Shown here piece by piece: positions 1-64,000 of a stretch of DNA of 64,000 nucleotides. The notes under the pieces are model-generated. The model was given only the letters and a program-made list of their open reading frames with translations, had not been told where the DNA came from and did no database searches. How positions within the stretch are numbered: the first letter of the stretch is position 1; the number at the start of each line of letters is the position of its first letter. The position numbers and the translations under genes are program-made. This DNA comes from a virus: positions 16,615-80,614 of IMG/VR virus record IMGVR_UViG_3300026488_000022; one strand, written 5' to 3'.

Positions 1-582
1 TCTCCCATTTCTAAAGGGAGCAATTTTCTCAAAAGAATAATGAGTAGCTCCTATATTCCCTCCTCTACTAAAATAAATTTTTTTGTTTTTATATTTATTA
101 AAATTCTGTGTTCTTCCTACACTACCAATTATATGTGTATAAGTTACATCAAAACCATAAGTTCCAGCAATCCAAGCTTTATTAACTTCTACGTCGTTTT
201 CTTCAAAGTTGGCTAAAACTTTAAAGGGTTTTGAGCTTCCTTTAATAACATCAATAGTTACAATATCTCCATCTTGCCACTCATTCTCCCCCTGTCTAAT
301 TGTAAAACTAATAATACCATTATCATAGGCTTGGTCTATTTGTGCGTCATCTTTTGCACCACTAACGCTACCTGTTACCTTAAAAACATCATTAGTTGCG
401 TCATATTTTATTTCCCAAGTTTCTGTGACAACTGTATCTGGATTAAAAGTAATATTTTCAATATTCCCATCTCCTTGTGCTAAATCATAGCTTGTTTCCA
501 TACTCACAGGGTTACTTAAAAACTCTACTAAATTATCAATAGCTTCTTTTACTGTTTTTTTACATTCAACTCTATATGCCAT
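1..582 (-). CDS. Structural protein, truncated by left window edge (contains shared ETW beta module)
   Basis: The reading frame is open from an ATG at 582 to the window edge, giving 194 codons without a stop. The ATG follows an AAAAAGG ribosome site. Residues about 53-112 (TETWEIKY to DGDIVTIDV) match a module also found in the tail tube protein at 12954-14279 and its paralogue at 15303-17024. The gene lies downstream of the tape measure gene, where siphoviruses encode distal tail and baseplate proteins, so a tail-tip role is likely but not shown. It has its own YYGATATA late box (613-620) and follows a terminator hairpin (654-673). Confidence 0.75.
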   Translation of the reverse strand, partial: MAYRVECKKTVKEAIDNLVEFLSNPVSMETSYDLAQGDGNIENITFNPDTVVTETWEIKYDATNDVFKVTGSVSGAKDDAQIDQAYDNGIISFTIRQGENEWQDGDIVTIDVIKGSSKPFKVLANFEENDVEVNKAWIAGTYGFDVTYTHIIGSVGRTQNFNKYKNKKIYFSRGGNIGATHYSFEKIAPFRNGR

Positions 583-612
583 TTATAGCCTTTTTATTGA
601 TTTACTAAAAGG

Positions 613-620
613 TATATCGG
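613..620 (-). promoter_or_regulatory. Late promoter box (CCGATATA)
   Basis: Reads CCGATATA on the minus strand, 31 bases upstream of the ATG at 582. It is one of 13 such boxes in the late arm. Neither the transcription start nor a -35 element can be seen from sequence. Confidence 0.5.
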
Positions 621-653
621 AAATAAAAAATTACAAAACGAAAACTTTAAAAC

Positions 654-673
654 TTCCCCTAAATTTAGGGGAA
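654..673 (-). terminator. Palindromic hairpin downstream of tape measure gene
   Basis: A perfect 20-base palindrome with arms TTCCCC/GGGGAA, followed on the minus strand by GTTTT. It lies between the tape measure stop at 725 and the next late box, which fits a rho-independent terminator. Confidence 0.55.
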
Positions 674-689
674 ACTAAAGATTTTTCTT

Positions 690-722
690 TCTTATATTAT
701 AACTAACTTTAAGGGTTTGGAC
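690..722 (-). repeat. Partial copy of the dispersed regulatory element
   Basis: Carries the CTTTAAGGGTTTGGACA block and an adjacent TATAAT-like stretch, but only one TTTGGACA unit and no terminator hairpin. It looks like the promoter-proximal remnant of the element seen complete at 6682-6852. Confidence 0.5.
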
Positions 723-724
723 AC

Positions 725-3700
725 TTATTTTCCAACAACATTTCTTATAATTGTTCTGCCACTTCTACTTGTTAAATAGTCTTCAAATGCTTTTGTATCT
801 ACACTATTTAAAATAACTACCTCAGGTGTTGGGGCAGTAACATTCACTTGAGGTGAAGTATTACCACTTGCTTTAATTGCTTTAACTTCCTCTTTGCTTA
901 AAACATATTCTCCTTTTTGTAAAATTGCAGGAATTTCATCATCTTTTAACCCGCCCATTTTTTGATTAGCAGTTTGCCTATCTACATAACCTCCTGTATG
1001 AAATCTTTGTGCTTTAATAATAGCAACTCTCATCATACCTGTTGCAACCGCTAAACCAGCCGCCACATAGTTAAATGGTATAGGTAACTCTGTCATTGCT
1101 TTTTGAGCCGAAGCATAAGTATCAATTATTGCTTGTGCCACCCTCATTGCCTTATAAACTGCAAACCATTTTTTTTGTTTTATTAGTCCTGCTTGCATCA
1201 TTTGGTCTAACATACCAGAAAATTGCCCTATATAACCGCTTAATGCTGACAAAGACGCATTAAAACTTGCTTTTTCAAGAGCTTTTCTTTTTTCTATTTC
1301 ATTTTTTACTATCTCAGTTTTTAAAGCCTCTAATTTTTTATAAGCCTCAGCTTCAGTTATTCTTTTAGACTCTAATTCTTGTAAAATTTCTTGTTCTTGA
1401 GCTTGTATTAAAGCTTTTTTTTGTGCATAAAAATTTTTAATAGCCTGAATTTGTTGTTGATATTGATTAAAAGCATTAACTGCACCAGCCGTACCACTAT
1501 CAACATTCCCCGGCACTATACCTAATTTAATTTCTTTTTCTTTTTGTTTTAATTCTTGTGCTTTTGTTTTAATATAAGCATTTATATTTCCAAAATAAGC
1601 GTTTAGTTTTTCTTTATCTTTTTCACTATCAAAACTAACAATACTTAACTTTCTTCTATTTTCATACATTTTATTTTGTATATCTAACAAAAGAGCGTCA
1701 GCTGGATTTTGCATTGCTTTAGTTTCTCTATTCATTTCAGCGATTGTAGCTTTAATCCTTTGTCTTATTTCTAATTCTTTAATTTCTGCCTGTAAAGTTC
1801 TTTTTTTATACTCCTCTTCTTTTTGATATAAACCTTTAATTTCACTTTCTAATTCTCTTTTTTTAGTTAAAAGTTGGGTTTTTTGTTCTTCATCTTTATA
1901 ACCTGTCCATTTTAAACGTTTAATTTTAGCTACTAAAGCATAATACTCTTTTTCTTTTGCAACTCTTTGGTCATAATAAGTTTTATACATACCGTCTAAT
2001 CTTTGTATTTCTTTTTGAGCCTCTACTAAATCATTTACAATAGGCATACGACCTGTTGCTTTTACCTTTTCTAAATCAGAGAACGCTTGTCTTAGTTTAT
2101 CAGCCAATCTTTGAATTTCAGCCTCTACTTCACCAAAATCTTTAAAATTAAAAATATCTTTAATTTGATAATCCTGCCATTTAACCTCTAATGATTTTTT
2201 AGTAGAGTTTGCTTTATTAGCTACTGAATTTAAAGCATTCAGTCTTGCTTTTAAAATACCTTCTAAATTTGCAAAATCTTTGTCAAGCCCTTCTAAATAT
2301 GCTTTTAATGCTTGATATGTATTTTTATCTAAGCTGTTTTTAGTTTTATCTAACAATAATTTCAATCTTATAAATTCAGCCTCTAATTTAACAACTTCTT
2401 TAGGGTCAGTAGCATTTGCAAGCATAGTTTTAAATTGTATAAATTCTTTAGCTAAACTTTCTGGTAAAACATTGACATCAATTTTAGCTTGTTTAAAGCT
2501 AACTTCCATTGTATCTACAAGACCTTTTACTGTTTCTCTAAAAGCATTATCAAGCTCTGTATTTAAGTTATTTACTAAGTCAGTTACATCAAGCCCGTTT
2601 TTTAAGAAAAACTTAATCTTTTCTGATAATTGTTGAAATCTTTGAACTTCCTCTTTAGTTACTAAAGTAATTAAACCTTTTTTAGTCTCGTCTTTTATTT
2701 CTTGAACATCTCTTTTTACTTTATCTTTAAAAACACCAAAATTCACAGTTAGCATATCAAAAGGATTAGTATCTAATCGAATACTATTTAATGTAGTATC
2801 TATCTGTTTTATTTTTTGATTTAAAATTTCACTTTGTTTTATAGGTGTTGTAAAATCTATTAAATTCTGTTCCCAAGTAGTATTAGAAACACCTTGTGCT
2901 ACGTTTGGTGTTTGTTCTTTATAAGGAGTAAAAACACTTACAGTCTGTGCTACATTTGTTTTAGGTTTATAATTAGCAAACTCTTTTAATTTTTCTAATT
3001 GTTTTTCTATAACAATAATTTGATTTTCTAATTCTTTTGAATTTGTTTTTAAATACTGAGACCTCAATCTTTCTAACTTAGCACTTAATAGTTGGTATTC
3101 AACATATTTTTGAGCTTTATCAACTTCTTCTTGTTTTTGTTTAACTAAATTTTCTTGTTCATTAATAATCTTTTTATACATTTCTAATTGTTGCTCAATT
3201 TTGTTTAACTCACTGCCTAATAATTTAATTCTTTGACTATCATTATTAACCAAGGCTTCTGCTAATTGTTTTTTAATTTGTTGTTTTTTAGCTATTAAGC
3301 TATCATATTGTGAGATTAAACTGTTTAATTTCTGTTGTTCAGCTAACAAACCATTACTTTTTGCTAATTCCTCATTTACATTTTTAATTGTAAAAAACAA
3401 CTTACCAAAAGCACCTAAAGCTAAAGTTGCCACTAAAACATAAGGATTTCTCATTGCAATTAAAGCAACACTTGTTAAAGCGCCCCCAATTGCTTTAACA
3501 ATATCTAAAAGGTTTTTACCTGCTAAAGTAGCCATTCTAAATGACTCTACTAAAGACTTAACACCTTTAAAAATTAATACACCTCCAATAACTCCTGCAA
3601 TACCTTTGATTATACTCCATATTTGACTTAAATCTCTTTGAATTTGTGGCATAGCATTATTAATAGTATTAACCCACTCAATAGTTTTATTAACTATACT

Positions 3701-6649
3701 TTCTAAAATAGGCAAGGCATTCTGCATTAAACCATTAAAAGCTAATCCTAAACTATTTTTTAACCTTTCCCATTTGCCTATATAAGTATCTAACATAACA
3801 TTTGATTTTTCTAATTCACCATTAACACCATCATTTAACGTTTTTAAATGAGTTAAAAGAGCGTCTGCATTATTTCTAATAGCTGAAAGGGTTTGTTTTG
3901 CTAATGTTTCCATATTCCCAACAGCTTCTTGAAACTCACTGTCACTCATATTTTTAAGCTTTTTAACAAGCCACACCATCATTCTTTCACTGTCTTCTGC
4001 ACTTTTTCCTACTTGTTGTGCGAATAATTTTTGATTTACCCCAAGACTTTTAAAAAATTGCCTAACAGCCTCTGAATTATCTTGTAATAAATCTCCTAAT
4101 CTCCTGATACTTGTACCTATTGTACTTGCCTCAAATCCTGCATTTGAAAAAGCAATCGCTAAAGCCTCAATAAAATGCCTTGTAATATTAGCACTTTTAG
4201 CAGTTGCCAAAGCATAGTTAGAAAATACATTTATATCTTCAGTTGATAATTTACTTGCGTTTGCCATATAAGTTAATTCATCAGCTAATTGCTTAATACT
4301 AACTCCTGCTTTTTGATAATTGTGAATATAAGTAATCAAAGCATTAGCAGTTGTTTCAAACTGGTCACCTGTTAATTTAGACATTTTTATAACATATTCA
4401 GTAACTTTAATTAATTTATCACTTTCAATTCCTGCCCTACCAAGAGCCATAGCAATTTCATTAATTGACTCAATATCACCTCCATAAGCCATACCAAGCC
4501 TAACTAATCTTTCTTCTAATTGTTTTGCTTTACTTGCACTAATATCAAAAACAGCACTCATTTTACCGACAGCTTCATTCATTTGAACAATAAATCCAAA
4601 ACCTCTTTGAATAACATTTATAACCTCATAAATGCTCATATATAAAGCACTATACCCAAGTGCCATTTTAGTAATATGAGATATAAATTTACTAAATGAA
4701 GTCTCTTGTAATGTTGCTTTTACTTTTGCTAATGTAATATCTAATTTATTTAATTGTTTAACTGCCTCATCTGCATTTTGTTTAATATTTGCAAAAATAG
4801 AAGTATTAAATGTTCCTGTTCTCAAACTTAATTTCAACTTATTTTGAACATCAGTTAATGTTTCTATTTTTGATGTATATTCTTCAATTAAACGTTCTGC
4901 TTCTTTAATTGCTTTACTGTCTGCAAATTCTTTTCTACTACTTTTTTGAATTTCTAAGTTTTGAACTACTTTCATATATTTATTTTTAATTCTATCTAAC
5001 TCTTTAATAAACTTATCTGCGTCTTTATATAAACCTTCAAAGAGTTTTATTTCTTTTACATTAGCACCTTTTATACTTGCCATAAACTTTTCAAAAGCGG
5101 CTCTGTCATTAAACAACAATTCTCTTAAATTTTTAGAACTTATTTGAATTGAATTAATTTTCTGTTCAAACTCTTTTAAAGGTGTAATATCTGCTGTCTT
5201 CTTAACTTCTTCATTAAGTTTTTTAAACTCTTCTTTTAAAGCTCTGATAGTATCGCTTGGTACTCCATAAGAACGTAAAACCTTTAAAGTTTCATTAATA
5301 GATTTTATTTTTCTTTCAACAACACTTAAATCTTTAACTTCTTTTTTTAATTCTCTCATATCTTTTAATAACAAACCTAAATAAGTTGTCTTTCCTAAAC
5401 TCTTACTTTCTTCTGCTAATTTTTTAAATTCTTTCTCAAAATTAGCTAAAACAGTATCACTGACTCCTAATTTTTTTAACTCTTTTTCTAATCTTTCAAA
5501 AGTATCACTCGCTTTTACTAAACCTAAACTGTTATTTACTATCTGTTTTATTTCTTTATTTAATAAAGCTAAAGGTTTAGCGTCTCCTGTTTTAACAGCT
5601 ACATCGTATAATTTTTGAATTTCATTTTGAAATTGAGCTATTTTAGTACTATCAATAAAGGGCAATCTACTTGCTTTATGTATGTTTTCTAAAGCTTTTA
5701 AATATAAGTCACTATATTTTTTAGAATTCTCAAAAGTTTTTTTAGCCTGTACCTCAAACTCTACTAAATCTTTTTCTAATTTTTCAAATCCATCTATTTT
5801 TCCTGTTTTAAACCACTCTCTTATAATACCATCAATTTGTTTTTTTAATCTTTCTATATCTTTTTCTGTTTTACCATACACTCTTAAACTTAAAGTTTTA
5901 TTTAATAAATCTTCTCTTTTCTTTAAAAGCTTTTCAAAAGATTTATATTTATTTTCTAACTCTCCCATTTTCTGTTTTAATTCTTCAGTAGTTAAAACCC
6001 CTTTTTTCATTTTCTTATAAAAAGTTTCTAATGGTGCAGTTAATTGTTTTTTAAATTTAGAACTAATATCTAAATTGTTAATTTTCTCTAATTGTGTTTT
6101 ATAAAAATTTAAAAGGTTAATCTTATCTTCTAATTCTTTATTAAAAGAAATAAGATTTTGTTTTCTTTCTGTTCTATCTTTAGCTTTTAATAATCTTTTA
6201 TAAGCTCTTTCTAATGCTAAAACTTCACTTTTTGTAGTAGCTAATTGTTTATAATTTTGCAAATTTGCTTCAATTAAAGCTTTAATAGCTTTTTCACTTT
6301 GTTGAATTGCTTGTTTAAAAACTTCAAATTCTTTATCTAATTTTCCAACATCTTTAACTATTCCTAACAATTCATTTTTTAAAGTAGAAACAATATTATT
6401 TTTTAATTTTACATCTTTTAAAGACTCTAACTTACTTTTAAATTTATTAATTTTATCATATACACTCTCTACTTCTTTATTTAAAGTGTTAATTTGTTTT
6501 TTAAATTTATCTTTTACTTCTAATTTATTTAAAGTATCGTTTAAATGATATAAACTTTTATCTATATTCTCTACAATCTCTTCAAAAGCTTTAACACCTT
6601 TTTGTTTAAATTCAATAACTATTTCAGCTTTGTTATTTCTATAAGCCAT
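725..6649 (-). CDS. Tail tape measure protein
   Basis: At 1974 residues this is the longest gene in the window. It sets tail length and occupies the tail lumen. Residues 1-650 and about 1100-1900 are dominated by Lys/Glu/Leu coiled coil. Residues about 690-880 (from the LVRLGMAYGGDIESINEIA stretch) resemble the TP901 tape-measure core. Hydrophobic helices lie at about 660-690 and 1000-1085, as usual for tape measure proteins. The ATG at 6649 follows AAAGGA with 7-base spacing. Upstream are a late box (6682-6690) and element A. Using about 0.15 nm per residue, a tail near 300 nm would be expected. In canonical order this gene follows the tail chaperones directly; here a head/lysis block separates them. 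Confidence 0.95.
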   Translation of the reverse strand: MAYRNNKAEIVIEFKQKGVKAFEEIVENIDKSLYHLNDTLNKLEVKDKFKKQINTLNKEVESVYDKINKFKSKLESLKDVKLKNNIVSTLKNELLGIVKDVGKLDKEFEVFKQAIQQSEKAIKALIEANLQNYKQLATTKSEVLALERAYKRLLKAKDRTERKQNLISFNKELEDKINLLNFYKTQLEKINNLDISSKFKKQLTAPLETFYKKMKKGVLTTEELKQKMGELENKYKSFEKLLKKREDLLNKTLSLRVYGKTEKDIERLKKQIDGIIREWFKTGKIDGFEKLEKDLVEFEVQAKKTFENSKKYSDLYLKALENIHKASRLPFIDSTKIAQFQNEIQKLYDVAVKTGDAKPLALLNKEIKQIVNNSLGLVKASDTFERLEKELKKLGVSDTVLANFEKEFKKLAEESKSLGKTTYLGLLLKDMRELKKEVKDLSVVERKIKSINETLKVLRSYGVPSDTIRALKEEFKKLNEEVKKTADITPLKEFEQKINSIQISSKNLRELLFNDRAAFEKFMASIKGANVKEIKLFEGLYKDADKFIKELDRIKNKYMKVVQNLEIQKSSRKEFADSKAIKEAERLIEEYTSKIETLTDVQNKLKLSLRTGTFNTSIFANIKQNADEAVKQLNKLDITLAKVKATLQETSFSKFISHITKMALGYSALYMSIYEVINVIQRGFGFIVQMNEAVGKMSAVFDISASKAKQLEERLVRLGMAYGGDIESINEIAMALGRAGIESDKLIKVTEYVIKMSKLTGDQFETTANALITYIHNYQKAGVSIKQLADELTYMANASKLSTEDINVFSNYALATAKSANITRHFIEALAIAFSNAGFEASTIGTSIRRLGDLLQDNSEAVRQFFKSLGVNQKLFAQQVGKSAEDSERMMVWLVKKLKNMSDSEFQEAVGNMETLAKQTLSAIRNNADALLTHLKTLNDGVNGELEKSNVMLDTYIGKWERLKNSLGLAFNGLMQNALPILESIVNKTIEWVNTINNAMPQIQRDLSQIWSIIKGIAGVIGGVLIFKGVKSLVESFRMATLAGKNLLDIVKAIGGALTSVALIAMRNPYVLVATLALGAFGKLFFTIKNVNEELAKSNGLLAEQQKLNSLISQYDSLIAKKQQIKKQLAEALVNNDSQRIKLLGSELNKIEQQLEMYKKIINEQENLVKQKQEEVDKAQKYVEYQLLSAKLERLRSQYLKTNSKELENQIIVIEKQLEKLKEFANYKPKTNVAQTVSVFTPYKEQTPNVAQGVSNTTWEQNLIDFTTPIKQSEILNQKIKQIDTTLNSIRLDTNPFDMLTVNFGVFKDKVKRDVQEIKDETKKGLITLVTKEEVQRFQQLSEKIKFFLKNGLDVTDLVNNLNTELDNAFRETVKGLVDTMEVSFKQAKIDVNVLPESLAKEFIQFKTMLANATDPKEVVKLEAEFIRLKLLLDKTKNSLDKNTYQALKAYLEGLDKDFANLEGILKARLNALNSVANKANSTKKSLEVKWQDYQIKDIFNFKDFGEVEAEIQRLADKLRQAFSDLEKVKATGRMPIVNDLVEAQKEIQRLDGMYKTYYDQRVAKEKEYYALVAKIKRLKWTGYKDEEQKTQLLTKKRELESEIKGLYQKEEEYKKRTLQAEIKELEIRQRIKATIAEMNRETKAMQNPADALLLDIQNKMYENRRKLSIVSFDSEKDKEKLNAYFGNINAYIKTKAQELKQKEKEIKLGIVPGNVDSGTAGAVNAFNQYQQQIQAIKNFYAQKKALIQAQEQEILQELESKRITEAEAYKKLEALKTEIVKNEIEKRKALEKASFNASLSALSGYIGQFSGMLDQMMQAGLIKQKKWFAVYKAMRVAQAIIDTYASAQKAMTELPIPFNYVAAGLAVATGMMRVAIIKAQRFHTGGYVDRQTANQKMGGLKDDEIPAILQKGEYVLSKEEVKAIKASGNTSPQVNVTAPTPEVVILNSVDTKAFEDYLTSRSGRTIIRNVVGK

Positions 6650-6681
6650 CAGACTATCCTTTTGTAATAATTGCTACTAAA

Positions 6682-6690
6682 TATATCAGT
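6682..6690 (-). promoter_or_regulatory. Late promoter box (ACTGATATA) of tape measure gene
   Basis: ACTGATATA on the minus strand, 33 bases upstream of the tape measure ATG. It forms the left end of element A. Confidence 0.55.
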
Positions 6691-6852
6691 ATAAAATAAA
6701 AGTAAAATTTAATTTAAAAGCTCTATTATAATATATAATAACTTTAAGGGTTTGGACAGTGTTGGACAGTAACAAAAAGCCCTAAAATTCGGACTTTTAA
6801 CAACTTGCAAACATTTATAATCAGTAAAAAATATCATTTGGGCGGTCAAGAA
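6682..6852 (-). repeat. Dispersed regulatory element, copy A
   Basis: About 170 bp, nearly identical to copies at 18903-19074 and 26686-26860. In leftward order it has a terminator-like hairpin (6775-6798; AAAAGTCC pairs GGGCTTTT with one G-U), tandem 10-bp repeats TTTGGACAGT/GTTGGACAGT (6751-6770), a TATAAT box (6725-6730) and the late box. It therefore ends one leftward unit and starts the next. Together with the plus-strand promoter and leader that follow, the similarity to copy C extends about 275 bp, to the ATGAAA of the divergent gene. Confidence 0.8.
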
Positions 6853-6878
6853 CATTTTATAATTTTTGTAAAAAACTC

Positions 6879-6907
6879 TTGACATAAAGTTAAAAGTGTT
6901 TTATAAT
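6879..6907 (+). promoter_or_regulatory. Sigma-70 promoter of moron genes at 6945
   Basis: TTGACA (6879-6884), 17-base spacer, TATAAT (6902-6907): full consensus, opposite in direction to the late genes. The same promoter and leader recur at 19101, 24657 and 26884. Confidence 0.85.
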
Positions 6908-6944
6908 TCTTAGCATAAAACAAAAAACAAAAGGAGAATTGAAA

Positions 6945-7331
6945 ATGAAAACTACATTTATAAACACAAGAGCAGATTTAGAAAAAATGCTAAAAGAAAC
7001 AAACAAAGAACTTGCTCTTAAATACTTAGAAATATTTAAAAATAGAATAATTTGGGGACAAGCTGAAAAATTTGACAATAATTATTATATAGACATTACA
7101 TTATTTGAAGACACTGATAGCATAAAAAGAGTTAAAGTATCAAAACCAATATTAGAAAATTCAGAGGATGTTCAAAGGTTTATTATGTTTTGTCTTGATG
7201 AAAAAGATTATATTCATTATTCGAATATAATCACTGATAAAAAACTAATAGGTTTTATAAATGAATTTTATTTAGACTTAATCTCTTATCACCATTTAAA
7301 AGATGAATTAACAAAGGAAAACAATGAATAA
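6945..7331 (+). CDS. Hypothetical moron protein, 128 aa
   Basis: Function not recognised. A Lys/Glu-rich soluble protein with no membrane segment, reading MKTTFINTRADLEKML at the start. The ATG at 6945 is preferred over an in-frame TTG at 6939, because AGGAG lies 8 bases upstream and the same leader precedes the ATG of the gene at 19167. It overlaps the next gene by 8 bases, so the two form one small operon. It stands alone in the late arm on the opposite strand with its own host-type promoter, which suggests early expression and a host- or defence-directed role; that is inference. Confidence 0.7.
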   Translation: MKTTFINTRADLEKMLKETNKELALKYLEIFKNRIIWGQAEKFDNNYYIDITLFEDTDSIKRVKVSKPILENSEDVQRFIMFCLDEKDYIHYSNIITDKKLIGFINEFYLDLISYHHLKDELTKENNE

Positions 7332-7584
7332 TTATCCTATTCTTTCATTTAGAGTTTATAGTGTTATTTATAGGGCTTTAGAAAACAAAAAAGCTAAGAT
7401 AACATTAAAACACAAGAAAAAAGGCAATTTTAATGTAGAACATTACATAGTAGAAATTAACAACCCCACTTTAAAAGGAAGTGCTATTAGAACATACAAA
7501 CAATATTTTAAAGATAAAAATTTAGAAAAATTTAAAGAAATAATAAATAAAAATGAAAAGATAATTTTTGAAAAGTTTGAGTAA
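7324..7584 (+). CDS. Hypothetical moron protein, 86 aa
   Basis: Second gene of the plus-strand pair, translationally coupled to the first by an 8-base overlap. It is small and basic with many lysines and no recognised domain. It is followed at once by a stem-loop terminator (7586-7603) that separates it from the convergent capsid gene. Confidence 0.7.
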   Translation: MNNYPILSFRVYSVIYRALENKKAKITLKHKKKGNFNVEHYIVEINNPTLKGSAIRTYKQYFKDKNLEKFKEIINKNEKIIFEKFE

Positions 7585-7585
7585 A

Positions 7586-7603
7586 GGGCAGATTTTTCTG
7601 CCC
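7586..7603 (+). terminator. Terminator between moron operon and capsid gene
   Basis: GGGCAG, loop ATTTTT, CTGCCC: a perfect 6-bp GC-rich stem placed 2 bases after the stop of the 86-aa gene and 12 bases from the stop of the convergent capsid gene. It could serve both directions. Confidence 0.6.
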
Positions 7604-7614
7604 CCTCAAACGTT

Positions 7615-8823
7615 TTAGTTAGAAGCTACATTAACAATTACAGAAACAGGTGTAGAAGTTACAGAAAGTTTCTTAAAGTCAATATCTCTATATCCAACAT
7701 ATAGAGTTGTTGAACTAACTGCTTTTCTTTCAGTTTCAATTCCAATGTTTCCTCTATCAGCAACACCAAAATATGCTTTATTAACAAGTAAAACTGCTGT
7801 TTTGTCTCCATTTGTTTCATCAACATCACCATTAGCGTCAAGATTATCAGGGATATACTCAGTTACTACAATAGGCATACCAAATAATTTCCCAATCTCA
7901 CCTGTGATAATTGTAGCTTTAGCACCATATTTATCAATTGTTAGAACTTCTGGAAGTTCAAGCATTTGATATGCTACATTAACAGGCGCTACAATAGCAA
8001 GGTCACTTAAATTAATACCATAAACTCCAAGTAACCTTCTTGCTTGCGCTATAAGACTTGCAGTTACTGTATTTCCACCTGCATCAACTTTATTTCCAGC
8101 ACTTTTAGCGTATTTTAAAAGACCATCAAATGCTTTTTTAACATCATTAACATCAGAAATACCTGTATCACCCATTACAAGTGCGTCTTCTGTGGCTCTT
8201 GCAAGTGATTTTACAAGTTCTTGTCTAACAAGTTGTGTAATAGCTGTTACCATTTCTTTGTCTGCTTGGTCAGTTACTGCTAAAAGAGTTTTAAATCTTG
8301 AAGTTGCAAAACTCACTTTTGCACCATTAATTGCACTTTCAATTGCGTTATCACCAGGAGCAATCAAATAAGCTTTTGCTTTGTCTGTTTTTGCAGGAAT
8401 AGAGAACGTACTTCTATTATCAGGCATTCTAAATCTTTGAAATAATCCTTCAACTTTAAGGTCAAGTTCAAGTTCTTCAAGCACTCTATTTGAAAATTCC
8501 TCAGCAAGCCAACTTGCAATGTCTGCTGGTTTAATTGCTTTTTCAACAATAGGAGCAATCTCTTTAAACTCCTCAAAAGTCTCAACAGGTCTGCCTAATA
8601 GCTTTGATTTAATATGCAAATCAACTGCTTTTTCTCTTGCTTTTTCTACTTCTTTATCGTCATAAGCTTTTGTTTCAAATTGAGTTTTTCTGTTAGACCA
8701 TTTATCTTCAAATTCTTTTTTAAGTTCTTCTACTTTTTTTTCTGCTTCAGTTTTAGTAGAGTCAAGTTGTTTTTTAAGTTCTTCTACTTCTTTTTGTAGT
8801 GTAGAAATTGCTTCAATACCCAT
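7615..8823 (-). CDS. Major capsid protein, HK97 fold
   Basis: 402 residues forming the icosahedral shell. Residues about 5-50 are a charged coiled coil like the HK97 delta (scaffolding) domain, which the adjacent prohead protease would remove. The rest matches the phage_capsid family in length and pattern, including the ALVMGDTG and LLAVTDQADKEM stretches. Of two in-frame ATGs, the one at 8823 is chosen because AAAGGA lies 7 bases upstream of it and only 1 base from the ATG at 8829. A late box (8856-8863) precedes it. It lies downstream of protease, holin and spanins in one leftward unit. Confidence 0.93.
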   Translation of the reverse strand: MGIEAISTLQKEVEELKKQLDSTKTEAEKKVEELKKEFEDKWSNRKTQFETKAYDDKEVEKAREKAVDLHIKSKLLGRPVETFEEFKEIAPIVEKAIKPADIASWLAEEFSNRVLEELELDLKVEGLFQRFRMPDNRSTFSIPAKTDKAKAYLIAPGDNAIESAINGAKVSFATSRFKTLLAVTDQADKEMVTAITQLVRQELVKSLARATEDALVMGDTGISDVNDVKKAFDGLLKYAKSAGNKVDAGGNTVTASLIAQARRLLGVYGINLSDLAIVAPVNVAYQMLELPEVLTIDKYGAKATIITGEIGKLFGMPIVVTEYIPDNLDANGDVDETNGDKTAVLLVNKAYFGVADRGNIGIETERKAVSSTTLYVGYRDIDFKKLSVTSTPVSVIVNVASN

Positions 8824-8855
8824 AACCATATCCTTTAATGTTATTTTACAAAAGT

Positions 8856-8863
8856 TATATCGG
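8856..8863 (-). promoter_or_regulatory. Late promoter box (CCGATATA) of capsid gene
   Basis: CCGATATA on the minus strand, 33 bases upstream of the capsid ATG. It gives the most heavily needed structural gene its own late start. Confidence 0.55.
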
Positions 8864-8868
8864 AAAGT

Positions 8869-9033
8869 TTAATTAGATTTATTTTTAACAAATTTTTCAT
8901 TATATTCTTTTATTTGTTGATTTAAAAAATCATTAATCTTTTTCAAATCATTACGCTCTTTAACACAGATTTTATAACGATTAAAAAGTTCTTCAAATTC
9001 ATTTAGAGGAATTTCTATCATTTTCTTTTTCAT
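8869..9033 (-). CDS. Hypothetical small coiled-coil protein, 54 aa
   Basis: A 54-codon frame starting MKKKMIEIPLNEFEELF from an ATG at 9033, after an AAAGGT site. It overlaps the o-spanin gene by 35 bases and ends just before the capsid late box. It is highly charged and predicted helical, with no signal or membrane segment. No function recognised; its tight packing between the spanin and capsid genes supports it being real. Confidence 0.55.
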   Translation of the reverse strand: MKKKMIEIPLNEFEELFNRYKICVKERNDLKKINDFLNQQIKEYNEKFVKNKSN

Positions 9034-9211
9034 CTTTTACCTTTATATGTAAAGTAATAGGTTTTGTTTTTGTTATATTATATTCATAAGTTTGTAAAGC
9101 GGGACATTTAGACTTTACAAAAACATATTTAATTTTTTCGGTTTCTTTACAAGCACACCCACTAAGGAATAGTAATATTAACATCACGCTCAAAAGTAAT
9201 ATTTTTTTCAC
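8999..9211 (-). CDS. o-spanin (Rz1-like outer-membrane lipoprotein)
   Basis: A 70-residue protein with a hydrophobic signal and a lipobox ending at Cys19 (LSGC). It starts inside the preceding i-spanin gene (50-base overlap), the usual arrangement of Rz/Rz1 pairs. The product would be a short periplasmic lipoprotein that joins the inner-membrane spanin and fuses the two membranes in the last step of lysis. The pair implies a Gram-negative host. Confidence 0.8.
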   Translation of the reverse strand: MKKILLLSVMLILLFLSGCACKETEKIKYVFVKSKCPALQTYEYNITKTKPITLHIKVKDEKENDRNSSK

Positions 9212-9482
9212 TATTTTTTCCTTCTTTTTTTATTATTTCTTCTTTAATGTTTTGATATTTATCTTCAAATAAAATAACTTTTAAATCATTTTTAATTTTC
9301 TGTAATTTAACTTCTAAATTCTCTTTTTCTCTTTTTAGTTTTTTAATTTCTTTTTGTTTTACTAAAATTTGTTGTTCTAATTTTTTTACTTCTAAACGAT
9401 AATTAACAACTCCTGCTAATAAAACCAATACAATTCCACTTATAAAATAAGAAAACAATTTAGTTTTTAAAAAATCAAACAT
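9162..9482 (-). CDS. i-spanin (Rz-like)
   Basis: A 106-residue protein with one N-terminal membrane helix (about residues 10-28), then a long Lys/Glu/Leu coiled coil, as expected of an inner-membrane spanin with a periplasmic domain. It overlaps the holin-like gene upstream by 8 bases and the o-spanin gene by 50. Assignment rests on topology and gene order, not on sequence similarity I can name. Confidence 0.78.
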   Translation of the reverse strand: MFDFLKTKLFSYFISGIVLVLLAGVVNYRLEVKKLEQQILVKQKEIKKLKREKENLEVKLQKIKNDLKVILFEDKYQNIKEEIIKKEGKNSEKNITFERDVNITIP

Positions 9483-9696
9483 TTGAATTTTCCTTTAATT
9501 TTGATTTTTCATAACTTCTTCCAGCAATCCAAGCTATCGGAATACCCACAGCAATTGTAGTCCATAAACTTATCAAACTTTCTTTTAAATTTAAAACCCC
9601 AAAACCTTCAAGCAAAGTAATTAACGCACTAAAACACAGAACAAACCAAGACATTAAAGGTCTTGATGTGTTTCTAATTAATTCGACTTTATTCAT
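9475..9696 (-). CDS. Probable holin
   Basis: A 73-residue protein with two hydrophobic segments (about 14-35 and 42-60) and a charged tail ending in RSYEKSKLKE. It overlaps the protease gene by 8 bases and the i-spanin gene by 8, forming a lysis cassette. The layout resembles small 3TM-type phage holins. A second holin candidate lies at 28196-28507. No endolysin was found beside either. Confidence 0.65.
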   Translation of the reverse strand: MNKVELIRNTSRPLMSWFVLCFSALITLLEGFGVLNLKESLISLWTTIAVGIPIAWIAGRSYEKSKLKENSNV

Positions 9697-11104
9697 CTAA
9701 CTTAAGTTTCTCGTTAATAGTTTTTTCTATTTCCGTATAAACCTCAAACAATAAATTCACATCTTCTTTTTCTTTTAAAAATTTTAAAATTTCATCTTTT
9801 GTTAGTGCTTTTTCACTATTAACAGATTTTTTATTTCCTTGGTCATCTCTATCTGCAAAATACTTTTTCATAAAAGCTAATAGTTTTGCAACCTCACTTC
9901 TACCTATAATAAAATCATAAACATTTCCATCATCTTTAACATATCTTCTAATTCTATAACCTAAAGGTGGGTTAGGATAAGCTGTTAAAACACTGTTTTC
10001 AGTTACATTAACAATCAACTCACCTTGTTCTCCTCCTTGTAACTGACTTCCCTCCTCTGCACCTTGTGCATCACTAATAATTTGATTTACTTTATCTTTT
10101 CCTAAATTTGTAGTTCCTCCACGTTTAGCTTTTGTTTGCATATTTTCAACCTCCTTAATTTCAGAATAAACTTTTTCTACTTGTGACTCAAATTCTTTTA
10201 CCATATCTTGTAATTCTTGTGGTATTTCTCCTATCAGTTCCTGTTTTAACATTTCTTTATAATGTTTTAAAAGATGCCTTGCGGCATCTCTTTTTTCAAC
10301 AGCACTAATATTAGGATTGTTTCTTGCACCTCTTAGTGCTTGATAAGCCGCAATCACACCATTTTTATTAACTATTAAATCTTCACCTTGTAATTCGTGA
10401 TGAGGAAACTTCCAAGTACTTCTAAGTTCTGGGTCTCCTACAACTAAATACGCTTCTTTAATATAGTTTAATTTACCCATTTCAGCTAATTTTTGTCCTA
10501 AAGCAGTCTTATCTACTTCTGACCAAGGTTTAGTACTAATTACGTTATTTTTTATTGCTTTTTCTTTCATTTTTTTATTTCCTTTCTTATTGTAATTTTG
10601 TCTTGTTGAAAGCAAACAAACTCCACTTTCACAAGGACTGCTTTCTAAAACATTAAACAAGCTATCTTGATTATCTGGTATTGAAACGATACTAACTTCA
10701 TAAAGCTCAATTTTAGTCCAATACCAGATACCATTCACCTCTTTGTATTCAAGCCCTCTAAATCCAATTGAAAAAGCCTTTAAAATACCCTCTTTTACAG
10801 CTAAATAAACTTTTGGGTTTAAATCTTTATAAACAACAGCCTCAATTTCAAGCCCTTGAGCATTTAAATTAATATTAGTAACTTTACCAACAACATCACT
10901 TGGATTATGCTGATAAAGCAAAATAGGATTTTTCATATAGTTTTTTAAATCGTAACTTTCAGGCAAAACACTTTCGTCACTTCTATCAATAACCAAATTA
11001 CCGTTATCGTCGATATAACGATTAGCATATCCTTTTATTGTTATTTTTTCATCAGTAACTTCTGTTGAAAATTCTTTTATAATCAAATTTAAGTTTTTAT
11101 CCAT
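9689..11104 (-). CDS. Prohead protease with C-terminal extension
   Basis: 471 residues. Residues 1-165 match the HK97-type prohead serine protease: a His in YQHNP (about H66) and a Ser in AFSIGF (about S112), followed by the ELYEVSIVSIPDN strand. Residues about 185-320 hold a second module (PWSEVDKTALGQKLA to RHLLKHYKEM) that I have seen on other phage proteases. A Gln/Glu-rich tail follows. The ATG at 11104 is used rather than the adjacent TTG at 11107, because AAGGAG lies 5 bases upstream. It processes the capsid protein at 7615-8823. It is preceded by element B. Confidence 0.88.
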   Translation of the reverse strand: MDKNLNLIIKEFSTEVTDEKITIKGYANRYIDDNGNLVIDRSDESVLPESYDLKNYMKNPILLYQHNPSDVVGKVTNINLNAQGLEIEAVVYKDLNPKVYLAVKEGILKAFSIGFRGLEYKEVNGIWYWTKIELYEVSIVSIPDNQDSLFNVLESSPCESGVCLLSTRQNYNKKGNKKMKEKAIKNNVISTKPWSEVDKTALGQKLAEMGKLNYIKEAYLVVGDPELRSTWKFPHHELQGEDLIVNKNGVIAAYQALRGARNNPNISAVEKRDAARHLLKHYKEMLKQELIGEIPQELQDMVKEFESQVEKVYSEIKEVENMQTKAKRGGTTNLGKDKVNQIISDAQGAEEGSQLQGGEQGELIVNVTENSVLTAYPNPPLGYRIRRYVKDDGNVYDFIIGRSEVAKLLAFMKKYFADRDDQGNKKSVNSEKALTKDEILKFLKEKEDVNLLFEVYTEIEKTINEKLKLDE

Positions 11105-11128
11105 CAAAACTCCTTAAAACTTTTATAT

Positions 11129-11136
11129 TATATCGT
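11129..11136 (-). promoter_or_regulatory. Late promoter box (ACGATATA) of protease-capsid unit
   Basis: ACGATATA on the minus strand, 25 bases upstream of the protease ATG. It forms the left end of element B. Confidence 0.5.
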
Positions 11137-11275
11137 CTTAAAAAATTCTATTATAATATATAAATAACTTTAAGGGTTTGGACACTTTGGACAGTAACAA
11201 AAAGCCCTAAAATTCGGACTTTTAACAACTTGCAAACATTTATAATTAGTAAAAAATATCATTTCGGCGGTCAAG
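11129..11275 (-). repeat. Dispersed regulatory element, copy B
   Basis: Same order as copy A: hairpin (11200-11223), TTTGGACAC/TTTGGACAG direct repeats (11177-11194), TATAAT box (11150-11155), late box. The match stops after GGCGGTCAAGA at 11275, so this copy lacks the plus-strand promoter and moron leader. Confidence 0.75.
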
Positions 11276-11307
11276 AGGTTTTTATAAAAAGAGAGAAAAG
11301 AAAAGAT

Positions 11308-11805
11308 TTATACTCCAACAAAAGCGTGGTTAATAAACACAATCAATTGGTCTTGGTCAGTAACATCAAAAGCCTCATCAAATAAAAAATGGTTTAAAGC
11401 TTCAGTAGGATTATCTGGGTCATCTACTAAAGCACCTTCTATAACTCCATTTGCGACTACTTCACCTACGTCATATGTTATTTTATATGTTATAACATTT
11501 TCCCCTCCATTAGTATTTCCTTCATCTGTATAGTTTCTTTGGGGGAAACCACTATCGACAATTCTTGAACTTGGGTCTATATAAGCATTAACATCAGTAT
11601 CGTCTTTTGTAGGGTTTGAACTATCCGTTCCTAACCTTAAATATAAAGTATCTAATGAACTTGTTTCACCTATAATTTTTTTAGCATAATGAATATCCCC
11701 AGCATTTGTTACTATATTATGCCCTTTAATTATTTTTTCTTTTCCTGTTTTTTTATTAATTATTTTTACTAAAATATTATCTTTTACAATTCCTTTTACT
11801 AACAC
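11308..11805 (-). CDS. Putative virion structural protein, 165 aa
   Basis: Begins with GTG at 11805, after AAAGGAG at 7-base spacing. Residues about 28-60 (HNIVTNAGDIHYAKKIIG) resemble a pattern I associate with phage tail-associated proteins. The sequence is beta-rich and acidic with no membrane segment. It has its own late box and sits between the tail chaperones and the displaced head block. A structural role is inferred from context; the specific function is unknown. Confidence 0.6.
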   Translation of the reverse strand: MLVKGIVKDNILVKIINKKTGKEKIIKGHNIVTNAGDIHYAKKIIGETSSLDTLYLRLGTDSSNPTKDDTDVNAYIDPSSRIVDSGFPQRNYTDEGNTNGGENVITYKITYDVGEVVANGVIEGALVDDPDNPTEALNHFLFDEAFDVTDQDQLIVFINHAFVGV

Positions 11806-11831
11806 TTTAAAACTCCTTTAATCTTTACATT

Positions 11832-11839
11832 TATATCAG
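11832..11839 (-). promoter_or_regulatory. Late promoter box (CTGATATA)
   Basis: CTGATATA on the minus strand, 27 bases upstream of the GTG at 11805. It overlaps the stop codon of the preceding chaperone gene. Confidence 0.5.
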
Positions 11840-12519
11840 AAACTGCTTTCTTTGTTGTTTTTTTGTAATTCTTTCATTTCCTCTTGTTGTATCTTATCAT
11901 AAAGTTTTAAACTTGCTAAATAAAAAAATTTAGTCTGGTCGTATAAACCGCCCTCATCTGGTAGAAAACCTTTTTCAAAAGCGTTATAACATTCAATAGC
12001 TTCTGCAATTAACTTTTTATCTACATCATAAATAGGACAATATGTATAGACTTTATCTCCAACATAAACTTTAAAATCTTTTTTCTTGTTTTTTTCTCCT
12101 CTAAAACCACAATTTCTAACTCTATCAAGTCTTTTTGCTTTACAAACTTCACATTTCCAAGTTTCAGCTTTAAATTTACTATCAAAATAAATATCAATAC
12201 TATCATAAAGTTTATTTAGCACCTCTAAAGTAACATCGCTCACTTCAAAAATAAACTTACCTACTTCTTTAATAGTATCTGAAGATAAAAAAGAGAAAGG
12301 CAATTCAACTCCCTTTTTATCTTCTATTTTTACAACTGAAAATTTAAGAGCGTAATAATATAATTTTAAAACCTCACCGTTTAACATATAAGGCTCAAGT
12401 GAGTTAATTTCCCTATAAGATAACGTTCTTAGCATTAATTCTAAATTAGGTTGAGAATTTGGAGTAATAAAGTGAATTACCTTATGACTTTTAACATTAT
12501 TTATCATCCTCTTCTTCAC
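11836..12519 (-). CDS. Probable second tail assembly chaperone-type protein
   Basis: 227 residues from a GTG at 12519, or 223 from an ATG at 12507. It overlaps the end of the first chaperone gene by 23 bases. Position, between tail tube and tape measure in canonical order, matches the G/GT chaperone pair. It has an unusual cysteine group (WKCEVC at about 122, then RNCGF and YCP), possibly a zinc site. Whether it is made independently or as a frameshift fusion cannot be told: the overlap shows no obvious heptanucleotide slip site. Confidence 0.55.
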   Translation of the reverse strand: MKKRMINNVKSHKVIHFITPNSQPNLELMLRTLSYREINSLEPYMLNGEVLKLYYYALKFSVVKIEDKKGVELPFSFLSSDTIKEVGKFIFEVSDVTLEVLNKLYDSIDIYFDSKFKAETWKCEVCKAKRLDRVRNCGFRGEKNKKKDFKVYVGDKVYTYCPIYDVDKKLIAEAIECYNAFEKGFLPDEGGLYDQTKFFYLASLKLYDKIQQEEMKELQKNNKESSF

Positions 12520-12907
12520 CTAAGTAAAGTTTTGCATTTTCTGGGTCTTTAGAAATTCCTACAATTACATTTGCAATTTCAGTTATAAATGAAATAGGAA
12601 GATAATTTAAAGTTTCATCAGAAATACCGATAGTATCCCTATTAATAGGAATTTCTCTATTTCTCTCATCAAGTAAATTCCTCCAATCTACTATTCCTCT
12701 TTTGCAAACTTCCCAATTATAAGAACCGGTAGAAACACTAATACTTTCATCTTTATTTAACCTAACCATTTTATCTTCAATCTCAATGAGTTCTTTTGGA
12801 GTTAAAGGTCTAATTTCAACTGTAAAAGGGTCTTTTTCTCCTCTTTCTAAGATAGGAACATATCTATAAGTTATATCCTTTTTAGCTCTATCAATTCTAA
12901 TTGCCAT
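12497..12907 (-). CDS. Tail assembly chaperone
   Basis: 136 residues with the pattern of phage tail assembly chaperones: an N-terminal strand region with EIRPLTPKELIEIEDK, then TGSYNWEVCKRGIVDW, ending in a helical ISFITEIANVIVGIS segment. It lies immediately downstream of the tail tube gene and is followed by an overlapping second frame, as in many siphoviruses. It has no late box of its own and probably depends on read-through from the tail tube unit. Confidence 0.75.
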   Translation of the reverse strand: MAIRIDRAKKDITYRYVPILERGEKDPFTVEIRPLTPKELIEIEDKMVRLNKDESISVSTGSYNWEVCKRGIVDWRNLLDERNREIPINRDTIGISDETLNYLPISFITEIANVIVGISKDPENAKLYLGEEEDDK

Positions 12908-12953
12908 TTATTATCCTTTATTAATTAAATTTAGTTAATAAAGCACACAAAAA

Positions 12954-14279
12954 TTATTTGTGTGCTAAATAGAATGCCTCACCTAAAACTGGATGTTCAT
13001 ATGCCTCAAACTCAAGTTTATTTGCAAGAACACCATCATCATCTTCTACACTTACACTTGTGTATTTGATATATGGTAACCAAATTGCAAATTTATGTTT
13101 TTGTGTTTCATCGTCAGTTTCAGTTTTCATTTCAAGGAAAAACTCTGCTGTTTGATTATTTTTGAATTTGTTAAGCTCATCCCAATTTTCAAAAGTAACA
13201 GTCATACTACCTTTAACTGTTTTTTTAGTGATAATTTTCCTCATAATACCAGAACTTGTAATAGCCTCTCTATCAGAAACTTGATTTTCGATTGTTATTT
13301 CAACATCTTTACCTTCATAAGTTTTACCATCAACTGTAAGAACTGCATTTTTACCAACATATGGTATTGTTGTTAAATATTGATTTGAAAGCAAAGGTTC
13401 ATTTTCTGCTGTTTCAAAAGAACTTGCTCCTAAATCAATTGACAATGTTGCAATATCTGCAACAGGAAAACTAAATTTAACTGAATTTGGAACTGCACCT
13501 TTTAGTGTTAAACTTCTACTATCAGTCTCATCACACCCATACATCAATTTAACAGCTAAAGATTGTTCCTGACCACAAGGCTTAGCGAGTTTATATAAAA
13601 CAGCATCCCCTGTTTCGCCTTCTTGAACTTCGTAGATTTGATAAGCAACATTACTAACAACATCAATTGTGAATTTATCTCCTACTGCAAAGTCAGTAGA
13701 GCCACTAACAATTTTAAATTTAATAATACCGTTGTCATAATCAACACCTGTTGTTGCCTCAGCTTGTGTGCCACTTTCAGTTCCTTCAACACTCCAAACC
13801 TCAGCACCTGCTGTATCTGCATTTATACACTCAATAGTCCAAGTTTCAGTTTTAATAGTGTCTTCATAATACCCAAAATTAGTTAAGTTACCGTCCCCTG
13901 TGTTTCCACTATCAGCTGTGATAGTACTTTCAACTTGAGGGGCTTTGTTTGCTCTAATTACAGCCCCTGTACCAGACCCTGCCTCTTCTCTAATACCTAA
14001 TGCTACTTCTAAAACTACATTACCTGCTAAATCATTACTTCCATCTCCTAATGGAATTAGCTCAAATGCTAATGTCCCACTACCAAATTCTTTACCCGGT
14101 AATGCAGGAGCAGTAATATAAGAGTTTCTTACAACTTTTCTTTCAATAACGTCAATTTCTGGTTTTAATGCACTATCAGATGTAACTTCAACAACATCAC
14201 TGTCTGTAAATGTACCACCTTTATTAAATTCTGCTTCTTTAATAACCGCATAAAGAGTAGATAAAGTTTTATATGCCAT
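12954..14279 (-). CDS. Major tail tube protein
   Basis: 441 residues, upstream of the chaperones and tape measure as expected for the tube subunit. N-terminal and C-terminal parts (about 1-110 and 215-441) look like a tail tube fold. Residues about 118-212 are an inserted module with TETWTIEC, WSVEGTESG, YDNGIIKF and VGDKFTIDV, shared with two other structural proteins here. The downstream SNVAYQIYEVQEGETG stretch is also shared with the paralogue at 15303-17024. It has its own late box (14311-14318). Confidence 0.82.
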   Translation of the reverse strand: MAYKTLSTLYAVIKEAEFNKGGTFTDSDVVEVTSDSALKPEIDVIERKVVRNSYITAPALPGKEFGSGTLAFELIPLGDGSNDLAGNVVLEVALGIREEAGSGTGAVIRANKAPQVESTITADSGNTGDGNLTNFGYYEDTIKTETWTIECINADTAGAEVWSVEGTESGTQAEATTGVDYDNGIIKFKIVSGSTDFAVGDKFTIDVVSNVAYQIYEVQEGETGDAVLYKLAKPCGQEQSLAVKLMYGCDETDSRSLTLKGAVPNSVKFSFPVADIATLSIDLGASSFETAENEPLLSNQYLTTIPYVGKNAVLTVDGKTYEGKDVEITIENQVSDREAITSSGIMRKIITKKTVKGSMTVTFENWDELNKFKNNQTAEFFLEMKTETDDETQKHKFAIWLPYIKYTSVSVEDDDGVLANKLEFEAYEHPVLGEAFYLAHK

Positions 14280-14310
14280 TTTACCTTCCTTTTATTTATT
14301 CTACAAAAAT

Positions 14311-14318
14311 TATATCGG
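14311..14318 (-). promoter_or_regulatory. Late promoter box (CCGATATA) of tail tube gene
   Basis: CCGATATA on the minus strand, 32 bases upstream of the tail tube ATG and just after the stop of the 325-aa gene. Confidence 0.55.
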
Positions 14319-14325
14319 ATAGGTA

Positions 14326-15303
14326 TTATTCACCTTCGATAATACCTTCACCTGCTAATTTTATCGGACTTTTCACCACAGGATTTAACACCCTGTATTT
14401 TACATTCAATTTATCAAAACCTTCTTCTGTTATTATTTTAGTTTCTATTATTTCAATTTCTGGTAATTCTATACCATAAGAAAATTGAACATTTTTATTA
14501 TTAATTTCAAAAAATGACACTTCTTTACTTAGATAATCAATTTCAGCTAAATTTAAAGTTCTGTTAAAAAATCTTGTCTGGTCAAATAAAGCCTTAGTAT
14601 AAGATTTATTACTCATAGGAGGCAAGAAAGCATAATTTCTTTTTGCACATAAAATATAAGATACTTTTACTCCGTTTTCAAATTCAATTGTTAGTTTATT
14701 TTGATAAAGCTCTTTTAAACCTACAAAATATAAAAATTCAATATTAAATACTTTTTCGGTATTAGGATTTATTACATCTCCTATATTAATACCTTTAATT
14801 TGAATACCATAAACATTTAACAAATTAATACTTTTAACTTTTAAATCTTCCTTATAACCATTAACAAACTTAACTTCAACAACTTTACTAATATCATCAG
14901 TTAAATCCACTTCAACCCAAAAATTGCCTTTAAAAACACCTTTACTCCAGATTAAATTTTCTTTTAAAGTATCCTTAATAAGATAAAAATTGTCTTTTAT
15001 TTCTGTCTGAATAATTTTGTTTTCTAATTTATAACCATAAACTGTTAATTTTTTAAGTTTTTGTTGAGGTTTAACAAAATAAGTAGAATATAAAACACTA
15101 TAATAATTACAATTTTTTAAATTAATTTTATAATTGCAACTTTTAACAGAAGTTACATTTCCTTCTAAGGCTTTTAATAACTTATAAGAAACACTTTCAT
15201 TAATACTTTCGTTTTCTAAATTATAAACTCTTAATTTTGCATTAACAAAATTTTTATCACCTATATTTGTGTTTTCATTTATATACTTATTTATAGTAGC
15301 CAT
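14326..15303 (-). CDS. Putative minor tail protein, 325 aa
   Basis: Starts at an ATG overlapping the stop of the tube paralogue (TAATG), with AAGGA 7 bases upstream, so translation is coupled. The sequence is beta-rich. Near residue 237 it has SYTKALFDQTRFFNRTLNLA, which resembles the closing strand of LamG domains (DDVRIFNR...L). The LamG domain of the preceding protein ends without that strand, so the two may form one composite surface feature. That is inference; no family is recognised. Confidence 0.55.
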   Translation of the reverse strand: MATINKYINENTNIGDKNFVNAKLRVYNLENESINESVSYKLLKALEGNVTSVKSCNYKINLKNCNYYSVLYSTYFVKPQQKLKKLTVYGYKLENKIIQTEIKDNFYLIKDTLKENLIWSKGVFKGNFWVEVDLTDDISKVVEVKFVNGYKEDLKVKSINLLNVYGIQIKGINIGDVINPNTEKVFNIEFLYFVGLKELYQNKLTIEFENGVKVSYILCAKRNYAFLPPMSNKSYTKALFDQTRFFNRTLNLAEIDYLSKEVSFFEINNKNVQFSYGIELPEIEIIETKIITEEGFDKLNVKYRVLNPVVKSPIKLAGEGIIEGE

Positions 15304-17024
15304 TACAATTTCCTTGCTAAATTACCTATTTTAAATATCTTATCAGTTAAATCAATATCAGGTAGATATCCCCACAAAACTTTTTCACTATTAACATAAA
15401 CTTCTACATATTTTTCTTCTTTATAAAAGATAAGTGTATAAAAAAGCCACTCTTGTAAATTATATTTTTTATCACTTATAGTTTGCCCATCTAAATAAAT
15501 ATAATTTCCATTTTTAACAATATAAACATAGATTTTTCCGTTTGGGTGCATTCCTAAGCCAAGTCCGTTTTGCTCTTCATAATTACTTAAAATTAAACGT
15601 TCATAACCATTCAAATAAAACCAGCCACTAACGGAAAAATCGCTATTAGGAATAGGAACATTTGTTTTTACCCCCGAATAACCTTCTAAAACCACTGCTT
15701 TATGTAGATAACCTTTTTCATAATAACCGGGATATTCCTCATTAATCCATTCCCCTAAATAAACTTCTTCTTCATCGTTTAAATTTTCTTCAAACCTAAA
15801 CAATCCTACACAACTACCATCACCAAAAATATCTTTTATTTTTTCAGTTCCTTCTTGTTTATAATGCCCTACTAAAACTTCTGAACTTATACTATAATAT
15901 AAAGAGGCTTTAAAATCATTACTTAAAGCTTCTTTAATTAAATCAAAACATTTAATATCAGTTACAAATTCACCGTATCCGATTTTATCAACTACTTCAA
16001 AATCTTTTATTCCGTTTTTACTATTTATAGTATTAATCTCTTTTAATTTATTTTCTAAAACAAATTGAAACCTCTCAACATTATAATTTTCACCAGAAAT
16101 ATTAAAACAACCATATTGTTGATAAATTTCAGTCAAAAATACCTCTCTAAAAGGCTCTCTTAAAAATTCATTCTTATGAAATATATATTCAGGAGATTTT
16201 AATTCAAATATGAGTTCAGGAGTATTATTAACATCAAACAACATAGTAAATTTAGAAACAACAGCTTTTTTTAATTCAATCGCACAAGTGTCGTCTCCAC
16301 AATAATATCCCATTAATAAATCAACCTTCGGTAACTCACTACATTTCATTGAAGGTTTATATAAAAAAGCACTTCCTAATTCTCCTGCTTGTACTTCATA
16401 AATCTGACAAGCTACATTTGAAGTTATATTTATTGTAAAATAATCACCAACATTGTATTCAAATTCGTCTGAAATTAAAACTTTAATAATTTCATTAAAA
16501 TAATCTTTTCCTGTTATGGCATTGTGTTTCCAACCACTTTCACTACCATAAACAGACCACTTTTTATCTCCTAAATATTCAAATGTCCAAACTTCAGTTT
16601 TTACATTAAAAGCAACATAATCTAATAATTGAACTTTTTTATTAATGCTTTCTATTGTATCACTCTCTATTTCATATTCAATTCTCGGATATTTATTAGC
16701 ATTTAAAATCCCTCCACTACTAATACCGGGTATCTGCCTTTCTCCAAAGACACTATAAAAAAGCTCATTATTCACATTATCAAAAACTTTATTATAAACA
16801 AAAGGTAAAAGAGATGTTTTAACGATAGCTGACCCGTTGCTTTTTCCTAAAACTTTCTTTTTATCAAAAAAATAAGTTTTACTTTTATTTCTGTCAATTT
16901 TAGTAAAATCAATATTTACTAAACTTCCGCTTTTAAATTCAATCAAGTCATTAGCAACAAAAAAATCATTACGTTCATTATCACTTCTTTTAACTGCTAT
17001 TATTTTAACTGACTCTTTTTTCAA
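15303..17024 (-). CDS. Tail tube paralogue fused to a LamG-like domain
   Basis: 573 residues from a TTG at 17024, with AAAGGA 6 bases upstream. Residues about 115-300 align by eye with the major tail tube protein: TEVWTFEY, KWSVYGSESG, VGDYFTINI, then NVACQIYEVQAGELGSAFLY and a CGDD stretch. Residues about 385-573 form a LamG/concanavalin-like domain (GSCVGLFRFEENLNDE, DFSVSGWFYLNG, EWLFYTLIFYKEEK). It could be a minority tube subunit or an initiator/terminator ring that displays a carbohydrate-binding domain. Confidence 0.65.
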   Translation of the reverse strand: MKKESVKIIAVKRSDNERNDFFVANDLIEFKSGSLVNIDFTKIDRNKSKTYFFDKKKVLGKSNGSAIVKTSLLPFVYNKVFDNVNNELFYSVFGERQIPGISSGGILNANKYPRIEYEIESDTIESINKKVQLLDYVAFNVKTEVWTFEYLGDKKWSVYGSESGWKHNAITGKDYFNEIIKVLISDEFEYNVGDYFTINITSNVACQIYEVQAGELGSAFLYKPSMKCSELPKVDLLMGYYCGDDTCAIELKKAVVSKFTMLFDVNNTPELIFELKSPEYIFHKNEFLREPFREVFLTEIYQQYGCFNISGENYNVERFQFVLENKLKEINTINSKNGIKDFEVVDKIGYGEFVTDIKCFDLIKEALSNDFKASLYYSISSEVLVGHYKQEGTEKIKDIFGDGSCVGLFRFEENLNDEEEVYLGEWINEEYPGYYEKGYLHKAVVLEGYSGVKTNVPIPNSDFSVSGWFYLNGYERLILSNYEEQNGLGLGMHPNGKIYVYIVKNGNYIYLDGQTISDKKYNLQEWLFYTLIFYKEEKYVEVYVNSEKVLWGYLPDIDLTDKIFKIGNLARKL

Positions 17025-17025
17025 A

Positions 17026-17433
17026 TCAAATCCTTTTAATATACCTAACTTCTATATCTATCTTTGCAATAGCATAAGGATGAACTATCCCACCTTCTCT
17101 TTTCATACTACTCACTGTCATATCAACAACACCCATAGGTTGCCATCTAATATCCTCTACAACCTCATAAACAACATCAATTAAATCACTTAATATATCC
17201 TCATATTTATTTCTATGTTGTTTATTAAACACATAAACACTAATGTTACCAATATAATAAGCTTTTCTATTTGTTAAATTGTCTCTTTCTTTTTCCTCAC
17301 TTTCATAAATCACACTAACAGCCGGAAATCTGTCTATTTGAGACCATAAAGGAACTATATTTTTATAAAACTTAACAAACAAATTCTTATCTTTTAAGCC
17401 TTGGACTATTTTCTCTACAATTTCTTTTCTCAT
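17026..17433 (-). CDS. Putative tail terminator/tail completion protein
   Basis: 135 residues, in the slot between a gp10-like protein and the tube genes where siphoviruses encode the tail terminator. The beta-alpha pattern (FPAVSVIYESEE, AYYIGNISVYVFN, AIAKIDIEVRYI) fits that family. Its ATG overlaps the stop of the 28-codon microgene (ATGA). Confidence 0.55.
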   Translation of the reverse strand: MRKEIVEKIVQGLKDKNLFVKFYKNIVPLWSQIDRFPAVSVIYESEEKERDNLTNRKAYYIGNISVYVFNKQHRNKYEDILSDLIDVVYEVVEDIRWQPMGVVDMTVSSMKREGGIVHPYAIAKIDIEVRYIKRI

Positions 17434-17516
17434 AATGAAAACCCTTTTAAAAATTCAATACATAACATCAATAAAATTACAAAATAAAATAAATTAGTAC
17501 TTTTTTTAATTATCAT
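17430..17516 (-). CDS. 28-aa membrane microprotein
   Basis: A 28-codon frame reading MIIKKSTNLFYFVILLMLCI and onward, essentially one membrane helix with a basic start. Its ATG overlaps the upstream stop as ATGA and its own stop overlaps the next ATG as ATGA. An AAGGAG site lies 5 bases upstream. Double overlap plus a strong ribosome site argues for real translation. Function unknown; coupling translation of the tail terminator is one possible role. Confidence 0.6.
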   Translation of the reverse strand: MIIKKSTNLFYFVILLMLCIEFLKGFSL

Positions 17517-17998
17517 ATCAGCTCCTTAGACTCTTTTAAAATCAATTCAAATAAATCTCCTACTGAAGTGATATTACCTCTACCTTTATCAAACAAAACA
17601 TCATACATCCAATCTTTCCAATAAGGCACTTTTCCATCTTTTCTTTGGGGTTTTGCCATATCAGTAAATTTAGCATAAGGCACTCCTATTTCTGCCCAAC
17701 TATGAATTATAAAACTTTCTCCTTTTTTATAACTCTCAACCTTTGTTTTAATACTATTAACTTGATTTCCACTAATTTTATAAGTAAATCTTCTTTTTAA
17801 CGGTCTTCTTTTATGGAGGTATTCAACAGGAATAGGAGTACCTAATGCTCTTTTAAGTGCTTTTTTCCAAGCTTTTAAATCTAAATCAAGATTTTTTGCT
17901 AAAAGTTCTAATTTATGAAAAGATAAATCGGGTAATTCTTTTTTAAGCCCTACCCAAGCCTCCCCGACTGATTTTTTTATCCTCACATTAGCTATCAT
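17513..17998 (-). CDS. HK97 gp10-like tail completion protein
   Basis: 161 residues with basic N-terminal helices and a C-terminal strand region containing SFIIHSWAEIGVPYAKFTDM, reminiscent of head-tail joining proteins that end with an 'ehG...py...' pattern. It is coupled by overlap to the connector gene upstream and to the microgene downstream. The call rests mainly on position between connector and tail terminator. Confidence 0.55.
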   Translation of the reverse strand: MIANVRIKKSVGEAWVGLKKELPDLSFHKLELLAKNLDLDLKAWKKALKRALGTPIPVEYLHKRRPLKRRFTYKISGNQVNSIKTKVESYKKGESFIIHSWAEIGVPYAKFTDMAKPQRKDGKVPYWKDWMYDVLFDKGRGNITSVGDLFELILKESKELI

Positions 17999-18552
17999 AA
18001 TCTAAATACCCTAAAAGAATTTAACATTTTATCTACAACAGCAGGAACTTCATCATTAACTTTCATACTTTCTCTAATGCCTGTGGATAAAGAAGCTATG
18101 TTATCTGTATCTTTTGTTACGTCATTATAAAGTTTTTTTCCTAATAACAATAAACCTGATACCAACCCCTCAGGTATTAAATCAATATCATTATAACCTA
18201 CCTTATATTCAATTCGCATAATCTGATAGTTCTCTATTGAAAATAAAACAGGCAGATAAATTCTATTTAATTCTCCTATTTCAAAACTTAATAACACATC
18301 ATTTTCAAGCTCCTCGCCATCAATCGTTATTTTTATAATTTCACTTATTAGACCTTTTTTTGTATAAATAGAGTTACCATAAATTTTATTAATGCGCTCA
18401 ACTAAATCTCTTTCAAAAATTCCCACATTATAATAGTCATAAATATAACTCTCACTTATAATTAATATTTCTTTTAACAATTCATCTATTTCATCATCTT
18501 GAATATCTAAAACTTTTTTAAACTCTATTAACAAATCATCTATAAGAGCCAT
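17995..18552 (-). CDS. Head-tail connector (gp6-like adaptor)
   Basis: 185 residues, mostly helical, with an N-terminal four-helix-like region (LIDDLLIEFKKVLDI; DDEIDELLKEILIISES) and a central strand part, as in HK97 gp6-type adaptor proteins. It is the first clear gene of the neck module, after the 92-aa gene. It shares a 4-base ATGA overlap with the next gene. Confidence 0.6.
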   Translation of the reverse strand: MALIDDLLIEFKKVLDIQDDEIDELLKEILIISESYIYDYYNVGIFERDLVERINKIYGNSIYTKKGLISEIIKITIDGEELENDVLLSFEIGELNRIYLPVLFSIENYQIMRIEYKVGYNDIDLIPEGLVSGLLLLGKKLYNDVTKDTDNIASLSTGIRESMKVNDEVPAVVDKMLNSFRVFRL

Positions 18553-18592
18553 AACTTATCCTTTTATAAAACTTACAATTTTAGACCAAAAA

Positions 18593-18871
18593 TCAACTAT
18601 TTTCTTTTTTAGACTTTGCTTTTCTTTTCCTCGTTTGACTTTTGGTATGTAATTCGCTTGTGGTTTCCCTCTCTTTACGAAGTAACTCCTTTTTAGAATT
18701 TTTAGTCGTATCTTTAATCTTTTCTATTAAAACAAATTCTTTTGGAAAAGTAGAAAGCAGATATTTACCAAGCTCTTCATCTACAACATACAAACCATCA
18801 TATCTATTAGGACTAAATAAAATCCCTCTAACCATAATACCTTTACCGATAACTTTAATTTTATATTTCAT
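18593..18871 (-). CDS. Hypothetical basic protein, 92 aa, in neck module
   Basis: The first half is compact and beta-rich (KYKIKVIGKGIMVRGILFS). The last 30 residues are strongly basic (KSQTRKRKAKSKKENS) and likely disordered, suggesting nucleic-acid or capsid contact. It starts the leftward unit behind element C and its late box. No family recognised. Confidence 0.55.
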   Translation of the reverse strand: MKYKIKVIGKGIMVRGILFSPNRYDGLYVVDEELGKYLLSTFPKEFVLIEKIKDTTKNSKKELLRKERETTSELHTKSQTRKRKAKSKKENS

Positions 18872-18902
18872 TATAAATCCTTTTAATAAATGTATTTACT
18901 TA

Positions 18903-18910
18903 TATATCAG
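18903..18910 (-). promoter_or_regulatory. Late promoter box (CTGATATA) of neck/tail unit
   Basis: CTGATATA on the minus strand, 32 bases upstream of the ATG at 18871. It forms the left end of element C. Confidence 0.55.
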
Positions 18911-19074
18911 TATAAAATAAAAGTAAAATTTAATTTAAGAATTCTATTATAATATAATAATAACTTTAAGGGTTTGGACACTTTTGGACAGTAGCAGAAA
19001 GCCCTAAAATTCGGACTTTTAACAACTTGCAAACATTTATAATCAGTAAAAAATGTCATTTCGGCGGTCAAGAG
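18903..19074 (-). repeat. Dispersed regulatory element, copy C
   Basis: Hairpin (18998-19019), 10-bp-spaced TTTGGACA repeats, TATAAT box (18946-18951) and late box in the same order as copy A. Similarity to copy A continues through the plus-strand promoter and leader to the ATGAAA at 19167. It separates the portal gene from the neck genes, which is where the protease-capsid block would normally lie. Confidence 0.8.
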
Positions 19075-19100
19075 TTTTTTATAATTTTTGTAAAAAACTC

Positions 19101-19129
19101 TTGACATAAAGTTAAAAGTGTTTTATAAT
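19101..19129 (+). promoter_or_regulatory. Sigma-70 promoter of 41-aa moron gene
   Basis: TTGACA (19101-19106), 17-base spacer, TATAAT (19124-19129). Nearly identical to the promoter at 6879. Confidence 0.85.
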
Positions 19130-19166
19130 TCTAAGCATAAAACAAAAAACAAAAGGAGAATTGAAA

Positions 19167-19292
19167 ATGAAAAGAGATTTTAATATTTTAAAAATATATC
19201 AAAGAGAAATAAATTGCAGACCAAAAGTTGTTAAAAACAAAAAGAAATATACAAGGAAAGTAAAGCATAAAAAAGCTTTACTAAACTTTTAA
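19167..19292 (+). CDS. 41-aa basic moron protein
   Basis: A frame of 41 codons starting MKRDFNILKIYQREI, with about 13 Lys/Arg in the second half. It has a perfect promoter, AAAAGGAG and an ATG at the same spacing as the gene at 6945. Its stop overlaps the end of the convergent portal gene by 12 bases. It might be a remnant left when a longer moron cargo was lost, or a real small basic protein; function unknown. Confidence 0.6.
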   Translation: MKRDFNILKIYQREINCRPKVVKNKKKYTRKVKHKKALLNF

Positions 19293-20615
19293 ATCAGGCT
19301 CACCACCAAGTGGGTCTGTGCTTCCTACATTTGTAGGTTTGTTTTGCCCTTCTGAACTATTTTGACTCATTTTTACTAAATCTTGAAAGAATTGTGCTTC
19401 ACTTCCTGTTAAAAATGCAGGAACAACATTTTTGTCAGCTCCTTCAAAATCCATTTCTGGTAAATCAACTAAATCTCTTGCCTCATTTAATGTAGCAAGT
19501 CCTGTTGCAAACAATGTTCTTGCACTATCAGCTTTTACATCAAGTGCAGTATCAAGTTCTGTTATTCTTCCAAAATCAAACTCAAAATAATATTTTCCAT
19601 AACCAAATTGTTTCCCTAAAAAGAGATTAATTTGGTCTTGTATTCTATAAAGATAAGGTCTGACTGCAGTATTAAAAACAACTTTCATTAATTCTTGAGG
19701 TTTTCCTGCACTTTTATCTTCTCCTCCTAAAACAAGAGAATTTAATTTAAAAACTCTTAAAACTCTTTTTTCACTTATATCAAGGCTATCTAATAACATT
19801 GCGTCTCTTGGACTTGCTTGTACTGTTTTATAATCCATTTTAGCGGGTAAAACAGCAATTCCTCTTCTCTCACTTCCTCCTTTACCATATAAAGCATTGA
19901 ATTGGTCTCTTAATTCATCTATTTGTTGAGGTGTTAGAGCATATTCTGCTTTTAAAATACCAGCTAAAATTACACTACCCTCATAAAACTCTTTTAAACT
20001 ATCAATAGCGTCCTTTTCTAAAGTTAAAGTGTCAAGTAAAGGTGCTACACTCGGCAAACCGTAATATGCATTATTTAATGTTGGGTTAATAATCCAAATA
20101 AGTTCGTTTTCTTTATAAGCAATTTGGTCATTATAAATATACCCTTTAATAAATTTAGAGGCGTCAGGTACAACTTGCACTAAATGTGGTTGGGTTAAAA
20201 ACCAAGTTTCATAACTTCCTTTAACGTTTTCAAAAGTTAAAGGCGCTACCCCTGAAAGTAATAAACCTTGAATTGCAAGTTCAATTATAACTCCCCAGGA
20301 CCAAAAAGGATTTGGTCTATATTCCCATTCTGCTAATTTTTTATCTTTAACAGGCAGTTTTTTACCCGATTTATCTAACCTATAAAGTCTTGGGATTGCT
20401 TGTCCTCCAGCTTTTGCGATATAATCAACTGCACTAAAAACAAGCTCACTTGTATGAAAAGTGTTTTCCATTCCACTTGTAGCAAGTTGATTGTTACCTA
20501 ATTTATAATCCTCAGCTATTTTTTTATTTGCTTTTGTTGCCTTTGTGTCCATATAAACTATTGTTTGTTTTTCTGTTTTTATATCCTTAGGTTTTAAAAA
20601 ATCAAATAATCCCAT
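19281..20615 (-). CDS. Portal protein (HK97 family)
   Basis: 444 residues. The N-terminus MGLFDFLKPK, the SAVDYIAKAGGQAIPRLYRL region, WEYRPNPFWSW, the LNNAYYGLPSVAPLLD clip-side segment and a C-terminal part with TGLATLNEARDLVDLPEMD follow the phage_portal family closely. It forms the dodecameric channel at the capsid vertex, through which terminase pumps DNA. The start follows AAAGGA, with a late box at 20647-20654. Confidence 0.93.
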   Translation of the reverse strand: MGLFDFLKPKDIKTEKQTIVYMDTKATKANKKIAEDYKLGNNQLATSGMENTFHTSELVFSAVDYIAKAGGQAIPRLYRLDKSGKKLPVKDKKLAEWEYRPNPFWSWGVIIELAIQGLLLSGVAPLTFENVKGSYETWFLTQPHLVQVVPDASKFIKGYIYNDQIAYKENELIWIINPTLNNAYYGLPSVAPLLDTLTLEKDAIDSLKEFYEGSVILAGILKAEYALTPQQIDELRDQFNALYGKGGSERRGIAVLPAKMDYKTVQASPRDAMLLDSLDISEKRVLRVFKLNSLVLGGEDKSAGKPQELMKVVFNTAVRPYLYRIQDQINLFLGKQFGYGKYYFEFDFGRITELDTALDVKADSARTLFATGLATLNEARDLVDLPEMDFEGADKNVVPAFLTGSEAQFFQDLVKMSQNSSEGQNKPTNVGSTDPLGGEPDLKV

Positions 20616-20646
20616 TTATATTCCTTTTTGTTATTTTACTATTAAA

Positions 20647-20654
20647 TATATCAG
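20647..20654 (-). promoter_or_regulatory. Late promoter box (CTGATATA) of portal gene
   Basis: CTGATATA on the minus strand, 32 bases upstream of the portal ATG. Adjacent bases match the two ends of the dispersed element joined together, with the middle missing. Confidence 0.5.
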
Positions 20655-20733
20655 TATAAAAAACAAAAGGAGAAAAAATGAAAAAGAAGAAAGAGCGGAA
20701 GCTCAATTGAAGCTTGTTTTACAAACCTCAATT

Positions 20734-20808
20734 GAACGCCCATTTCAGGCGTTCTAAATCAAACACCCATTTCAGGTGTTTTAAATTGAACACCCACCCC
20801 AGGTGTTC
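20734..20808. repeat. Three tandem 21-base hairpins with 27-bp period
   Basis: Hairpins at 20734-20754, 20761-20781 and 20788-20808, each with a 7-bp stem and 7-base loop. Stem sequences differ (GAACGCC, AAACACC, GAACACC) but each partner arm changes to match, so pairing is preserved. A related inverted repeat, AAGCT/AGCTT, lies at 20699-20715. No U-tract follows any of them. They lie in the leader between a fibre gene and the portal gene, downstream of one late box. Confidence 0.8.
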
Positions 20809-20814
20809 TACTAT

Positions 20815-20822
20815 TATATCGG
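20815..20822 (-). promoter_or_regulatory. Late promoter box (CCGATATA) upstream of hairpin array
   Basis: CCGATATA on the minus strand, immediately after the stop of the 350-aa gene. A transcript starting here would carry the three-hairpin array in its leader before the portal gene. Confidence 0.45.
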
Positions 20823-20825
20823 AAA

Positions 20826-21878
20826 TTAAACTAATCTTAATGACACATAATTTCCAACATAAGTTTTTTCACTTAAAGTAGCATCTGTGGTAAATAAAGG
20901 AAAATGTTTAATGCTTAAAGTTTCTTTAAAAAATTCACTAAAATAAACTTTTCCGTCTATTTCCTGTCTTAACCTAAATCTTAATTGGTTTGTTCTCCCC
21001 CATTGTCTTGTAGCTCCAATAAAATCAAAAAGAACTTCATTTTTAGTAAAAGCATATAAAGGATAATAACTGCCCCTTCTGTTTTGAGAAACACTACCTC
21101 TGTTTCCTGAATTATTAAAGTTTGTGTTTTTATCAAATCCCCATACTTCTAATTTTATTCCATCAGGAAAATCTTTCCCTAATTCAAAACCACCCGCAAA
21201 CACAACATTAAAAAACCTTTTTTGTATTGTATATGTGTCACCTGAATTAAAACTTTGATAAGTAACATCCCAACTTGTTAAATCACTATCATTCATAATT
21301 GCACTTTTTAAAAAACCATTCCCGTTAAATGCGTCTATATAAGATGTTTGAGGGATAAGGGCATTTCTTGCTTTAACATAGGAATTTCCTTCCTTTCTTG
21401 CCAATCTTAAATTGTATTGTCCGCCATATTTTAAAGGCTCTTCATAGACTATTTTAACAACCCCAGAAGGCGCACCATCTGGAAATTCTAAATGTTCTAC
21501 ATAACCGGCAGGATTAATCACTTGTCCGTGAAAATCCCAATCTTCAAACAATTCGTCATTAATATAAACTTTTACTAAATCTTTTTTTGGAAAAATAACT
21601 TGTCTTAAAAACAAACGATTTTTGCTGGATAAATTATCCGTATGATTATAAAATACCATCACATTCTTTTTGCTGTTTTCAGCTCCAAAAGGTATTAAAT
21701 GTTCATTATTTATTGCGTCATTTACGCTTTCATAAGAAATTGTATTATCTCGTACAACATAATATTTTAATTCAGTTCCATTATCCACTATAACAAGCTG
21801 GTTTAATTGATAATTTTTTAAACTTATATAATCATTGCTTTTTAAAACCGGTAATTTATAATGAGTATAAGTTGCCAT
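20826..21878 (-). CDS. Putative tail fibre/head fibre protein, 350 aa
   Basis: The N-terminus (LNQLVIVDNGTELKYYVVRD then SVNDAIN) resembles the start of the 520-aa fibre at 30571-32133. Most of the remainder aligns by eye with the last 270 residues of the neighbouring 621-aa protein: FLRQVIFPKKDLVKVYINDE matches FLKRYIYKSRNLIKVYVNDE, and the C-termini share FPxFTTD and TxVGxY. It is a beta-rich virion surface protein; the receptor or attachment role is inferred. Confidence 0.6.
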   Translation of the reverse strand: MATYTHYKLPVLKSNDYISLKNYQLNQLVIVDNGTELKYYVVRDNTISYESVNDAINNEHLIPFGAENSKKNVMVFYNHTDNLSSKNRLFLRQVIFPKKDLVKVYINDELFEDWDFHGQVINPAGYVEHLEFPDGAPSGVVKIVYEEPLKYGGQYNLRLARKEGNSYVKARNALIPQTSYIDAFNGNGFLKSAIMNDSDLTSWDVTYQSFNSGDTYTIQKRFFNVVFAGGFELGKDFPDGIKLEVWGFDKNTNFNNSGNRGSVSQNRRGSYYPLYAFTKNEVLFDFIGATRQWGRTNQLRFRLRQEIDGKVYFSEFFKETLSIKHFPLFTTDATLSEKTYVGNYVSLRLV

Positions 21879-21887
21879 TTTTTCTCC

Positions 21888-23753
21888 TTATATTATTTTC
21901 ATTAATTTGTAATGTCCTACAAAAGTATTGACATTATCTTCAGGGTCTGTTGTAAAAACAGGAAAATTACGCACACTAACTACACTTGATAACCATTGAC
22001 TAAACAAAACATCTCCAGAATTATCAACTTTAATCATTCTAAAATGATATACACCGTTTTTGTCTAAATTATAAATTTTATTTCTTGTAAATTTTCCTAC
22101 TGGAACTAACCTACCTTGTGCCTCCTTGTTATCAGGAATATGTTTTTTAGCTGGTGATTTACTGTCTCTTGCCCAAACTTCTATAACAAAACCATCTGGC
22201 AAATCAGTTTCTTTTGGAAACTCAGCTATATAGGCTAAATTTGGACTTGCTTTTTCTACATCAATTGTATAATCACGATTATTGACGCCTTTATAATGAC
22301 AGATGTAACGCTCAAAACCATAACTTGTATTAACTAAATCTACACTATCTAAATAATATCTAATACCTCCTTGGTCAGTAATAAATTTAGTTATCATTTT
22401 TGGTCTTGAAATTATAAAATTTGCACCTTCTTTTCTATATAAAACAAGCTTATAATCTCCAAGACCGATTGGCTCAACATATTCAATTTTTATTTTATCA
22501 TCATCGTTTAAAGCAGAATTAAACTTTAAATGAGTTGTATAATCTGGATTTAAACTTTCAACTTGGTCGCCAAAATCCCAATCTTCAAACACCTCATCAT
22601 TAACATAAACTTTAATTAAATTTCTACTTTTATAAATATATCTTTTTAAAAACAACAAATTTTTACCTGAAATATCTTCCCCTTTTCTGTAAATAAAAAC
22701 TTTATTAGTCGGGTCAGCACTTAGATTAAAACTAAAAAGCTCTCCTGTTGAGGTATCCACTCCAATTACATAAGGGTTATTAGGTTTTGCTTTAGGATTT
22801 TTACCATATGCATAAAAAATAGGATTATCTTCTTTTGTAAATTGATAATTGGTTTTTTTAACAATAAAATAAGGACTTAAACTTCCAAAATCATCACCTA
22901 AAACCACATCATATTGAGCATTATCACCATAAGCACCTACTACAAGTTGTGTGTCAGTTAAATTTCCGCCTTTCCCAGCAAGATAAGTTTGGTAAAAATT
23001 ATCACCATACATTGTTAAGAATACTTGTTTGGCATACGGGTCAGCTGATGTAGAGGCAGTAAAACTTGCTCCTGTATAATTATCATCATTATTTGTATTT
23101 GTAGCATTAAATTCTACAATACCATAAGCATTTCTTTCAATATAAACTCTTTGGACGTTTTCGGTGTTTTCATTAGGTACTAATTGTTCCCCTATGCCTG
23201 TATCTGCGTCTTCTTTTTTCCAATAAGTTTTAGTATCAATAATATCACAAATATCTTTAGGTGTGTATCTCCTCACTTCATTAACTTCACAAGGATTTTG
23301 TTTTTCGGCGTCTGATATTTTATGTATCTGAACTCCAAGATAAAACCAATTTGGATTACCTTCATCATCTGTTCTTGCCTCATATAAACCAGCTTTTTTC
23401 CTATTGAAAAAAACCCAAGTTCCTGTTGCTTTTTGTACTAACCATTGCTCACCGAGATGGTCTGCTGGGTCTGGCAAATCAGCATAAGTTTCAACTTCGC
23501 CTTCCCAACCATCAAAATTTGCATTACCTCCTAAGCTAACTTCAACCCAACTAAGCAAATCGTCTTGTAATTGCCAAAATTTTTGGTCTTCTTGATTATA
23601 AACAACCATTCCTACTTTTTTTCTTAAGTCAGGAATGTTATCACGTTCTTCAGTTGTTGCTACAACACGAAAACCACCTTCTAAATGAATATCCTCAATT
23701 AACGGATATTCACCACCGCCTGTATCAAATTTACCTGTTATTTTAATTGCCAT
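21888..23753 (-). CDS. Putative fibre protein, 621 aa
   Basis: Two parts: residues 1-345 unique (including VGMVVYNQEDQKFWQLQDD and ADLPDPADHLGEQWLVQ, patterns common in phage fibre N-terminal regions), and residues 350-621 homologous to the 350-aa gene downstream. This suggests duplication of a C-terminal, possibly receptor-facing, domain. The two genes are 9 bases apart and probably co-transcribed from the late box at 24604. Confidence 0.6.
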   Translation of the reverse strand: MAIKITGKFDTGGGEYPLIEDIHLEGGFRVVATTEERDNIPDLRKKVGMVVYNQEDQKFWQLQDDLLSWVEVSLGGNANFDGWEGEVETYADLPDPADHLGEQWLVQKATGTWVFFNRKKAGLYEARTDDEGNPNWFYLGVQIHKISDAEKQNPCEVNEVRRYTPKDICDIIDTKTYWKKEDADTGIGEQLVPNENTENVQRVYIERNAYGIVEFNATNTNNDDNYTGASFTASTSADPYAKQVFLTMYGDNFYQTYLAGKGGNLTDTQLVVGAYGDNAQYDVVLGDDFGSLSPYFIVKKTNYQFTKEDNPIFYAYGKNPKAKPNNPYVIGVDTSTGELFSFNLSADPTNKVFIYRKGEDISGKNLLFLKRYIYKSRNLIKVYVNDEVFEDWDFGDQVESLNPDYTTHLKFNSALNDDDKIKIEYVEPIGLGDYKLVLYRKEGANFIISRPKMITKFITDQGGIRYYLDSVDLVNTSYGFERYICHYKGVNNRDYTIDVEKASPNLAYIAEFPKETDLPDGFVIEVWARDSKSPAKKHIPDNKEAQGRLVPVGKFTRNKIYNLDKNGVYHFRMIKVDNSGDVLFSQWLSSVVSVRNFPVFTTDPEDNVNTFVGHYKLMKII

Positions 23754-23764
23754 TTAAAAACTCC

Positions 23765-24577
23765 TTAACTGATAGTACTATCTAATGAACTACCTTGTTG
23801 ATAAGCAGTTCGCAATACTTTATATTCAATTGTAATACCATAATCATTTGTTATATTTATATTATCCAAATAAGTAAAATCAACAGCAAAACCAGACTCA
23901 TTGTCACGCCAATCATTGATATTTCCCCATTCAGCTGGATAAATAACATAACAATATTTATTTGTGCTTCCTATTGAAAAACTATAATGTCCAGCATACC
24001 CACTTTTCAAGGCACTGTTTTCAAGATTTTTAACCTCATCTTCAGTTAATGTATCATTCACTGAAGTTCCCCAATAAACTCTTGCCCTCCAATAAACACG
24101 AAAATCACGGCTAAAGATTTGCCCTTTTGTATTAATTCCACTAATTCTCCAAGTATAAGAACTGTTAATTCCGCTTGAAGTTTTATCGTCCCCAATATCT
24201 AAATCTTCCTGTCCATCGTTTGCTAAATTATCACCTAAAATCGCATTAGCATTTACATCTTTAATTCTAATTGAGTTTTCTTGAATGTTTTCTGAATGAC
24301 TTGTAGTCCATTTAAAAGTTCTAACTCCTCCGTTTATAACTTGGCCCACTTCTAACTGCGTAACTTGTCCATCAATATAAAAACTTGTAAAAGCAGGGTA
24401 TTGATAAGGAAATAAAATCATTTTTAAAACTTCACAAGGTTGTAGCCCGTTTATATCCGTTCCTGCTTCTAAACCTCCGTGTGTTTCAGGCACTGTATCC
24501 TCAGTTTGCATAACACAACCAGCTTGGTCTCCTACCCCTATATCTGGATAAATTATAGAAAATTTATTATTTGCCAT
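23765..24577 (-). CDS. Putative fibre-cluster structural protein, 270 aa
   Basis: A beta-rich protein with GGLEAGTDINGLQPCEVLKM near residue 35 and a YTWRISGINTKGQIFSRDF strand pair. It leads the three-gene fibre cluster and starts from an ATG with AAAGG upstream and a late box at 24604-24611. No catalytic motif is seen. A virion or baseplate role is inferred from neighbours. Confidence 0.55.
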   Translation of the reverse strand: MANNKFSIIYPDIGVGDQAGCVMQTEDTVPETHGGLEAGTDINGLQPCEVLKMILFPYQYPAFTSFYIDGQVTQLEVGQVINGGVRTFKWTTSHSENIQENSIRIKDVNANAILGDNLANDGQEDLDIGDDKTSSGINSSYTWRISGINTKGQIFSRDFRVYWRARVYWGTSVNDTLTEDEVKNLENSALKSGYAGHYSFSIGSTNKYCYVIYPAEWGNINDWRDNESGFAVDFTYLDNINITNDYGITIEYKVLRTAYQQGSSLDSTIS

Positions 24578-24603
24578 ACTCAGCCTTTATTAGCATTTAT
24601 ACA

Positions 24604-24611
24604 TATATCAG
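24604..24611 (-). promoter_or_regulatory. Late promoter box (CTGATATA) of fibre cluster
   Basis: CTGATATA on the minus strand, 27 bases upstream of the ATG at 24577, back to back with a plus-strand sigma-70 promoter. Confidence 0.5.
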
Positions 24612-24656
24612 TTATATTACTCTTATAAAAAATTTTAAAATTTTTGTAAAAAACTC

Positions 24657-24685
24657 TTGACATAAAGTAAAAAATATTTTATAAT
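24657..24685 (+). promoter_or_regulatory. Sigma-70 promoter of 189-aa moron gene
   Basis: TTGACA (24657-24662), 17-base spacer, TATAAT (24680-24685). The flanking AAAAAACTC and the downstream AAAACAAAAAACAAAGGAG leader match the other moron promoters, but the large element is absent here. Confidence 0.85.
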
Positions 24686-24718
24686 TCTAAATGTAAAACA
24701 AAAAACAAAGGAGAAAAT

Positions 24719-25288
24719 ATGGCAACAATTAAACAACTTGGAGAAATTAAAGTAGTAGAAATTAGAGGGGTTGGAGAAAACATCTCCGACGAAACTAAAA
24801 GAATTTTTTTAAGTAAAAGTGGGTTAAAAATAATTGAAGAATATGAAAGAACAAAAGAAAGCAATCCTGAGGAAGCACCAAGCTGGGAAGATGTTATTAA
24901 CAAGCTTGAACTTTATTTTAACAAAAACAACAAACCTATTTTAACTGCTAAAAAAGATAAAACAAAAATAACAATTAACAAATATATTGAAAGCAGTTAT
25001 AGGGGAACTTCTTATATTGAAGAAACAAGTGAAGGAGTTACAATAGTTAGCGCAACAGGTGCTGGAAGACTTGGTGAGCATACTGAATTTATTGCTACTA
25101 TACCAGAAGGATGTTATGTTATTGTTTATAGTGGTGGGAGATATCACAAAGGTTGGACTTGTTTTAAAAATGTAGAAGGAGAACTTAAAACTTATGAATT
25201 TTACAATAGAGGCAAATATGTAGAAAAACCTGATTATGAAGACGCTAAAATAGCTTTTGGATTAATGGATTGTGCTTGTGAAGATTAA
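24719..25288 (+). CDS. Hypothetical moron protein, 189 aa
   Basis: Opposite to all neighbouring late genes, with its own consensus promoter and GGAG site. The sequence is soluble, with a charged first half and a C-terminal part rich in Gly/Tyr (GAGRLGEHTEFIATIPEG, YSGGRYHKGWTCFKN) and a CAC-type ending. No family recognised. It lies between the fibre cluster and the terminase gene, convergent with the latter (3 bases apart). An early host-interaction role is a guess from context. Confidence 0.7.
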   Translation: MATIKQLGEIKVVEIRGVGENISDETKRIFLSKSGLKIIEEYERTKESNPEEAPSWEDVINKLELYFNKNNKPILTAKKDKTKITINKYIESSYRGTSYIEETSEGVTIVSATGAGRLGEHTEFIATIPEGCYVIVYSGGRYHKGWTCFKNVEGELKTYEFYNRGKYVEKPDYEDAKIAFGLMDCACED

Positions 25289-25291
25289 TTT

Positions 25292-26650
25292 TTACACGAC
25301 CTGAATTTGTAAATTTTGCAATTTCCACCACCCACTTGTTAAATACCTTAAAGCACCTACGGACAAATCAAAATGTCCGTCCTTGTTTCTTTCTATTGTT
25401 TTTCCATTGCTATTTTCTTTCCAATGAGCTAATTTTAATTCTTCAATCAATTGCATACAATTTTCTGATATGAATAATTTTCCTTTTTGAAATGCCGTGT
25501 TAATGTCCCTAATGCTTTCTACTAATTGAATTGGTGCGGGTTGTGTATAGTAACTATAACTATACGCCATATCTGCCATTGTCAAACTTGCACTTGGGTC
25601 ACAAAATCTTACAATCTGCATATCAGGATTTTCACAATATCTTTGTTCTATTTCTCTAAAATGTTTAATGTGCCATTCAATAGGCATTTGCCCCGCCATA
25701 TATTCATCTAAAACATAAATATTACCAGTCATTGGCTCTATCCAAGCCATAACAAAACTTGTATTGTCCCTAAAACCAATATCAATTCCTACTGCAAACG
25801 TATCTTTTGTTGTCATTTTATTTTTTAAATCACTAACTCTAAATACATTTTTTTCTAAATCAAAAGCATAAAATACCTGCAAATCCTCACTAAACCCACT
25901 TTGAAACTCACATAAATATTCTTGTTCAAAACTTCTTTTATCAAGTTTTGCTTTTATTGACTCAATCATTTCTTTTGTTATCATAGGATTATCATAAACT
26001 GTAACTTTTTTACAAAAATAATCGTTTCTTTGCCCACATCTTTTCCATAACTTATAAAAATCATTATCAAAAGTTCTTGGTGTTCCTATAAAATAAGTTT
26101 TAGAAAACATAAAGCCGTTTTCATCAGTACCATAATCGTTTTGTGCTGGTGAAATGTAGGTTTCCCAAATTTCAAGAACATTATTTATACTCGCAGTTTC
26201 ATCAAAAATAACTAAACTGAATTTATCTCCAAGTGCATTTTCATAATTTTTTTCTGTAACTACACGAAATTTAGCACCATTTTCTAATGTAAATGTTAAA
26301 CCTTTCATATCCTTTGATTTAAAAGGTAATTGTAGTTTATTTACATCTTTTTCAACATTACTAAAAATAGCTTGTGCATTTGCAAATGTAGGTGTTACTA
26401 ATAATATACTTGCATTAGGAATTAAAAGTTCTGACAATGCAATTTTTGACATAATTGTAGATTTACCTGCCCTTCTTGACATTAAAAAAACACCAACATT
26501 AAAATCAGCTTTTTGTATCCTATCAATTATCTCTTGTTGATATTTTGTAGGTGTAAATTCTAACAATTTTAATACTTTATTATAATCAATTTTTCTTTTT
26601 ACTTTTTTATAAAGTTCTATTTCTTGATTTACAGGTTTAAATTCTGACAT
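25292..26650 (-). CDS. terL: Terminase large subunit
   Basis: 452 residues. The ATPase domain has Walker A SRRAGKST (58-65) and Walker B LVIFDE (146-151). The RNase H-like nuclease domain has an acidic residue in VGIDIGFRD (about D290), CDPS near 355 and GHFDLSVGALRY near 430. It powers DNA packaging through the portal and cuts the concatemer. It is preceded by element D and a late box (26686-26693). The small subunit lies upstream, beyond a moron gene. Confidence 0.95.
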   Translation of the reverse strand: MSEFKPVNQEIELYKKVKRKIDYNKVLKLLEFTPTKYQQEIIDRIQKADFNVGVFLMSRRAGKSTIMSKIALSELLIPNASILLVTPTFANAQAIFSNVEKDVNKLQLPFKSKDMKGLTFTLENGAKFRVVTEKNYENALGDKFSLVIFDETASINNVLEIWETYISPAQNDYGTDENGFMFSKTYFIGTPRTFDNDFYKLWKRCGQRNDYFCKKVTVYDNPMITKEMIESIKAKLDKRSFEQEYLCEFQSGFSEDLQVFYAFDLEKNVFRVSDLKNKMTTKDTFAVGIDIGFRDNTSFVMAWIEPMTGNIYVLDEYMAGQMPIEWHIKHFREIEQRYCENPDMQIVRFCDPSASLTMADMAYSYSYYTQPAPIQLVESIRDINTAFQKGKLFISENCMQLIEELKLAHWKENSNGKTIERNKDGHFDLSVGALRYLTSGWWKLQNLQIQVV

Positions 26651-26685
26651 TAAATCTTCCTTTTTAATAGATTGTAATTTTAAGT

Positions 26686-26693
26686 TATATCAG
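26686..26693 (-). promoter_or_regulatory. Late promoter box (CTGATATA) of terL
   Basis: CTGATATA on the minus strand, 36 bases upstream of the terL ATG. It forms the left end of element D. Confidence 0.5.
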
Positions 26694-26860
26694 TATAAAA
26701 TAAAAGTAAAATTTAATTTAAGAATTCTATTATAATATAATAATAACTTTAAGGGTTTGGACACTTTTGGACAGTAGCAGAAAGCCCTAAAATTCGGACT
26801 TTTAATAACTTGCAAACATTTATAATCAGTAAAAAATGTCATTTCGGCGGTCAAGAACAT
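26686..26860 (-). repeat. Dispersed regulatory element, copy D
   Basis: Nearly identical to copy C: hairpin (26781-26802), TTTGGACA repeats, TATAAT box (26729-26734). It is followed on the plus strand by the moron promoter of the 154-aa gene. Confidence 0.8.
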
Positions 26861-26883
26861 TTTATAATTTTTGTAAAAAACTC

Positions 26884-26912
26884 TTGACATAAAGTAAAAA
26901 ATGTTTTATAAT
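26884..26912 (+). promoter_or_regulatory. Sigma-70 promoter of 154-aa moron gene
   Basis: TTGACA (26884-26889), 17-base spacer, TATAAT (26907-26912), then an AAAGGAG leader. Confidence 0.85.
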
Positions 26913-26943
26913 TCCAATACAAATAAAAACAAAGGAGAATAAA

Positions 26944-27408
26944 ATGGAATATAGCGTAATAATAAATCTAACTCAACATAAAGCAACTGAAGAACAAAAA
27001 CAGGCAGGTGTGATAGACCTGCCAGAAAAATATCAAACAAAATTAAGAACACTTTTAACGTTTAATGAATTACCAAATTGTAAAGAAATCACTAATAGAG
27101 CTGAAAAAATAGGAGATTTAGTTTTAGAATTTTTATCAGATAATTTAAGTCCTGTTAAAAACGAAGTTGAACAAATTTTAAAATTAGATGAAATTAAACA
27201 AATTGAAGAATTTGAAAAACTAAATTTAGGTTTTATGATAGGTGGAGCGCCTTATCTTATGGGCGCTTTAGAAGAAGAACTAAGTTATTTTGGGACACCT
27301 TTATATGCCTTTACAAAAAGAATTGTAGAAGAAATAAAAAAATCAGACGGAACAGTAGAAAAGAAAGCAATATTCAAACACGAAGGCTTTGTTCCTGCTT
27401 GTATTTAA
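26944..27408 (+). CDS. Moron protein, MIGGAPYLM-type, 154 aa
   Basis: The pattern NLTQHKATEEQKQAG ... LLTFNELP ... NRAEKIGDL ... MIGGAPYLMGALEEEL ... AFTKRIVEE ... DGTVEKKAIFKHEGFV looks like a conserved bacterial/mobile-element family that I recall without a functional name. Conserved His near the start (about residue 11) and the C-terminal HEGFV stand out. It has a private sigma-70 promoter and lies opposite to the terminase genes, overlapping the end of terS by 4 bases. Its placement suggests an accessory host-interaction gene. Confidence 0.72.
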   Translation: MEYSVIINLTQHKATEEQKQAGVIDLPEKYQTKLRTLLTFNELPNCKEITNRAEKIGDLVLEFLSDNLSPVKNEVEQILKLDEIKQIEEFEKLNLGFMIGGAPYLMGALEEELSYFGTPLYAFTKRIVEEIKKSDGTVEKKAIFKHEGFVPACI

Positions 27409-27929
27409 TCTTTTATAACTTGATTTAAAATATTGACAAAAACATTTCCTGTTGTTCCTAATTTTTTTCTTTCTTCTTCTTTCATAATATCATCAAGCAT
27501 TTTAGCTACATCTAAAATATCTTTGTCAGTAGCATTAGCAAAATCACCTCCTTGTTTTTCAATTTGTTCTATTTTATCTTCTAATGTTCTCATAACAACA
27601 GAAACTACAACATTTTTAGCATTTTCTTTTATTTCTTTCATAATTGCATTATAAAAATCTTTAACATAAGGTTTTGATAAAGTTCTACTAATATATTGAT
27701 ATGGCAAACCAAGTTCAATTGCTATTCTTTTATTGCTATAACCTTTTGCTTTCATTTCTACAATATATCTTTCAACTGTTGATAAAGGTTTATCGAAATT
27801 AACATTTGTAAATTCTAAAACTTCAGTAGAAACTTTATTGTTTTTAACATTAGCGTCTGGTAAATTTTCTAATTCTTCTTTTTCTACAACTGCCACAGGA
27901 GTTATTTCTTTAGTTTCTTTATTCTTCAT
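27405..27929 (-). CDS. terS: Terminase small subunit (probable)
   Basis: 174 residues from the ATG at 27929 (AAAAGG 7 bases upstream; the preceding TTG is not needed). A helix-turn-helix lies at about residues 65-90 (KGYSNKRIAIELGLPYQYIS), followed by helical oligomerisation segments. It recognises the packaging site and loads the large subunit, which is the next leftward late gene. It overlaps the zinc-ribbon gene upstream by 11 bases. Confidence 0.7.
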   Translation of the reverse strand: MKNKETKEITPVAVVEKEELENLPDANVKNNKVSTEVLEFTNVNFDKPLSTVERYIVEMKAKGYSNKRIAIELGLPYQYISRTLSKPYVKDFYNAIMKEIKENAKNVVVSVVMRTLEDKIEQIEKQGGDFANATDKDILDVAKMLDDIMKEEERKKLGTTGNVFVNILNQVIKD

Positions 27930-28164
27930 CAAAATGCCTTTTATTTACAGTATTACTAAATTTAATTACTAAATCTTTAATTACTTCATCTTCTATTTTT
28001 ATTTTCTTGTTTTTTTCTTGACAAACATTACAACGTGTTTTTAATTCTAATTCTTTTAGACTTTCAACAAAAAATACATTAGAACAAGAGCAAACAACTT
28101 CATATTTTTTTAATTCTTCATTATAAACATAATCTAATAAAGGACTAATTTTATCTTTTTTCAT
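27919..28164 (-). CDS. Small zinc-ribbon protein, 81 aa
   Basis: Two cysteine pairs, CSCS near residue 25 and CNVC near 45, suggest a small zinc ribbon. The rest is charged helix. It is coupled to terS by overlap and could assist packaging-site recognition or be an unrelated regulator. No named family. Confidence 0.55.
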   Translation of the reverse strand: MKKDKISPLLDYVYNEELKKYEVVCSCSNVFFVESLKELELKTRCNVCQEKNKKIKIEDEVIKDLVIKFSNTVNKRHFDEE

Positions 28165-28195
28165 TTTAAACCTTTTTATTAATTATAGCTTAATT

Positions 28196-28507
28196 TCATT
28201 TTATTTTCAATTTTTTTATAATTTCTGTTTCTATTAAATATAAAAAATTAGCTCCTTTGTGAGCCATAACACCGCCTATTGCACTTGCTCCATAAACGCT
28301 TATATCCATTAAATCATAAGCAAGAATAAAACCTATTAAACCTAAAAAACTTGCATAAAATAAATCTAAAAAATATAAAAAAATTTTAGATTTTAATGAT
28401 TTATTTTGTAAATCTCTTTGTGTAAAATTAATAGACGTAGCCCAAATAATAAAACCCATTAATAAAATATATGCTTTTATAGAAATTTCATCCCACTTAT
28501 TTTTCAT
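28196..28507 (-). CDS. Holin, LydA-like (phage holin superfamily III type)
   Basis: 103 residues with membrane segments at about 12-28, 45-65 and 70-85, and the stretch DLMDISVYGASAIGGVMAHKG, typical of P1 LydA-type holins. It is the first gene behind element E. With the protein at 9475-9696 this makes two holin candidates; one may act as an antiholin. Confidence 0.6.
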   Translation of the reverse strand: MKNKWDEISIKAYILLMGFIIWATSINFTQRDLQNKSLKSKIFLYFLDLFYASFLGLIGFILAYDLMDISVYGASAIGGVMAHKGANFLYLIETEIIKKLKIK

Positions 28508-28540
28508 CTTTTAAAACCTTTATATTTTAATGTTATTAAA

Positions 28541-28548
28541 TATATCAG
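28541..28548 (-). promoter_or_regulatory. Late promoter box (CTGATATA) of holin-terS unit
   Basis: CTGATATA on the minus strand, 34 bases upstream of the holin ATG. It forms the left end of element E. Confidence 0.5.
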
Positions 28549-28700
28549 TATAAAAATAAAAGTAAAATTTAATTTAAAAAACTCTATTATAATATATAAA
28601 AACTTTAAGGGTTTGGACACTTTGGACAGTAACAAAAAGCCCTAAAATTCGGACTTTGTTGATAACGTAAATTAAATTTTAGTTGTTTTTTGTTAATTTC
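28541..28700 (-). repeat. Dispersed regulatory element, copy E
   Basis: Hairpin (28636-28657), TTTGGACA repeats and TATAAT box (28586-28591) as in the other copies. Beyond the hairpin the sequence departs from the family where the DUF1353 gene ends at 28679, though ATTTCGGCGGT is still present. Confidence 0.7.
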
Positions 28701-29062
28701 GGCGGTATAGAAGTTTTTATTATTTGAGGCAATTTATATTTAAAAAAATGATAAAATTTAACTGCATAATAAAAAAGATAACTTGTAAATTTTCCTACTT
28801 TTAAATCTAATAAGCAATTTAAGAAACATTTATCAGCCTTATCGTAGAGTTCTAAATTACAAAGATAATCGTGTAAAATAGCACAAGGTAAATAATCAGG
28901 TCTATATTTTGTATAGTTAAAAAGATATGCTATAAAAGGCACACTTGCTCCATCACTTTTAAAACCTTTTGGAATTTTTATGCTCTTATAATAAAAAGGT
29001 TTGACAACCTTAAATTTGTTATTTTTTAAAGGTTGTAACCAAACATCGCTATATTTTAACAT
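28679..29062 (-). CDS. DUF1353 family protein
   Basis: 127 residues from the ATG at 29062, chosen over a TTG at 29074 that has no ribosome site. The pattern IPKGFKSDGASVPFIAYLF ... PCAILHDYLCN ... ADKCF is characteristic of DUF1353, a family common in phage tail and lysis regions. A hydrophobic segment follows near residues 95-112. The molecular role of the family is unknown to me. Confidence 0.75.
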   Translation of the reverse strand: MLKYSDVWLQPLKNNKFKVVKPFYYKSIKIPKGFKSDGASVPFIAYLFNYTKYRPDYLPCAILHDYLCNLELYDKADKCFLNCLLDLKVGKFTSYLFYYAVKFYHFFKYKLPQIIKTSIPPKLTKNN

Positions 29063-29064
29063 TT

Positions 29065-29580
29065 TTAATTCCAAGAAATATTTATTACTTCTTTAATAGA
29101 AGTAGCATTATAAATTGCTTTTCTTAAGCTGACTTTTTTACTCCATAAAGTTGAATAATTTATACCAAGTTCTGTTAGCATTTTTTTGACTTCAGCAAGT
29201 TCAAGTTCGTGGTCCTGATTATAATAATCACCAACCAACATTGTACTCATACCTAATGTTTCAGCAAGTTCAATTCCCGCTTTTAATTTTTGTATATCTA
29301 AAAAGTCGCAATCCATAGTTATACCATTAGAGCATTTATAACCATTTTTAATATGAAAATTAAAAGCTTTTTTAATTTCTTCAATTTTTAAATCTTTAGC
29401 TTTTTCTAATATTAATTCTTCATCAGGAATAATATTTCCGTTTTCATCTAATTTATAAAACGGATATAATGCTTGTGGTAAATTATCAGTGACTAAAAAA
29501 TTTTCTTTATTAATATAATCTTCTTCGTTTGATACTTCAACAGGAATTAACCTTTTTTCATCATTTATAAAAAATACCAT
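29065..29580 (-). CDS. Tail fibre assembly-like protein with DUF4376-type domain
   Basis: 171 residues. The first 70 include NLPQALYPFYKLDENGNIIP, seen in tail fibre assembly proteins. The remainder (GYKCSNGITMDCDFLDIQKL ... MLVGDYYNQDHEL ... LRKAIYNATSIKEV) matches the DUF4376 layout. It is 1 base from the LamG fibre gene, which fits a chaperone or cap role for that fibre. Confidence 0.65.
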   Translation of the reverse strand: MVFFINDEKRLIPVEVSNEEDYINKENFLVTDNLPQALYPFYKLDENGNIIPDEELILEKAKDLKIEEIKKAFNFHIKNGYKCSNGITMDCDFLDIQKLKAGIELAETLGMSTMLVGDYYNQDHELELAEVKKMLTELGINYSTLWSKKVSLRKAIYNATSIKEVINISWN

Positions 29581-29581
29581 T

Positions 29582-30556
29582 TTACTCTCCTTGAATTAAA
29601 TATAAAATTTTAACTTCATCATCATTTAAATTTCTTGTGAATATCCTAACATCATCAATTGTTCCGCTTTGTCTATAACCCGCATTTCTGCCCCAACCAA
29701 ACAAATATAAAGTATCGTTAAAAACCATACTATATCTGTTAATTGTGCCACAGTTTTGAGCTAAGTTTTGCTTTTCACCGTTAAGGTAAATATCGCCATA
29801 TTCTCCCTTTCTAAAATTAACTGATAAATGCACCCACTGATTTTTATATTTTAAAAAATTAAAACCAAAATTATCGCTATTAGCAGTATTAAAACCAAGT
29901 TTTCCATTTCTGCAAATATAAATATCACATTCTTTAAAACCAAATGGCATAGTATAATCCCTGCCATTCCATTTAAACCACATTGAAATATTTAACTCTT
30001 CTGTATTTACATTAAAAGGTAAATTTTTTATTTGAATTTGTCCCCAATCAGAATAAACAGCTAAATTTTCTTTACCTTCAACGTATCTTATGCCTCCTAC
30101 TATTGTTCCTCTATATTTTCCGCTAACATCAAGGACATTTCTATTAAATTTAAACAAAGCAATACCACTACCATCGCCAAAAACATCAACTTTTTCAAAA
30201 GGCGGAACATTCATAATTGTTGTTCCTTTATTTCCTACCCAAATGTTATCATTATTATCATTTTTAACACATTCAAACATTTCTGAAGTTTGAATATTAT
30301 ACCATTTAAAACCTTTAAAAGCCGGGTTAAAATTAACAGTAGGATTTTCTAAACTTATAATGTTAGCTATATTTTTAGTAATTTTATCTACTACTTTTAG
30401 TTTGCCGTTATTTATTAAATCTCTTGCTTTTTGGTTTTTTACATCTTCTTTTAAATAACATTTATAAACAACATTTTGACGTTCGATATTTAAAATTACA
30501 ATTAAATCATCTTTTTTTCCGGTTATTAAACTATCTAAATTTTCTATATAAAACAT
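29582..30556 (-). CDS. LamG-domain tail protein, 324 aa
   Basis: An N-terminal 140 residues without recognised fold, then a LamG/concanavalin-like domain: DVFGDGSGIALFKFNRNVLD, LNISMWFKWNGR, QWVHLSVNFRKGEYGDIYLN and the closing GTIDDVRIFTRNLNDDEV. Such domains bind carbohydrate and suit host surface recognition. The GDGS..GLF/ALFKF entry motif is the same as in the tube-LamG protein at 15303-17024. Confidence 0.75.
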   Translation of the reverse strand: MFYIENLDSLITGKKDDLIVILNIERQNVVYKCYLKEDVKNQKARDLINNGKLKVVDKITKNIANIISLENPTVNFNPAFKGFKWYNIQTSEMFECVKNDNNDNIWVGNKGTTIMNVPPFEKVDVFGDGSGIALFKFNRNVLDVSGKYRGTIVGGIRYVEGKENLAVYSDWGQIQIKNLPFNVNTEELNISMWFKWNGRDYTMPFGFKECDIYICRNGKLGFNTANSDNFGFNFLKYKNQWVHLSVNFRKGEYGDIYLNGEKQNLAQNCGTINRYSMVFNDTLYLFGWGRNAGYRQSGTIDDVRIFTRNLNDDEVKILYLIQGE

Positions 30557-30570
30557 AAAAACTCCTTATT

Positions 30571-32133
30571 TTAATTAATTTGATATCCCCAAAGTTCGTC
30601 TTTATAAACATTACCATTACCATCTGCCCAATAAACAACGAAGCTTGAATTGTCATTTTCTTTAATCCCCCCTAAAACAAAAGTAGGTTTGTCTAACGGC
30701 TCTAATAATGCCACTGCATTATCATCATTTGCAATAAAATTAATAAACATCATCGCACGTCTTGTATCGTTGGCTTCTCCGTCATTATTAATTAATTTTA
30801 GTCCGTTAGGTAAGTTATAAAATTTAATACTATCTTCATCACAATCAACTTCCATTCTTGTTGCATTATCTATGCTTGTGTATTTTGAGCTTGTAGCTCT
30901 AATATGCAAATGTTTTTTGTTATTTGAATTGTTATACCAATCAATCCTTGCTTGTGCCGGATAAGCAGTACCTAAACCAAAATTATAACCTACCCAATTA
31001 TCAGCACTTGTTGTGTCTTTATAAGCAAGATAAGTGCCACTATCTCCAGCTACAACATCATAAACGTTAATATTTGAACTTGTAACATCTACACCTAAAC
31101 CAAGTGTTCCTGTTGTCCAATTATATTTTAAACTTTTTCCTAAAGTTGAACTTGCATTGTAATTGTCGTTTTGACTTATAACAACATCGTAATTTACATA
31201 ATCATTAGTTTTAACAGCTAATGCCTTCCATTCGTTTGAGTTACCTTTTCTTCTAACTATAATTTCTTCAGCGGAATTATCGTAAATTAACTGCCCACCT
31301 TTTGGGTATTCGTTAATATCATTTTTCCAATCTTCAATTTTTTGATAAACAACATCGTGTGAATTTGCAGGTAAATAAACCCAGCTATCACTCCATAAAA
31401 CAAAACCTGAATATTTAATTTCTTTATTACCAACTAACGAAGTTTTACCTTTAAACCAACCAAAATGTCCATTTGAATTATAAATAGCAAGGTTTTGATT
31501 TTCATAATCAATCCAATAATAACCATCTTCGGGTGTTCCTTGTCCTGTGGCTGGGTATCCTGTGACATAATTAAAGCGATTATCCATAGAACGATTAAAA
31601 TCCCAACCAAAACCATCACGTGCTTTAATTGCATTTGAACGACCACAATATAGATTGTAATTATTTGTATTTCCATCAATAGAAATACCAGCACCAATGA
31701 CACCATATTGATTAACAGCAAATTGAACTTGTGAGGTATAAGCTTGTATAATTTTTTCGCTATGTGTAAAAATTCTCAATGGTGTAACACCATTATTATC
31801 AACAGTTGTATCAATATTTAGTGCTGAATTTGTACCTTGTGGGTTATGTTGTAAATATGGACTTGTTACAGCTTTGTCTCCGTTAATTTTATATAAAAAC
31901 TTTCCATTTTCACCTTCAATTGTTGTTCCGTATTTTATTTTTAAAAGTTGTCCATTATCAATTGCGTCTGTTACACTTACTCCAACAACATCATTTGGAT
32001 TAGCTACTAAAACATAATATTCAAAAATATCTTGGTCTGTTTGGATTTTTAAAATTTCACCTTTTCTAAACTTATTAAGCCCTGTAAATTGAATATCAAC
32101 TACTGCAAAATTACTATGGGTGCTTATAGACAT
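30571..32133 (-). CDS. Tail fibre protein, 520 aa
   Basis: A long beta-rich protein with Asn/Gly repeats and no enzymatic motif. The N-terminus (GLNKFRKGEILKIQTDQDIF, YVLVANPNDVVGVSVTDAID) resembles the N-terminus of the 350-aa fibre at 20826-21878. The C-terminal half has short beta strands typical of trimeric fibres. It is the first gene of the leftmost-transcribed fibre/LamG unit, under the late box at 32163. Confidence 0.65.
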   Translation of the reverse strand: MSISTHSNFAVVDIQFTGLNKFRKGEILKIQTDQDIFEYYVLVANPNDVVGVSVTDAIDNGQLLKIKYGTTIEGENGKFLYKINGDKAVTSPYLQHNPQGTNSALNIDTTVDNNGVTPLRIFTHSEKIIQAYTSQVQFAVNQYGVIGAGISIDGNTNNYNLYCGRSNAIKARDGFGWDFNRSMDNRFNYVTGYPATGQGTPEDGYYWIDYENQNLAIYNSNGHFGWFKGKTSLVGNKEIKYSGFVLWSDSWVYLPANSHDVVYQKIEDWKNDINEYPKGGQLIYDNSAEEIIVRRKGNSNEWKALAVKTNDYVNYDVVISQNDNYNASSTLGKSLKYNWTTGTLGLGVDVTSSNINVYDVVAGDSGTYLAYKDTTSADNWVGYNFGLGTAYPAQARIDWYNNSNNKKHLHIRATSSKYTSIDNATRMEVDCDEDSIKFYNLPNGLKLINNDGEANDTRRAMMFINFIANDDNAVALLEPLDKPTFVLGGIKENDNSSFVVYWADGNGNVYKDELWGYQIN

Positions 32134-32162
32134 TTTGTCTCCTTATATTGCTACTTTAAACA

Positions 32163-32170
32163 TATATCAG
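32163..32170 (-). promoter_or_regulatory. Late promoter box (CTGATATA) of fibre/LamG unit
   Basis: CTGATATA on the minus strand, 30 bases upstream of the fibre ATG. It lies in the divergent region beside inverted element F. Confidence 0.5.
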
Positions 32171-32201
32171 TTTAATATATAAGCTATAATAATTATAAAA
32201 T

Positions 32202-32335
32202 GTTCTTGACCGCCGAAATGCTATTTTTCATTGTTTGTAGATAATTATAGTTTGTTAAAAGTCCGAATTTTAGGGCTTTCTGCTACTGTCCAAAGTGTCC
32301 AAACCCTTAAAGTTATAATATATTATAATAGAGCT
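32202..32335 (+). repeat. Dispersed regulatory element, copy F (inverted)
   Basis: The only copy in plus orientation: GACCGCCGAAATG, hairpin (32258-32279), TGTCCAAAG/TGTCCAAAC repeats, then TATAAT (32324-32329). It points at the plus-strand operon starting at 32428. The orientation rule, TATAAT end nearest the first gene, therefore holds for all six copies, which supports a promoter function. Confidence 0.75.
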
Positions 32336-32427
32336 TTTAAAACAAAATTTTATTTCTATCTTTACTTTTATTTTGCTTTTTGTTATAATCTTTTAAAGAT
32401 TTATAATTTATAAAAAGGAGTTGTAGA

Positions 32428-34314
32428 ATGATGAATGTAAGAAAAGAGAAAAGTAGAATTTTAACAGGAAATGATGTGATGAAAGAAAAAAAAGAAAAAA
32501 TTTTTAAAGAAAAAACTTTAGAAATTTTATTTGTTAGAAAAACAAAAAAAGGAGAAATTTTAGCAACCCGACCGGATAAATTTGAAGATTTAATTGGGTT
32601 GCTAAAGAATTATACTATATTTATATATACTTTGTCAATACAAAAAGGACAATTTTTATCTATTTTTAATAATATTTTATTTTTATTAGATAGAGCTGAT
32701 AAAAATGATGTTTTTATCAAAAATTTTAAACATTTAATTTATGATTGGGCAACTAATAAAATTACAACAGACGAAATTGCAGATAATTTTATTTCTTTTT
32801 ATGAAGCCTTAACAGCTAATCATTTTGAAAGTAAAGGTTTTAGTTTTGTTGCTAATCCTTATAAAGTAACACAATATGATAAAGCAAGACCTAATACTAA
32901 AAATGGAAAGTTTTATAATATTTATAGAAAAGGTTATGAAGAAAATTTAGGTCTTGCTTTTGATAATGAAGTTTCTCTTGTTACTGCTTATTTCAAAATG
33001 CTTATAAATCCTCATTGTGCGTTTTATATTCCTAATAATAAATATTCTAAAAATTCTTTAAGATTTGATATTGATGATAAAAGTTTAAGTTTAGAAGAAA
33101 TAACTTTATTAAGCAAGGCAACTATGAATGCTTTAAGTTTTAACGGACAAGTAGTAGTTTTAGAAACTACAAAAGGTTATCAAATTAGTATTTATATTCC
33201 TGTATTTTTTGTTAAAACATTTTTTGATAAAGATGATTATGTAGTTAGTGAAATTTTTGGTAAAAAAAGAAAAGTTACAAAAGCATTTTACGCTTATCAA
33301 TTTGTAGTTAAAAAATTTATTGAAAAATTTGAATTTTTAGCAAATGAATTATATGAAGTTAAATTAAAAATTGATAAATTTGCAGTCGAACAAGAAAAAG
33401 CAAGAATTTGGAGGAATTTTCAAGCTCATAATTATAATACATTTTCAATAACTGAAAATGATAGGACTACTATTTTTGATTTAGCTGGGGAATTTGAAAA
33501 AGAAGAAGAAAAAAAAGAAATAGTTAATTTATTTGAAGCTAAAACAATGAGTTATGCGGGTTTTAAACAAAAATTTTATAATGTTTATAAATTTTCTAAA
33601 AAATATAAAGTAAATTTACCAGCTGTTAATTTAGAAATGGTAGGTAAATTTAGTGAAAATGCTGAAATGTTTTGGCTAACTAAAGCTTTAACTCATAAAT
33701 TTATTATAAATTATAATCATTTATCAAATTTTAATATGCTTTTATTAGAGCTTTTCACTGCTATTGAAAATGATTTAATGTTTGTTTATGGTAATGAAAA
33801 TGTTAAAGATGTTGTTTGGGATGTTTATGATTTTTATTTAGAAAATATGACAAAATACTTAAATGGACAAAAAATAGCAAGAAGTAAAACATTTAAAAAA
33901 ATTACTGAAAGTTTAAAAGTAATTAAAAATGCTCCAGAAAATAAAAAAGAAAAGTTACAACAAGTTAAAATTGAAGTAGAAAAATTTGTAAATAATAAAG
34001 AAGATAAATTATCAGTTAGAAAATTAGCTGATTTAGTAAAAAATGTAGGGCTTGATTTTTCAAAATCTACAATCCATAATTACATTAAAAATGAAAATAT
34101 GGATATTTTAGTAGAAATAATCGATATTTTATTAGAATATGTTATTATTTTAATGAACGGCAATAAACAAGAACAAGAAAAAGCAATTTTATTATTAAAA
34201 ATTGCTGATGAATTTCAAAGTGCTGTTAAGTTAATGGTAGTTATGATAAATCAAGGTTTGTTTTTACATAATGAAAAATTAAAAAATTATTTTTACTACA
34301 ATAAAAAGGAATGA
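32428..34314 (+). CDS. Large protein, 628 aa, possible degenerate primase-polymerase
   Basis: First gene of the plus operon, ATG after AAGGAG. No confident family. By eye, residues about 205-335 recall an archaeo-eukaryotic primase core: RFDIDD (D214/D216) as the DxD, KGYQI (Q252) where the motif-II His would be, and LKIDKF (D316) followed by an R..R......N pattern (R326, R329, N335). The His to Gln change would be expected to cripple catalysis. The C-terminal 150 residues are helical, with a helix-turn-helix-like DFSKSTIHNYI. Alternatively this is an unrelated protein with chance motifs. Confidence 0.6.
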   Translation: MMNVRKEKSRILTGNDVMKEKKEKIFKEKTLEILFVRKTKKGEILATRPDKFEDLIGLLKNYTIFIYTLSIQKGQFLSIFNNILFLLDRADKNDVFIKNFKHLIYDWATNKITTDEIADNFISFYEALTANHFESKGFSFVANPYKVTQYDKARPNTKNGKFYNIYRKGYEENLGLAFDNEVSLVTAYFKMLINPHCAFYIPNNKYSKNSLRFDIDDKSLSLEEITLLSKATMNALSFNGQVVVLETTKGYQISIYIPVFFVKTFFDKDDYVVSEIFGKKRKVTKAFYAYQFVVKKFIEKFEFLANELYEVKLKIDKFAVEQEKARIWRNFQAHNYNTFSITENDRTTIFDLAGEFEKEEEKKEIVNLFEAKTMSYAGFKQKFYNVYKFSKKYKVNLPAVNLEMVGKFSENAEMFWLTKALTHKFIINYNHLSNFNMLLLELFTAIENDLMFVYGNENVKDVVWDVYDFYLENMTKYLNGQKIARSKTFKKITESLKVIKNAPENKKEKLQQVKIEVEKFVNNKEDKLSVRKLADLVKNVGLDFSKSTIHNYIKNENMDILVEIIDILLEYVIILMNGNKQEQEKAILLLKIADEFQSAVKLMVVMINQGLFLHNEKLKNYFYYNKKE

Positions 34315-34562
34315 AAATGCAAATAACTAAAACAAATCTTTTAAATCTTATTACAAATGACCCGATAATTTCAAAACTCTGGGAGGAAGGGTTAGCGTGG
34401 TTTGATTATTATAAAGAAAGAAAAGAAGAAAATGGTATGAGTTATGAAAAATATATGGTATATATGGATTTACGTCAAAAATGTATAGAGTTAAAAAAAG
34501 AAAATTTAGATAAAAGAGAAGAGAAAATTATAAAAGATTTTGTTGATTTTTATTTTAATTAA
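34311..34562 (+). CDS. Hypothetical protein, 83 aa
   Basis: Overlaps the 628-aa gene by 4 bases (ATGA), so coupled. It is helical and charged, with EEGLAWFDYYKERKEENGMS near residue 20. No recognised domain. Confidence 0.6.
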   Translation: MKMQITKTNLLNLITNDPIISKLWEEGLAWFDYYKERKEENGMSYEKYMVYMDLRQKCIELKKENLDKREEKIIKDFVDFYFN

Positions 34563-34574
34563 AAAGGAAAAATT

Positions 34575-35048
34575 ATGGAATTAATAAAAGCAGATTGGTC
34601 ATTTGGTTTAAAAAATTTAAAATCACAAAATATCTCACTTACTAAAAAGCAATACGATGTTATTACACCTATTGTATTGCCTTCAAGAAATTATGATGAA
34701 ATTAGAAGTGCATATGTTAAATCAGTGCAGAAATTAAGAAGGTATTATAACGCACCTGTTTTTTCTACAATGAAAATTGTGTATTTTAATAATATGAGTT
34801 GGTTTATTTATTCTAAAGCTTATTTAGAACAATGGTTAGAGTTTATGTTAAGAGAAGCAAATATCAAATTAAATGATTATATTTTTGAGCCACATAAACT
34901 ATCTGAAAAAGTAATTAAAAAGGAAATTAAGTTTTTTATAAAACCAAAAGAAAAAGCACAATTTGATTTAGTTAAAATTTTTTATAAAGATAAAGCTATC
35001 GGATATAAAGTTGAAAACGAAGTTTTAAAATATAAGGAGATAAAATAA
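34575..35048 (+). CDS. Hypothetical protein, 157 aa
   Basis: ATG after AAAAAGG. Basic, mixed alpha/beta, with PVFSTMKIVYFNNMSWFIYS and a Lys-rich end. It overlaps the next gene by 1 base. Not recognised. Confidence 0.6.
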   Translation: MELIKADWSFGLKNLKSQNISLTKKQYDVITPIVLPSRNYDEIRSAYVKSVQKLRRYYNAPVFSTMKIVYFNNMSWFIYSKAYLEQWLEFMLREANIKLNDYIFEPHKLSEKVIKKEIKFFIKPKEKAQFDLVKIFYKDKAIGYKVENEVLKYKEIK

Positions 35049-35284
35049 TGTTATACAGAAAGGTTACTTTTGAAAGGTTAAAATTTTTATTAGAAAATTT
35101 AAATAAAAATGTTGAGGTTGTTGCTTATGTTTATGAGGATAATTGTAAAGTTGTTTTAAAAATAGGTAGTATTTTTTATGAAATAAAAGAAAAAAATCCA
35201 ATTTTTGTCAATAAATCGAATAAATTTTATAAAATAATAAGGTTTTTAACCGAAAAAAACATAAAAAAGATAAAAAAATGTTAA
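35048..35284 (+). CDS. Hypothetical protein, 78 aa
   Basis: A small basic protein with a beta-rich centre (NVEVVAYVYEDNCKVVLKIG). It overlaps its neighbours by 1 and 7 bases, consistent with a coupled operon. Not recognised. Confidence 0.55.
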   Translation: MLYRKVTFERLKFLLENLNKNVEVVAYVYEDNCKVVLKIGSIFYEIKEKNPIFVNKSNKFYKIIRFLTEKNIKKIKKC

Positions 35285-35796
35285 AAATTTCTCCGATTTT
35301 TGCATTTTTTAAAGAAAAAAAGATAGAAAATTGGTTAAATCAACAAAAATTTAAAGAAATTGCTTTACTTTTTTATAAAATAAAGCAAAAAGAGCTTGAA
35401 AATTTAATAGCTGATTATAATGAAATAGAAATTTTAATGAGTTTTTTTAGTTATTTAAAAACTTATAACAAGTTAGATTATTTTTATGTTTTACATAAAG
35501 AAGACAAAATGTTTGGCGTTTTAAGTTTTGATATTAATGAAGGCGACTTATATTTTAAAAAAGGTAAATATATGATATTTACTCAAACCGGTGTTATTGG
35601 TGGATTAAACGAATTTTGGTTTTTGTTAAAACAATTCAAAATAAAAACCAAAGAAATTATTGAAATTGAAAAACCAGATTTTTATATTTCTTATTTAAAA
35701 AATGTAAAACATAATGATAGATTATTTAGTTGGTTTATTAAAGCATATAATTTAAAAACAAAATTACATTATAATTTAAAATTTGTAGGAGAATAA
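35278..35796 (+). CDS. Hypothetical protein, 172 aa
   Basis: Starts inside the end of the preceding gene. Mixed alpha/beta, with FYVLHKEDKMFGVLSFDINE near residue 80 and a basic C-terminus. No family recognised. Confidence 0.55.
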   Translation: MLKISPIFAFFKEKKIENWLNQQKFKEIALLFYKIKQKELENLIADYNEIEILMSFFSYLKTYNKLDYFYVLHKEDKMFGVLSFDINEGDLYFKKGKYMIFTQTGVIGGLNEFWFLLKQFKIKTKEIIEIEKPDFYISYLKNVKHNDRLFSWFIKAYNLKTKLHYNLKFVGE

Positions 35797-35797
35797 A

Positions 35798-36076
35798 ATG
35801 AAAACAAATTTGATTTTATCTGATAAAAAACTTGGAAAAGAAAATAATCAAAAAATTGTGGATTTAATAAGAGAACTTTATCCTTATTTATCAATAGACG
35901 CAGTAGCGAATTTAACAGGTTTATCAAGAACTAAAGTTAAAGAAATTTTAAAAGCTAATAATATTACAAAAGAAGAAGACCCGAGTTGGTATATAAATAT
36001 TCCGATTGTAATTTGGTTACCAAAAAAATTATATGATAAGATTGATATAGAAAATTTAAAATTTATTGAAAAATAG
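35798..36076 (+). CDS. Helix-turn-helix protein, 92 aa
   Basis: Residues about 28-48 (YLSIDAVANLTGLSRTKVKE) form a clear helix-turn-helix, followed by an acidic/Trp loop and a short C-terminal helix. Likely a DNA-binding regulator. Its end abuts the promoter of the next gene, at 36078. Confidence 0.65.
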   Translation: MKTNLILSDKKLGKENNQKIVDLIRELYPYLSIDAVANLTGLSRTKVKEILKANNITKEEDPSWYINIPIVIWLPKKLYDKIDIENLKFIEK

Positions 36077-36077
36077 C

Positions 36078-36106
36078 TTGACATATACATAGACAAAAGT
36101 TATAAT
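36078..36106 (+). promoter_or_regulatory. Sigma-70 promoter
   Basis: TTGACA (36078-36083), 17-base spacer, TATAAT (36101-36106), 30 bases upstream of the ATG at 36136. The spacer differs from the moron promoters, so this is an independent site. Confidence 0.8.
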
Positions 36107-36135
36107 ATTTATACAAAAAATTTTAAGGAGAAAAA

Positions 36136-36579
36136 ATGGAAATGACAACTTCAGTTTATCTAAAACAACTGCTAACACCAGAAATTGTTTTAGCGATTTG
36201 TAATAATAAACCAACAAAAGTTAAAAATGAAATTCCGCTGTTAGCGGTTTTGACAAGAAAACTTGTTAAAGAAAAAAATTTAAAAAAAGATATAGAAAAT
36301 TTTTGTGCTGTTGTAGGTTATGTAGCATATGTTGAATTTATGTTTGTTGAGGAAGATGATTATTTTGATGTAGATATGCTTGATAATGCTTTTTATCTTT
36401 TAGTTGGTAAAATAGAAAAAGCAGGTATAGCTAAAGGTTTTATTAAACAATTTATCATAGATTGTTTTAAATCTTATTTTGGTATAAGTGATAAAACGAT
36501 TGATACACTAATATGGAAATACCAAGATAAAAAAGAAAAATTACCTCAACAAATAGGAGGAGCAAATGTTAGAGCGTAA
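36136..36579 (+). CDS. Hypothetical protein, 147 aa
   Basis: ATG after AAGGAG, directly behind a consensus promoter. All-helical by eye, with an acidic centre (FVEEDDYFDVDMLDNAF). It overlaps the helix-turn-helix gene that follows by 14 bases. Not recognised. Confidence 0.65.
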   Translation: MEMTTSVYLKQLLTPEIVLAICNNKPTKVKNEIPLLAVLTRKLVKEKNLKKDIENFCAVVGYVAYVEFMFVEEDDYFDVDMLDNAFYLLVGKIEKAGIAKGFIKQFIIDCFKSYFGISDKTIDTLIWKYQDKKEKLPQQIGGANVRA

Positions 36580-36871
36580 ATTTAGTTGCTATCAAATCCA
36601 AAAAATAATGGATTTGTTTTATTTTAGAAAAGCTACAATTACAAAAATAGCAAAATATTTTAACGCAAGTTATAAAACAATTCAATATATAATCCAAGGC
36701 AAAACTTATAGGAATTGTTGGCGTTATGATAGATATGGTTGGGAGAATGAAGAAGATTTTAAAAGAGCGTATGAACATAGAAAAAAAGAAAATGTTAGGT
36801 TATATGGTAACGGGCGTAAAAGCCAAAGCATTGAAATGATGTTAAAACAATTAGAAAAGGGAAAAGTTTGA
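36566..36871 (+). CDS. Helix-turn-helix protein, 101 aa
   Basis: Residues about 19-42 (KATITKIAKYFNASYKTIQY) form a helix-turn-helix of the kind seen in phage HNH-associated and resolvase-like proteins; a basic Tyr/Trp-rich tail follows. AGGAGG site before the ATG. A DNA-binding regulator is likely, target unknown. Confidence 0.62.
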   Translation: MLERKFSCYQIQKIMDLFYFRKATITKIAKYFNASYKTIQYIIQGKTYRNCWRYDRYGWENEEDFKRAYEHRKKENVRLYGNGRKSQSIEMMLKQLEKGKV

Positions 36872-37116
36872 AAATCATTTGGGTAGTAAAGTGCAAAAAG
36901 TGCAATGATGAAATTGAACGTGGTTTTTGTAAATGTGGAAATGTTGGGGTAAGGAAAAAAGGAAACCAAATTTTAGCTTTGTTTTGTGATGATTTAACAA
37001 CTTGTAATTTAAAACAAATTGTTAAAAATAAAAACTTAATAATAAAAGAAAAAAGTTGGTTTCCTTTTAGTTTTGCTAAAGTTGAAAAAATAAATATGGA
37101 GTTAGATTATGAATGA
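36868..37116 (+). CDS. Zinc-ribbon protein, 82 aa
   Basis: Uses a TTG start at 36868, with AAAAGGG 6 bases upstream and a 4-base overlap with the previous gene. Residues 8-24 hold CKKC and CKCG pairs, a compact zinc ribbon, followed by a CDDLTTC pair near 50. Function unknown. Confidence 0.6.
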   Translation: MKIIWVVKCKKCNDEIERGFCKCGNVGVRKKGNQILALFCDDLTTCNLKQIVKNKNLIIKEKSWFPFSFAKVEKINMELDYE

Positions 37117-37195
37117 TTTAGTTTTAGGTTTAACTTTATTAAGTTTTTATGTTGGTTTATTTTATATAATTCAAGAAATTTTAAAGGAGCATTAA
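37109..37195 (+). CDS. 28-aa membrane microprotein
   Basis: ATG overlaps the preceding gene by 8 bases; the sequence MNDLVLGLTLLSFYVGLFYI and onward is one membrane helix. Its stop is immediately followed by the ATG at 37196, and its last codons contain the AAAGGAG for that gene. Packed coupling supports real translation. Function unknown. Confidence 0.55.
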   Translation: MNDLVLGLTLLSFYVGLFYIIQEILKEH

Positions 37196-37450
37196 ATGAG
37201 TAAATTAAGAGAAATTTTAACACCGTTTTTAATAATTTTATTTTTAGTGATTTTTGGTTTAGCGGGGTTATTATTATATGGTGTTTTAGGGTATCTTTTA
37301 TTTTTATTTATAAATACAATATTTTATAGTGGAGAAATACTTGCAAATGCAAATTGGGAGGTAGTAGTTTTAGATTTAAAAATGGTTGTATTTTTGGGTT
37401 TAGCTGGTTTTTTGGTTTTTTTAATTGCTTATTTTGTAAATGAAAATTAA
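37196..37450 (+). CDS. Small membrane protein, 84 aa
   Basis: Two or three hydrophobic segments (about 10-42 and 60-80) separated by a short polar loop. It is adjacent to the 28-aa membrane microprotein, so the pair may act together at the inner membrane, for example in superinfection exclusion; that is speculation. Confidence 0.6.
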   Translation: MSKLREILTPFLIILFLVIFGLAGLLLYGVLGYLLFLFINTIFYSGEILANANWEVVVLDLKMVVFLGLAGFLVFLIAYFVNEN

Positions 37451-37460
37451 AGGAGAATAA

Positions 37461-37634
37461 ATGAAAATTAGAGAAAGTTTCAATCTAAACGAAATAAAAA
37501 ATCTTGTTTTTGACGAAAAAACGAAAGCGGTTTCTTTCGTTTATAATAATAAAAAAGTAACAGGTAAATTGATTTTCTTTTATAAAGGCGAAAACATATT
37601 AGTAATTGAAAAGGAAATAAAATGGTGTGGTTAA
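37461..37634 (+). CDS. Hypothetical protein, 57 aa
   Basis: A 57-codon frame from an ATG with AAAGGAG 6 bases upstream: MKIRESFNLNEIKNLVFDEK followed by a beta-rich end. It overlaps the next gene by 13 bases. Short, but well placed and with a strong ribosome site. Confidence 0.6.
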   Translation: MKIRESFNLNEIKNLVFDEKTKAVSFVYNNKKVTGKLIFFYKGENILVIEKEIKWCG

Positions 37635-37864
37635 ATATTGAGAATATCGGTTTTTTAAAAGTTAGTGATATTAGTTATATTGGTGAAGTTAGTTTAATTG
37701 ATTTTGATGAATATACTAATAAAAATTTGTATGGTTTTGAATTAGTAGTTGGTGGTGAGCTTTTACCTTTAATTTATGAAAACAAAGAAAAAGCGCTAAA
37801 AATTCATAGTGAAATTAAAAAACAACTTTTGATGAGCGCTAAAATAATTAAGTTGGAGGTTTAG
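37622..37864 (+). CDS. Hypothetical protein, 80 aa
   Basis: A small alpha/beta protein (YGFELVVGGELLPLIYENKE). By eye it resembles the next protein (81 aa) in layout: strand, loop, strand, then a Lys/Glu helix. The two may be diverged duplicates. Not recognised. Confidence 0.58.
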   Translation: MVWLNIENIGFLKVSDISYIGEVSLIDFDEYTNKNLYGFELVVGGELLPLIYENKEKALKIHSEIKKQLLMSAKIIKLEV

Positions 37865-38110
37865 ATGAAAATTTATAAATTAGGTGGGGATGTTTTTGAT
37901 TTATCTAAGATTGAAGTTGTAAGTGAAATTGAACAGGTTGGGCTTGATTATAAATTTAAAGTAATAGTAAATGGAATTACACTTGCTTTTATTGATGATA
38001 ATTTAGAAAAAGTTAAAAAAGAAAGAGAAAAATTAATAAAGGAGTGGAAAAATGAAAACCGCAACAAGCTTGAGTTTTTTAGAAAATCTAAAAAGTACAG
38101 AAATAAGTGA
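37865..38110 (+). CDS. Hypothetical protein, 81 aa
   Basis: Starts directly after the preceding stop. YKFKVIVNGITLAFIDDNLE parallels the neighbour's FELVVGGELLPLIYENKE. It overlaps the following gene by 59 bases, unusually long for this operon, so its true end may lie inside a shared segment. Confidence 0.5.
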   Translation: MKIYKLGGDVFDLSKIEVVSEIEQVGLDYKFKVIVNGITLAFIDDNLEKVKKEREKLIKEWKNENRNKLEFFRKSKKYRNK

Positions 38111-38345
38111 GGAACAAGAAAAACAACTCATAAAATTTTATGAGTTGTTGTTTGAATATGAGAAAGAAATAGATAAATTAAGAGGTGAAAACAACATCTT
38201 GTTTATACAAGAAGAAGATAATGAATTTTTAGCTTATTTTAGCGGTGTCTATTTTTTACCAATAGATAAAGAGAAATTTTTTAGTTTTAGTTCAGATGAT
38301 TTAATTATAATTGGTGAGTTTTTAGAGGAGGCTTTAAATGATTAA
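38052..38345 (+). CDS. Hypothetical protein, 97 aa
   Basis: ATG after AAAGGAGTGG. Acidic and helical, with a beta pair (ILFIQEEDNEFLAYFSGVYF). Coupled by overlap to both neighbours. Not recognised. Confidence 0.58.
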   Translation: MKTATSLSFLENLKSTEISEEQEKQLIKFYELLFEYEKEIDKLRGENNILFIQEEDNEFLAYFSGVYFLPIDKEKFFSFSSDDLIIIGEFLEEALND

Positions 38346-38697
38346 ATTCATAAAACGCTATGTTTGTGATGGGGATTTTAAAGATGATTTTGAAAATAAA
38401 GTGGTTTTTTATCAAGTTTTAGTTAAAAAACAAAAAGGTGGTTTTGCTTGGAATGATATTATAGTTAAAGGTTTTCTTGTATTTTTAAAAGGTGGTAGGT
38501 ATGATAGGCATATAAAAGGAATGTACGAATTGAGCGAGGAAAAATGGCAAGAACTTGAAAACTTATTGTATGATACGGTCGAAAAAATTGATTGTAAAGA
38601 AGAAAGTGAATTTGAAAGTTATGAAAAAGGTTTGGTTGGAATAACTTTACCAGAGCTTCACCAATTTTTAGAAAAAAACGGAAGGAAAGTAAAATGA
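38338..38697 (+). CDS. Hypothetical protein, 119 aa
   Basis: A mixed alpha/beta protein with FKDDFENKVVFYQVLVKKQK near residue 14. It overlaps the following signal-peptide gene by 4 bases (ATGA). Not recognised. Confidence 0.58.
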   Translation: MIKFIKRYVCDGDFKDDFENKVVFYQVLVKKQKGGFAWNDIIVKGFLVFLKGGRYDRHIKGMYELSEEKWQELENLLYDTVEKIDCKEESEFESYEKGLVGITLPELHQFLEKNGRKVK

Positions 38698-38993
38698 GAA
38701 TTGTTGCCCTTCTTTTCGCTCTTTTTTCGCTATCTTTTAGTTGGGATTTGTTATGTATTGTAGGTAAAAAAGGTAATAAGTGGTATAACGTTGAAGTGCA
38801 AGAAACTTTTCATTGTAGTTATGATGTTTTAGAGAAAAATGCGGTAGAAAAAAGCAAAAAAGGCGATTTGTTTATTTTTAAAATGCCTGATGGTAGGGTT
38901 ATGTATTGTGAAAGCGATTGGGTTTGGAGTTTTAGAAATTTTGTTATTTTTGGGCGTGATAATTTTAACGAAAAGTTTTGCGAGGAAAAATAA
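38694..38993 (+). CDS. Exported cysteine-rich protein, 99 aa
   Basis: N-terminal signal peptide (MRIVALLFALFSLSFS) with a probable cleavage site after the serines. The mature part contains four cysteines (about residues 21, 41, 76 and 96), allowing two disulphides in the periplasm. It is the last gene of the plus operon. A periplasmic target such as superinfection exclusion is possible but unproven. Confidence 0.65.
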   Translation: MRIVALLFALFSLSFSWDLLCIVGKKGNKWYNVEVQETFHCSYDVLEKNAVEKSKKGDLFIFKMPDGRVMYCESDWVWSFRNFVIFGRDNFNEKFCEEK

Positions 38994-39081
38994 CAAGAAT
39001 TTTTTTGAAATGTTATATTAACATAATGTTTTTACTCTGTATATACTAAGCTAAAAAATAGTAATTGTTAGGTAATAGAAA

Positions 39082-39131
39082 GTCCGCCGGTTTGTTGAGC
39101 GGTCGGCAATCAAGGACCTCCCCCTTTTTTT
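39082..39131 (+). ncRNA. Candidate structured RNA or terminator
   Basis: Much more GC-rich than its surroundings. GTCC/GGAC (39082-39085 with 39114-39117) and GCCG/CGGC (39086-39089 with 39104-39107) can nest, with an alternative CCGC/GCGG pairing inside. CCTCCCCC and seven T residues follow. A weak promoter, TTAACA and TATACT, lies about 35-60 bases upstream. It could be a small RNA with its own end, or only the terminator of the plus operon. Confidence 0.35.
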
Positions 39132-39423
39132 GTTTGCTCCAGGTTCTTTCCATTTTGTTTTTATTTGGTGACAAACACTGATTTTTTACTTAACATAATG
39201 CATATTCTCTTGGAGAAAAAGCATTGTTTTCTTAAAGAAAATTTAAGTAGAAATAACGATTTTAAGTTTTGTTTAAGCTATTTATAAAAAGTTTTTTATT
39301 ACTTGGAGGTGATTTTTGCTAAAAACACAAAATAAGTAGGTAGTTTATATAATAAGCGACAGGCACGATTTTTCGGTCAGTTTGTGTTCAAAAGGGTAGC
39401 GTTCTACAATAAAGGTGCAAAAA

Positions 39424-39495
39424 ATGGTGCGTTTAGTAGGTCACATTGTAGCTTATATTTTCATTGCAAGTAGCTTATATTTTCATTGCAAGTAG
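39424..39495 (+). CDS. Possible 23-aa peptide with RLVGHIV motif
   Basis: MVRLVGHIVAYIFIASSLYF and onward, with AAAGGT 7 bases upstream. The RLVGHIV segment recurs in the frame at 41401-41532 on the other strand; the two DNA copies differ only at two third-codon positions. The frame runs into the 22-bp repeats. Tentative. Confidence 0.3.
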   Translation: MVRLVGHIVAYIFIASSLYFHCK

Positions 39496-39507
39496 CTTAT
39501 ATTTTTT
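39448..39507. repeat. 22-bp tandem repeats (iteron-like)
   Basis: GTAGCTTATATTTTCATTGC AA repeats at 39448-39469 and 39470-39491, with a third partial unit from 39492. Exact copies, direct orientation, two helical turns apart. This is the arrangement of replication-initiator iterons; no other evidence of an origin is available. Confidence 0.7.
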
Positions 39508-39580
39508 GTTTTAAAAAAATTATATCTTATAGTCTCTGGCACTAACTTGATTAAAAATAGAGAGAGAAAGGGGAGGAGAT

Positions 39581-39907
39581 TTAATATTCGTTTTTTATTT
39601 TTAATTTTTTTATAAAATTAAGCCATCTTTTTTCTTTTATTTCTTTAAATTCACCTTTATCATACCAATACCATTTTTTAAGCTTCCTGTTATAGAAAGC
39701 TTTTTCATTTAAAATTAAAAATTTTTCAATATCTTTCCACAAATATTTTGGGAGATGGTCGTCAGCTGCCCATCTCCCATTGTTATACAAAAAAATGTTT
39801 CCTCCTTTACTAAAAGAAGGTCCTTCAAATACATACCATACTCTTCCCATTTTATCGTTGTCTATTTTCCACTTATACTTTCTCAGCTCAATTTGTATGT
39901 TTAACAT
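39581..39907 (-). CDS. Hypothetical protein, 108 aa
   Basis: Last gene of the leftward replication-arm transcript. Trp-rich, with a beta-hairpin region (RVWYVFEGPSFSKGGNIFLY; NGRWAADDHLPKYLW) reminiscent of small domains that bind flat ligands, but no family is recognised. Confidence 0.55.
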   Translation of the reverse strand: MLNIQIELRKYKWKIDNDKMGRVWYVFEGPSFSKGGNIFLYNNGRWAADDHLPKYLWKDIEKFLILNEKAFYNRKLKKWYWYDKGEFKEIKEKRWLNFIKKLKIKNEY

Positions 39908-39923
39908 TTTTTCTCCTTTTTAG

Positions 39924-40331
39924 TTAATTAATTCTGTAAATAAAAAATATTTTATCATCTACTATAAATTCTCTTTCTTCGCTGTCATAAGGAGCAAGGA
40001 TACTCCCTGCTCCGTCTGACAGCAAAACATCCTCAATCCAGGCCTCTACATCTATGTAATATTGTAGAGGCTCTGGGACTTCTGGAGCATAACACTCTTC
40101 ATAAATTTCAGATAGTTTGTCTTTCGCAAACTCTTTAACAGCATCATAATTATCAAAAATTAGAAATTGACGACAACTGCAATCAGTGAAGAGATAATTA
40201 CTTTTTTCATAAAATCTACAATTTTTTATTTCTTTTGTAGGTATTTCAAAAACTTTTGCTAAATTTTTTAAATCTTCTCTACTTTTAATGTTAAAAAACT
40301 CTATAATTTCTTTAAAAGTTAATTCTTTCAT
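39924..40331 (-). CDS. Hypothetical protein, 135 aa
   Basis: An acidic protein beginning with a helical region (TFKEIIEFFNIKSREDLKN), then CRFYE...CSCRQF cysteines and a central acidic segment. Its start overlaps the end of the 99-aa gene by 4 bases. Not recognised. Confidence 0.55.
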   Translation of the reverse strand: MKELTFKEIIEFFNIKSREDLKNLAKVFEIPTKEIKNCRFYEKSNYLFTDCSCRQFLIFDNYDAVKEFAKDKLSEIYEECYAPEVPEPLQYYIDVEAWIEDVLLSDGAGSILAPYDSEEREFIVDDKIFFIYRIN

Positions 40332-40627
40332 TTTATTCCTCCTCTTTTTGTTTTTAATTTTTCATCAATTTTTTCTATTTTTTCTTTAGTATTCTCTACA
40401 TATTCGACAATTTTAGCTAAAATTTTTTCAAGCTCTTCAATCTCCTCAATTTTAACAAATAATTTTCCTGAATTCACGTCATAATAAACGTGAGGAAAAT
40501 CATTATAATCAATTTTTGCAATAACCTCGTCAGCACCTGCTCTTCTTATAATGAATTCATCAGTAAATTCATTGTAAGTTACATTTAGAGATTTTAAAAA
40601 TTTATTTAATTTTACTTCAAATTTCAT
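40328..40627 (-). CDS. Hypothetical protein, 99 aa
   Basis: The N-terminal half is beta-rich (DEFIIRRAGADEVIAKIDYN), the C-terminal half a Glu/Lys coiled coil. AAAGGAGCG site before the ATG. It follows a strong 21-bp hairpin that may separate its expression from the upstream gene. Confidence 0.55.
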   Translation of the reverse strand: MKFEVKLNKFLKSLNVTYNEFTDEFIIRRAGADEVIAKIDYNDFPHVYYDVNSGKLFVKIEEIEELEKILAKIVEYVENTKEKIEKIDEKLKTKRGGIK

Positions 40628-40657
40628 TTTCGCTCCTTTTGTTTTTTAATTTTTAGC

Positions 40658-40706
40658 CTCTCAGCTTATATAAACAGACACTCCATCTGTTTATATAAGC
40701 TGAGAG
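40658..40706 (-). repeat. Perfect 21-bp inverted repeat with 7-base loop
   Basis: Arms 40658-40678 and 40686-40706 are fully complementary, with a CTCTCAGC-type base and an AT-rich top. It lies between the stop of the 87-aa gene and the ribosome site of the 99-aa gene. A run of A rather than U follows on the transcript, so an RNA processing or stability site is as likely as a terminator. Confidence 0.8.
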
Positions 40707-40737
40707 AAGAAGAGTGTTATTTAAAACACTCTTCTTC
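40706..40737 (-). repeat. Perfect 13-bp inverted repeat across a stop codon
   Basis: Arms 40706-40718 and 40725-40737 (GAAGAAGAGTGTT and complement), loop of 6 bases. The upstream arm encodes the last residues of the 87-aa gene and the stop codon overlaps the loop. It directly abuts the 21-bp hairpin. Confidence 0.75.
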
Positions 40738-40980
40738 TTCCCTTAATCTTTCTTTATACCACGAAACCCATTTTTGTGGGTTTCTTGGAGCTATTACCCA
40801 GCTCCAATTATATTCTACTACTACATCCCCATCTCTTTCAAAAGGGGTAGCAAATTCAACTGCCACCCAGTCATTAATTATCTCAATAGAGCGGAAAATT
40901 TCCGCTCCTTCTATTTTATTTTTTACTTTTCTCATTTCTTTTAATATTTTTTTAGCTTCTTTTAGTGTTATTTCTTTCAT
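40717..40980 (-). CDS. Hypothetical protein, 87 aa
   Basis: An N-terminal Lys/Glu helix, then WVAVEFATPFERDGDVVVEY strands and a Trp-rich end. It starts at an ATG with AAAGGAGCG, behind a consensus promoter (41020-41048), so it is the first gene of a short early unit. Not recognised. Confidence 0.6.
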   Translation of the reverse strand: MKEITLKEAKKILKEMRKVKNKIEGAEIFRSIEIINDWVAVEFATPFERDGDVVVEYNWSWVIAPRNPQKWVSWYKERLREEEECFK

Positions 40981-41019
40981 TTTCGCTCCTTTTGTTTTTG
41001 TTTTTGTTTTACACTTAGA

Positions 41020-41048
41020 ATTATAAAATATTTTTTACTTTATGTCAA
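41020..41048 (-). promoter_or_regulatory. Sigma-70 promoter
   Basis: On the minus strand TTGACA (41043-41048), 17-base spacer, TATAAT (41020-41025). The spacer and leader are almost the same as in the moron promoter at 24657. Confidence 0.85.
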
Positions 41049-41210
41049 GAGTTTTTTACCTTTTTTCAAAAATTTTTAAAAAATTTGTTTGCTTATAAAT
41101 TGTATATACATTATATATAAAAAATAGCTCCAAAAAATTTAAGTGCTAAACACCAAAAATTTTGTATTACTAATTTTTGTAAAATAATCAAATTTTATTC
41201 AATAATATAC

Positions 41211-41302
41211 TATTACCGGTTTTTCAGCAGATTTTGAAAAGTTTATTTCTAATTTCTATTACTGGTTTTTCAGCAGATTTTGAAAAGTTTATTTCTAATT
41301 CC
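41211..41302. repeat. 46-bp direct repeat, two copies
   Basis: The segment beginning TATTACCGGTTTTTCAGCAG (41211) repeats from 41257 as TATTACTGGTTTTTCAGCAG, with one early mismatch and the same continuation through GAAAAGTTTATTTCTAATT. Confidence 0.8.
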
Positions 41303-41316
41303 CTAAATTTCGGGAA
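41299..41316. terminator. Hairpin downstream of ligase gene
   Basis: TTCCC, loop, GGGAA, followed on the plus strand by GTTTAAATTTT. It resembles the hairpin at 654-673. Direction of action is uncertain. Confidence 0.35.
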
Positions 41317-41400
41317 GTTTAAATTTTCAATCTCTTGTAAATTGTGCCAAATTTGTTTTTATAAAGCTTTTATTTGTCTTTTAATTTTTATCAAAAATTG

Positions 41401-41532
41401 TTAATAAGTTAGAGAAAATTTTAATTTTAGAGCTTTTTGTTCTAAGATAAAAAAGATATTTACAATATGCCCTACTAAACGTATTTTTTTATATTTCTTA
41501 TTAATTATTTTATAACTAAATTTTTGTTTCAT
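41401..41532 (-). CDS. Possible 43-aa basic peptide with RLVGHIV motif
   Basis: MKQKFSYKIINKKYKKIRLV followed by GHIVNIFFIL and a Lys/Leu end. There is no strong ribosome site. It is kept because RLVGHIV is shared with the frame at 39424-39495, with only synonymous differences in that segment. Could be a fragment of a decayed gene. Confidence 0.3.
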   Translation of the reverse strand: MKQKFSYKIINKKYKKIRLVGHIVNIFFILEQKALKLKFSLTY

Positions 41533-41727
41533 AGAGATTTCTTTTTAAAAATATAAAATTTAATCTTAAAAAGAAATATTAATTTAAAAGATAAATTTAT
41601 AACATAAATCAATCTTATGTTTTATTTTTCTATATTTTAAAATTTTATTTTATTTTAAAATAAAATAATAAAAGATAATGAAGTAACAAGAGGGAAAGAA
41701 AAAGAAATTTAATTTTTATATTTTATT

Positions 41728-43098
41728 TTAAGAAGAACTTTTTAAGGGATTTTTAGTAATTACTAAATCCTCAAAATTATCTGCTTTATCTTTATCAACT
41801 CTAAACTCTTTAAATCTTGGAAAGTCCATAACTAATTGCTTTTCTTTATCTGCATTTATTATACAATATAAATCTGTATAATAAATTTCTACAAGTTTTC
41901 CAATTAATTTGTTTCCGTCAAGTTCTCTAATTTCATCAGTTAATCCGCTTCCTACTTTGATTTCAAATTTTTTATCTTCTGTTTGGCAAATAAATCCACC
42001 TATTTTACCTTTATATTTTCCTTCACCTTCAAACCAATCTACAATTTTTAAAGTGCAACTTTCAAGTCCTTTATATTTAATCCATTTTTTACTTCTTTTT
42101 TTCTCATAAACTCCACTTAAATCTTTAAGCATAATCCCTTCACCATTTTTATTTCTAATTTCATCAAAAAAATCTTTAACTTGTTTAAAGTTGTCACACA
42201 CAAATTGCTCAACTAATTTAATAAAATTTTTATCGTTTGAATTTTTGACCCCCCTTAAATTTTGACCCCCCTTAAATTTTGACCCCCCTAAAATACGCTC
42301 AAGTCTAACCCGCCTATCTTTCAAGGGCGGACAGTAGGATTTAAGATTATTCCACTCTCTAATTGTGAGATAATCAAAACAATAAAAACTAAGCTCTTGT
42401 TTTTCTTGTTCTGTTGCAGTTTCTTTTAACACTTTATTAACTAAACCGCTTGTTTCTTGTCTTGTGTTTGCAAGTAACTCACCGTCATAATAGCCGTCAG
42501 GTTTATTTTTTAATTCATCAAAAATGTGTGGTAAATTCAAAACACTACCGTTATAAGTAACTGCATTTATTTCATTTTTGTTTTTATAAATAAGACATCT
42601 TACACCGTCTAATTTTTCTTCTACTGCAACAGGAAATTTAATCTCATTAATATCAATTTTATTTAAATCATATGCTTTCATAATTGTTGTATCAGGGATA
42701 AATTCATAACCTAATGCCTCATTTATTAATTTAACTTTAACTCCAATTTTTAATTTTTTAGTTAAAATATCTTGATAATATTTACCTTCTATCCCACAAT
42801 TAGACAAAAAACTAATTACTTTAGTTTCAATTTCTTTGCTTTTACCTTTTACTTTACTGATATTATCTATTACATTTAAAAAAACTTTTGGAGGCATAAT
42901 GAAGCCTCCGTGTTTATAAGAAATTTCTGGTAGTTTTTTTATATGTGTATTTATAAAAGGATTAATAAGAATGTTTAACAAATCAAGAAAATAAGGATAC
43001 TCCTTATTTTCTCTAATAATTTCTATTTTTTTATTTTTAGATTGTGTCATTAAGAGTTTGTTAAAACCTTCTATCCATTTAAAATTTTCTTTTTTCAT
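41728..43098 (-). CDS. ATP-dependent DNA ligase
   Basis: 456 residues with the adenylation motif EEKLDGVR (catalytic Lys about 162), DGELLA, the EGIMLKD motif, then KKWIKYK and an OB-like C-terminal domain. It joins nicks during replication and repair. Residues about 269-286 are encoded by three copies of a 17-base G6-containing tandem repeat, inserted in a loop before the EGIM motif. The frame is intact. Confidence 0.92.
   Translation of the reverse strand: MKKENFKWIEGFNKLLMTQSKNKKIEIIRENKEYPYFLDLLNILINPFINTHIKKLPEISYKHGGFIMPPKVFLNVIDNISKVKGKSKEIETKVISFLSNCGIEGKYYQDILTKKLKIGVKVKLINEALGYEFIPDTTIMKAYDLNKIDINEIKFPVAVEEKLDGVRCLIYKNKNEINAVTYNGSVLNLPHIFDELKNKPDGYYDGELLANTRQETSGLVNKVLKETATEQEKQELSFYCFDYLTIREWNNLKSYCPPLKDRRVRLERILGGSKFKGGQNLRGVKNSNDKNFIKLVEQFVCDNFKQVKDFFDEIRNKNGEGIMLKDLSGVYEKKRSKKWIKYKGLESCTLKIVDWFEGEGKYKGKIGGFICQTEDKKFEIKVGSGLTDEIRELDGNKLIGKLVEIYYTDLYCIINADKEKQLVMDFPRFKEFRVDKDKADNFEDLVITKNPLKSSS
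42243..42292. repeat. 17-bp tandem repeat with C6/G6 tracts inside ligase gene
   Basis: TTTTGACCCCCCTTAAA at 42243-42259, 42260-42276 and 42277-42292 (last copy one base short). The unit is not a multiple of three, so any change in copy number or tract length would shift the ligase frame. Confidence 0.85.
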
Positions 43099-43101
43099 TT
43101 T

Positions 43102-43365
43102 TTACTTCTCCTTACAGATTTCTCTTAAAAAGCCTAACAACTCATAGCTACCAAGCTCTTCTACAAAATCACTCCAATATAGTTTAAACTCACCTAAAAA
43201 CATTACGTCTTCTTCTAAATGATTATTATTCATATATGTTATTGGGTAACCGTAACTAATTGTAATATACATTTTTTCACCATTTAAAAATTCCTCTATA
43301 ACTTCTCTGGCATTTTCATAAATTTTATCATAAGCTTCATCAAAGTCTTTGGCATTAATCCACAT
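43102..43365 (-). CDS. Hypothetical protein, 87 aa
   Basis: Acidic alpha/beta protein (FDEAYDKIYENAREVIEEFL, MYITISYGYPITYMNNNHLE). It lies 3 bases upstream of the ligase gene, in the same operon. Not recognised. Confidence 0.58.
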   Translation of the reverse strand: MWINAKDFDEAYDKIYENAREVIEEFLNGEKMYITISYGYPITYMNNNHLEEDVMFLGEFKLYWSDFVEELGSYELLGFLREICKEK

Positions 43366-43367
43366 TT

Positions 43368-43670
43368 TTAAACTCCTCTTTTTATAGTCTCCTTTAATTC
43401 ATTTAAAATTTTTTTTAATTTACTTACTTCATTTTCACAAAACTCTTTAAAATTTTTAATTTTTTCTTTAATTTCTCCTTCATCTGCACCATAAAATACA
43501 ACTATGTTTTTATTGTTCCAATAATCTGCATTATCAAACCCAAAACTGTCAGGGACATCAATTTCTTTTTTAATTGAATGTCTTTCTTCGCTAAGATAAA
43601 ATTCTATTTTATGCCCCCTCATATTTAAAATATGAGGGTTAATATCTTTTGTTAAAAATGTTACTTTCAT
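43368..43670 (-). CDS. Hypothetical protein, 100 aa
   Basis: The N-terminal half is beta-rich (MKVTFLTKDINPHILNMRGH), the C-terminal half helical with Lys/Glu. It is 2 bases from its downstream neighbour, so coupled. Not recognised. Confidence 0.58.
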   Translation of the reverse strand: MKVTFLTKDINPHILNMRGHKIEFYLSEERHSIKKEIDVPDSFGFDNADYWNNKNIVVFYGADEGEIKEKIKNFKEFCENEVSKLKKILNELKETIKRGV

Positions 43671-43680
43671 TATACTTCCT

Positions 43681-44274
43681 TTAATTTACTTCAAATAAAT
43701 ATAGCAAAATCGGATTAGACCAAGAGCCTTCTTCTTCTGATAAAAAGAAAAATTTATTCCCTTTTTTTATTAATGTAATATCTTTTCTTGCAAAATATTT
43801 GTTTAGCAATCTGTGCAAGATTACAGTTTCTTTTTCTTTTAGATTGCAGTGATACTCCACGAGAGTATCATCCCACTGATATGCTCTTTTGTATTTTTTC
43901 ACTTTTTTAAGTCTAAAAGATGTAATATTTCTTTTTAACAATTCATTTAATAGTTCTATCTCGTTAATTGTATGATTAATATCTTCTACAATTAGCCCAC
44001 GTTGATTATCATTGTAATCAACATTTCTTTTACATCTTTCACATTCCTCTGTGTATGCACCAAATGCCTCTTCACACTCTTCATAAGTGTAAAGAGGGTC
44101 ATACGCTTCATACTCCTCTTCAAGATATTTAAGAGCTTCTTGGAGGTCTTTAATTTTTCTTCTAATTAAATTTTTATTTATAACTACCTCTTCTTTTTCT
44201 TCTTTTTTTAAAGGGATTTCTAATCTATAATTATCATAAAGTTCTTTAAAGTTGATTTTAGTTAAAATATCCAT
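43681..44274 (-). CDS. Hypothetical coiled-coil protein, 197 aa
   Basis: The ATG at 44274 (MDILTKINFKELYDNYRLEI) is chosen because GGAGAAAAT precedes it; an upstream in-frame ATG at 44325 lies inside the promoter. Residues about 35-130 are coiled coil, with a CERC pair near 80. It is the first gene behind the promoter at 44314-44342 and leads the short ligase operon. Confidence 0.6.
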   Translation of the reverse strand: MDILTKINFKELYDNYRLEIPLKKEEKEEVVINKNLIRRKIKDLQEALKYLEEEYEAYDPLYTYEECEEAFGAYTEECERCKRNVDYNDNQRGLIVEDINHTINEIELLNELLKRNITSFRLKKVKKYKRAYQWDDTLVEYHCNLKEKETVILHRLLNKYFARKDITLIKKGNKFFFLSEEEGSWSNPILLYLFEVN

Positions 44275-44313
44275 ATTTTCTCCTTTGTTTTTTGTTTTTG
44301 TTTTACACTTAGA

Positions 44314-44342
44314 ATTATAAAACATTTTTTACTTTATGTCAA
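44314..44342 (-). promoter_or_regulatory. Sigma-70 promoter of ligase operon
   Basis: Minus strand TTGACA (44337-44342), 17-base spacer, TATAAT (44314-44319). Same spacer family as at 41020. Confidence 0.85.
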
Positions 44343-44433
44343 GAGTTTTTTACAAAAAATAAAAAATTCTTTGAAATTACAAAAGAAAAGAGGTTTTTGT
44401 AGATTTGTTTTTAACTAATTTTAATATTAAAAG

Positions 44434-45321
44434 CTAAGAATAAAGAAGTTGTAAGAAATCGTTGAAGTCTTTTTGTCTGCTATTATAATACTCTTTTATA
44501 AGAGGTTTTTTAGAGCTAATTGCAAGTTTTAAATCAAACCAATTTTTTAAATCTGATTTAAAAAATTTTCTAATCGCCTCTTGTCCTCTTTTATCATTAT
44601 CAAGCATAATATAAATTGTATCTATACCTTTTTTTAAAAGATAACTGATTTTATAAGAATTAAAATTAACTGCCAAACCAAAATTTGCAATAGCTTGAAT
44701 ATTTAATTGATAAAGACTTAAAGCGTCCATAATGCCCTCAACAAGATAAATTTCATTTTGATTTAAGTCAATTCTAGGGTAAATTAAACTTTTTAAATCC
44801 AAGCCTTTTGCATATAAATATTTTGGCTCTAAATTTTTATCATAAGCTCTTGTATTATAGCCTATACAAATATTTTCATCATTATAAAAAGGAAAAATAA
44901 CCCTGTCTTTATATAAACCTCTTCTGCAAACATAAAGGTCATATTTTTTAATTGTCTGAAAATTTAACCCCCGCCATTTTTTAGGTAACTCTTCATTTCT
45001 TGGAGGTAAAACAAAAGACTTTGTTTTTATTTGTTCTTGGTTTGTTAATTGTTGTAAAAGATTGTTGTATTTAGTTTGTTGTTGAATTTCATAGAGTTCT
45101 TCGTCGGAGAAATTAACATTATCTAACCAAAAGTTTTTATTAACTTTGTAACCGCAACCAAAACACTCACCAAAACCCGTTTCAAAATTAATCCACATAC
45201 TTTCGTGTTTATCATCGTGTTCTGGGTTTAAGCAATTAACAAGGAAAAAATTATCCCCTGTTTGTTTATAATTAACTTTTAATTGTTTGAGTTTATTAAT
45301 TATTAATAATTTTAAATTCAT
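44434..45321 (-). CDS. DnaG/gp4-type primase (zinc finger plus TOPRIM)
   Basis: 295 residues. N-terminal CHC2-type zinc site (C30, H35, C53, C56), a linker, the RNA polymerase domain start (RGLYKDRVIFPFYNDENICI) and a TOPRIM domain with VEGIMDAL (E195) and MLDNDKRG (D241, D243). It synthesises primers for the phage polymerase. The helicase is a separate gene (56236-57456), unlike the T7 fusion. It overlaps the 167-aa gene upstream by 26 bases. Confidence 0.88.
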   Translation of the reverse strand: MNLKLLIINKLKQLKVNYKQTGDNFFLVNCLNPEHDDKHESMWINFETGFGECFGCGYKVNKNFWLDNVNFSDEELYEIQQQTKYNNLLQQLTNQEQIKTKSFVLPPRNEELPKKWRGLNFQTIKKYDLYVCRRGLYKDRVIFPFYNDENICIGYNTRAYDKNLEPKYLYAKGLDLKSLIYPRIDLNQNEIYLVEGIMDALSLYQLNIQAIANFGLAVNFNSYKISYLLKKGIDTIYIMLDNDKRGQEAIRKFFKSDLKNWFDLKLAISSKKPLIKEYYNSRQKDFNDFLQLLYS

Positions 45322-45799
45322 TGTTAAATCTTTCGATTATTTCTGGCGTATTTTCTTTTCTTAATTGAATATCAAATATTTCCAAATTAATTGTTTGAGT
45401 ATCCAAAAAGACCTTATAATAATTAAATTTTTTTTGAATGTCTTTATCTTTTAAGAGGAAATGTATTTTTTTATAGGTATCTTTTAGCATAGGCTTGACA
45501 TTATATATAGTATCAAACCAAAAATAATAAAGAGCATATTTAATAATATGCTGTCCTATTTTTTTAAGTTTTGATTGATTATTGCTTGTAGCCTCATAAA
45601 TAAAAACCAAATTCCCCTTTGCTAAATGTAATAGCATATCATCTGGTACATTTAATAAAAATTTTTTGTATGCTTTTTGTTCAAATAAAGAAGATTGTAA
45701 TCTACAAAAAGAAATATTGGAAATTGGATTTATAAAAATATGTCTATGCTGAAAAGCCTCTAACCCTGCTGTTAAATTAACATATTCTTTTACTATCAT
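45296..45799 (-). CDS. Conserved phage protein of primase neighbourhood, 167 aa
   Basis: The start (EYVNLTAGLEAFQH ... SFCRLQSSLFEQKAYKKFL ... LLHLAKGNLVFIYEAT) matches a pattern I recall from other phages near primase genes, without a known function. It overlaps the primase gene and has its own promoter (45912-45941). Confidence 0.6.
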   Translation of the reverse strand: MIVKEYVNLTAGLEAFQHRHIFINPISNISFCRLQSSLFEQKAYKKFLLNVPDDMLLHLAKGNLVFIYEATSNNQSKLKKIGQHIIKYALYYFWFDTIYNVKPMLKDTYKKIHFLLKDKDIQKKFNYYKVFLDTQTINLEIFDIQLRKENTPEIIERFNNEFKIINN

Positions 45800-45911
45800 T
45801 TTTTATCCTTTTATTTTATATTTTGAATTTATTTAATTATTGTTTAGTAATTTACTTCATCATTGCCACATTGCTAATAAAATTTGTTTAATTGCTATTT
45901 TTAATTATTAT

Positions 45912-45941
45912 ATTATAAAATACTTATTAACATAAAATCAA
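45912..45941 (-). promoter_or_regulatory. Sigma-70-like promoter of primase operon
   Basis: Minus strand TTGATT (45936-45941), 18-base spacer, TATAAT (45912-45917), in a 209-base gap between genes. The rest of the gap is plain AT-rich sequence. Confidence 0.5.
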
Positions 45942-46008
45942 AAACTTTTATTCTTCTCTAAATTAAAATAATTAAAAAGCTTTAAAAACTTAAATATTAT
46001 AATTTATT

Positions 46009-46305
46009 TTAATTTTCTATTAATTGAATATGCAGATTGTTTTTCGCCAAAAGTCCTTTTCTTTTTGCCTTAAAAGTAAAAAATCCTTCAATTTTATTAA
46101 ATAAGAGATTGTATAAATCATTAATATTTGAGTTTATCTCAGCTGTTTCAATATATTTATCAATTATACAAAAAATACCTTCTGCTTTATTTTCAATTTC
46201 TTCTTCAGTATTTCCTTTTACTTTGACATATACTTCAAATTTTGAAGTATCTTTATTGATAAAAGAAACAGGAATTTTAAATTCCCTGTAAATTGTTTTA
46301 ATCAT
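46009..46305 (-). CDS. Hypothetical protein, 98 aa
   Basis: Alternating strands and helices (FKIPVSFINKDTSKFEVYVK; EIENKAEGIFCIIDKYI) and a basic end. It follows the lipoprotein gene by 13 bases. Not recognised. Confidence 0.58.
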   Translation of the reverse strand: MIKTIYREFKIPVSFINKDTSKFEVYVKVKGNTEEEIENKAEGIFCIIDKYIETAEINSNINDLYNLLFNKIEGFFTFKAKRKGLLAKNNLHIQLIEN

Positions 46306-46318
46306 TTTTATCTCCTTG

Positions 46319-46747
46319 TTAATGTGAATTTACTTCTATCGTAGGTAATGGTACTTGTGTTGTAACTTTTGTTTCTACTATAGGTATAATAGTTTGAGGT
46401 CTAAAATTAACTTTGTAATAATAAGCAGGAACATTTATCTCTTTTAATTGTTCAACAAAATAAGCTGTGTTATCTGATAATCCAAAATATTCTTTAATGT
46501 AAGAGTTGTCTCCAACTTTACAAGTTACTTCTAATTGATTATCATATTTATCGTACTCTATACTACAAAACCCTTTTATCTCAAGTAAATATTTATCAGT
46601 TATACCATTAAAAAACACAATCCGTCTTAACACCTTAAAATTATCTGCCTCATAGCTAATATTATATGAGGCAGTTGTTGCCTCTCTTGAACAACCTATA
46701 AATAAGGTAGCTATTATTAATCCAAAAATTAAAGTTTTAATTTTCAT
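46319..46747 (-). CDS. Phage beta-sandwich lipoprotein
   Basis: 142 residues with a lipobox ending at Cys19 (LFIGC). The mature part (LRRIVFFNGITDKYLLEIKG ... CSIEY ... LEVTCKVGD ... YFGLSDNTAYFVEQL) matches a family often annotated as phage beta-sandwich lipoprotein. It is likely anchored in a membrane; a role in superinfection exclusion or host envelope change is possible. It overlaps the next upstream gene by 11 bases. Confidence 0.72.
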   Translation of the reverse strand: MKIKTLIFGLIIATLFIGCSREATTASYNISYEADNFKVLRRIVFFNGITDKYLLEIKGFCSIEYDKYDNQLEVTCKVGDNSYIKEYFGLSDNTAYFVEQLKEINVPAYYYKVNFRPQTIIPIVETKVTTQVPLPTIEVNSH

Positions 46748-47423
46748 TTTTATATCCTTTATTCAAATTTATTTTGCAGTTTTTATAGTCAGCTTTTACC
46801 CATTTAGCTCTTGCTTCAGGTGAAGTATCTTTTTGAAATTTACCATCTACTATTTTACCTTTTCTACTGTTAATTTCTTTCCAAGTTTCATATAGAGTGC
46901 ATTTAGGGTCATAACCAAGTTTCATTAACATTCCTATACAAAATACCATAATATCGTTAATACCATCTACAATTTCTTCTTCGCTAATTCCTACATAATC
47001 ATCAAATTTTTTCTTTTCTTCTTCTGATAAATTTAACATAAAGAAATCTTCAACCCATTTTTTTAAAGCAGGACGTCTCTCTTTTGTGATTTTAAACCCA
47101 GCAATTTCAAACATTTCTTCAATTATATTTGTAAATTCGTTTGTCATATTAAATTCTTGCTGGTCTAACAATCTTTCTTTCTGCCACTTTTCGATTTTAT
47201 TTATTACCTTGTTCGGAATATCATCAATGTAAAATAATGTTTGATAACAAATATAAACATAGTGTTTTGTAATTCCAGCAAAATTAAAATCTTCTATATA
47301 CCCTATATTGTTAAATTCTACACTAAAAATTTCGTATTCTTTTTTCACATCAACGACAATTCCATAACCATATCTACAATCCCAAACTCTATCATTTAAT
47401 TTCACATTTTCAAAATAACTCAT
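46737..47423 (-). CDS. MazG/NTP-pyrophosphohydrolase-like protein with N-terminal extra domain
   Basis: 228 residues. Residues 1-50 resemble a small barrel (VWDCRYGYGIVVDVKKEYEI). Residues about 85-215 resemble an all-alpha NTP pyrophosphohydrolase: EEEIVDGINDIMVFCIGMLM, then EINSRKGKIVDGKFQKD. Such enzymes cleave dUTP or other NTPs to the monophosphate and would feed dUMP or dCMP to ThyX and the kinase here. The N-terminal fusion is unusual. Confidence 0.65.
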   Translation of the reverse strand: MSYFENVKLNDRVWDCRYGYGIVVDVKKEYEIFSVEFNNIGYIEDFNFAGITKHYVYICYQTLFYIDDIPNKVINKIEKWQKERLLDQQEFNMTNEFTNIIEEMFEIAGFKITKERRPALKKWVEDFFMLNLSEEEKKKFDDYVGISEEEIVDGINDIMVFCIGMLMKLGYDPKCTLYETWKEINSRKGKIVDGKFQKDTSPEARAKWVKADYKNCKINLNKGYKNEN

Positions 47424-47671
47424 TTCAATTCTCCTTTTTGTTTTAAATACATTTTAATTTTTTGATGTTTTTCTTTGATTTGCTTATCCTCTTGTTCTGT
47501 ATAGCACCTTTTAGCTCCATTTTTAAATAAAATGCAAAAACCAAGCCCTAAATCTTTGTATTTAATGCTACCATTTTCATTCCAACCAACAGGAACAGAA
47601 AAGGGTTGTAAGTTTTCAATAAGTCCTATTTCATCTAAATATATTAAATCTTTTCCTATTTGTATTGTCAT
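47420..47671 (-). CDS. Hypothetical protein, 83 aa
   Basis: Beta-rich start (MTIQIGKDLIYLDEIGLIEN) and a Lys-rich helical tail. It shares a 4-base overlap with the downstream gene and is 1 base from the methyltransferase-like gene. Not recognised. Confidence 0.58.
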   Translation of the reverse strand: MTIQIGKDLIYLDEIGLIENLQPFSVPVGWNENGSIKYKDLGLGFCILFKNGAKRCYTEQEDKQIKEKHQKIKMYLKQKGELK

Positions 47672-47672
47672 T

Positions 47673-48197
47673 TTAACTCCTTTCTAAATGTTCAAAAATT
47701 AGTTGTTGAGGTAAGAGTTTCCAGCAAAACCAGCTTGTATTAAACCAATTACCACTACCCTTTTTAAAACCCATATGCTCTAAAAATTGTACGCGTCTAT
47801 CTAATACAATTACTTCAATTCCCTGTTTTCTAAACATATTACCTCTCTTAATTCCCTCAAAAGTCGTAATAGGAAGTAAAAAAGCAAATGGTTTTCCTAA
47901 TTGGTAAGCTCTTTCTAAAAATTCATCTTTCAAAGAATAAGGCGGGTTTGTCACGATAATATCGTAATCAAAGTCAGGAGTATCTTTTAAAAAATCAAAA
48001 CCTTCTTTTAAATGCGTATTTACAACTTTAAAACCTTTTTCTTTTAAAACTTTTGTTATGTTACTACCGCCAAAATCAGTACATTCCCAAATTATTTTAT
48101 CTTTCGGAATATATTTTAATAAAGGTTTAATTGCGTATTCAGGTGTATAAATTTCATCAAATTTTTTACTTTGTTTTAGTGCTTGTTTAACTGCCAT
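47673..48197 (-). CDS. Methyltransferase-like protein (NPPY motif)
   Basis: 174 residues with an N-terminal KQSKKFDEIYTPEYAIKPLL, a nucleotide-binding-like WECTDFGGSNITKVL and the catalytic-type TNPPYSLKDEF. This is the pattern of short phage adenine-N6 methyltransferase-like proteins. DNA methylation to evade restriction is the likely role. It is the first gene behind the promoter at 48230-48258. Confidence 0.72.
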   Translation of the reverse strand: MAVKQALKQSKKFDEIYTPEYAIKPLLKYIPKDKIIWECTDFGGSNITKVLKEKGFKVVNTHLKEGFDFLKDTPDFDYDIIVTNPPYSLKDEFLERAYQLGKPFAFLLPITTFEGIKRGNMFRKQGIEVIVLDRRVQFLEHMGFKKGSGNWFNTSWFCWKLLPQQLIFEHLERS

Positions 48198-48229
48198 TTT
48201 TGATTCTCCTTTGTTTTTGTCGTATTAAC

Positions 48230-48258
48230 ATTATAAAAAATTTTTTATAACTTGTCAA
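48230..48258 (-). promoter_or_regulatory. Sigma-70 promoter
   Basis: Minus strand TTGACA (48253-48258), 17-base spacer, TATAAT (48230-48235). It overlaps the end of the polymerase gene. Confidence 0.82.
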
Positions 48259-49139
48259 GCTCCTTTAAATATTTTTCAATTTCTTTTTCATTAATATTGT
48301 TTGATAAGGTTATATTTTCTTTGTAATTATAACCCAAGTCAAGCTCTGCTTCTAATTTTACAATAGGCTCTTCATATAAACTATTATTATAATTTCCTAT
48401 CATACATTTAATTAAATTATCATTTACAAATTTAATTATTTTCGGGTTTAATTTTATATATAATAAAATGCTATCGTGAATTGTATTAACAATTTTCACT
48501 TCGTTTATTAAACCTGCCTCTTCAATTTTCTTTTGAAAGCAAACTATCGCATAAAGCGTTAGAATGTTTCCACTTTGAATATTAAAATTAGTTGCCACTC
48601 TTTGTGCTTTTTCTTTTATTTGACTGCTCCAACTTTTAATATCCGGTATTAATAGCCTTAACCCTGAATACCTTGAAATTAAATAACCTTGTTTTTCTGC
48701 TTGTTTAATAATACCATCTTGATATTCTTTTGTAACTTTATATAAAGTCCAATAAGCTTCATATATTTCTTTTCCAACTAAATGCTCACTTGCACCATAA
48801 CTCATACCAAAAGTATAAGATTTCCCTTTTTGTCTAATTTCAGGATATTTTTTCTTAATAGAGTTTATTACATTAATTCTATATGTTTCTCTATCAATTT
48901 CCTTTTTATTTTTATAGTTAGCTGGTAATAAACTTTCACTAAAATAATCAATTTCTTCATTTTCTAATTTAACCTCATAAAATTTTGTATCAACTTCAAG
49001 TTTTTCTAATTTTTCTTTAATATCAGGCATTTCATCAGAAAAATAGTAAAAGGCATTCTGGCAATGACCCCCCACCCCTTTTAAAAATACATCTAATTTA
49101 GCAGGGTCTTTACTTGCATTTGCTATTAATCTATCTTCG
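48245..49139 (-). CDS. polA: DNA polymerase I-type, exon 2
   Basis: Second exon, 895 bases, joined to the exon at 49428-51220 after removal of the intron. Joining restores motif A as DYSAL-EDR, with the split Leu codon CT|C. Downstream are the motif-B helix region (RQKGKSYTFGMSYGAS) and motif C NTIHDSILLYI (HDS in place of the usual HDE). The frame also has an upstream GTG at 49162, but that lies inside the intron. Joined exons total 2688 bases, an exact 896 codons. Confidence 0.9.
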
Positions 49140-49427
49140 CTTACCGTTACGCAGGACGCCACTCCTGCTCCACCCTTTCGGGTGGTGTCGGACTATATCA
49201 TCTCCCACAGCATTACCTGTTTGGGAGGCGGGTGTTTCGACAGGTCAGTCGCTTACCTGCCTACTCTACTCGGTGGCTTTAAAAGCCCCTTTCGATAGTC
49301 TCTGCACCTTCCTATTCTCAAATAGAATAGGCTTGGCTCAGGATTGCCCTCAGCATTACCTGTTAGGGTTTCCCTGAATTAACCCGCTTTTCTATCAGAG
49401 TTTCCTCTGATAGCCCCCGTTCTATTA
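49140..49427 (-). ncRNA. Group I intron in polA (288 nt)
   Basis: GC-rich, unlike its flanks, and stops translation of both exons. Exon 1 ends AGCCCU and the intron carries GGGGCU, forming P1 with a U-G at the splice site. CTATCAGAG-GAAA-CTCTGATAG (49392-49413) is P2. Core elements are visible: AATTCAGGGAAACCCT, GGGCAATCCTGAGCCAAGCC (Q/P4-P6), GGTGCAGAGACTAT (R) and GATATAGTCC (S), with ACTAT/ATAGT forming P7. CCACCC-GAAA-GGGTGG caps P9. It ends in G. There is no internal ORF. Core sequences resemble tRNA-Leu type (IC3) introns. Confidence 0.93.
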
Positions 49428-51220
49428 AGGGCTGAATAATCACTTGCACCAAGCAAAAATCCGTCAGGTGCTATAAATAATTTTTTAATTTCTTTTCCAT
49501 ATTTACTACCGCTTGGGATTGTTTGCATATTAATAACCCCGCTACTGCTTAACCTTCCGCTAATTGTCCCACTTTGATTAAAATTAGCAAAAATTCTATA
49601 ATCATTAGGTGCAACTTCGACATACCCTTCAATCATATTTTTTAAATAAGCGGTTTTTATTTTTTCACTTGCCTGATATTCACTTATTAGGTTTAATACT
49701 TCTAATTTCTCTTTATCTGTAATTGTTTTTTTCCATTCTTCTAAAACATCATTACTAGTAGAAGGCTCTCCTGCTTTTGTAGTTTCAATAACAGGTAAAT
49801 CCATAATTTCAAAAAACAAAATTTTCTTTTGTTGGCTACTACTTGGATTAAAAGGTTTTAAAAATTCTTCCCAATTTTCTTTTTTATTTTTATGTGTTTT
49901 ATTATATTTCTCTCTTGCTTGTAATGCTAAAATTTTTTCAGTAGCTTTAACATAAATATTTTCTCTTAATTTTGCTAAATCTCTATCAACTATTTCTTCC
50001 ATTTCTTTATAAAAAGCTTTTGTTTTTTCTAAATCAATTCTCATACCATTCATTTTCATTTTATTAAGAGCAAAGCCAATATCTCTAAACTTTCTATAAG
50101 TTTCTATAAAACCTTCTTGCTTTAACTCTTTCCATAAATCTCTAAAAATTTTATAGTTTGCCACAACGTCAATATTATTATATGTGGCAACTTTTTCAAA
50201 ATCGTACTCAATCAGTTTGCTTTGGTCAATTTCTTTATCCCAATCTCCGAAATATTTAAAAGCCAACTGTTTTAGACTTAAACTTTTTCTTTCAGTGGAA
50301 TTATAAAGCAAATAAGCCATAAGCAAAGTGTCGTCAATTTTAAATTGATTTATTAAAGGCTCTTGATTAACTTGAAAATTAAAATCTCTCATAATTTCGT
50401 GAATTAAAAAAGTTAAGTCAAAGCCTAAAAAGTTATGTCCTATAATTACACCTTCATAATTTTCAAAAAACTCTTTTAAATATTGTTTAATTAACTGATA
50501 ATTTTCTTTACTATGGTATTGAGGGTGAATTGCAATACAAGCAGGGTTTTTATCATCTTTTGTAAAGCTGATTGTGAGAAGTCGATTTTTATACCATTCA
50601 AGCCCTGTTGTTTCAATATCGCATACAACTGCTTTTGCCTTTAAAAGTTCATTTAAATATTGTTTTGTTTCATCTGGTTGTTTTAAAAAAGAATGATTAA
50701 TTTCAATATTCTCAAATTTATCTTTATATTCACCTTTTACAAAAACTTTATAAGTTTCAAAACTTAATTGAAGTTCTTTAGTCCTATTAGGGTATCTTTC
50801 AACAATAATAGGATTTAAAAAAGGTATAACATTTATTTGAGATAAGTTAAAAATCTCTTTGTTTTTTCCACTTCCAAACGTAAATTCAGCACCTTTAATA
50901 ACTCTACCAAGATTATTACTGAAATTTTTATCTTTTGTAATTTCCTGATAAGTATCTGAATGTCCAATTAACCAAACATCTATACCCATAATTTGTGAAT
51001 ATTCAAAAACTTCATTTATGACTTCTTTTAAAACTGCTTTTTTAATTCTCCCTTTTTTAGGAACAGGTATTGATACAAAAGCAAAATCTCTTACATTTAA
51101 ATTAAAAGGTTGTAAGAGTTGTTTATGTAAAAAACCATAATTTTCTTTAAAGCAAATATTATCTGGTAACCAAATAATTGCTTTTGGGTTTGCATTGTTA
51201 TAGGTAAATAAATAAGCCAT
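49428..51220 (-). CDS. polA: DNA polymerase I-type, exon 1 (3'-5' exonuclease and polymerase start)
   Basis: First exon, 597 codons plus two bases. An N-terminal 190 residues of unknown role, a proofreading exonuclease with VVCDIETTG (D201, E203) and IGHNFLGFDL, then the start of the polymerase domain (FNPSSSQQKKIL, SGTISGRLSSSGVINMQTIP) ending at motif A DYSAL. There is no 5'-3' exonuclease domain, as is usual in phage polymerases. It uses primers from the TOPRIM primase and copies the genome. Without splicing the product ends at 49379. Confidence 0.92.
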
Positions 51221-51251
51221 TTTCTCTCCTTTGGTTTAATTTAGCAATAAT

Positions 51252-51280
51252 ATTATAAAGATTTTTTTACAAAAAAGCAA
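51252..51280 (-). promoter_or_regulatory. Sigma-70-like promoter of polA
   Basis: Minus strand TTGCTT (51275-51280), 17-base spacer, TATAAT (51252-51257), followed by CCAAAGGAG and the polA ATG. Confidence 0.65.
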
Positions 51281-51285
51281 GAGAA

Positions 51286-52641
51286 TTAGAAAGATTTAAA
51301 AGAATTTATCCATTTTTGATAAGAAGTATATAAAATAGTATCTTTATGAGAGATTTTTAACTTTTGTGACCATTCTTTTTGTAACCTACAACGTCTTTCG
51401 CCTTTTTCTAAAAAACAAAAAGTAAAAAACAAAGGCTCTTTTTTATTTTTATGTTCTCTTCTTAACCTGCCTATCGTTTGTTCATAAGTTTCTTTTGTAT
51501 GTGTTGCCAAATTGATAATAGTATCCATTCTATAAATACTGACACCTTTTTGTAAAATAGTTCCTCCTATTAATACTCTTAATTTTTCATTCTCAAAATC
51601 CTCTAAATATTTTTTTCTTTCCTTACTTGTAGTAGCCCGATTAATAATTTCAGCTCTTATACCTTTTTTAGCTAACAAATTCTTTAAATTTTCTTGATTT
51701 TCATTGTAAATAGAATACAAAAATACACTTCTACCTTTTTTTAACAAAAATTCAACAAAATTAATAATATCATCAAGCAAAAGTTTTGAATTATAAAGTC
51801 TTTGCCAAGCTTTTTGAGCCTCATATTTTCCACTATAAAAAATAGGCAAAGAGTGTTGAATTATTATATGTTTAACAGGTTTAATATCAGGATTGCCTCC
51901 TATGACCAAATTACTAAAATGGTCATAAATAGCCTCTGTAAGCCCATCTGAACGTGTTGGTGTAGCACTTAATCCTAATCTATATTTAGCATTAAAAGAA
52001 AGCATTGTTTTTGTTAAAGCCCCCACCGAAATTAAATGACATTCATCAACTATAATAAACCCTACTTCTTTGTTTAATCTATTAACTACATCTTTATTTA
52101 GATTTAAAAATTGAAGGGTTGAAATATAAATATCTCCTTCTTTAAATTTATTTTTATTATTTAATAAAACCACTTTAGCATTTGAATTTTGTGTAAATTC
52201 TTCATAAGTTTGCTCTGCTAAAGAAGTTTTATCTACTAAAAACAAAGTTTTAATACTTAATTGTTTTATTAAATAAATAGAACTATAAGTTTTACCTGAC
52301 CCTGCTGGCGCTCTATAAAGGCAAGAACTTTCCGGAGAATTTAAAAGTAGTTTTAAAATTTTTTTAGTATCTTTTATTTGATAATCTCTTAAATTAAAAT
52401 TCTTTAATTCAATATTAATTTTTTTGCCTTTTTGTCTTTCATCTATTAATTTATTAATATCTCCTTTATAACTATTAATAAATTTTTCATATTTTCTTGG
52501 AACTAACAAGCCTTCTTTTGTAGGAATAATAGTAGCTACCTTTTCTTCTTTTCTAACATCATAATAAACATATTTTTTAATATTTAAAAATTTCAGGTTA
52601 TCTTTTGAAATTAGATAACCTGCTTTTAATTTTATTGACAT
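51286..52641 (-). CDS. SF2 DNA helicase (UvsW/type III restriction-like)
   Basis: 451 residues with Walker A APAGSGKT (111-118), DECH (near 200), SATPTR and the C-terminal motif VI ETYEQTIGRLRR. The layout matches phage UvsW-like branch-migrating or general SF2 helicases. It acts in recombination-dependent replication or fork repair. It overlaps the winged-helix gene upstream by one base. Confidence 0.88.
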   Translation of the reverse strand: MSIKLKAGYLISKDNLKFLNIKKYVYYDVRKEEKVATIIPTKEGLLVPRKYEKFINSYKGDINKLIDERQKGKKINIELKNFNLRDYQIKDTKKILKLLLNSPESSCLYRAPAGSGKTYSSIYLIKQLSIKTLFLVDKTSLAEQTYEEFTQNSNAKVVLLNNKNKFKEGDIYISTLQFLNLNKDVVNRLNKEVGFIIVDECHLISVGALTKTMLSFNAKYRLGLSATPTRSDGLTEAIYDHFSNLVIGGNPDIKPVKHIIIQHSLPIFYSGKYEAQKAWQRLYNSKLLLDDIINFVEFLLKKGRSVFLYSIYNENQENLKNLLAKKGIRAEIINRATTSKERKKYLEDFENEKLRVLIGGTILQKGVSIYRMDTIINLATHTKETYEQTIGRLRREHKNKKEPLFFTFCFLEKGERRCRLQKEWSQKLKISHKDTILYTSYQKWINSFKSF

Positions 52642-52919
52642 TAAATTAATTTAAAAAATGGCGTTAGTTTGTCGAAAAGGTAAGCTCCTATCCTATATTT
52701 TCCACTATCTAATTTCTCAATAAATTCATCATACGCTTTTAACATATGATAAACTCTTTGTTTTGAACTATTTGTGTTCTTAGCAATATCTGCTATTGTA
52801 AAATAACCTTTTTCTTGCTGTATTCTTGCTCCTACTAATAAAAACAATAAATTTCTAACTGTTATATTATTAAATTCATTTTTTGACAAATTATTTAAAT
52901 TTTCTAAAAAAAAATTCAT
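52641..52919 (-). CDS. Winged-helix DNA-binding protein, 92 aa
   Basis: The ATG at 52919 (MNFFLENLNNLSKNEFNN) is preferred over one at 52946, because TTAAAGGAGA lies before it. Residues about 37-85 form a winged helix (YFTIADIAKNTNSSKQRVYH, then YRIGAYLFDKL). It could regulate the replication genes or act with the adjacent helicase. Confidence 0.62.
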   Translation of the reverse strand: MNFFLENLNNLSKNEFNNITVRNLLFLLVGARIQQEKGYFTIADIAKNTNSSKQRVYHMLKAYDEFIEKLDSGKYRIGAYLFDKLTPFFKLI

Positions 52920-52944
52920 TTTCTTCTCCTTTAATTTTTTCTTC

Positions 52945-52973
52945 ATTATAACATATTTTTTACTTTAAATCCA
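52945..52973 (-). promoter_or_regulatory. Weak sigma-70-like promoter
   Basis: Minus strand TGGATT (52968-52973), 17-base spacer, TATAAT (52945-52950), inside the end of the 147-aa gene. The -35 match is poor. Confidence 0.4.
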
Positions 52974-53389
52974 TATGTTCTTTCTAATTCACTACTTGAA
53001 ACACCACTTAAAATAAGTTTTTTATCAACTTTTAAGACTCTTGAATACAAACTTTTTAAGATTTGACCGCTATATGCTTTATTATTTGCAAGTTCTGCAC
53101 CAATATTATAAATAATATTAAATTCTTTTAAATTCAAATCATTAATACTTATTTCATTTTTTAAAATATCAGATTGTAACTCAGAAAAATCAAAACCTTG
53201 TACTTCACCATAAAAATTTTCAAATAAATATTTAACAATTTTTTCGATATCTTGATTAATAATTAAAATATTATTTTTAAATTTTAGTTTATTTTCAATT
53301 TTAATTAAATCAATCTCTGTTAATTCAATTTTTGCCCAACTTTTTGGAAAACCATAATAAAAATAAACAAGTTCGATTTTTTTATTCAT
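52946..53389 (-). CDS. Hypothetical protein, 147 aa
   Basis: An N-terminal strand region (IELVYFYYGFPKSWAKIELT) and a helical remainder. It overlaps the kinase gene upstream by 8 bases. Patterns such as NNKAYSGQILKSLYSRVLK recall antirestriction-like phage proteins (YSGxxL), but the match is too thin to name. Confidence 0.5.
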   Translation of the reverse strand: MNKKIELVYFYYGFPKSWAKIELTEIDLIKIENKLKFKNNILIINQDIEKIVKYLFENFYGEVQGFDFSELQSDILKNEISINDLNLKEFNIIYNIGAELANNKAYSGQILKSLYSRVLKVDKKLILSGVSSSELERTYGFKVKNML

Positions 53390-53957
53390 ATTTATGCCTT
53401 TTGATTATTTCCGAAATAATTTTAGAACACTCTATAATGAAATCCTCCATTTTTTCATTTTTTATAATATAATCAAAAGGCAAATTCTCCCAATCTTTTT
53501 CACTAATATGCTTATCTTCATTTTGTAAAACCCTTTTTATTTTAATAGCATAATATTCATAATCAGGATAATCATTTAATAAACTCATATACTCGTTTTT
53601 AAAACGCAAGTCTGGAATAACAACAATATCATAATTGCTTTTATTAATTTCTTCTTTTATATAATTTACAAAAATATCCTCTCCAAAGACTTCTCTTAAA
53701 CTCATACCTGTGTCTTGTAACAACTCACGCATTGTTTTATTCCCAACTACTTTAAAATCTTTATTTTTCTGTTCTTCTATTGTTTCAAGAGAAAAACCCC
53801 ATTGTTTAGAAATAAACATTTTTAAAGGGTAGGCAAAAGAAAATTTTTTTATTTTTAATAATGGATAATTTTCTAAAATATAATTCATCATAATATTTGC
53901 ACAAGTATCTTTTCCCACACCTTTTTTACCGCTAATACTAATAATTATTTTTGGCAT
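53382..53957 (-). CDS. Deoxynucleoside monophosphate kinase
   Basis: 191 residues with P-loop GKKGVGKDT (10-18), a MRELLQDTGMSLREVFGEDI segment and VIPDLRFKNEY, the DxR lid-region pattern of phage dNMP kinases. It phosphorylates dNMPs, including dTMP from the ThyX encoded directly upstream. It overlaps that gene by one base. Confidence 0.85.
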   Translation of the reverse strand: MPKIIISISGKKGVGKDTCANIMMNYILENYPLLKIKKFSFAYPLKMFISKQWGFSLETIEEQKNKDFKVVGNKTMRELLQDTGMSLREVFGEDIFVNYIKEEINKSNYDIVVIPDLRFKNEYMSLLNDYPDYEYYAIKIKRVLQNEDKHISEKDWENLPFDYIIKNEKMEDFIIECSKIISEIIKRHKYE

Positions 53958-55744
53958 TATAACTCCTTAATAATCTTATTATATAAATTAGATTGAAACA
54001 TTTTTATACTATCTAACATTGCAACTGCTATTTTTCTTATTTCTTCTTGTGCGTCTTTTTTTAATCTTAAATTAAAGAAATTTACTAAATTATCTTTATC
54101 CATCTGCACCCAAAATGTTGTATAAGCCCCCACGGGCTGAACTGCCCTTGCTTGTTCTGGTTTTAAACCTATTTCTAATGCTTTTTCATAAATAGTAGTT
54201 ATATAATCATAAGTATCTTCAAACATTCTCTCAATATTTTGTTTATCACCGTAGTCTAAAGAATTATAATTTTCTATTTCAGGCATATAAAACTCAAAAG
54301 GCACTTTATTATTTTTTACGTATCTACGTGAATTATGAACAACAATACCGTTTGCTACATAATTATGGTCTTTGTGTTCTACTTCTAAATCATAAGTTTC
54401 CTCTTCTCCAACAAACTTTATGCTTTCTATTATTCCAAATTTAATTGTTCTTTTAGCAGTAGATACTTCTTTTTTTGTTTTTTCTCTATGACAATTTTTG
54501 CACAGGACTTGTATATTTTCATAATCAAAAGCCAATTCAGGATATTGATTAACAGGTTTTATATGGTCAAGCTCAAGCTCGTTTTTAGCACCACAATAAG
54601 CACATTTATAATTATATTTTTCTAATACTTTTTTCCTTCTAAATTCAGCATACCAATAATTAGCAACTCTGTTTCTAAAACCTCCTTTTGTTTCCAAATA
54701 ATCTTTTACTAATTTTTCAGATATTTTTTTTCTAACTTCTGGTGGATGTTTCATACCATAGGCATGACTTTGTTCTCCTTTAAGCCCTTTATTCCAAACT
54801 TTTCTACATTTTAATGCTTCAAGAGGGGTATAAGTAATACCGTGTTTTCTTAACCAAACTCTAACTGTATTATAGTTTAAACCTTCGATTTTAACCCAAT
54901 CTTTCAGTGAAATACCTCTTTCAGTATAATAATTCTTTTTATTTAATAGCCATTCTTTATTTCTGTATAAAGGTTGTCCATTTACAGCTATAAAATCCCC
55001 TTCTTTTAAGTTTTTAAGTCTAACCCAGCCATTTTTTGTTAAAAATTTATGCTCAAGAGAAGTTTTAATTTTATATCTTTTTTGATTTACTTGTACAGTT
55101 ACCTCAAATATTTTTTTAGTTCCTGTTTTAAAAACTTCTTTTATTGGCGTATAAAAGAATTCTTTTGTTTCAAAATTATAAGACTTAACTCTTGGCAAAC
55201 GACCATCAGTTCCTTTTTTATATTGCTGTTCATATAAATCCTTTATTTTTCTTTTTCCTTTTGAAGTATGTATAAGAGTGTCCCCAGATACACATAATTC
55301 TAAATAGGAGGCTCCCCTGTGACGCATAAATTGTCTTGCAACAAAAATAGGACATTTAATTTTAAATGTAGCAACCTCACTTGCGTGGTCAAGCATTAAT
55401 TGTGTTAAAATTTCTTCATTTCCTTCAGCAATTTGTTCAAACGTAGGCAAATTTTCGTGTCTTAAACTCTCTCTTATCCTATCACTAAAATAAGCAGGAG
55501 TAATAAATTCAAACACACTCTCGTGTTTTAATTTTTGTAGTCTTTTATATAATTTAGCAGGGTCTTTTGCCGTTTCATTACCATAACTCGAAGTTGCTAT
55601 TGTAGCAACCATTTCTTCTCTACTTTCTTGATTGAGATTACCAACCCAACCACTCCACAACTCAACAAAACCATTTTCCCATTTTGTACCAATATTATAT
55701 ATAGGTTTTACAAAAGAAACCATTTTAAAACATTTATTTTCCAT
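53957..55744 (-). CDS. thyX: Flavin-dependent thymidylate synthase with intein
   Basis: 595 residues. The host protein is residues 1-150 and 472-595 (274 residues, normal ThyX length). The ThyX signature RHRGASYLEL-SRRY is interrupted after Leu150 by a 321-residue intein, so the precursor must be inactive until splicing. Other ThyX parts include the C-terminal QARAVQPVGAYTTFWVQMD. It makes dTMP from dUMP with FADH2 and methylene-tetrahydrofolate. It stands in a nucleotide cluster with dNMP kinase and dCMP deaminase. Confidence 0.93.
   Translation of the reverse strand: MENKCFKMVSFVKPIYNIGTKWENGFVELWSGWVGNLNQESREEMVATIATSSYGNETAKDPAKLYKRLQKLKHESVFEFITPAYFSDRIRESLRHENLPTFEQIAEGNEEILTQLMLDHASEVATFKIKCPIFVARQFMRHRGASYLELCVSGDTLIHTSKGKRKIKDLYEQQYKKGTDGRLPRVKSYNFETKEFFYTPIKEVFKTGTKKIFEVTVQVNQKRYKIKTSLEHKFLTKNGWVRLKNLKEGDFIAVNGQPLYRNKEWLLNKKNYYTERGISLKDWVKIEGLNYNTVRVWLRKHGITYTPLEALKCRKVWNKGLKGEQSHAYGMKHPPEVRKKISEKLVKDYLETKGGFRNRVANYWYAEFRRKKVLEKYNYKCAYCGAKNELELDHIKPVNQYPELAFDYENIQVLCKNCHREKTKKEVSTAKRTIKFGIIESIKFVGEEETYDLEVEHKDHNYVANGIVVHNSRRYVKNNKVPFEFYMPEIENYNSLDYGDKQNIERMFEDTYDYITTIYEKALEIGLKPEQARAVQPVGAYTTFWVQMDKDNLVNFFNLRLKKDAQEEIRKIAVAMLDSIKMFQSNLYNKIIKEL
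54332..55294 (-). other. Intein with HNH homing endonuclease in ThyX
   Basis: Residues 151-471 of the ThyX precursor. It begins CVSGDTLIHT (Cys1), has a block-B-like TSLEHKFLT, and ends DHNYVANGIVVHN, followed by Ser472 as the +1 nucleophile. An HNH endonuclease lies near the C-terminal side: CAYCG, LELDHIKPV, LCKNCHREK. All residues needed for splicing appear present. Confidence 0.93.
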
Positions 55745-55982
55745 TTGTTTTTCCTTTCAAAAATTTTAATAAGTCTTTTTTAAGTTTTTCTTTTGTAGGC
55801 TCTTTTCTAATTTTTTTAACCATTTTACTGCTTGTATGATACCTCAAAATAGAGCTTTTAGGCATCTGCAAATCTTTTACTAAACCTTCTGGAATAATTA
55901 AATCATAATAATAAACTCTTTTTTCTTCAGGTACATATAGAATTGTTCCTTTTAAATTCTTATAAGTAGTTTCAACTAACAT
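55734..55982 (-). CDS. Hypothetical protein, 82 aa
   Basis: ATG at 55982 with AAGGAG 7 bases upstream; a TTG two codons earlier is ignored. Beta-rich first half (GTILYVPEEKRVYYYDLIIP), Lys-rich helical end. It overlaps thyX by 11 bases. Not recognised. Confidence 0.55.
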   Translation of the reverse strand: MLVETTYKNLKGTILYVPEEKRVYYYDLIIPEGLVKDLQMPKSSILRYHTSSKMVKKIRKEPTKEKLKKDLLKFLKGKTNGK

Positions 55983-55984
55983 AA

Positions 55985-56224
55985 TCAAACTCCTTTTATT
56001 TTTTTATAAATTTCAACAAAAGCAACTTTAGCATTTAACATATTTTTATATTTTCCAACTACAACAATATTTTTATTATACTCTTTAATTATAGCATAGT
56101 TTCCTCCTATTTCTGTAATTAAATACTTCTCCATTTCTTTGCTTTTTAGGGCCTCTACATATTTTTTATTAATATATTTCTTATTTAATTTTTCTTTTTT
56201 AAAAAATTTAACTAAATTAAACAT
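55985..56224 (-). CDS. Hypothetical protein, 79 aa
   Basis: A basic N-terminus, then an alpha/beta unit (YLITEIGGNYAIIKEYNKNI). It lies between the helicase and the 82-aa gene, 11 bases from the former. Not recognised. Confidence 0.55.
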   Translation of the reverse strand: MFNLVKFFKKEKLNKKYINKKYVEALKSKEMEKYLITEIGGNYAIIKEYNKNIVVVGKYKNMLNAKVAFVEIYKKIKGV

Positions 56225-56235
56225 TAACCACTCCT

Positions 56236-57456
56236 TTATAAAATTATTCCTGTGTCATCAAAACGCATATAATGAAAATTTGTTTCAGCAACATAAACAT
56301 TTTTTTGAGCATTTCTTGCTTTTATTGTAAAAATTCTTGCAACTTTATTATCAAAATCATCTTTATTTTGATAAATAAACAACAACACAGTAGCACTAAA
56401 TTCAAGTTCTCTACTCCCTCTTGTTGTAATTGAAATTCTATTATCTTTTTCTTTTACATCAGTTAAATTAACTTGTGTCGGAGCTATTATTACAATACCA
56501 AGCTCTCTTGTTAATCTATGCAACCTTTTAACAAAACTGCTCAAACTTTTCCATTCTTCTTTTGATGTGGGCATTTCTACTAAATTAAGATAATCAATAC
56601 CAAAAACTTTAAAACCTTCTTTTGCTCTAATTCTAATTTCTCTTTCTAATTCATAAACATCATAAGGCTGGTCATTTACAAAAAATTTATTTTCTCTATC
56701 AAAAAATTCTTTTTTCCATTGTTTAATTTTTTCAACATAAGCAGGGTTTCCATAAACCTCTTTAAAATATTCTCGATTTTCACAACAATACATTCTCGCT
56801 ATTGTTTCATCATTACCAAGCTCTAGATTAAATAAACAAACATTTTCGCCTTGTTTATAAGAATATAATAATTGCTGAAGAGTAAAAATGGATTTACCTC
56901 CTCCTGATAAACCACCAATAATTGAAAGACCACCAAACATTAAATTTTTATCTTTCATTGATTTTATAAAAGGCTCAATTAATTTAATATTAACAGGATT
57001 ATAATCTGCGTCTTTTACATCTGTTGTCAATTTTGTGACAACTGAAAGCTCTTCCTCAATTTTTTTAATTAAATTAACAGCAGTCTTATCTTTTTCTTTT
57101 AATTTATAAACCAATGTTTCAATATATTTATCAATAACATTTAATTGATAACTTTCAATTAAAATTTCTAACAAACCATTTTTATCGATATCATTAACAT
57201 CTATATCTTCAAAACTTTCTAACAAACTAATATAATTTAATTCATCTTTTTCTTTAACTTTTAATTTTATATAATCTTTTAATAAACTAAAAGAAGGTAA
57301 AAAACCCTTTTCTTTTTCAAAACTATCAATAAAAAAGTATATATCTTTTAATCGTGTTATAAACATATCTGGCTTTAATCTACGAAAAAAAGATAAATCC
57401 TTTTTTTTCAAAACATAGGCTAATGCTATTCTTTGTGTTGTATTAGTATTAATCAT
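56236..57456 (-). CDS. dnaB: DnaB-type replicative helicase
   Basis: 406 residues from the ATG at 57456 (AAAGG 7 bases upstream); the ATG at 57483 lies inside the deaminase gene. The N-terminal 150 residues resemble a DnaB N-domain. The RecA-like core has GGLSGGGKS (Walker A), NLELGNDETIARM, FGIDYLNLV (Walker B), IAPTQVN and GSRELEFSA. It unwinds DNA for the PolA-type polymerase and works with the TOPRIM primase. It overlaps the deaminase gene by 8 bases. Confidence 0.9.
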   Translation of the reverse strand: MINTNTTQRIALAYVLKKKDLSFFRRLKPDMFITRLKDIYFFIDSFEKEKGFLPSFSLLKDYIKLKVKEKDELNYISLLESFEDIDVNDIDKNGLLEILIESYQLNVIDKYIETLVYKLKEKDKTAVNLIKKIEEELSVVTKLTTDVKDADYNPVNIKLIEPFIKSMKDKNLMFGGLSIIGGLSGGGKSIFTLQQLLYSYKQGENVCLFNLELGNDETIARMYCCENREYFKEVYGNPAYVEKIKQWKKEFFDRENKFFVNDQPYDVYELEREIRIRAKEGFKVFGIDYLNLVEMPTSKEEWKSLSSFVKRLHRLTRELGIVIIAPTQVNLTDVKEKDNRISITTRGSRELEFSATVLLFIYQNKDDFDNKVARIFTIKARNAQKNVYVAETNFHYMRFDDTGIIL

Positions 57457-58129
57457 ATTGTAACCTTTCAACTTTAACACCATTTTCTTTTAAAAATTCT
57501 AAACCACTTGTATCTCTATATTCTTCTTTATAAACCACTCTTTTAATCCCTGCTTGTATAATATGTTTTGCACAATTATGACAAGGAGATAAGGTAACAT
57601 ATAAAGTTGTATTCTTTGTTGGCAAACCATTTTTAGCACAAAATAAAATAGCATTTAGCTCTGCGTGTATTACTATATCGTGGTTAGTTTTAAGTTCTTT
57701 TTTAATTTCAAAATCACCAACAAGCCTATAATTATCTGAATTATCATTTGCAAAGTCAATAATACCAACTTTTTTTCTACATTTTGAACAAAATACTTTT
57801 TTCTCTTCTTTATTTTCTATAAGTTCTGCACCGCAACATTTACTTACTAAAACCTCTTGTTCCTTTTCACAATCATATTTATATGGAACAATAATATACC
57901 CTTTGCCAAAACAACAAGCGCACTCATATTTAAACTCATAACCTGTACCTCCACAACAATTACAAATTTCTTTAATTTTTTTAGAATATCCTGTTGGTGT
58001 TCCATTGTAACCCACACTAATAATTCTACCTTCTTTTGCTATAACTGCCCCTACTTTTGCTCTAATACATTTACTTTGTTCAGCCCAAACTTCTGCTGTT
58101 TTCATCATTACAATATCGTATTTCTTCAT
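57449..58129 (-). CDS. dCMP deaminase with DnaJ-like zinc-finger insertion
   Basis: 226 residues. The catalytic zinc site is HAELNA (H155, E157) and SPCHNC (C183, C186). Between the N-terminal strand (VGAVIAKEGRIISVGYNGTP) and the catalytic core is an insert of about 95 residues: two CxxCxGxG motifs (C56-G63, C70-G77), as in the DnaJ central domain, then another cysteine pair set (C98/C99, C114/C117). It makes dUMP for ThyX. The insert's role, regulatory zinc or protein contact, is unknown. Confidence 0.88.
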   Translation of the reverse strand: MKKYDIVMMKTAEVWAEQSKCIRAKVGAVIAKEGRIISVGYNGTPTGYSKKIKEICNCCGGTGYEFKYECACCFGKGYIIVPYKYDCEKEQEVLVSKCCGAELIENKEEKKVFCSKCRKKVGIIDFANDNSDNYRLVGDFEIKKELKTNHDIVIHAELNAILFCAKNGLPTKNTTLYVTLSPCHNCAKHIIQAGIKRVVYKEEYRDTSGLEFLKENGVKVERLQYD

Positions 58130-58130
58130 C

Positions 58131-58472
58131 TTATTGCTCCCTAATTTTTTGTTTCAGACAATCTTTTAAACAATCTAATTTAGTTCCTGTTGGTAATTGT
58201 TTTAACATATTATTATAATAAAATTCTGCAAGTTCCTCGTAAGAATTTATTTGAGAAGAAACCCAACAAATTTTATATATTTTAATAAATCCAAACAATT
58301 TTTTGTAAATATAATATTTATATGGCTGAAAAACTCTATCAAACAATTTTACTTCGTCATTTACAGAGGGTTTAAATAAAGAGTGGGTTGCAAACATACA
58401 ACCCAAACCACACTCAAAATAATAATCTTTGCTATCTTTTTCTACTACTATTTTTACTTTTTCAAAAGACAT
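58131..58472 (-). CDS. Hypothetical protein, 113 aa
   Basis: Mixed alpha/beta, with YYFECGLGCMFATHSLFKPS near residue 17 and a Lys-rich end. It is 1 base from its neighbours on each side, so within one operon. Not recognised. Confidence 0.55.
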   Translation of the reverse strand: MSFEKVKIVVEKDSKDYYFECGLGCMFATHSLFKPSVNDEVKLFDRVFQPYKYYIYKKLFGFIKIYKICWVSSQINSYEELAEFYYNNMLKQLPTGTKLDCLKDCLKQKIREQ

Positions 58473-58473
58473 T

Positions 58474-59502
58474 TTAACTCCTTTCTAAACTTAGTAAGAC
58501 TTTTTCAATAGCTTCACCAAAAGTTAAAGTTGAATATTGATTTTTAATATTTAATAAATTACTTATCCTTTTTGGTTGTAAATTATAAGCTCTTTTGATT
58601 TTTATTTTATCATATTGTAAGCCAAAACCACAAACCACACAACCTGTCCTCTTTTCTGTCTCATACGCTTTTGAGATTTTAACATTATACTTATTTATAT
58701 AATCCCAAATATCTTTTTCTGTCCAAAAGTAAATAGGATAAACTTTATAATCGTGTTTGTAACCATTTTTTAAAATACTTTGCAACCTTAAATTACTTTC
58801 TTCTGTCATTAACCCTATAAAACTAACCTCTTTTGTCTTATTTTGATAAATTTTAAAAGGATTTTTCTTTAAAACATTACAACAATAATTAGTTAAAACA
58901 ATTCTATCATTAATTTTTAAACCTAATTCTTTTCGTTTTTCTACTATAACATCAAAATAATATTCTTCTTTATTTTTTAAGATTTTATACCAATTTTCTT
59001 TTTTTACTAATTCTTTTGGTGGGTTAAAATAATGTTTTGCAACTTCCTCGTCTAAAAGCCATAACCATTTGTTTGAAAATTTATATTTATTCTTTCCAAA
59101 AAAACTCATTGAATACACACTTTTTAAATATTTATTATCCCTAAATTGTTTCATTATTTGTTTTTGTAATTCACTTATTTCTTTACTAACAAGAGGGTAA
59201 CCTTCTGTTTTTAAAATTTGACTAAAACTTTTTTTAGGTTTTAACCAAACTACATTTTCTGTTTCTTTTACAAATTTTATTATTTCTTTATGCTCATTTG
59301 TAGTATTAAAAAATACTGCTTTTACTTCAGGATACAAACTTCTAACTAAATGTAAAACTACTGTACTATCTTTACCACCACTAAAACTCACATTTACATT
59401 TCTATTATTTTCTTGATAAACCTCTTTTATAATTTGTTTTGATATTTCTATTTTTTCTTCTAATGGTAAATTTTTTAATTGTTCTAATTCTTGATATGTC
59501 AT
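58474..59502 (-). CDS. PAPS reductase-like ATP pyrophosphatase
   Basis: 342 residues. PP-loop SGGKDST (41-47), NTTNEHKEII, TNYCCNVLKKNPFK, GLMTEESNLR and RTGCVVCGFG with clustered cysteines. This is the CysH/DndC-type family. In phages the role is uncertain: sulphur metabolism, DNA phosphorothioation or nucleotide modification are all possible. No dnd partner genes are visible here. Confidence 0.82.
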   Translation of the reverse strand: MTYQELEQLKNLPLEEKIEISKQIIKEVYQENNRNVNVSFSGGKDSTVVLHLVRSLYPEVKAVFFNTTNEHKEIIKFVKETENVVWLKPKKSFSQILKTEGYPLVSKEISELQKQIMKQFRDNKYLKSVYSMSFFGKNKYKFSNKWLWLLDEEVAKHYFNPPKELVKKENWYKILKNKEEYYFDVIVEKRKELGLKINDRIVLTNYCCNVLKKNPFKIYQNKTKEVSFIGLMTEESNLRLQSILKNGYKHDYKVYPIYFWTEKDIWDYINKYNVKISKAYETEKRTGCVVCGFGLQYDKIKIKRAYNLQPKRISNLLNIKNQYSTLTFGEAIEKVLLSLERS

Positions 59503-59537
59503 TTTGCTTCCTTTAGTCTAAACTTAAAATAAATTGT

Positions 59538-59654
59538 TTAATTTCCATAGTACATTAATTTAATTAAATATTCAGCTCTATTTTTAGTTTGTCTATACCA
59601 TAAACTCTTTTTCATTCTATTAGACAAACCCTTTGTTGTTAAAAATTTACTCAT
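59538..59654 (-). CDS. 38-aa basic protein
   Basis: MSKFLTTKGLSNRMKKSLWY and onward: 38 codons from an ATG at 59654 with AAAAGG upstream, directly behind a consensus promoter (59687-59715). Strongly basic with Trp/Tyr. The promoter and ribosome site make it likely real. It leads the operon containing the PAPS reductase-like gene. Confidence 0.6.
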   Translation of the reverse strand: MSKFLTTKGLSNRMKKSLWYRQTKNRAEYLIKLMYYGN

Positions 59655-59686
59655 TTCATTTCCTTTTAAATTTATGATTTTTAAAA

Positions 59687-59715
59687 ATTATAAATAAAAA
59701 AGAAGAGATTGTCAA
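59687..59715 (-). promoter_or_regulatory. Sigma-70 promoter
   Basis: Minus strand TTGACA (59710-59715), 17-base spacer, TATAAT (59687-59692), followed by the 38-aa gene. Confidence 0.82.
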
Positions 59716-59722
59716 GAATTTT

Positions 59723-60706
59723 TTATAAGCTATTTAAAAAATTCAAATAATCAATTCCTCTTTCAATATCAAGAAATATTTTTATTCTATCAAAAGAATT
59801 ATCAGAAGGATTAATGACAGCAAGGACAGCAGGAGTTATATTTGTATCGTGTGTCATAAATTTTTTTCCATATTCATCAAACCTTTTGTAGCTACCTACT
59901 ACAAAACAATGACTTATTTTGTTATCTGGCTGGACATACATTTGATAACCAAATTGATGTGTATGCCCCATACAAATGATATCATCAGGTTTATTAAAAA
60001 TTGCTTGTTTAACTAATGGAAATGCCGGATTATATTGACTTCTTCCAGTAAAACTATGACGCATTCTAATTGTAATATTTGTTTCATTTGGAAATTGTAA
60101 ATTTAGTCTAATATCCTCTGAAACAATACAATCATCACCTAAAACTTCCCTAAAATAAACTTCAAACAAATTCCAAACATCGTGATTTCCTAAAACACAC
60201 GCTAAAATGTGTAAATCATCAAAATAATGTTTTAATAAAGCAAATGCCTCTTCTTGTGTTATAGAATGTTTTGCAAACAATTTTGAGAGATAACCAACCC
60301 AATTATCCAAATAATCACCAAGACCAATTATAAAAACATTTTCGTTTTTTCTTGCTAATTCTAAATGTTTTTCAAATAGCTCTAAGTCAGTTGATTGATT
60401 ATCTAAATGTGGGTCACCCATAAATAAAATTGCAATTGCTTTTTCTTCTTTAAATTTTATAGGAACATTAGAAAAATATTGGTCTTTTCTTCTTTCATAT
60501 TCAAAAATCTCTTTTCTAACTTTTATAATATCATCAACTTCTCTTTTTAATTGAGGAGGTTTAACTTGTTCATATTTTGCCTTTTTCCTCCAAGTATAAT
60601 AAGTTCTTTCAGCTATACCTATTTCTGATAAAATTTCATCTCTTTCCTTACCTTGTTCTAACAACTCACAAAATTTGTTAAATTTCTCATAATCAAACTT
60701 AGCCAT
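59723..60706 (-). CDS. Metallophosphoesterase with N-terminal helix-turn-helix
   Basis: 327 residues from the ATG at 60706 (AAAGGA 6 bases upstream lies within the alternative longer start at 60721). Residues about 5-45 form a helix-turn-helix (ERDEILSEIGIAERTYYTWR). The catalytic domain has GDPHLDN, GLGDYLDN, GNHD and GHTH, the calcineurin-type metal-binding series. A nucleic-acid-directed nuclease or phosphatase is likely. An SbcC-like ATPase nearby (63338 onward) hints at an SbcCD-like pair, though the helix-turn-helix fusion is not typical of SbcD. Confidence 0.82.
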   Translation of the reverse strand: MAKFDYEKFNKFCELLEQGKERDEILSEIGIAERTYYTWRKKAKYEQVKPPQLKREVDDIIKVRKEIFEYERRKDQYFSNVPIKFKEEKAIAILFMGDPHLDNQSTDLELFEKHLELARKNENVFIIGLGDYLDNWVGYLSKLFAKHSITQEEAFALLKHYFDDLHILACVLGNHDVWNLFEVYFREVLGDDCIVSEDIRLNLQFPNETNITIRMRHSFTGRSQYNPAFPLVKQAIFNKPDDIICMGHTHQFGYQMYVQPDNKISHCFVVGSYKRFDEYGKKFMTHDTNITPAVLAVINPSDNSFDRIKIFLDIERGIDYLNFLNSL

Positions 60707-60717
60707 TTTAATTCCTT

Positions 60718-62064
60718 TCATTGATTAAATTTTAATGGTAATTTAAATTGATATCCTTTTGGTAACAAACTATCGTCTCTTACAAACTTAACATTTTTAC
60801 CTCCTATTCCATAAAGTTTATATTTTTCAACTTCAGTTTCAAAATAAGGATTTTTTATAAAATCAAAATATTCAATAAATTCTTTATCAATATTATACTC
60901 TGCAACTTCATAAAACCTTTTATAACACATAGGACATAATTGTTTTTTAAATTTAGAAAAATAATCCCCACAACAAACACATTTTCTAAAAATACCCACT
61001 TGTAAATCATTTAATTGTCTAAAAATTTCTTGTCTATTAAAATAATAAATATTTTCTTGAACATATAAATGTTCTAAACCAAAACTTACAATATCTTCTG
61101 TAATTTTATATTTTATTTTTTTACCATTTTCTAATATAAAACCAACAGGTAATAAATTTTCGTCAAACCAATAATCAATAATTTTTTTATAAGTTTTTCT
61201 TGTTTTTAAAGAAATAGTTTTTATATTCTCCCCATCAATTATTAGATGTTTTTTAACTAAATTCTTACCTAAAGCTTTAAACTCATAAAAAGTATTTATC
61301 TCTTTAACAGTTGGATATTTTATATCAAAACTTTGTTGTTTTTTAAATCTAAAATTCTTTATTTTTTTACCTTCATTAATTAAAAATAAAGGAACAAAAA
61401 TATTTTTATCAAAAATAAAACAAAAATATAAATCATTTTTAAACTTAAAATAATCTTTTAAAAAATTAATTATAAATTTATTTTTAATATTTGTTTTAAT
61501 TTTGTTGCCTTTTTTAACAAAATTAAAAATTTTATAATAAGTTACTTTTTTAGGTAATAAATAAAAATTAAAAGGATAATTTATTTTATCATCAATACCT
61601 GTAATTAGATTAATCTTATAATCTTTAAGTTCAACATCCTCAATTTTCAGTGATGTATATAATTCTTCTTTAGTGTATAATTTTTTTAAAACACTAAAAA
61701 TAAAATCCTCCCCTACATTAAGAAACTTCCCGCTTAAAAATAACTTTATAATCCAAACTATTTTTCTATTTATAGATTTTGAGTAATCCCGTAATGAAAT
61801 TAAATCTCCTTGCTCTATATAATTTAAAATAACACTTAAAGCAGTGAGTAAATCTCCTCCTTCAATTTGGCTACCCTCTCTTAAAAAACTTAAAAAATTC
61901 TTATTTTTTGGAGCTAAAGTATAATAAGCAGAAACTAAAAGTTCTATTTCATTTTTAAAATTATTATAAACAATTAAAAAATTTCTTTGTCTGTTATAAT
62001 AACTTTTTTCAAAATAAAAATTATTAATTAAATTAAAAAGAATTGTAATATTTTTCGACTTCAT
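60718..62064 (-). CDS. Hypothetical protein with C-terminal zinc ribbon, 448 aa
   Basis: No family recognised. Residues 1-120 are helical (FLREGSQIEGGDLLTALSVI), the middle is Lys/Phe-rich alpha/beta, and residues about 378-400 form a zinc ribbon (CVCCG, LCPMCYKR). It overlaps the sigma gene upstream by 32 bases and is coupled to the phosphoesterase downstream. The zinc ribbon next to the sigma gene suggests a nucleic-acid role. It is a good candidate for structure prediction. Confidence 0.6.
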   Translation of the reverse strand: MKSKNITILFNLINNFYFEKSYYNRQRNFLIVYNNFKNEIELLVSAYYTLAPKNKNFLSFLREGSQIEGGDLLTALSVILNYIEQGDLISLRDYSKSINRKIVWIIKLFLSGKFLNVGEDFIFSVLKKLYTKEELYTSLKIEDVELKDYKINLITGIDDKINYPFNFYLLPKKVTYYKIFNFVKKGNKIKTNIKNKFIINFLKDYFKFKNDLYFCFIFDKNIFVPLFLINEGKKIKNFRFKKQQSFDIKYPTVKEINTFYEFKALGKNLVKKHLIIDGENIKTISLKTRKTYKKIIDYWFDENLLPVGFILENGKKIKYKITEDIVSFGLEHLYVQENIYYFNRQEIFRQLNDLQVGIFRKCVCCGDYFSKFKKQLCPMCYKRFYEVAEYNIDKEFIEYFDFIKNPYFETEVEKYKLYGIGGKNVKFVRDDSLLPKGYQFKLPLKFNQ

Positions 62065-62635
62065 TTACACTAACCTTTTTAATTTCACCTTTAACTATAT
62101 AATTTTTTAAAAAAATAACACATTTTACTATTATAAATTTGACTAAATTTACATTTAAATCTACCTCATTTGCTATTTTAATCAGACCTTTATTTTTTAT
62201 AAAATATAAAAACAAAATATATAATTCTAAATTAGTAAAATAACTTTTCATAACCTCTTTAATTTCTTCTTGTAATAAATAATTTTCAATTTTTTCCTCA
62301 AAATCATAATCTGTATGAAAAGACTCATAATCCTCTGGTGTTGCTGTGAGCCAACTCTCTTTATCTTTTAAACTTTTTTTAATAGCCCCATATTTATTAA
62401 GGCTATTCTTTGCAACCCAATCAAGCATTCTACCATATATTTTTTTATACGCAAAACCCATAAAGTAATCATTTTTATCTTCATCATACTTCTCTTTTGC
62501 CATTAAATAACCTAAAACCCCTTCTTGTATTAAATCCTCTAATTCAATTCCTGTAAAACTTTTTTTATAAACTTTATAAGCTAAACCTTCAATATGTTTA
62601 TAATCTTTATCAGGTATATTATATTTATTTGACAT
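62033..62635 (-). CDS. RNA polymerase sigma factor, FliA-like
   Basis: 200 residues. Region 2 is clear at about 25-80: ELEDLIQEGVLGYLMAKEKY then FMGFAYKKIYGRMLDWV; the G.MLD stretch is like FliA (IRGAMLDEL) rather than sigma-70. Region 4 is at about 130-185 (LELYILFLYFIKNKGLIKIA, then a recognition helix). Region 3 is short. It would redirect host RNA polymerase, most likely to the CCGATATA/CTGATATA boxes of the late arm, which resemble sigma-28 -10 elements. Confidence 0.8.
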   Translation of the reverse strand: MSNKYNIPDKDYKHIEGLAYKVYKKSFTGIELEDLIQEGVLGYLMAKEKYDEDKNDYFMGFAYKKIYGRMLDWVAKNSLNKYGAIKKSLKDKESWLTATPEDYESFHTDYDFEEKIENYLLQEEIKEVMKSYFTNLELYILFLYFIKNKGLIKIANEVDLNVNLVKFIIVKCVIFLKNYIVKGEIKKVSVNEVEKYYNSF

Positions 62636-63341
62636 CTAAAATCCTTTGTTTTGTTATTTCACAATATTTTTCTTCTAACTCAATTCCTACCCATCTTCTA
62701 TTTAATTTTTCACAAGCCACAAGAGTTGTTCCACTTCCTATAAAACAATCTAACACAATATCATTTTCATTTGAATGTTTTGTTAATATATATTCAATTA
62801 ATTCTAATGGTTTTTCATTCTGATGTTTTTGTTTTTTACCACTAACTCTATTAAAATTCCACACATCAGTATCACGCCTACCATTAAAAAATGCTCTACC
62901 TTTGTTCGCATACATAATAATTTCATATTGTTGTCCATATTGAGCCTTTAAATCTCCAGCAGTCCAATTATTTTTAACCCAGATTATTTGATTTTTTAAT
63001 TTATAATATTTTTCAATTTTCTGTTTGAAAAAATCAATAGTTTTCCAAGATGTAAAACAATAAAATGCTCTATTATTTTTTAATATATTATAACTATATT
63101 TTACAAACTCGGCAATTAGTTTGTGATTATTATCATTTTGTATTGGTCTGCAGAATTGATGATTTTTATTTTTTCTACGATTTGTTTTATAATTAATTAA
63201 ATAAGGGGGGTCAGTAAGTATTAAATCAACACTTTCTTTTGAAAAGTTTTTCATTATCTCCAAACAATCACCCTTATACAAAATACCATTTTCAGTTTCA
63301 AAATATCTATTTTCTTTTGGAAAGCTATCTTTCCAACTCAT
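62625..63341 (-). CDS. DNA methyltransferase, DPPY type (beta class)
   Basis: 238 residues. TDPPYLIN near residue 44 precedes the AdoMet-binding motif DCFIGSGTTLVACEKLNRRW near 200, the circular order of beta-class N6-adenine or N4-cytosine enzymes. A target-recognition stretch lies between. No cognate nuclease is seen, so it probably protects phage DNA from restriction. It overlaps the sigma gene by 11 bases. Confidence 0.9.
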   Translation of the reverse strand: MSWKDSFPKENRYFETENGILYKGDCLEIMKNFSKESVDLILTDPPYLINYKTNRRKNKNHQFCRPIQNDNNHKLIAEFVKYSYNILKNNRAFYCFTSWKTIDFFKQKIEKYYKLKNQIIWVKNNWTAGDLKAQYGQQYEIIMYANKGRAFFNGRRDTDVWNFNRVSGKKQKHQNEKPLELIEYILTKHSNENDIVLDCFIGSGTTLVACEKLNRRWVGIELEEKYCEITKQRILDVK

Positions 63342-64000
63342 TTTAACTCCTTAACTTCTAAACTTGAAATTCCATTTTCTTTTACAATAGTAAATAAATA
63401 ATCTGCAAAAGTTTCTTCAATTTCATTATGATGAGTAATAATAAAAATAGCTTTATCTTGTTTTAAATAATTTAAAACATTTTTCATAAATTCTATACCC
63501 TCATCATCTAAAACACCAAGCAACTCATCAATTACAAGAAAATTAATATTAATACCTATTAACTCTTCTAACGTTTTAATAGTAGCTAATAATAATAAAA
63601 GACTAACTCTTGTTTTTTCACCAGAACTTAATTGATAAAAGGTCTTTTTAACTCCTTTATCAACAAATTTATAATCAAGACTACCTTTATTTATTTTAAT
63701 TTCAAAATCAAATTCAAAAGCACTTTTATTTTTAAAAAATTCTATATTAAGTTTTAAAAGACGGACATAATCTTTTAAAAATTCATTCATAATAATACCT
63801 TTTTTAAATAAACTTAAAACTTCTTTATAAATATCAATTTTTTTAGTCAAATATAATCTTTTTTCTTTTAATTGCTCTAATTTTTCTTTTAGTTTATCTA
63901 AATTTTCTTCAAGTTGTTTTTTTAATTCTTTTTGTTTAACATATTCATCTCTTTTTACTTTTAACTTTTCAATTTGTAATAAAATACTTTTTTTCTTTTT
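63338..64000 (-). CDS. SbcC/Rad50-like ATPase, truncated by right window edge
   Basis: The frame is open to the window edge, giving 220 residues; an internal TTG at 63850 is not a real start. Residues next to the edge are a Lys/Glu coiled coil. The C-terminal lobe has the ABC signature YQLSSGEKTRVSLLLLLAT, Walker B NFLVIDELLG and the H-loop IITHHNE. It is the C-terminal half of an SbcC/gp46-type DNA-repair ATPase. Its partner nuclease may be the phosphoesterase at 59723-60706 or a gene off the window. Confidence 0.85.
   Translation of the reverse strand, partial: KKKKSILLQIEKLKVKRDEYVKQKELKKQLEENLDKLKEKLEQLKEKRLYLTKKIDIYKEVLSLFKKGIIMNEFLKDYVRLLKLNIEFFKNKSAFEFDFEIKINKGSLDYKFVDKGVKKTFYQLSSGEKTRVSLLLLLATIKTLEELIGININFLVIDELLGVLDDEGIEFMKNVLNYLKQDKAIFIITHHNEIEETFADYLFTIVKENGISSLEVKELK

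What the first reader, a model, noticed from the sequence alone, without database searches (positions are those of the whole stretch)
6682..19292. The protease-lysis-capsid block appears to have been moved by recombination between dispersed repeats
In canonical siphovirus order, protease and capsid genes lie between portal and neck genes, and the tail chaperones are followed directly by the tape measure gene. Here protease-holin-spanins-capsid (7615-11104) sits between chaperones and tape measure, bounded by element copies B (11129-11275) and A (6682-6852). Exactly where the block is missing, between portal and neck genes, sits copy C (18903-19074). Copies A and C are near-identical over about 275 bp, including the moron promoter and leader. 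Sequence facts are direct; the move is inference.
Basis: partly seen in the sequence, partly recalled or inferred. Interest (0 to 1): 0.8.

Follow-up and report, generated by a model that had tools for sequence, protein, structure and literature searches.

The report
Phage head and tail blocks swapped
In this uncultivated bacterial virus the block of genes that builds and matures the head has traded places with the neighbouring block of neck and tail genes, and the cut points lie in copies of the virus's own repeated late-gene switch, which explains how a normally fixed gene order can be reshuffled without losing any gene.

Summary
The contig is a complete 80.6-kb phage genome with a T5-like (Demerecviridae-like) structural module. 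Two close relatives (74-92% nt identity) are collinear with it over the structural region and almost everywhere else, except for one exchange of adjacent blocks: X (neck to chaperones, window 11.3-18.9 kb) and Y (MCP, lysis genes, protease, 7.6-11.1 kb). All about 20 more distant relatives that show the relevant genes have the canonical order portal-protease-MCP, except one scrambled genome, so this order is derived. Joining the flanks across the elements restores two continuous ancestral junctions. Misassembly is unlikely: the genome closes with a 127-bp overlap, contains no repeated 127-mer, and A, B and C share at most 60 exact bases.

The 'dispersed repeats' are the phage's late-promoter cassettes (8 per genome). 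A 19-nt box is identical within each genome and different between genomes, so copies are homogenised by ectopic recombination. Most likely, recombination among direct copies permuted the two transcription units. Which block moved cannot be told. The third element (protease/portal) is absent in relatives and is inferred. Closest known: T4 PeSL cassettes, Campylobacter phage CP21/CP220 module inversion, and the laboratory T7:LME block exchange.

The parts
725..6649 (-). Tape measure protein gene, the unmoved left neighbour
   Evidence: PHROG tape measure families, best E 1.1e-25; collinear with G001/G002
6681..6927 (-). Element copy A: late-promoter cassette for the tape measure gene (box 6740-6758) with a divergent + strand sigma70 promoter (6879-6907, 12/12) for the morons
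   Evidence: repeat; box; promoter; left half orthologous to tape measure leader of G001/G002
6945..7584 (+). Two small + strand genes (morons, 128 and 86 aa), absent from G001/G002
   Evidence: no Pfam match
7615..8829 (-). Block Y: major capsid protein
   Evidence: PHROG major head protein 1.4e-10; 90-93% aa identity in G001/G002
8999..9696 (-). Block Y: three small lysis-type genes (lipoprotein/o-spanin-like, coiled-coil i-spanin-like, holin-like)
   Evidence: PHROG Rz-like spanin 9e-4 for 8999-9211; hydrophobic segments and lipobox-like LSGC seen in the sequence; same position in G001/G002
9689..11107 (-). Block Y: head maturation protease (probably fused to a scaffold-like region)
   Evidence: PHROG protease 7.6e-29 over residues 5-157
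11129..11287 (-). Element copy B: late-promoter cassette heading the protease-capsid block; no moron promoter
   Evidence: right half orthologous to the tape measure/chaperone junction element of G002, left half = protease leader ending within a few nt of the ancestral portal stop codon
11308..18871 (-). Block X: chaperones, tail tube-like gene, tail terminator, neck genes
   Evidence: PHROG terminator 3.3e-12, minor tail 9.7e-23; lies next to the tape measure gene in G001/G002
18903..19149 (-). Element copy C: late-promoter cassette for the neck genes (box 18962-18980) with divergent sigma70 promoter 19101-19129
   Evidence: left half orthologous to neck leader of G001/G002; 120 nt identical to copy D
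19167..19292 (+). 41-aa basic moron whose end overlaps the portal stop
   Evidence: homologs elsewhere in G002, G004 and G006
19281..20615 (-). Portal protein gene, the unmoved right neighbour
   Evidence: PHROG portal 8.5e-53
26686..26932 (-). Element copy D upstream of terminase large subunit (25292-26650)
28540..28657 (-). Element copy E (truncated), upstream of gene 28196-28507
32185..32366 (+). Inverted element copy F, heading the + strand transcription unit that starts at 32428
685..726 (-). Box-only copy between the tape measure gene and the next gene; insertion relative to G001/G002
62033..62635 (-). Sigma-factor-like gene, candidate trans-acting partner of the late box
   Evidence: Pfam Sigma70_r2 4e-7; PHROG sigma factor 1.9e-9; present in G001/G002 at 69-73%

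Best explanation
The window carries a real, derived exchange of two adjacent late transcription units: Y (protease, lysis genes, capsid) and X (neck to chaperones). Every late unit of this phage is headed by a copy of one late-promoter cassette: a 19-nt box next to a -10-like TATAAT, a terminator-like hairpin upstream, and at A, C and D a divergent host-type promoter for a moron. Shown: the order is derived, the ancestral neighbours can be rejoined, and a cassette lies at each new junction. Inferred: the cassette acts as a late promoter (from its position and conservation), and the ancestor had cassettes e1 (tape measure/X), e2 (X/Y) and e3 (Y/portal). Homologous recombination among these direct repeats then gave TMP-A-Y-B-X-C-portal, either by excision and reinsertion of one block or by tandem duplication on concatemers followed by loss of the redundant copies. 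The exchange was tolerated because each block carried its own promoter into the new place.
For: G001 and G002 (complete circular relatives) are collinear with G000 in the structural region and almost everywhere else, except for this exchange. Distant relatives and Vibrio phage Thalassa have the canonical order. The four element flanks that have counterparts in relatives match the ancestral neighbours. The joined tape measure/chaperone junction gives one 792-column alignment in G001 (614 in G002), and the joined protease/portal junction gives one 893-column alignment, where the observed junctions split in two or break off. The e1 element is present in both relatives and the e2 box in G001; two of three breakpoints at element boundaries has chance about 0.02. 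Copies recombine ectopically: the box is identical within and different between genomes, G001 tape measure and TerL elements are 98.4% identical over 127 nt, and C and D share 120 exact nt. X, Y and flanks are about equally diverged from relatives (76-82% nt), so no sign of foreign import. Circular closure at 127 nt with no repeated 127-mer and no N argues against misassembly. Laboratory precedent: T7:LME, a spontaneous block exchange whose boundaries are named by phage promoters (PMC3737178).
Against: No relative holds e3, so the third recombining copy is inferred from the derived genome itself. Homogenisation of the copies prevents locating crossover points inside the elements. Elements head every late unit, so coincidence with breakpoints is partly expected, since only breaks at unit boundaries are likely to be viable. 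There is a single genome with this order; reads could not be inspected. Transcription from the box was not measured.
Confidence: 0.75

Rival explanations
1. Assembly artefact: three similar repeats let the assembler join canonical segments in the wrong order; the graph of A-R-B-R-C-R-D does not distinguish the two orders if R is collapsed.
For: Metagenomic contig with direct repeats at all three junctions, and the alternative joins are exactly the canonical order.
Against: All three genomes close with an overlap of exactly 127 nt, consistent with a final k of 127; no 127-mer repeats in G000; longest exact matches among A, B, C are 60, 57 and 46 nt. No Ns. All three junctions would have to be misjoined together.
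Confidence: 0.06
2. The exchange happened by illegitimate recombination at transcription-unit boundaries; promoter cassettes were placed at the new junctions afterwards, by selection for transcription or by gene conversion.
For: The protease/portal junction has no element in relatives; G000 also gained elements at unrelated places (685-726, E), so cassettes spread without rearrangement.
Against: Needs three breaks plus later insertions; two of the three ancestral junctions already held an element; A-left and B-right are clean halves of the ancestral e1.
Confidence: 0.15
3. Head genes were imported at a new site from a co-infecting relative and the old copy was lost, rather than an internal exchange.
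For: Phage mosaicism is common; duplication by unequal crossing-over between two genomes is indistinguishable from this if the partner was a sibling.
Against: Y is about as diverged from G001/G002 (79-82% nt) as X and the flanks, and no remnant copy remains.
Confidence: 0.04

Closest known systems
T4-type PeSL mobile regulatory cassettes (Arbiol et al. 2010; Comeau et al. 2014)
   Same: Repeated promoter plus stem-loop cassettes in intergenic regions serve as short homologies for reshuffling the genes between them; here too a hairpin precedes a promoter.
   Different: PeSLs carry early promoters and shuffle non-essential genes in plastic regions of T4-like myoviruses (from my own knowledge and citing text; the papers themselves were not held). 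Here the cassette is late-type and the shuffled units are essential head and tail genes of a phage with a T5-like structural module.
Campylobacter group II phages CP21 versus CP220/CPt10 (PMC4546147)
   Same: Related low-GC phages with homologous modules in different arrangement, separated by similar repeat regions; structural genes are affected.
   Different: There repeat regions are 1-2.9 kb arrays of many units and modules of 28-55 kb are inverted; the 13-bp core is not enriched here. Here single 150-250-nt promoter cassettes bound a 3.5-kb/7.6-kb exchange without inversion.
T7:LME laboratory phage (PMC3737178)
   Same: Spontaneous reciprocal exchange of gene blocks whose boundaries are named by phage promoters.
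   Different: Arose in the laboratory from an engineered gene-1 displacement and stayed at low fitness; here it is natural and within the morphogenesis genes.
Vibrio phage Thalassa and other Demerecviridae (T5-like)
   Same: Homologous portal, protease and capsid, in the order portal-protease-capsid-neck-terminator-tail-chaperone-tape measure.
   Different: Canonical order; 23-42% identity in these proteins; 107-128 kb genomes.

Membership tests
T4-type PeSL cassettes | Stem-loop terminator next to a promoter, repeated in intergenic regions | tested here: inconclusive
   Hairpin AAAAGUCC..GGGCUUUU folds at -9.8 kcal/mol (z -3.5) in G000 and -11.6 in the G002 tape measure element, but not in G001; G000 copies were not called by the consensus terminator scan
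T4-type PeSL cassettes | Early (host sigma70) promoter as the repeated promoter | tested here: not met
   The repeated box points at late structural genes and its -35 region is not TTGACA; a perfect sigma70 promoter is present only divergently at A and C
T4-type PeSL cassettes | Found in T4-like myoviruses | tested here: not met
   Structural genes match T5-like phages and include a long tape measure gene
Campylobacter group II phage repeat regions | 13-bp core AAACTTAAAGCAA in the units | tested here: not met
   1 one-mismatch match, 1.3 expected
Campylobacter group II phage repeat regions | Homologous modules separated by similar repeats and arranged differently in related phages | tested here: met
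T5-like (Demerecviridae-like) structural module | Homologous portal, protease and capsid | tested here: met
T5-like (Demerecviridae-like) structural module | Canonical order portal-protease-capsid-neck-tail-tape measure | tested here: not met
   met in G001 and G002

The most novel reading that the evidence does not exclude
In this phage group the late promoters form a self-homogenising family that doubles as a recombination system: because each essential head or tail unit is headed by its own copy, the normally fixed order of morphogenesis genes is repeatedly permuted. G006 (L017), with its own different repeated leader heading several scrambled units, would be a second, independent outcome of the same process.
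Probability: 0.35. Interest if true: 0.7.

Novelty: new variant of a known kind. Interest (0 to 1): 0.55.

Why it matters
The order of head and tail genes is among the most conserved features of tailed phages, and it is open whether selection or lack of opportunity keeps it so. Here a natural genome breaks the order once, cleanly, with the pre-exchange state still visible in close relatives and with a repeat at each cut. It suggests that opportunity (repeated promoters heading each unit) can be limiting, and it makes the question testable by comparing phages with one late operon and phages with many repeated late promoters.

Tried and rejected
An exact scan for the G000 box found no other viral contig and a degenerate scan found only G001/G002 plus single chance-like hits, so no intermediate with an element at the protease/portal junction was found. 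A tree of element cores was too short for firm support, although the boxes separate by genome. The consensus terminator scan did not call the element hairpin. Rfam gave no match to the element. The bacterial genome scan gave one MAG contig (Saprospiraceae-labelled, L051), too little to name a host. Import of foreign head genes was rejected on equal divergence. The two main PeSL papers were not held.

Full report
What is there. The window is 16615-80614 of an 80,614-bp viral record whose ends repeat for exactly 127 nt, as do those of two relatives, so it is a complete, circularly closed genome. On the - strand the late genes read: terminase (25292-26650), genes of unknown function, portal, [C], neck/terminator/tail/chaperones, [B], protease, three small lysis-type genes, capsid, [two + strand morons, A], tape measure.

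Is the order derived? Two complete relatives, G001 (IMGVR_UViG_3300026488_000026) and G002 (IMGVR_UViG_3300026484_000333), align with G000 over most of their length, mostly at 74-92% nt identity. In both, window 11.3-18.9 kb (X) lies next to the tape measure gene and window 7613-11141 (Y) lies between X and the portal. Distant relatives (MCP 41-72% aa) that show the relevant genes keep portal-protease-MCP together ahead of the tail genes, as does Vibrio phage Thalassa. Exceptions are G006, which is scrambled, and two contigs with only the chaperone pair inverted. The G000 order is therefore derived.

Is it real? Circular closure by a 127-nt overlap is the mark of a k=127 assembly graph (inference). 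No 127-mer is repeated in G000, and A, B, C share at most 60 exact nt, so the graph should not have collapsed them. Reads were not available, so a small artefact probability remains.

Where are the cuts? A's left half is the tape measure leader of the relatives. B's right half is the flank that in G002 lies between the element and the last chaperone-side gene. C's left half is the neck leader. B's left half is the protease leader up to within a few bases of the ancestral portal stop codon, and the portal end resumes there. Joining 6400-6749 to 11176-11600 gives one alignment of 792 columns with G001, and joining 10700-11141 to 19281-19700 gives one of 893 columns with G001 and 892 with G002; the junctions as observed split or break off. 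This is the empty-site evidence for the exchange.

What are the repeats? Each copy lies just upstream of a late transcription unit and points at it; copy F is inverted and points at the + strand unit at 32428. Read towards the gene, the shared part is TGTCCAAACCCTTAAAGTT followed by TATAAT-like sequence. In G001 the box is TGTCCGAAGCCTTAAAGAA at 5 places and in G002 TGTCCGGAGCCTTAAAGTT at 4, at partly the same units (tape measure, TerL, F, far left). Identity within and difference between genomes is concerted evolution: a shared trans-acting factor and ectopic gene conversion are the usual causes. The phage encodes a sigma-like protein with orthologs in both relatives; that it reads the box is only a guess. 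Upstream lies a terminator-like hairpin in G000 and G002, not in G001. In A and C a perfect TTGACA-17-TATAAT promoter drives morons the other way.

How it probably happened. With e1 (no moron, as in both relatives), e2 and e3, recombination e1 x e2 followed by reinsertion at e3, or the duplication-and-loss equivalent on concatemers, gives exactly the observed flanks: A = e1-left/e2-right, B = e3-left/e1-right, C = e2-left/e3-right. Excising Y instead of X gives the same product, so 'the capsid block moved' is one of two equal descriptions. e3 is not seen in relatives; G000 gained other copies too (685-726, E), so its insertion is plausible. In the relatives protease and capsid have no box of their own and presumably depend on the upstream unit; in G000 they have B. 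Gaining a promoter may have made the block portable (inference).

Generality. G006 (46% MCP identity) has tail genes ahead of the portal and the tape measure gene ahead of the terminase, and carries a different repeated leader at about eight places, several heading displaced units. This was not analysed to the same standard and is offered as a lead.

Known background. Shuffling at repeated regulatory cassettes is described for T4-type PeSLs (cited), module rearrangement at repeat regions in Campylobacter group II phages, and a block exchange bounded by promoters in laboratory T7:LME. Herelleviruses mostly conserve gene order (PMC7409376). The present case is a natural exchange of essential head and tail units at dispersed late-promoter cassettes, a new variant of a known kind.

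Noticed in passing
window 49169-49437 (-): Group I intron (Rfam RF00028, 99.4 bits) that splits the DNA polymerase gene into 49379-51220 and 48245-49162. In G001 the two aligned polymerase halves lie only 28 nt apart; in G002 about 310 nt apart, as in G000 (about 316 nt).
   Followed up: partly
window 53957-55744 (-), residues about 152-471: HNH-type intein inside a thymidylate synthase gene (starts CVSGDTL, ends VANGIVVHN before S); both relatives have the uninterrupted gene.
   Followed up: partly
L017 / G006 (IMGVR_UViG_3300026531_000002): Strongly scrambled order of homologous structural genes, with its own repeated leader element heading several units.
   Followed up: partly
IMGVR_UViG_3300000228_000028 (L065, L083) and IMGVR_UViG_3300000233_000040 (L084): The tail chaperone gene pair is inverted relative to its neighbours.
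   Followed up: no
window 19167-19292; G002 47985-48086; G006 52464-52565; G004 44559-44651: A 41-aa very basic protein of unknown function that is conserved across the group but sits at different places.
   Followed up: no
window 14326-17024: Two tail-region genes (one with a weak laminin-G-like domain) present in G002 and absent from G001.
   Followed up: no
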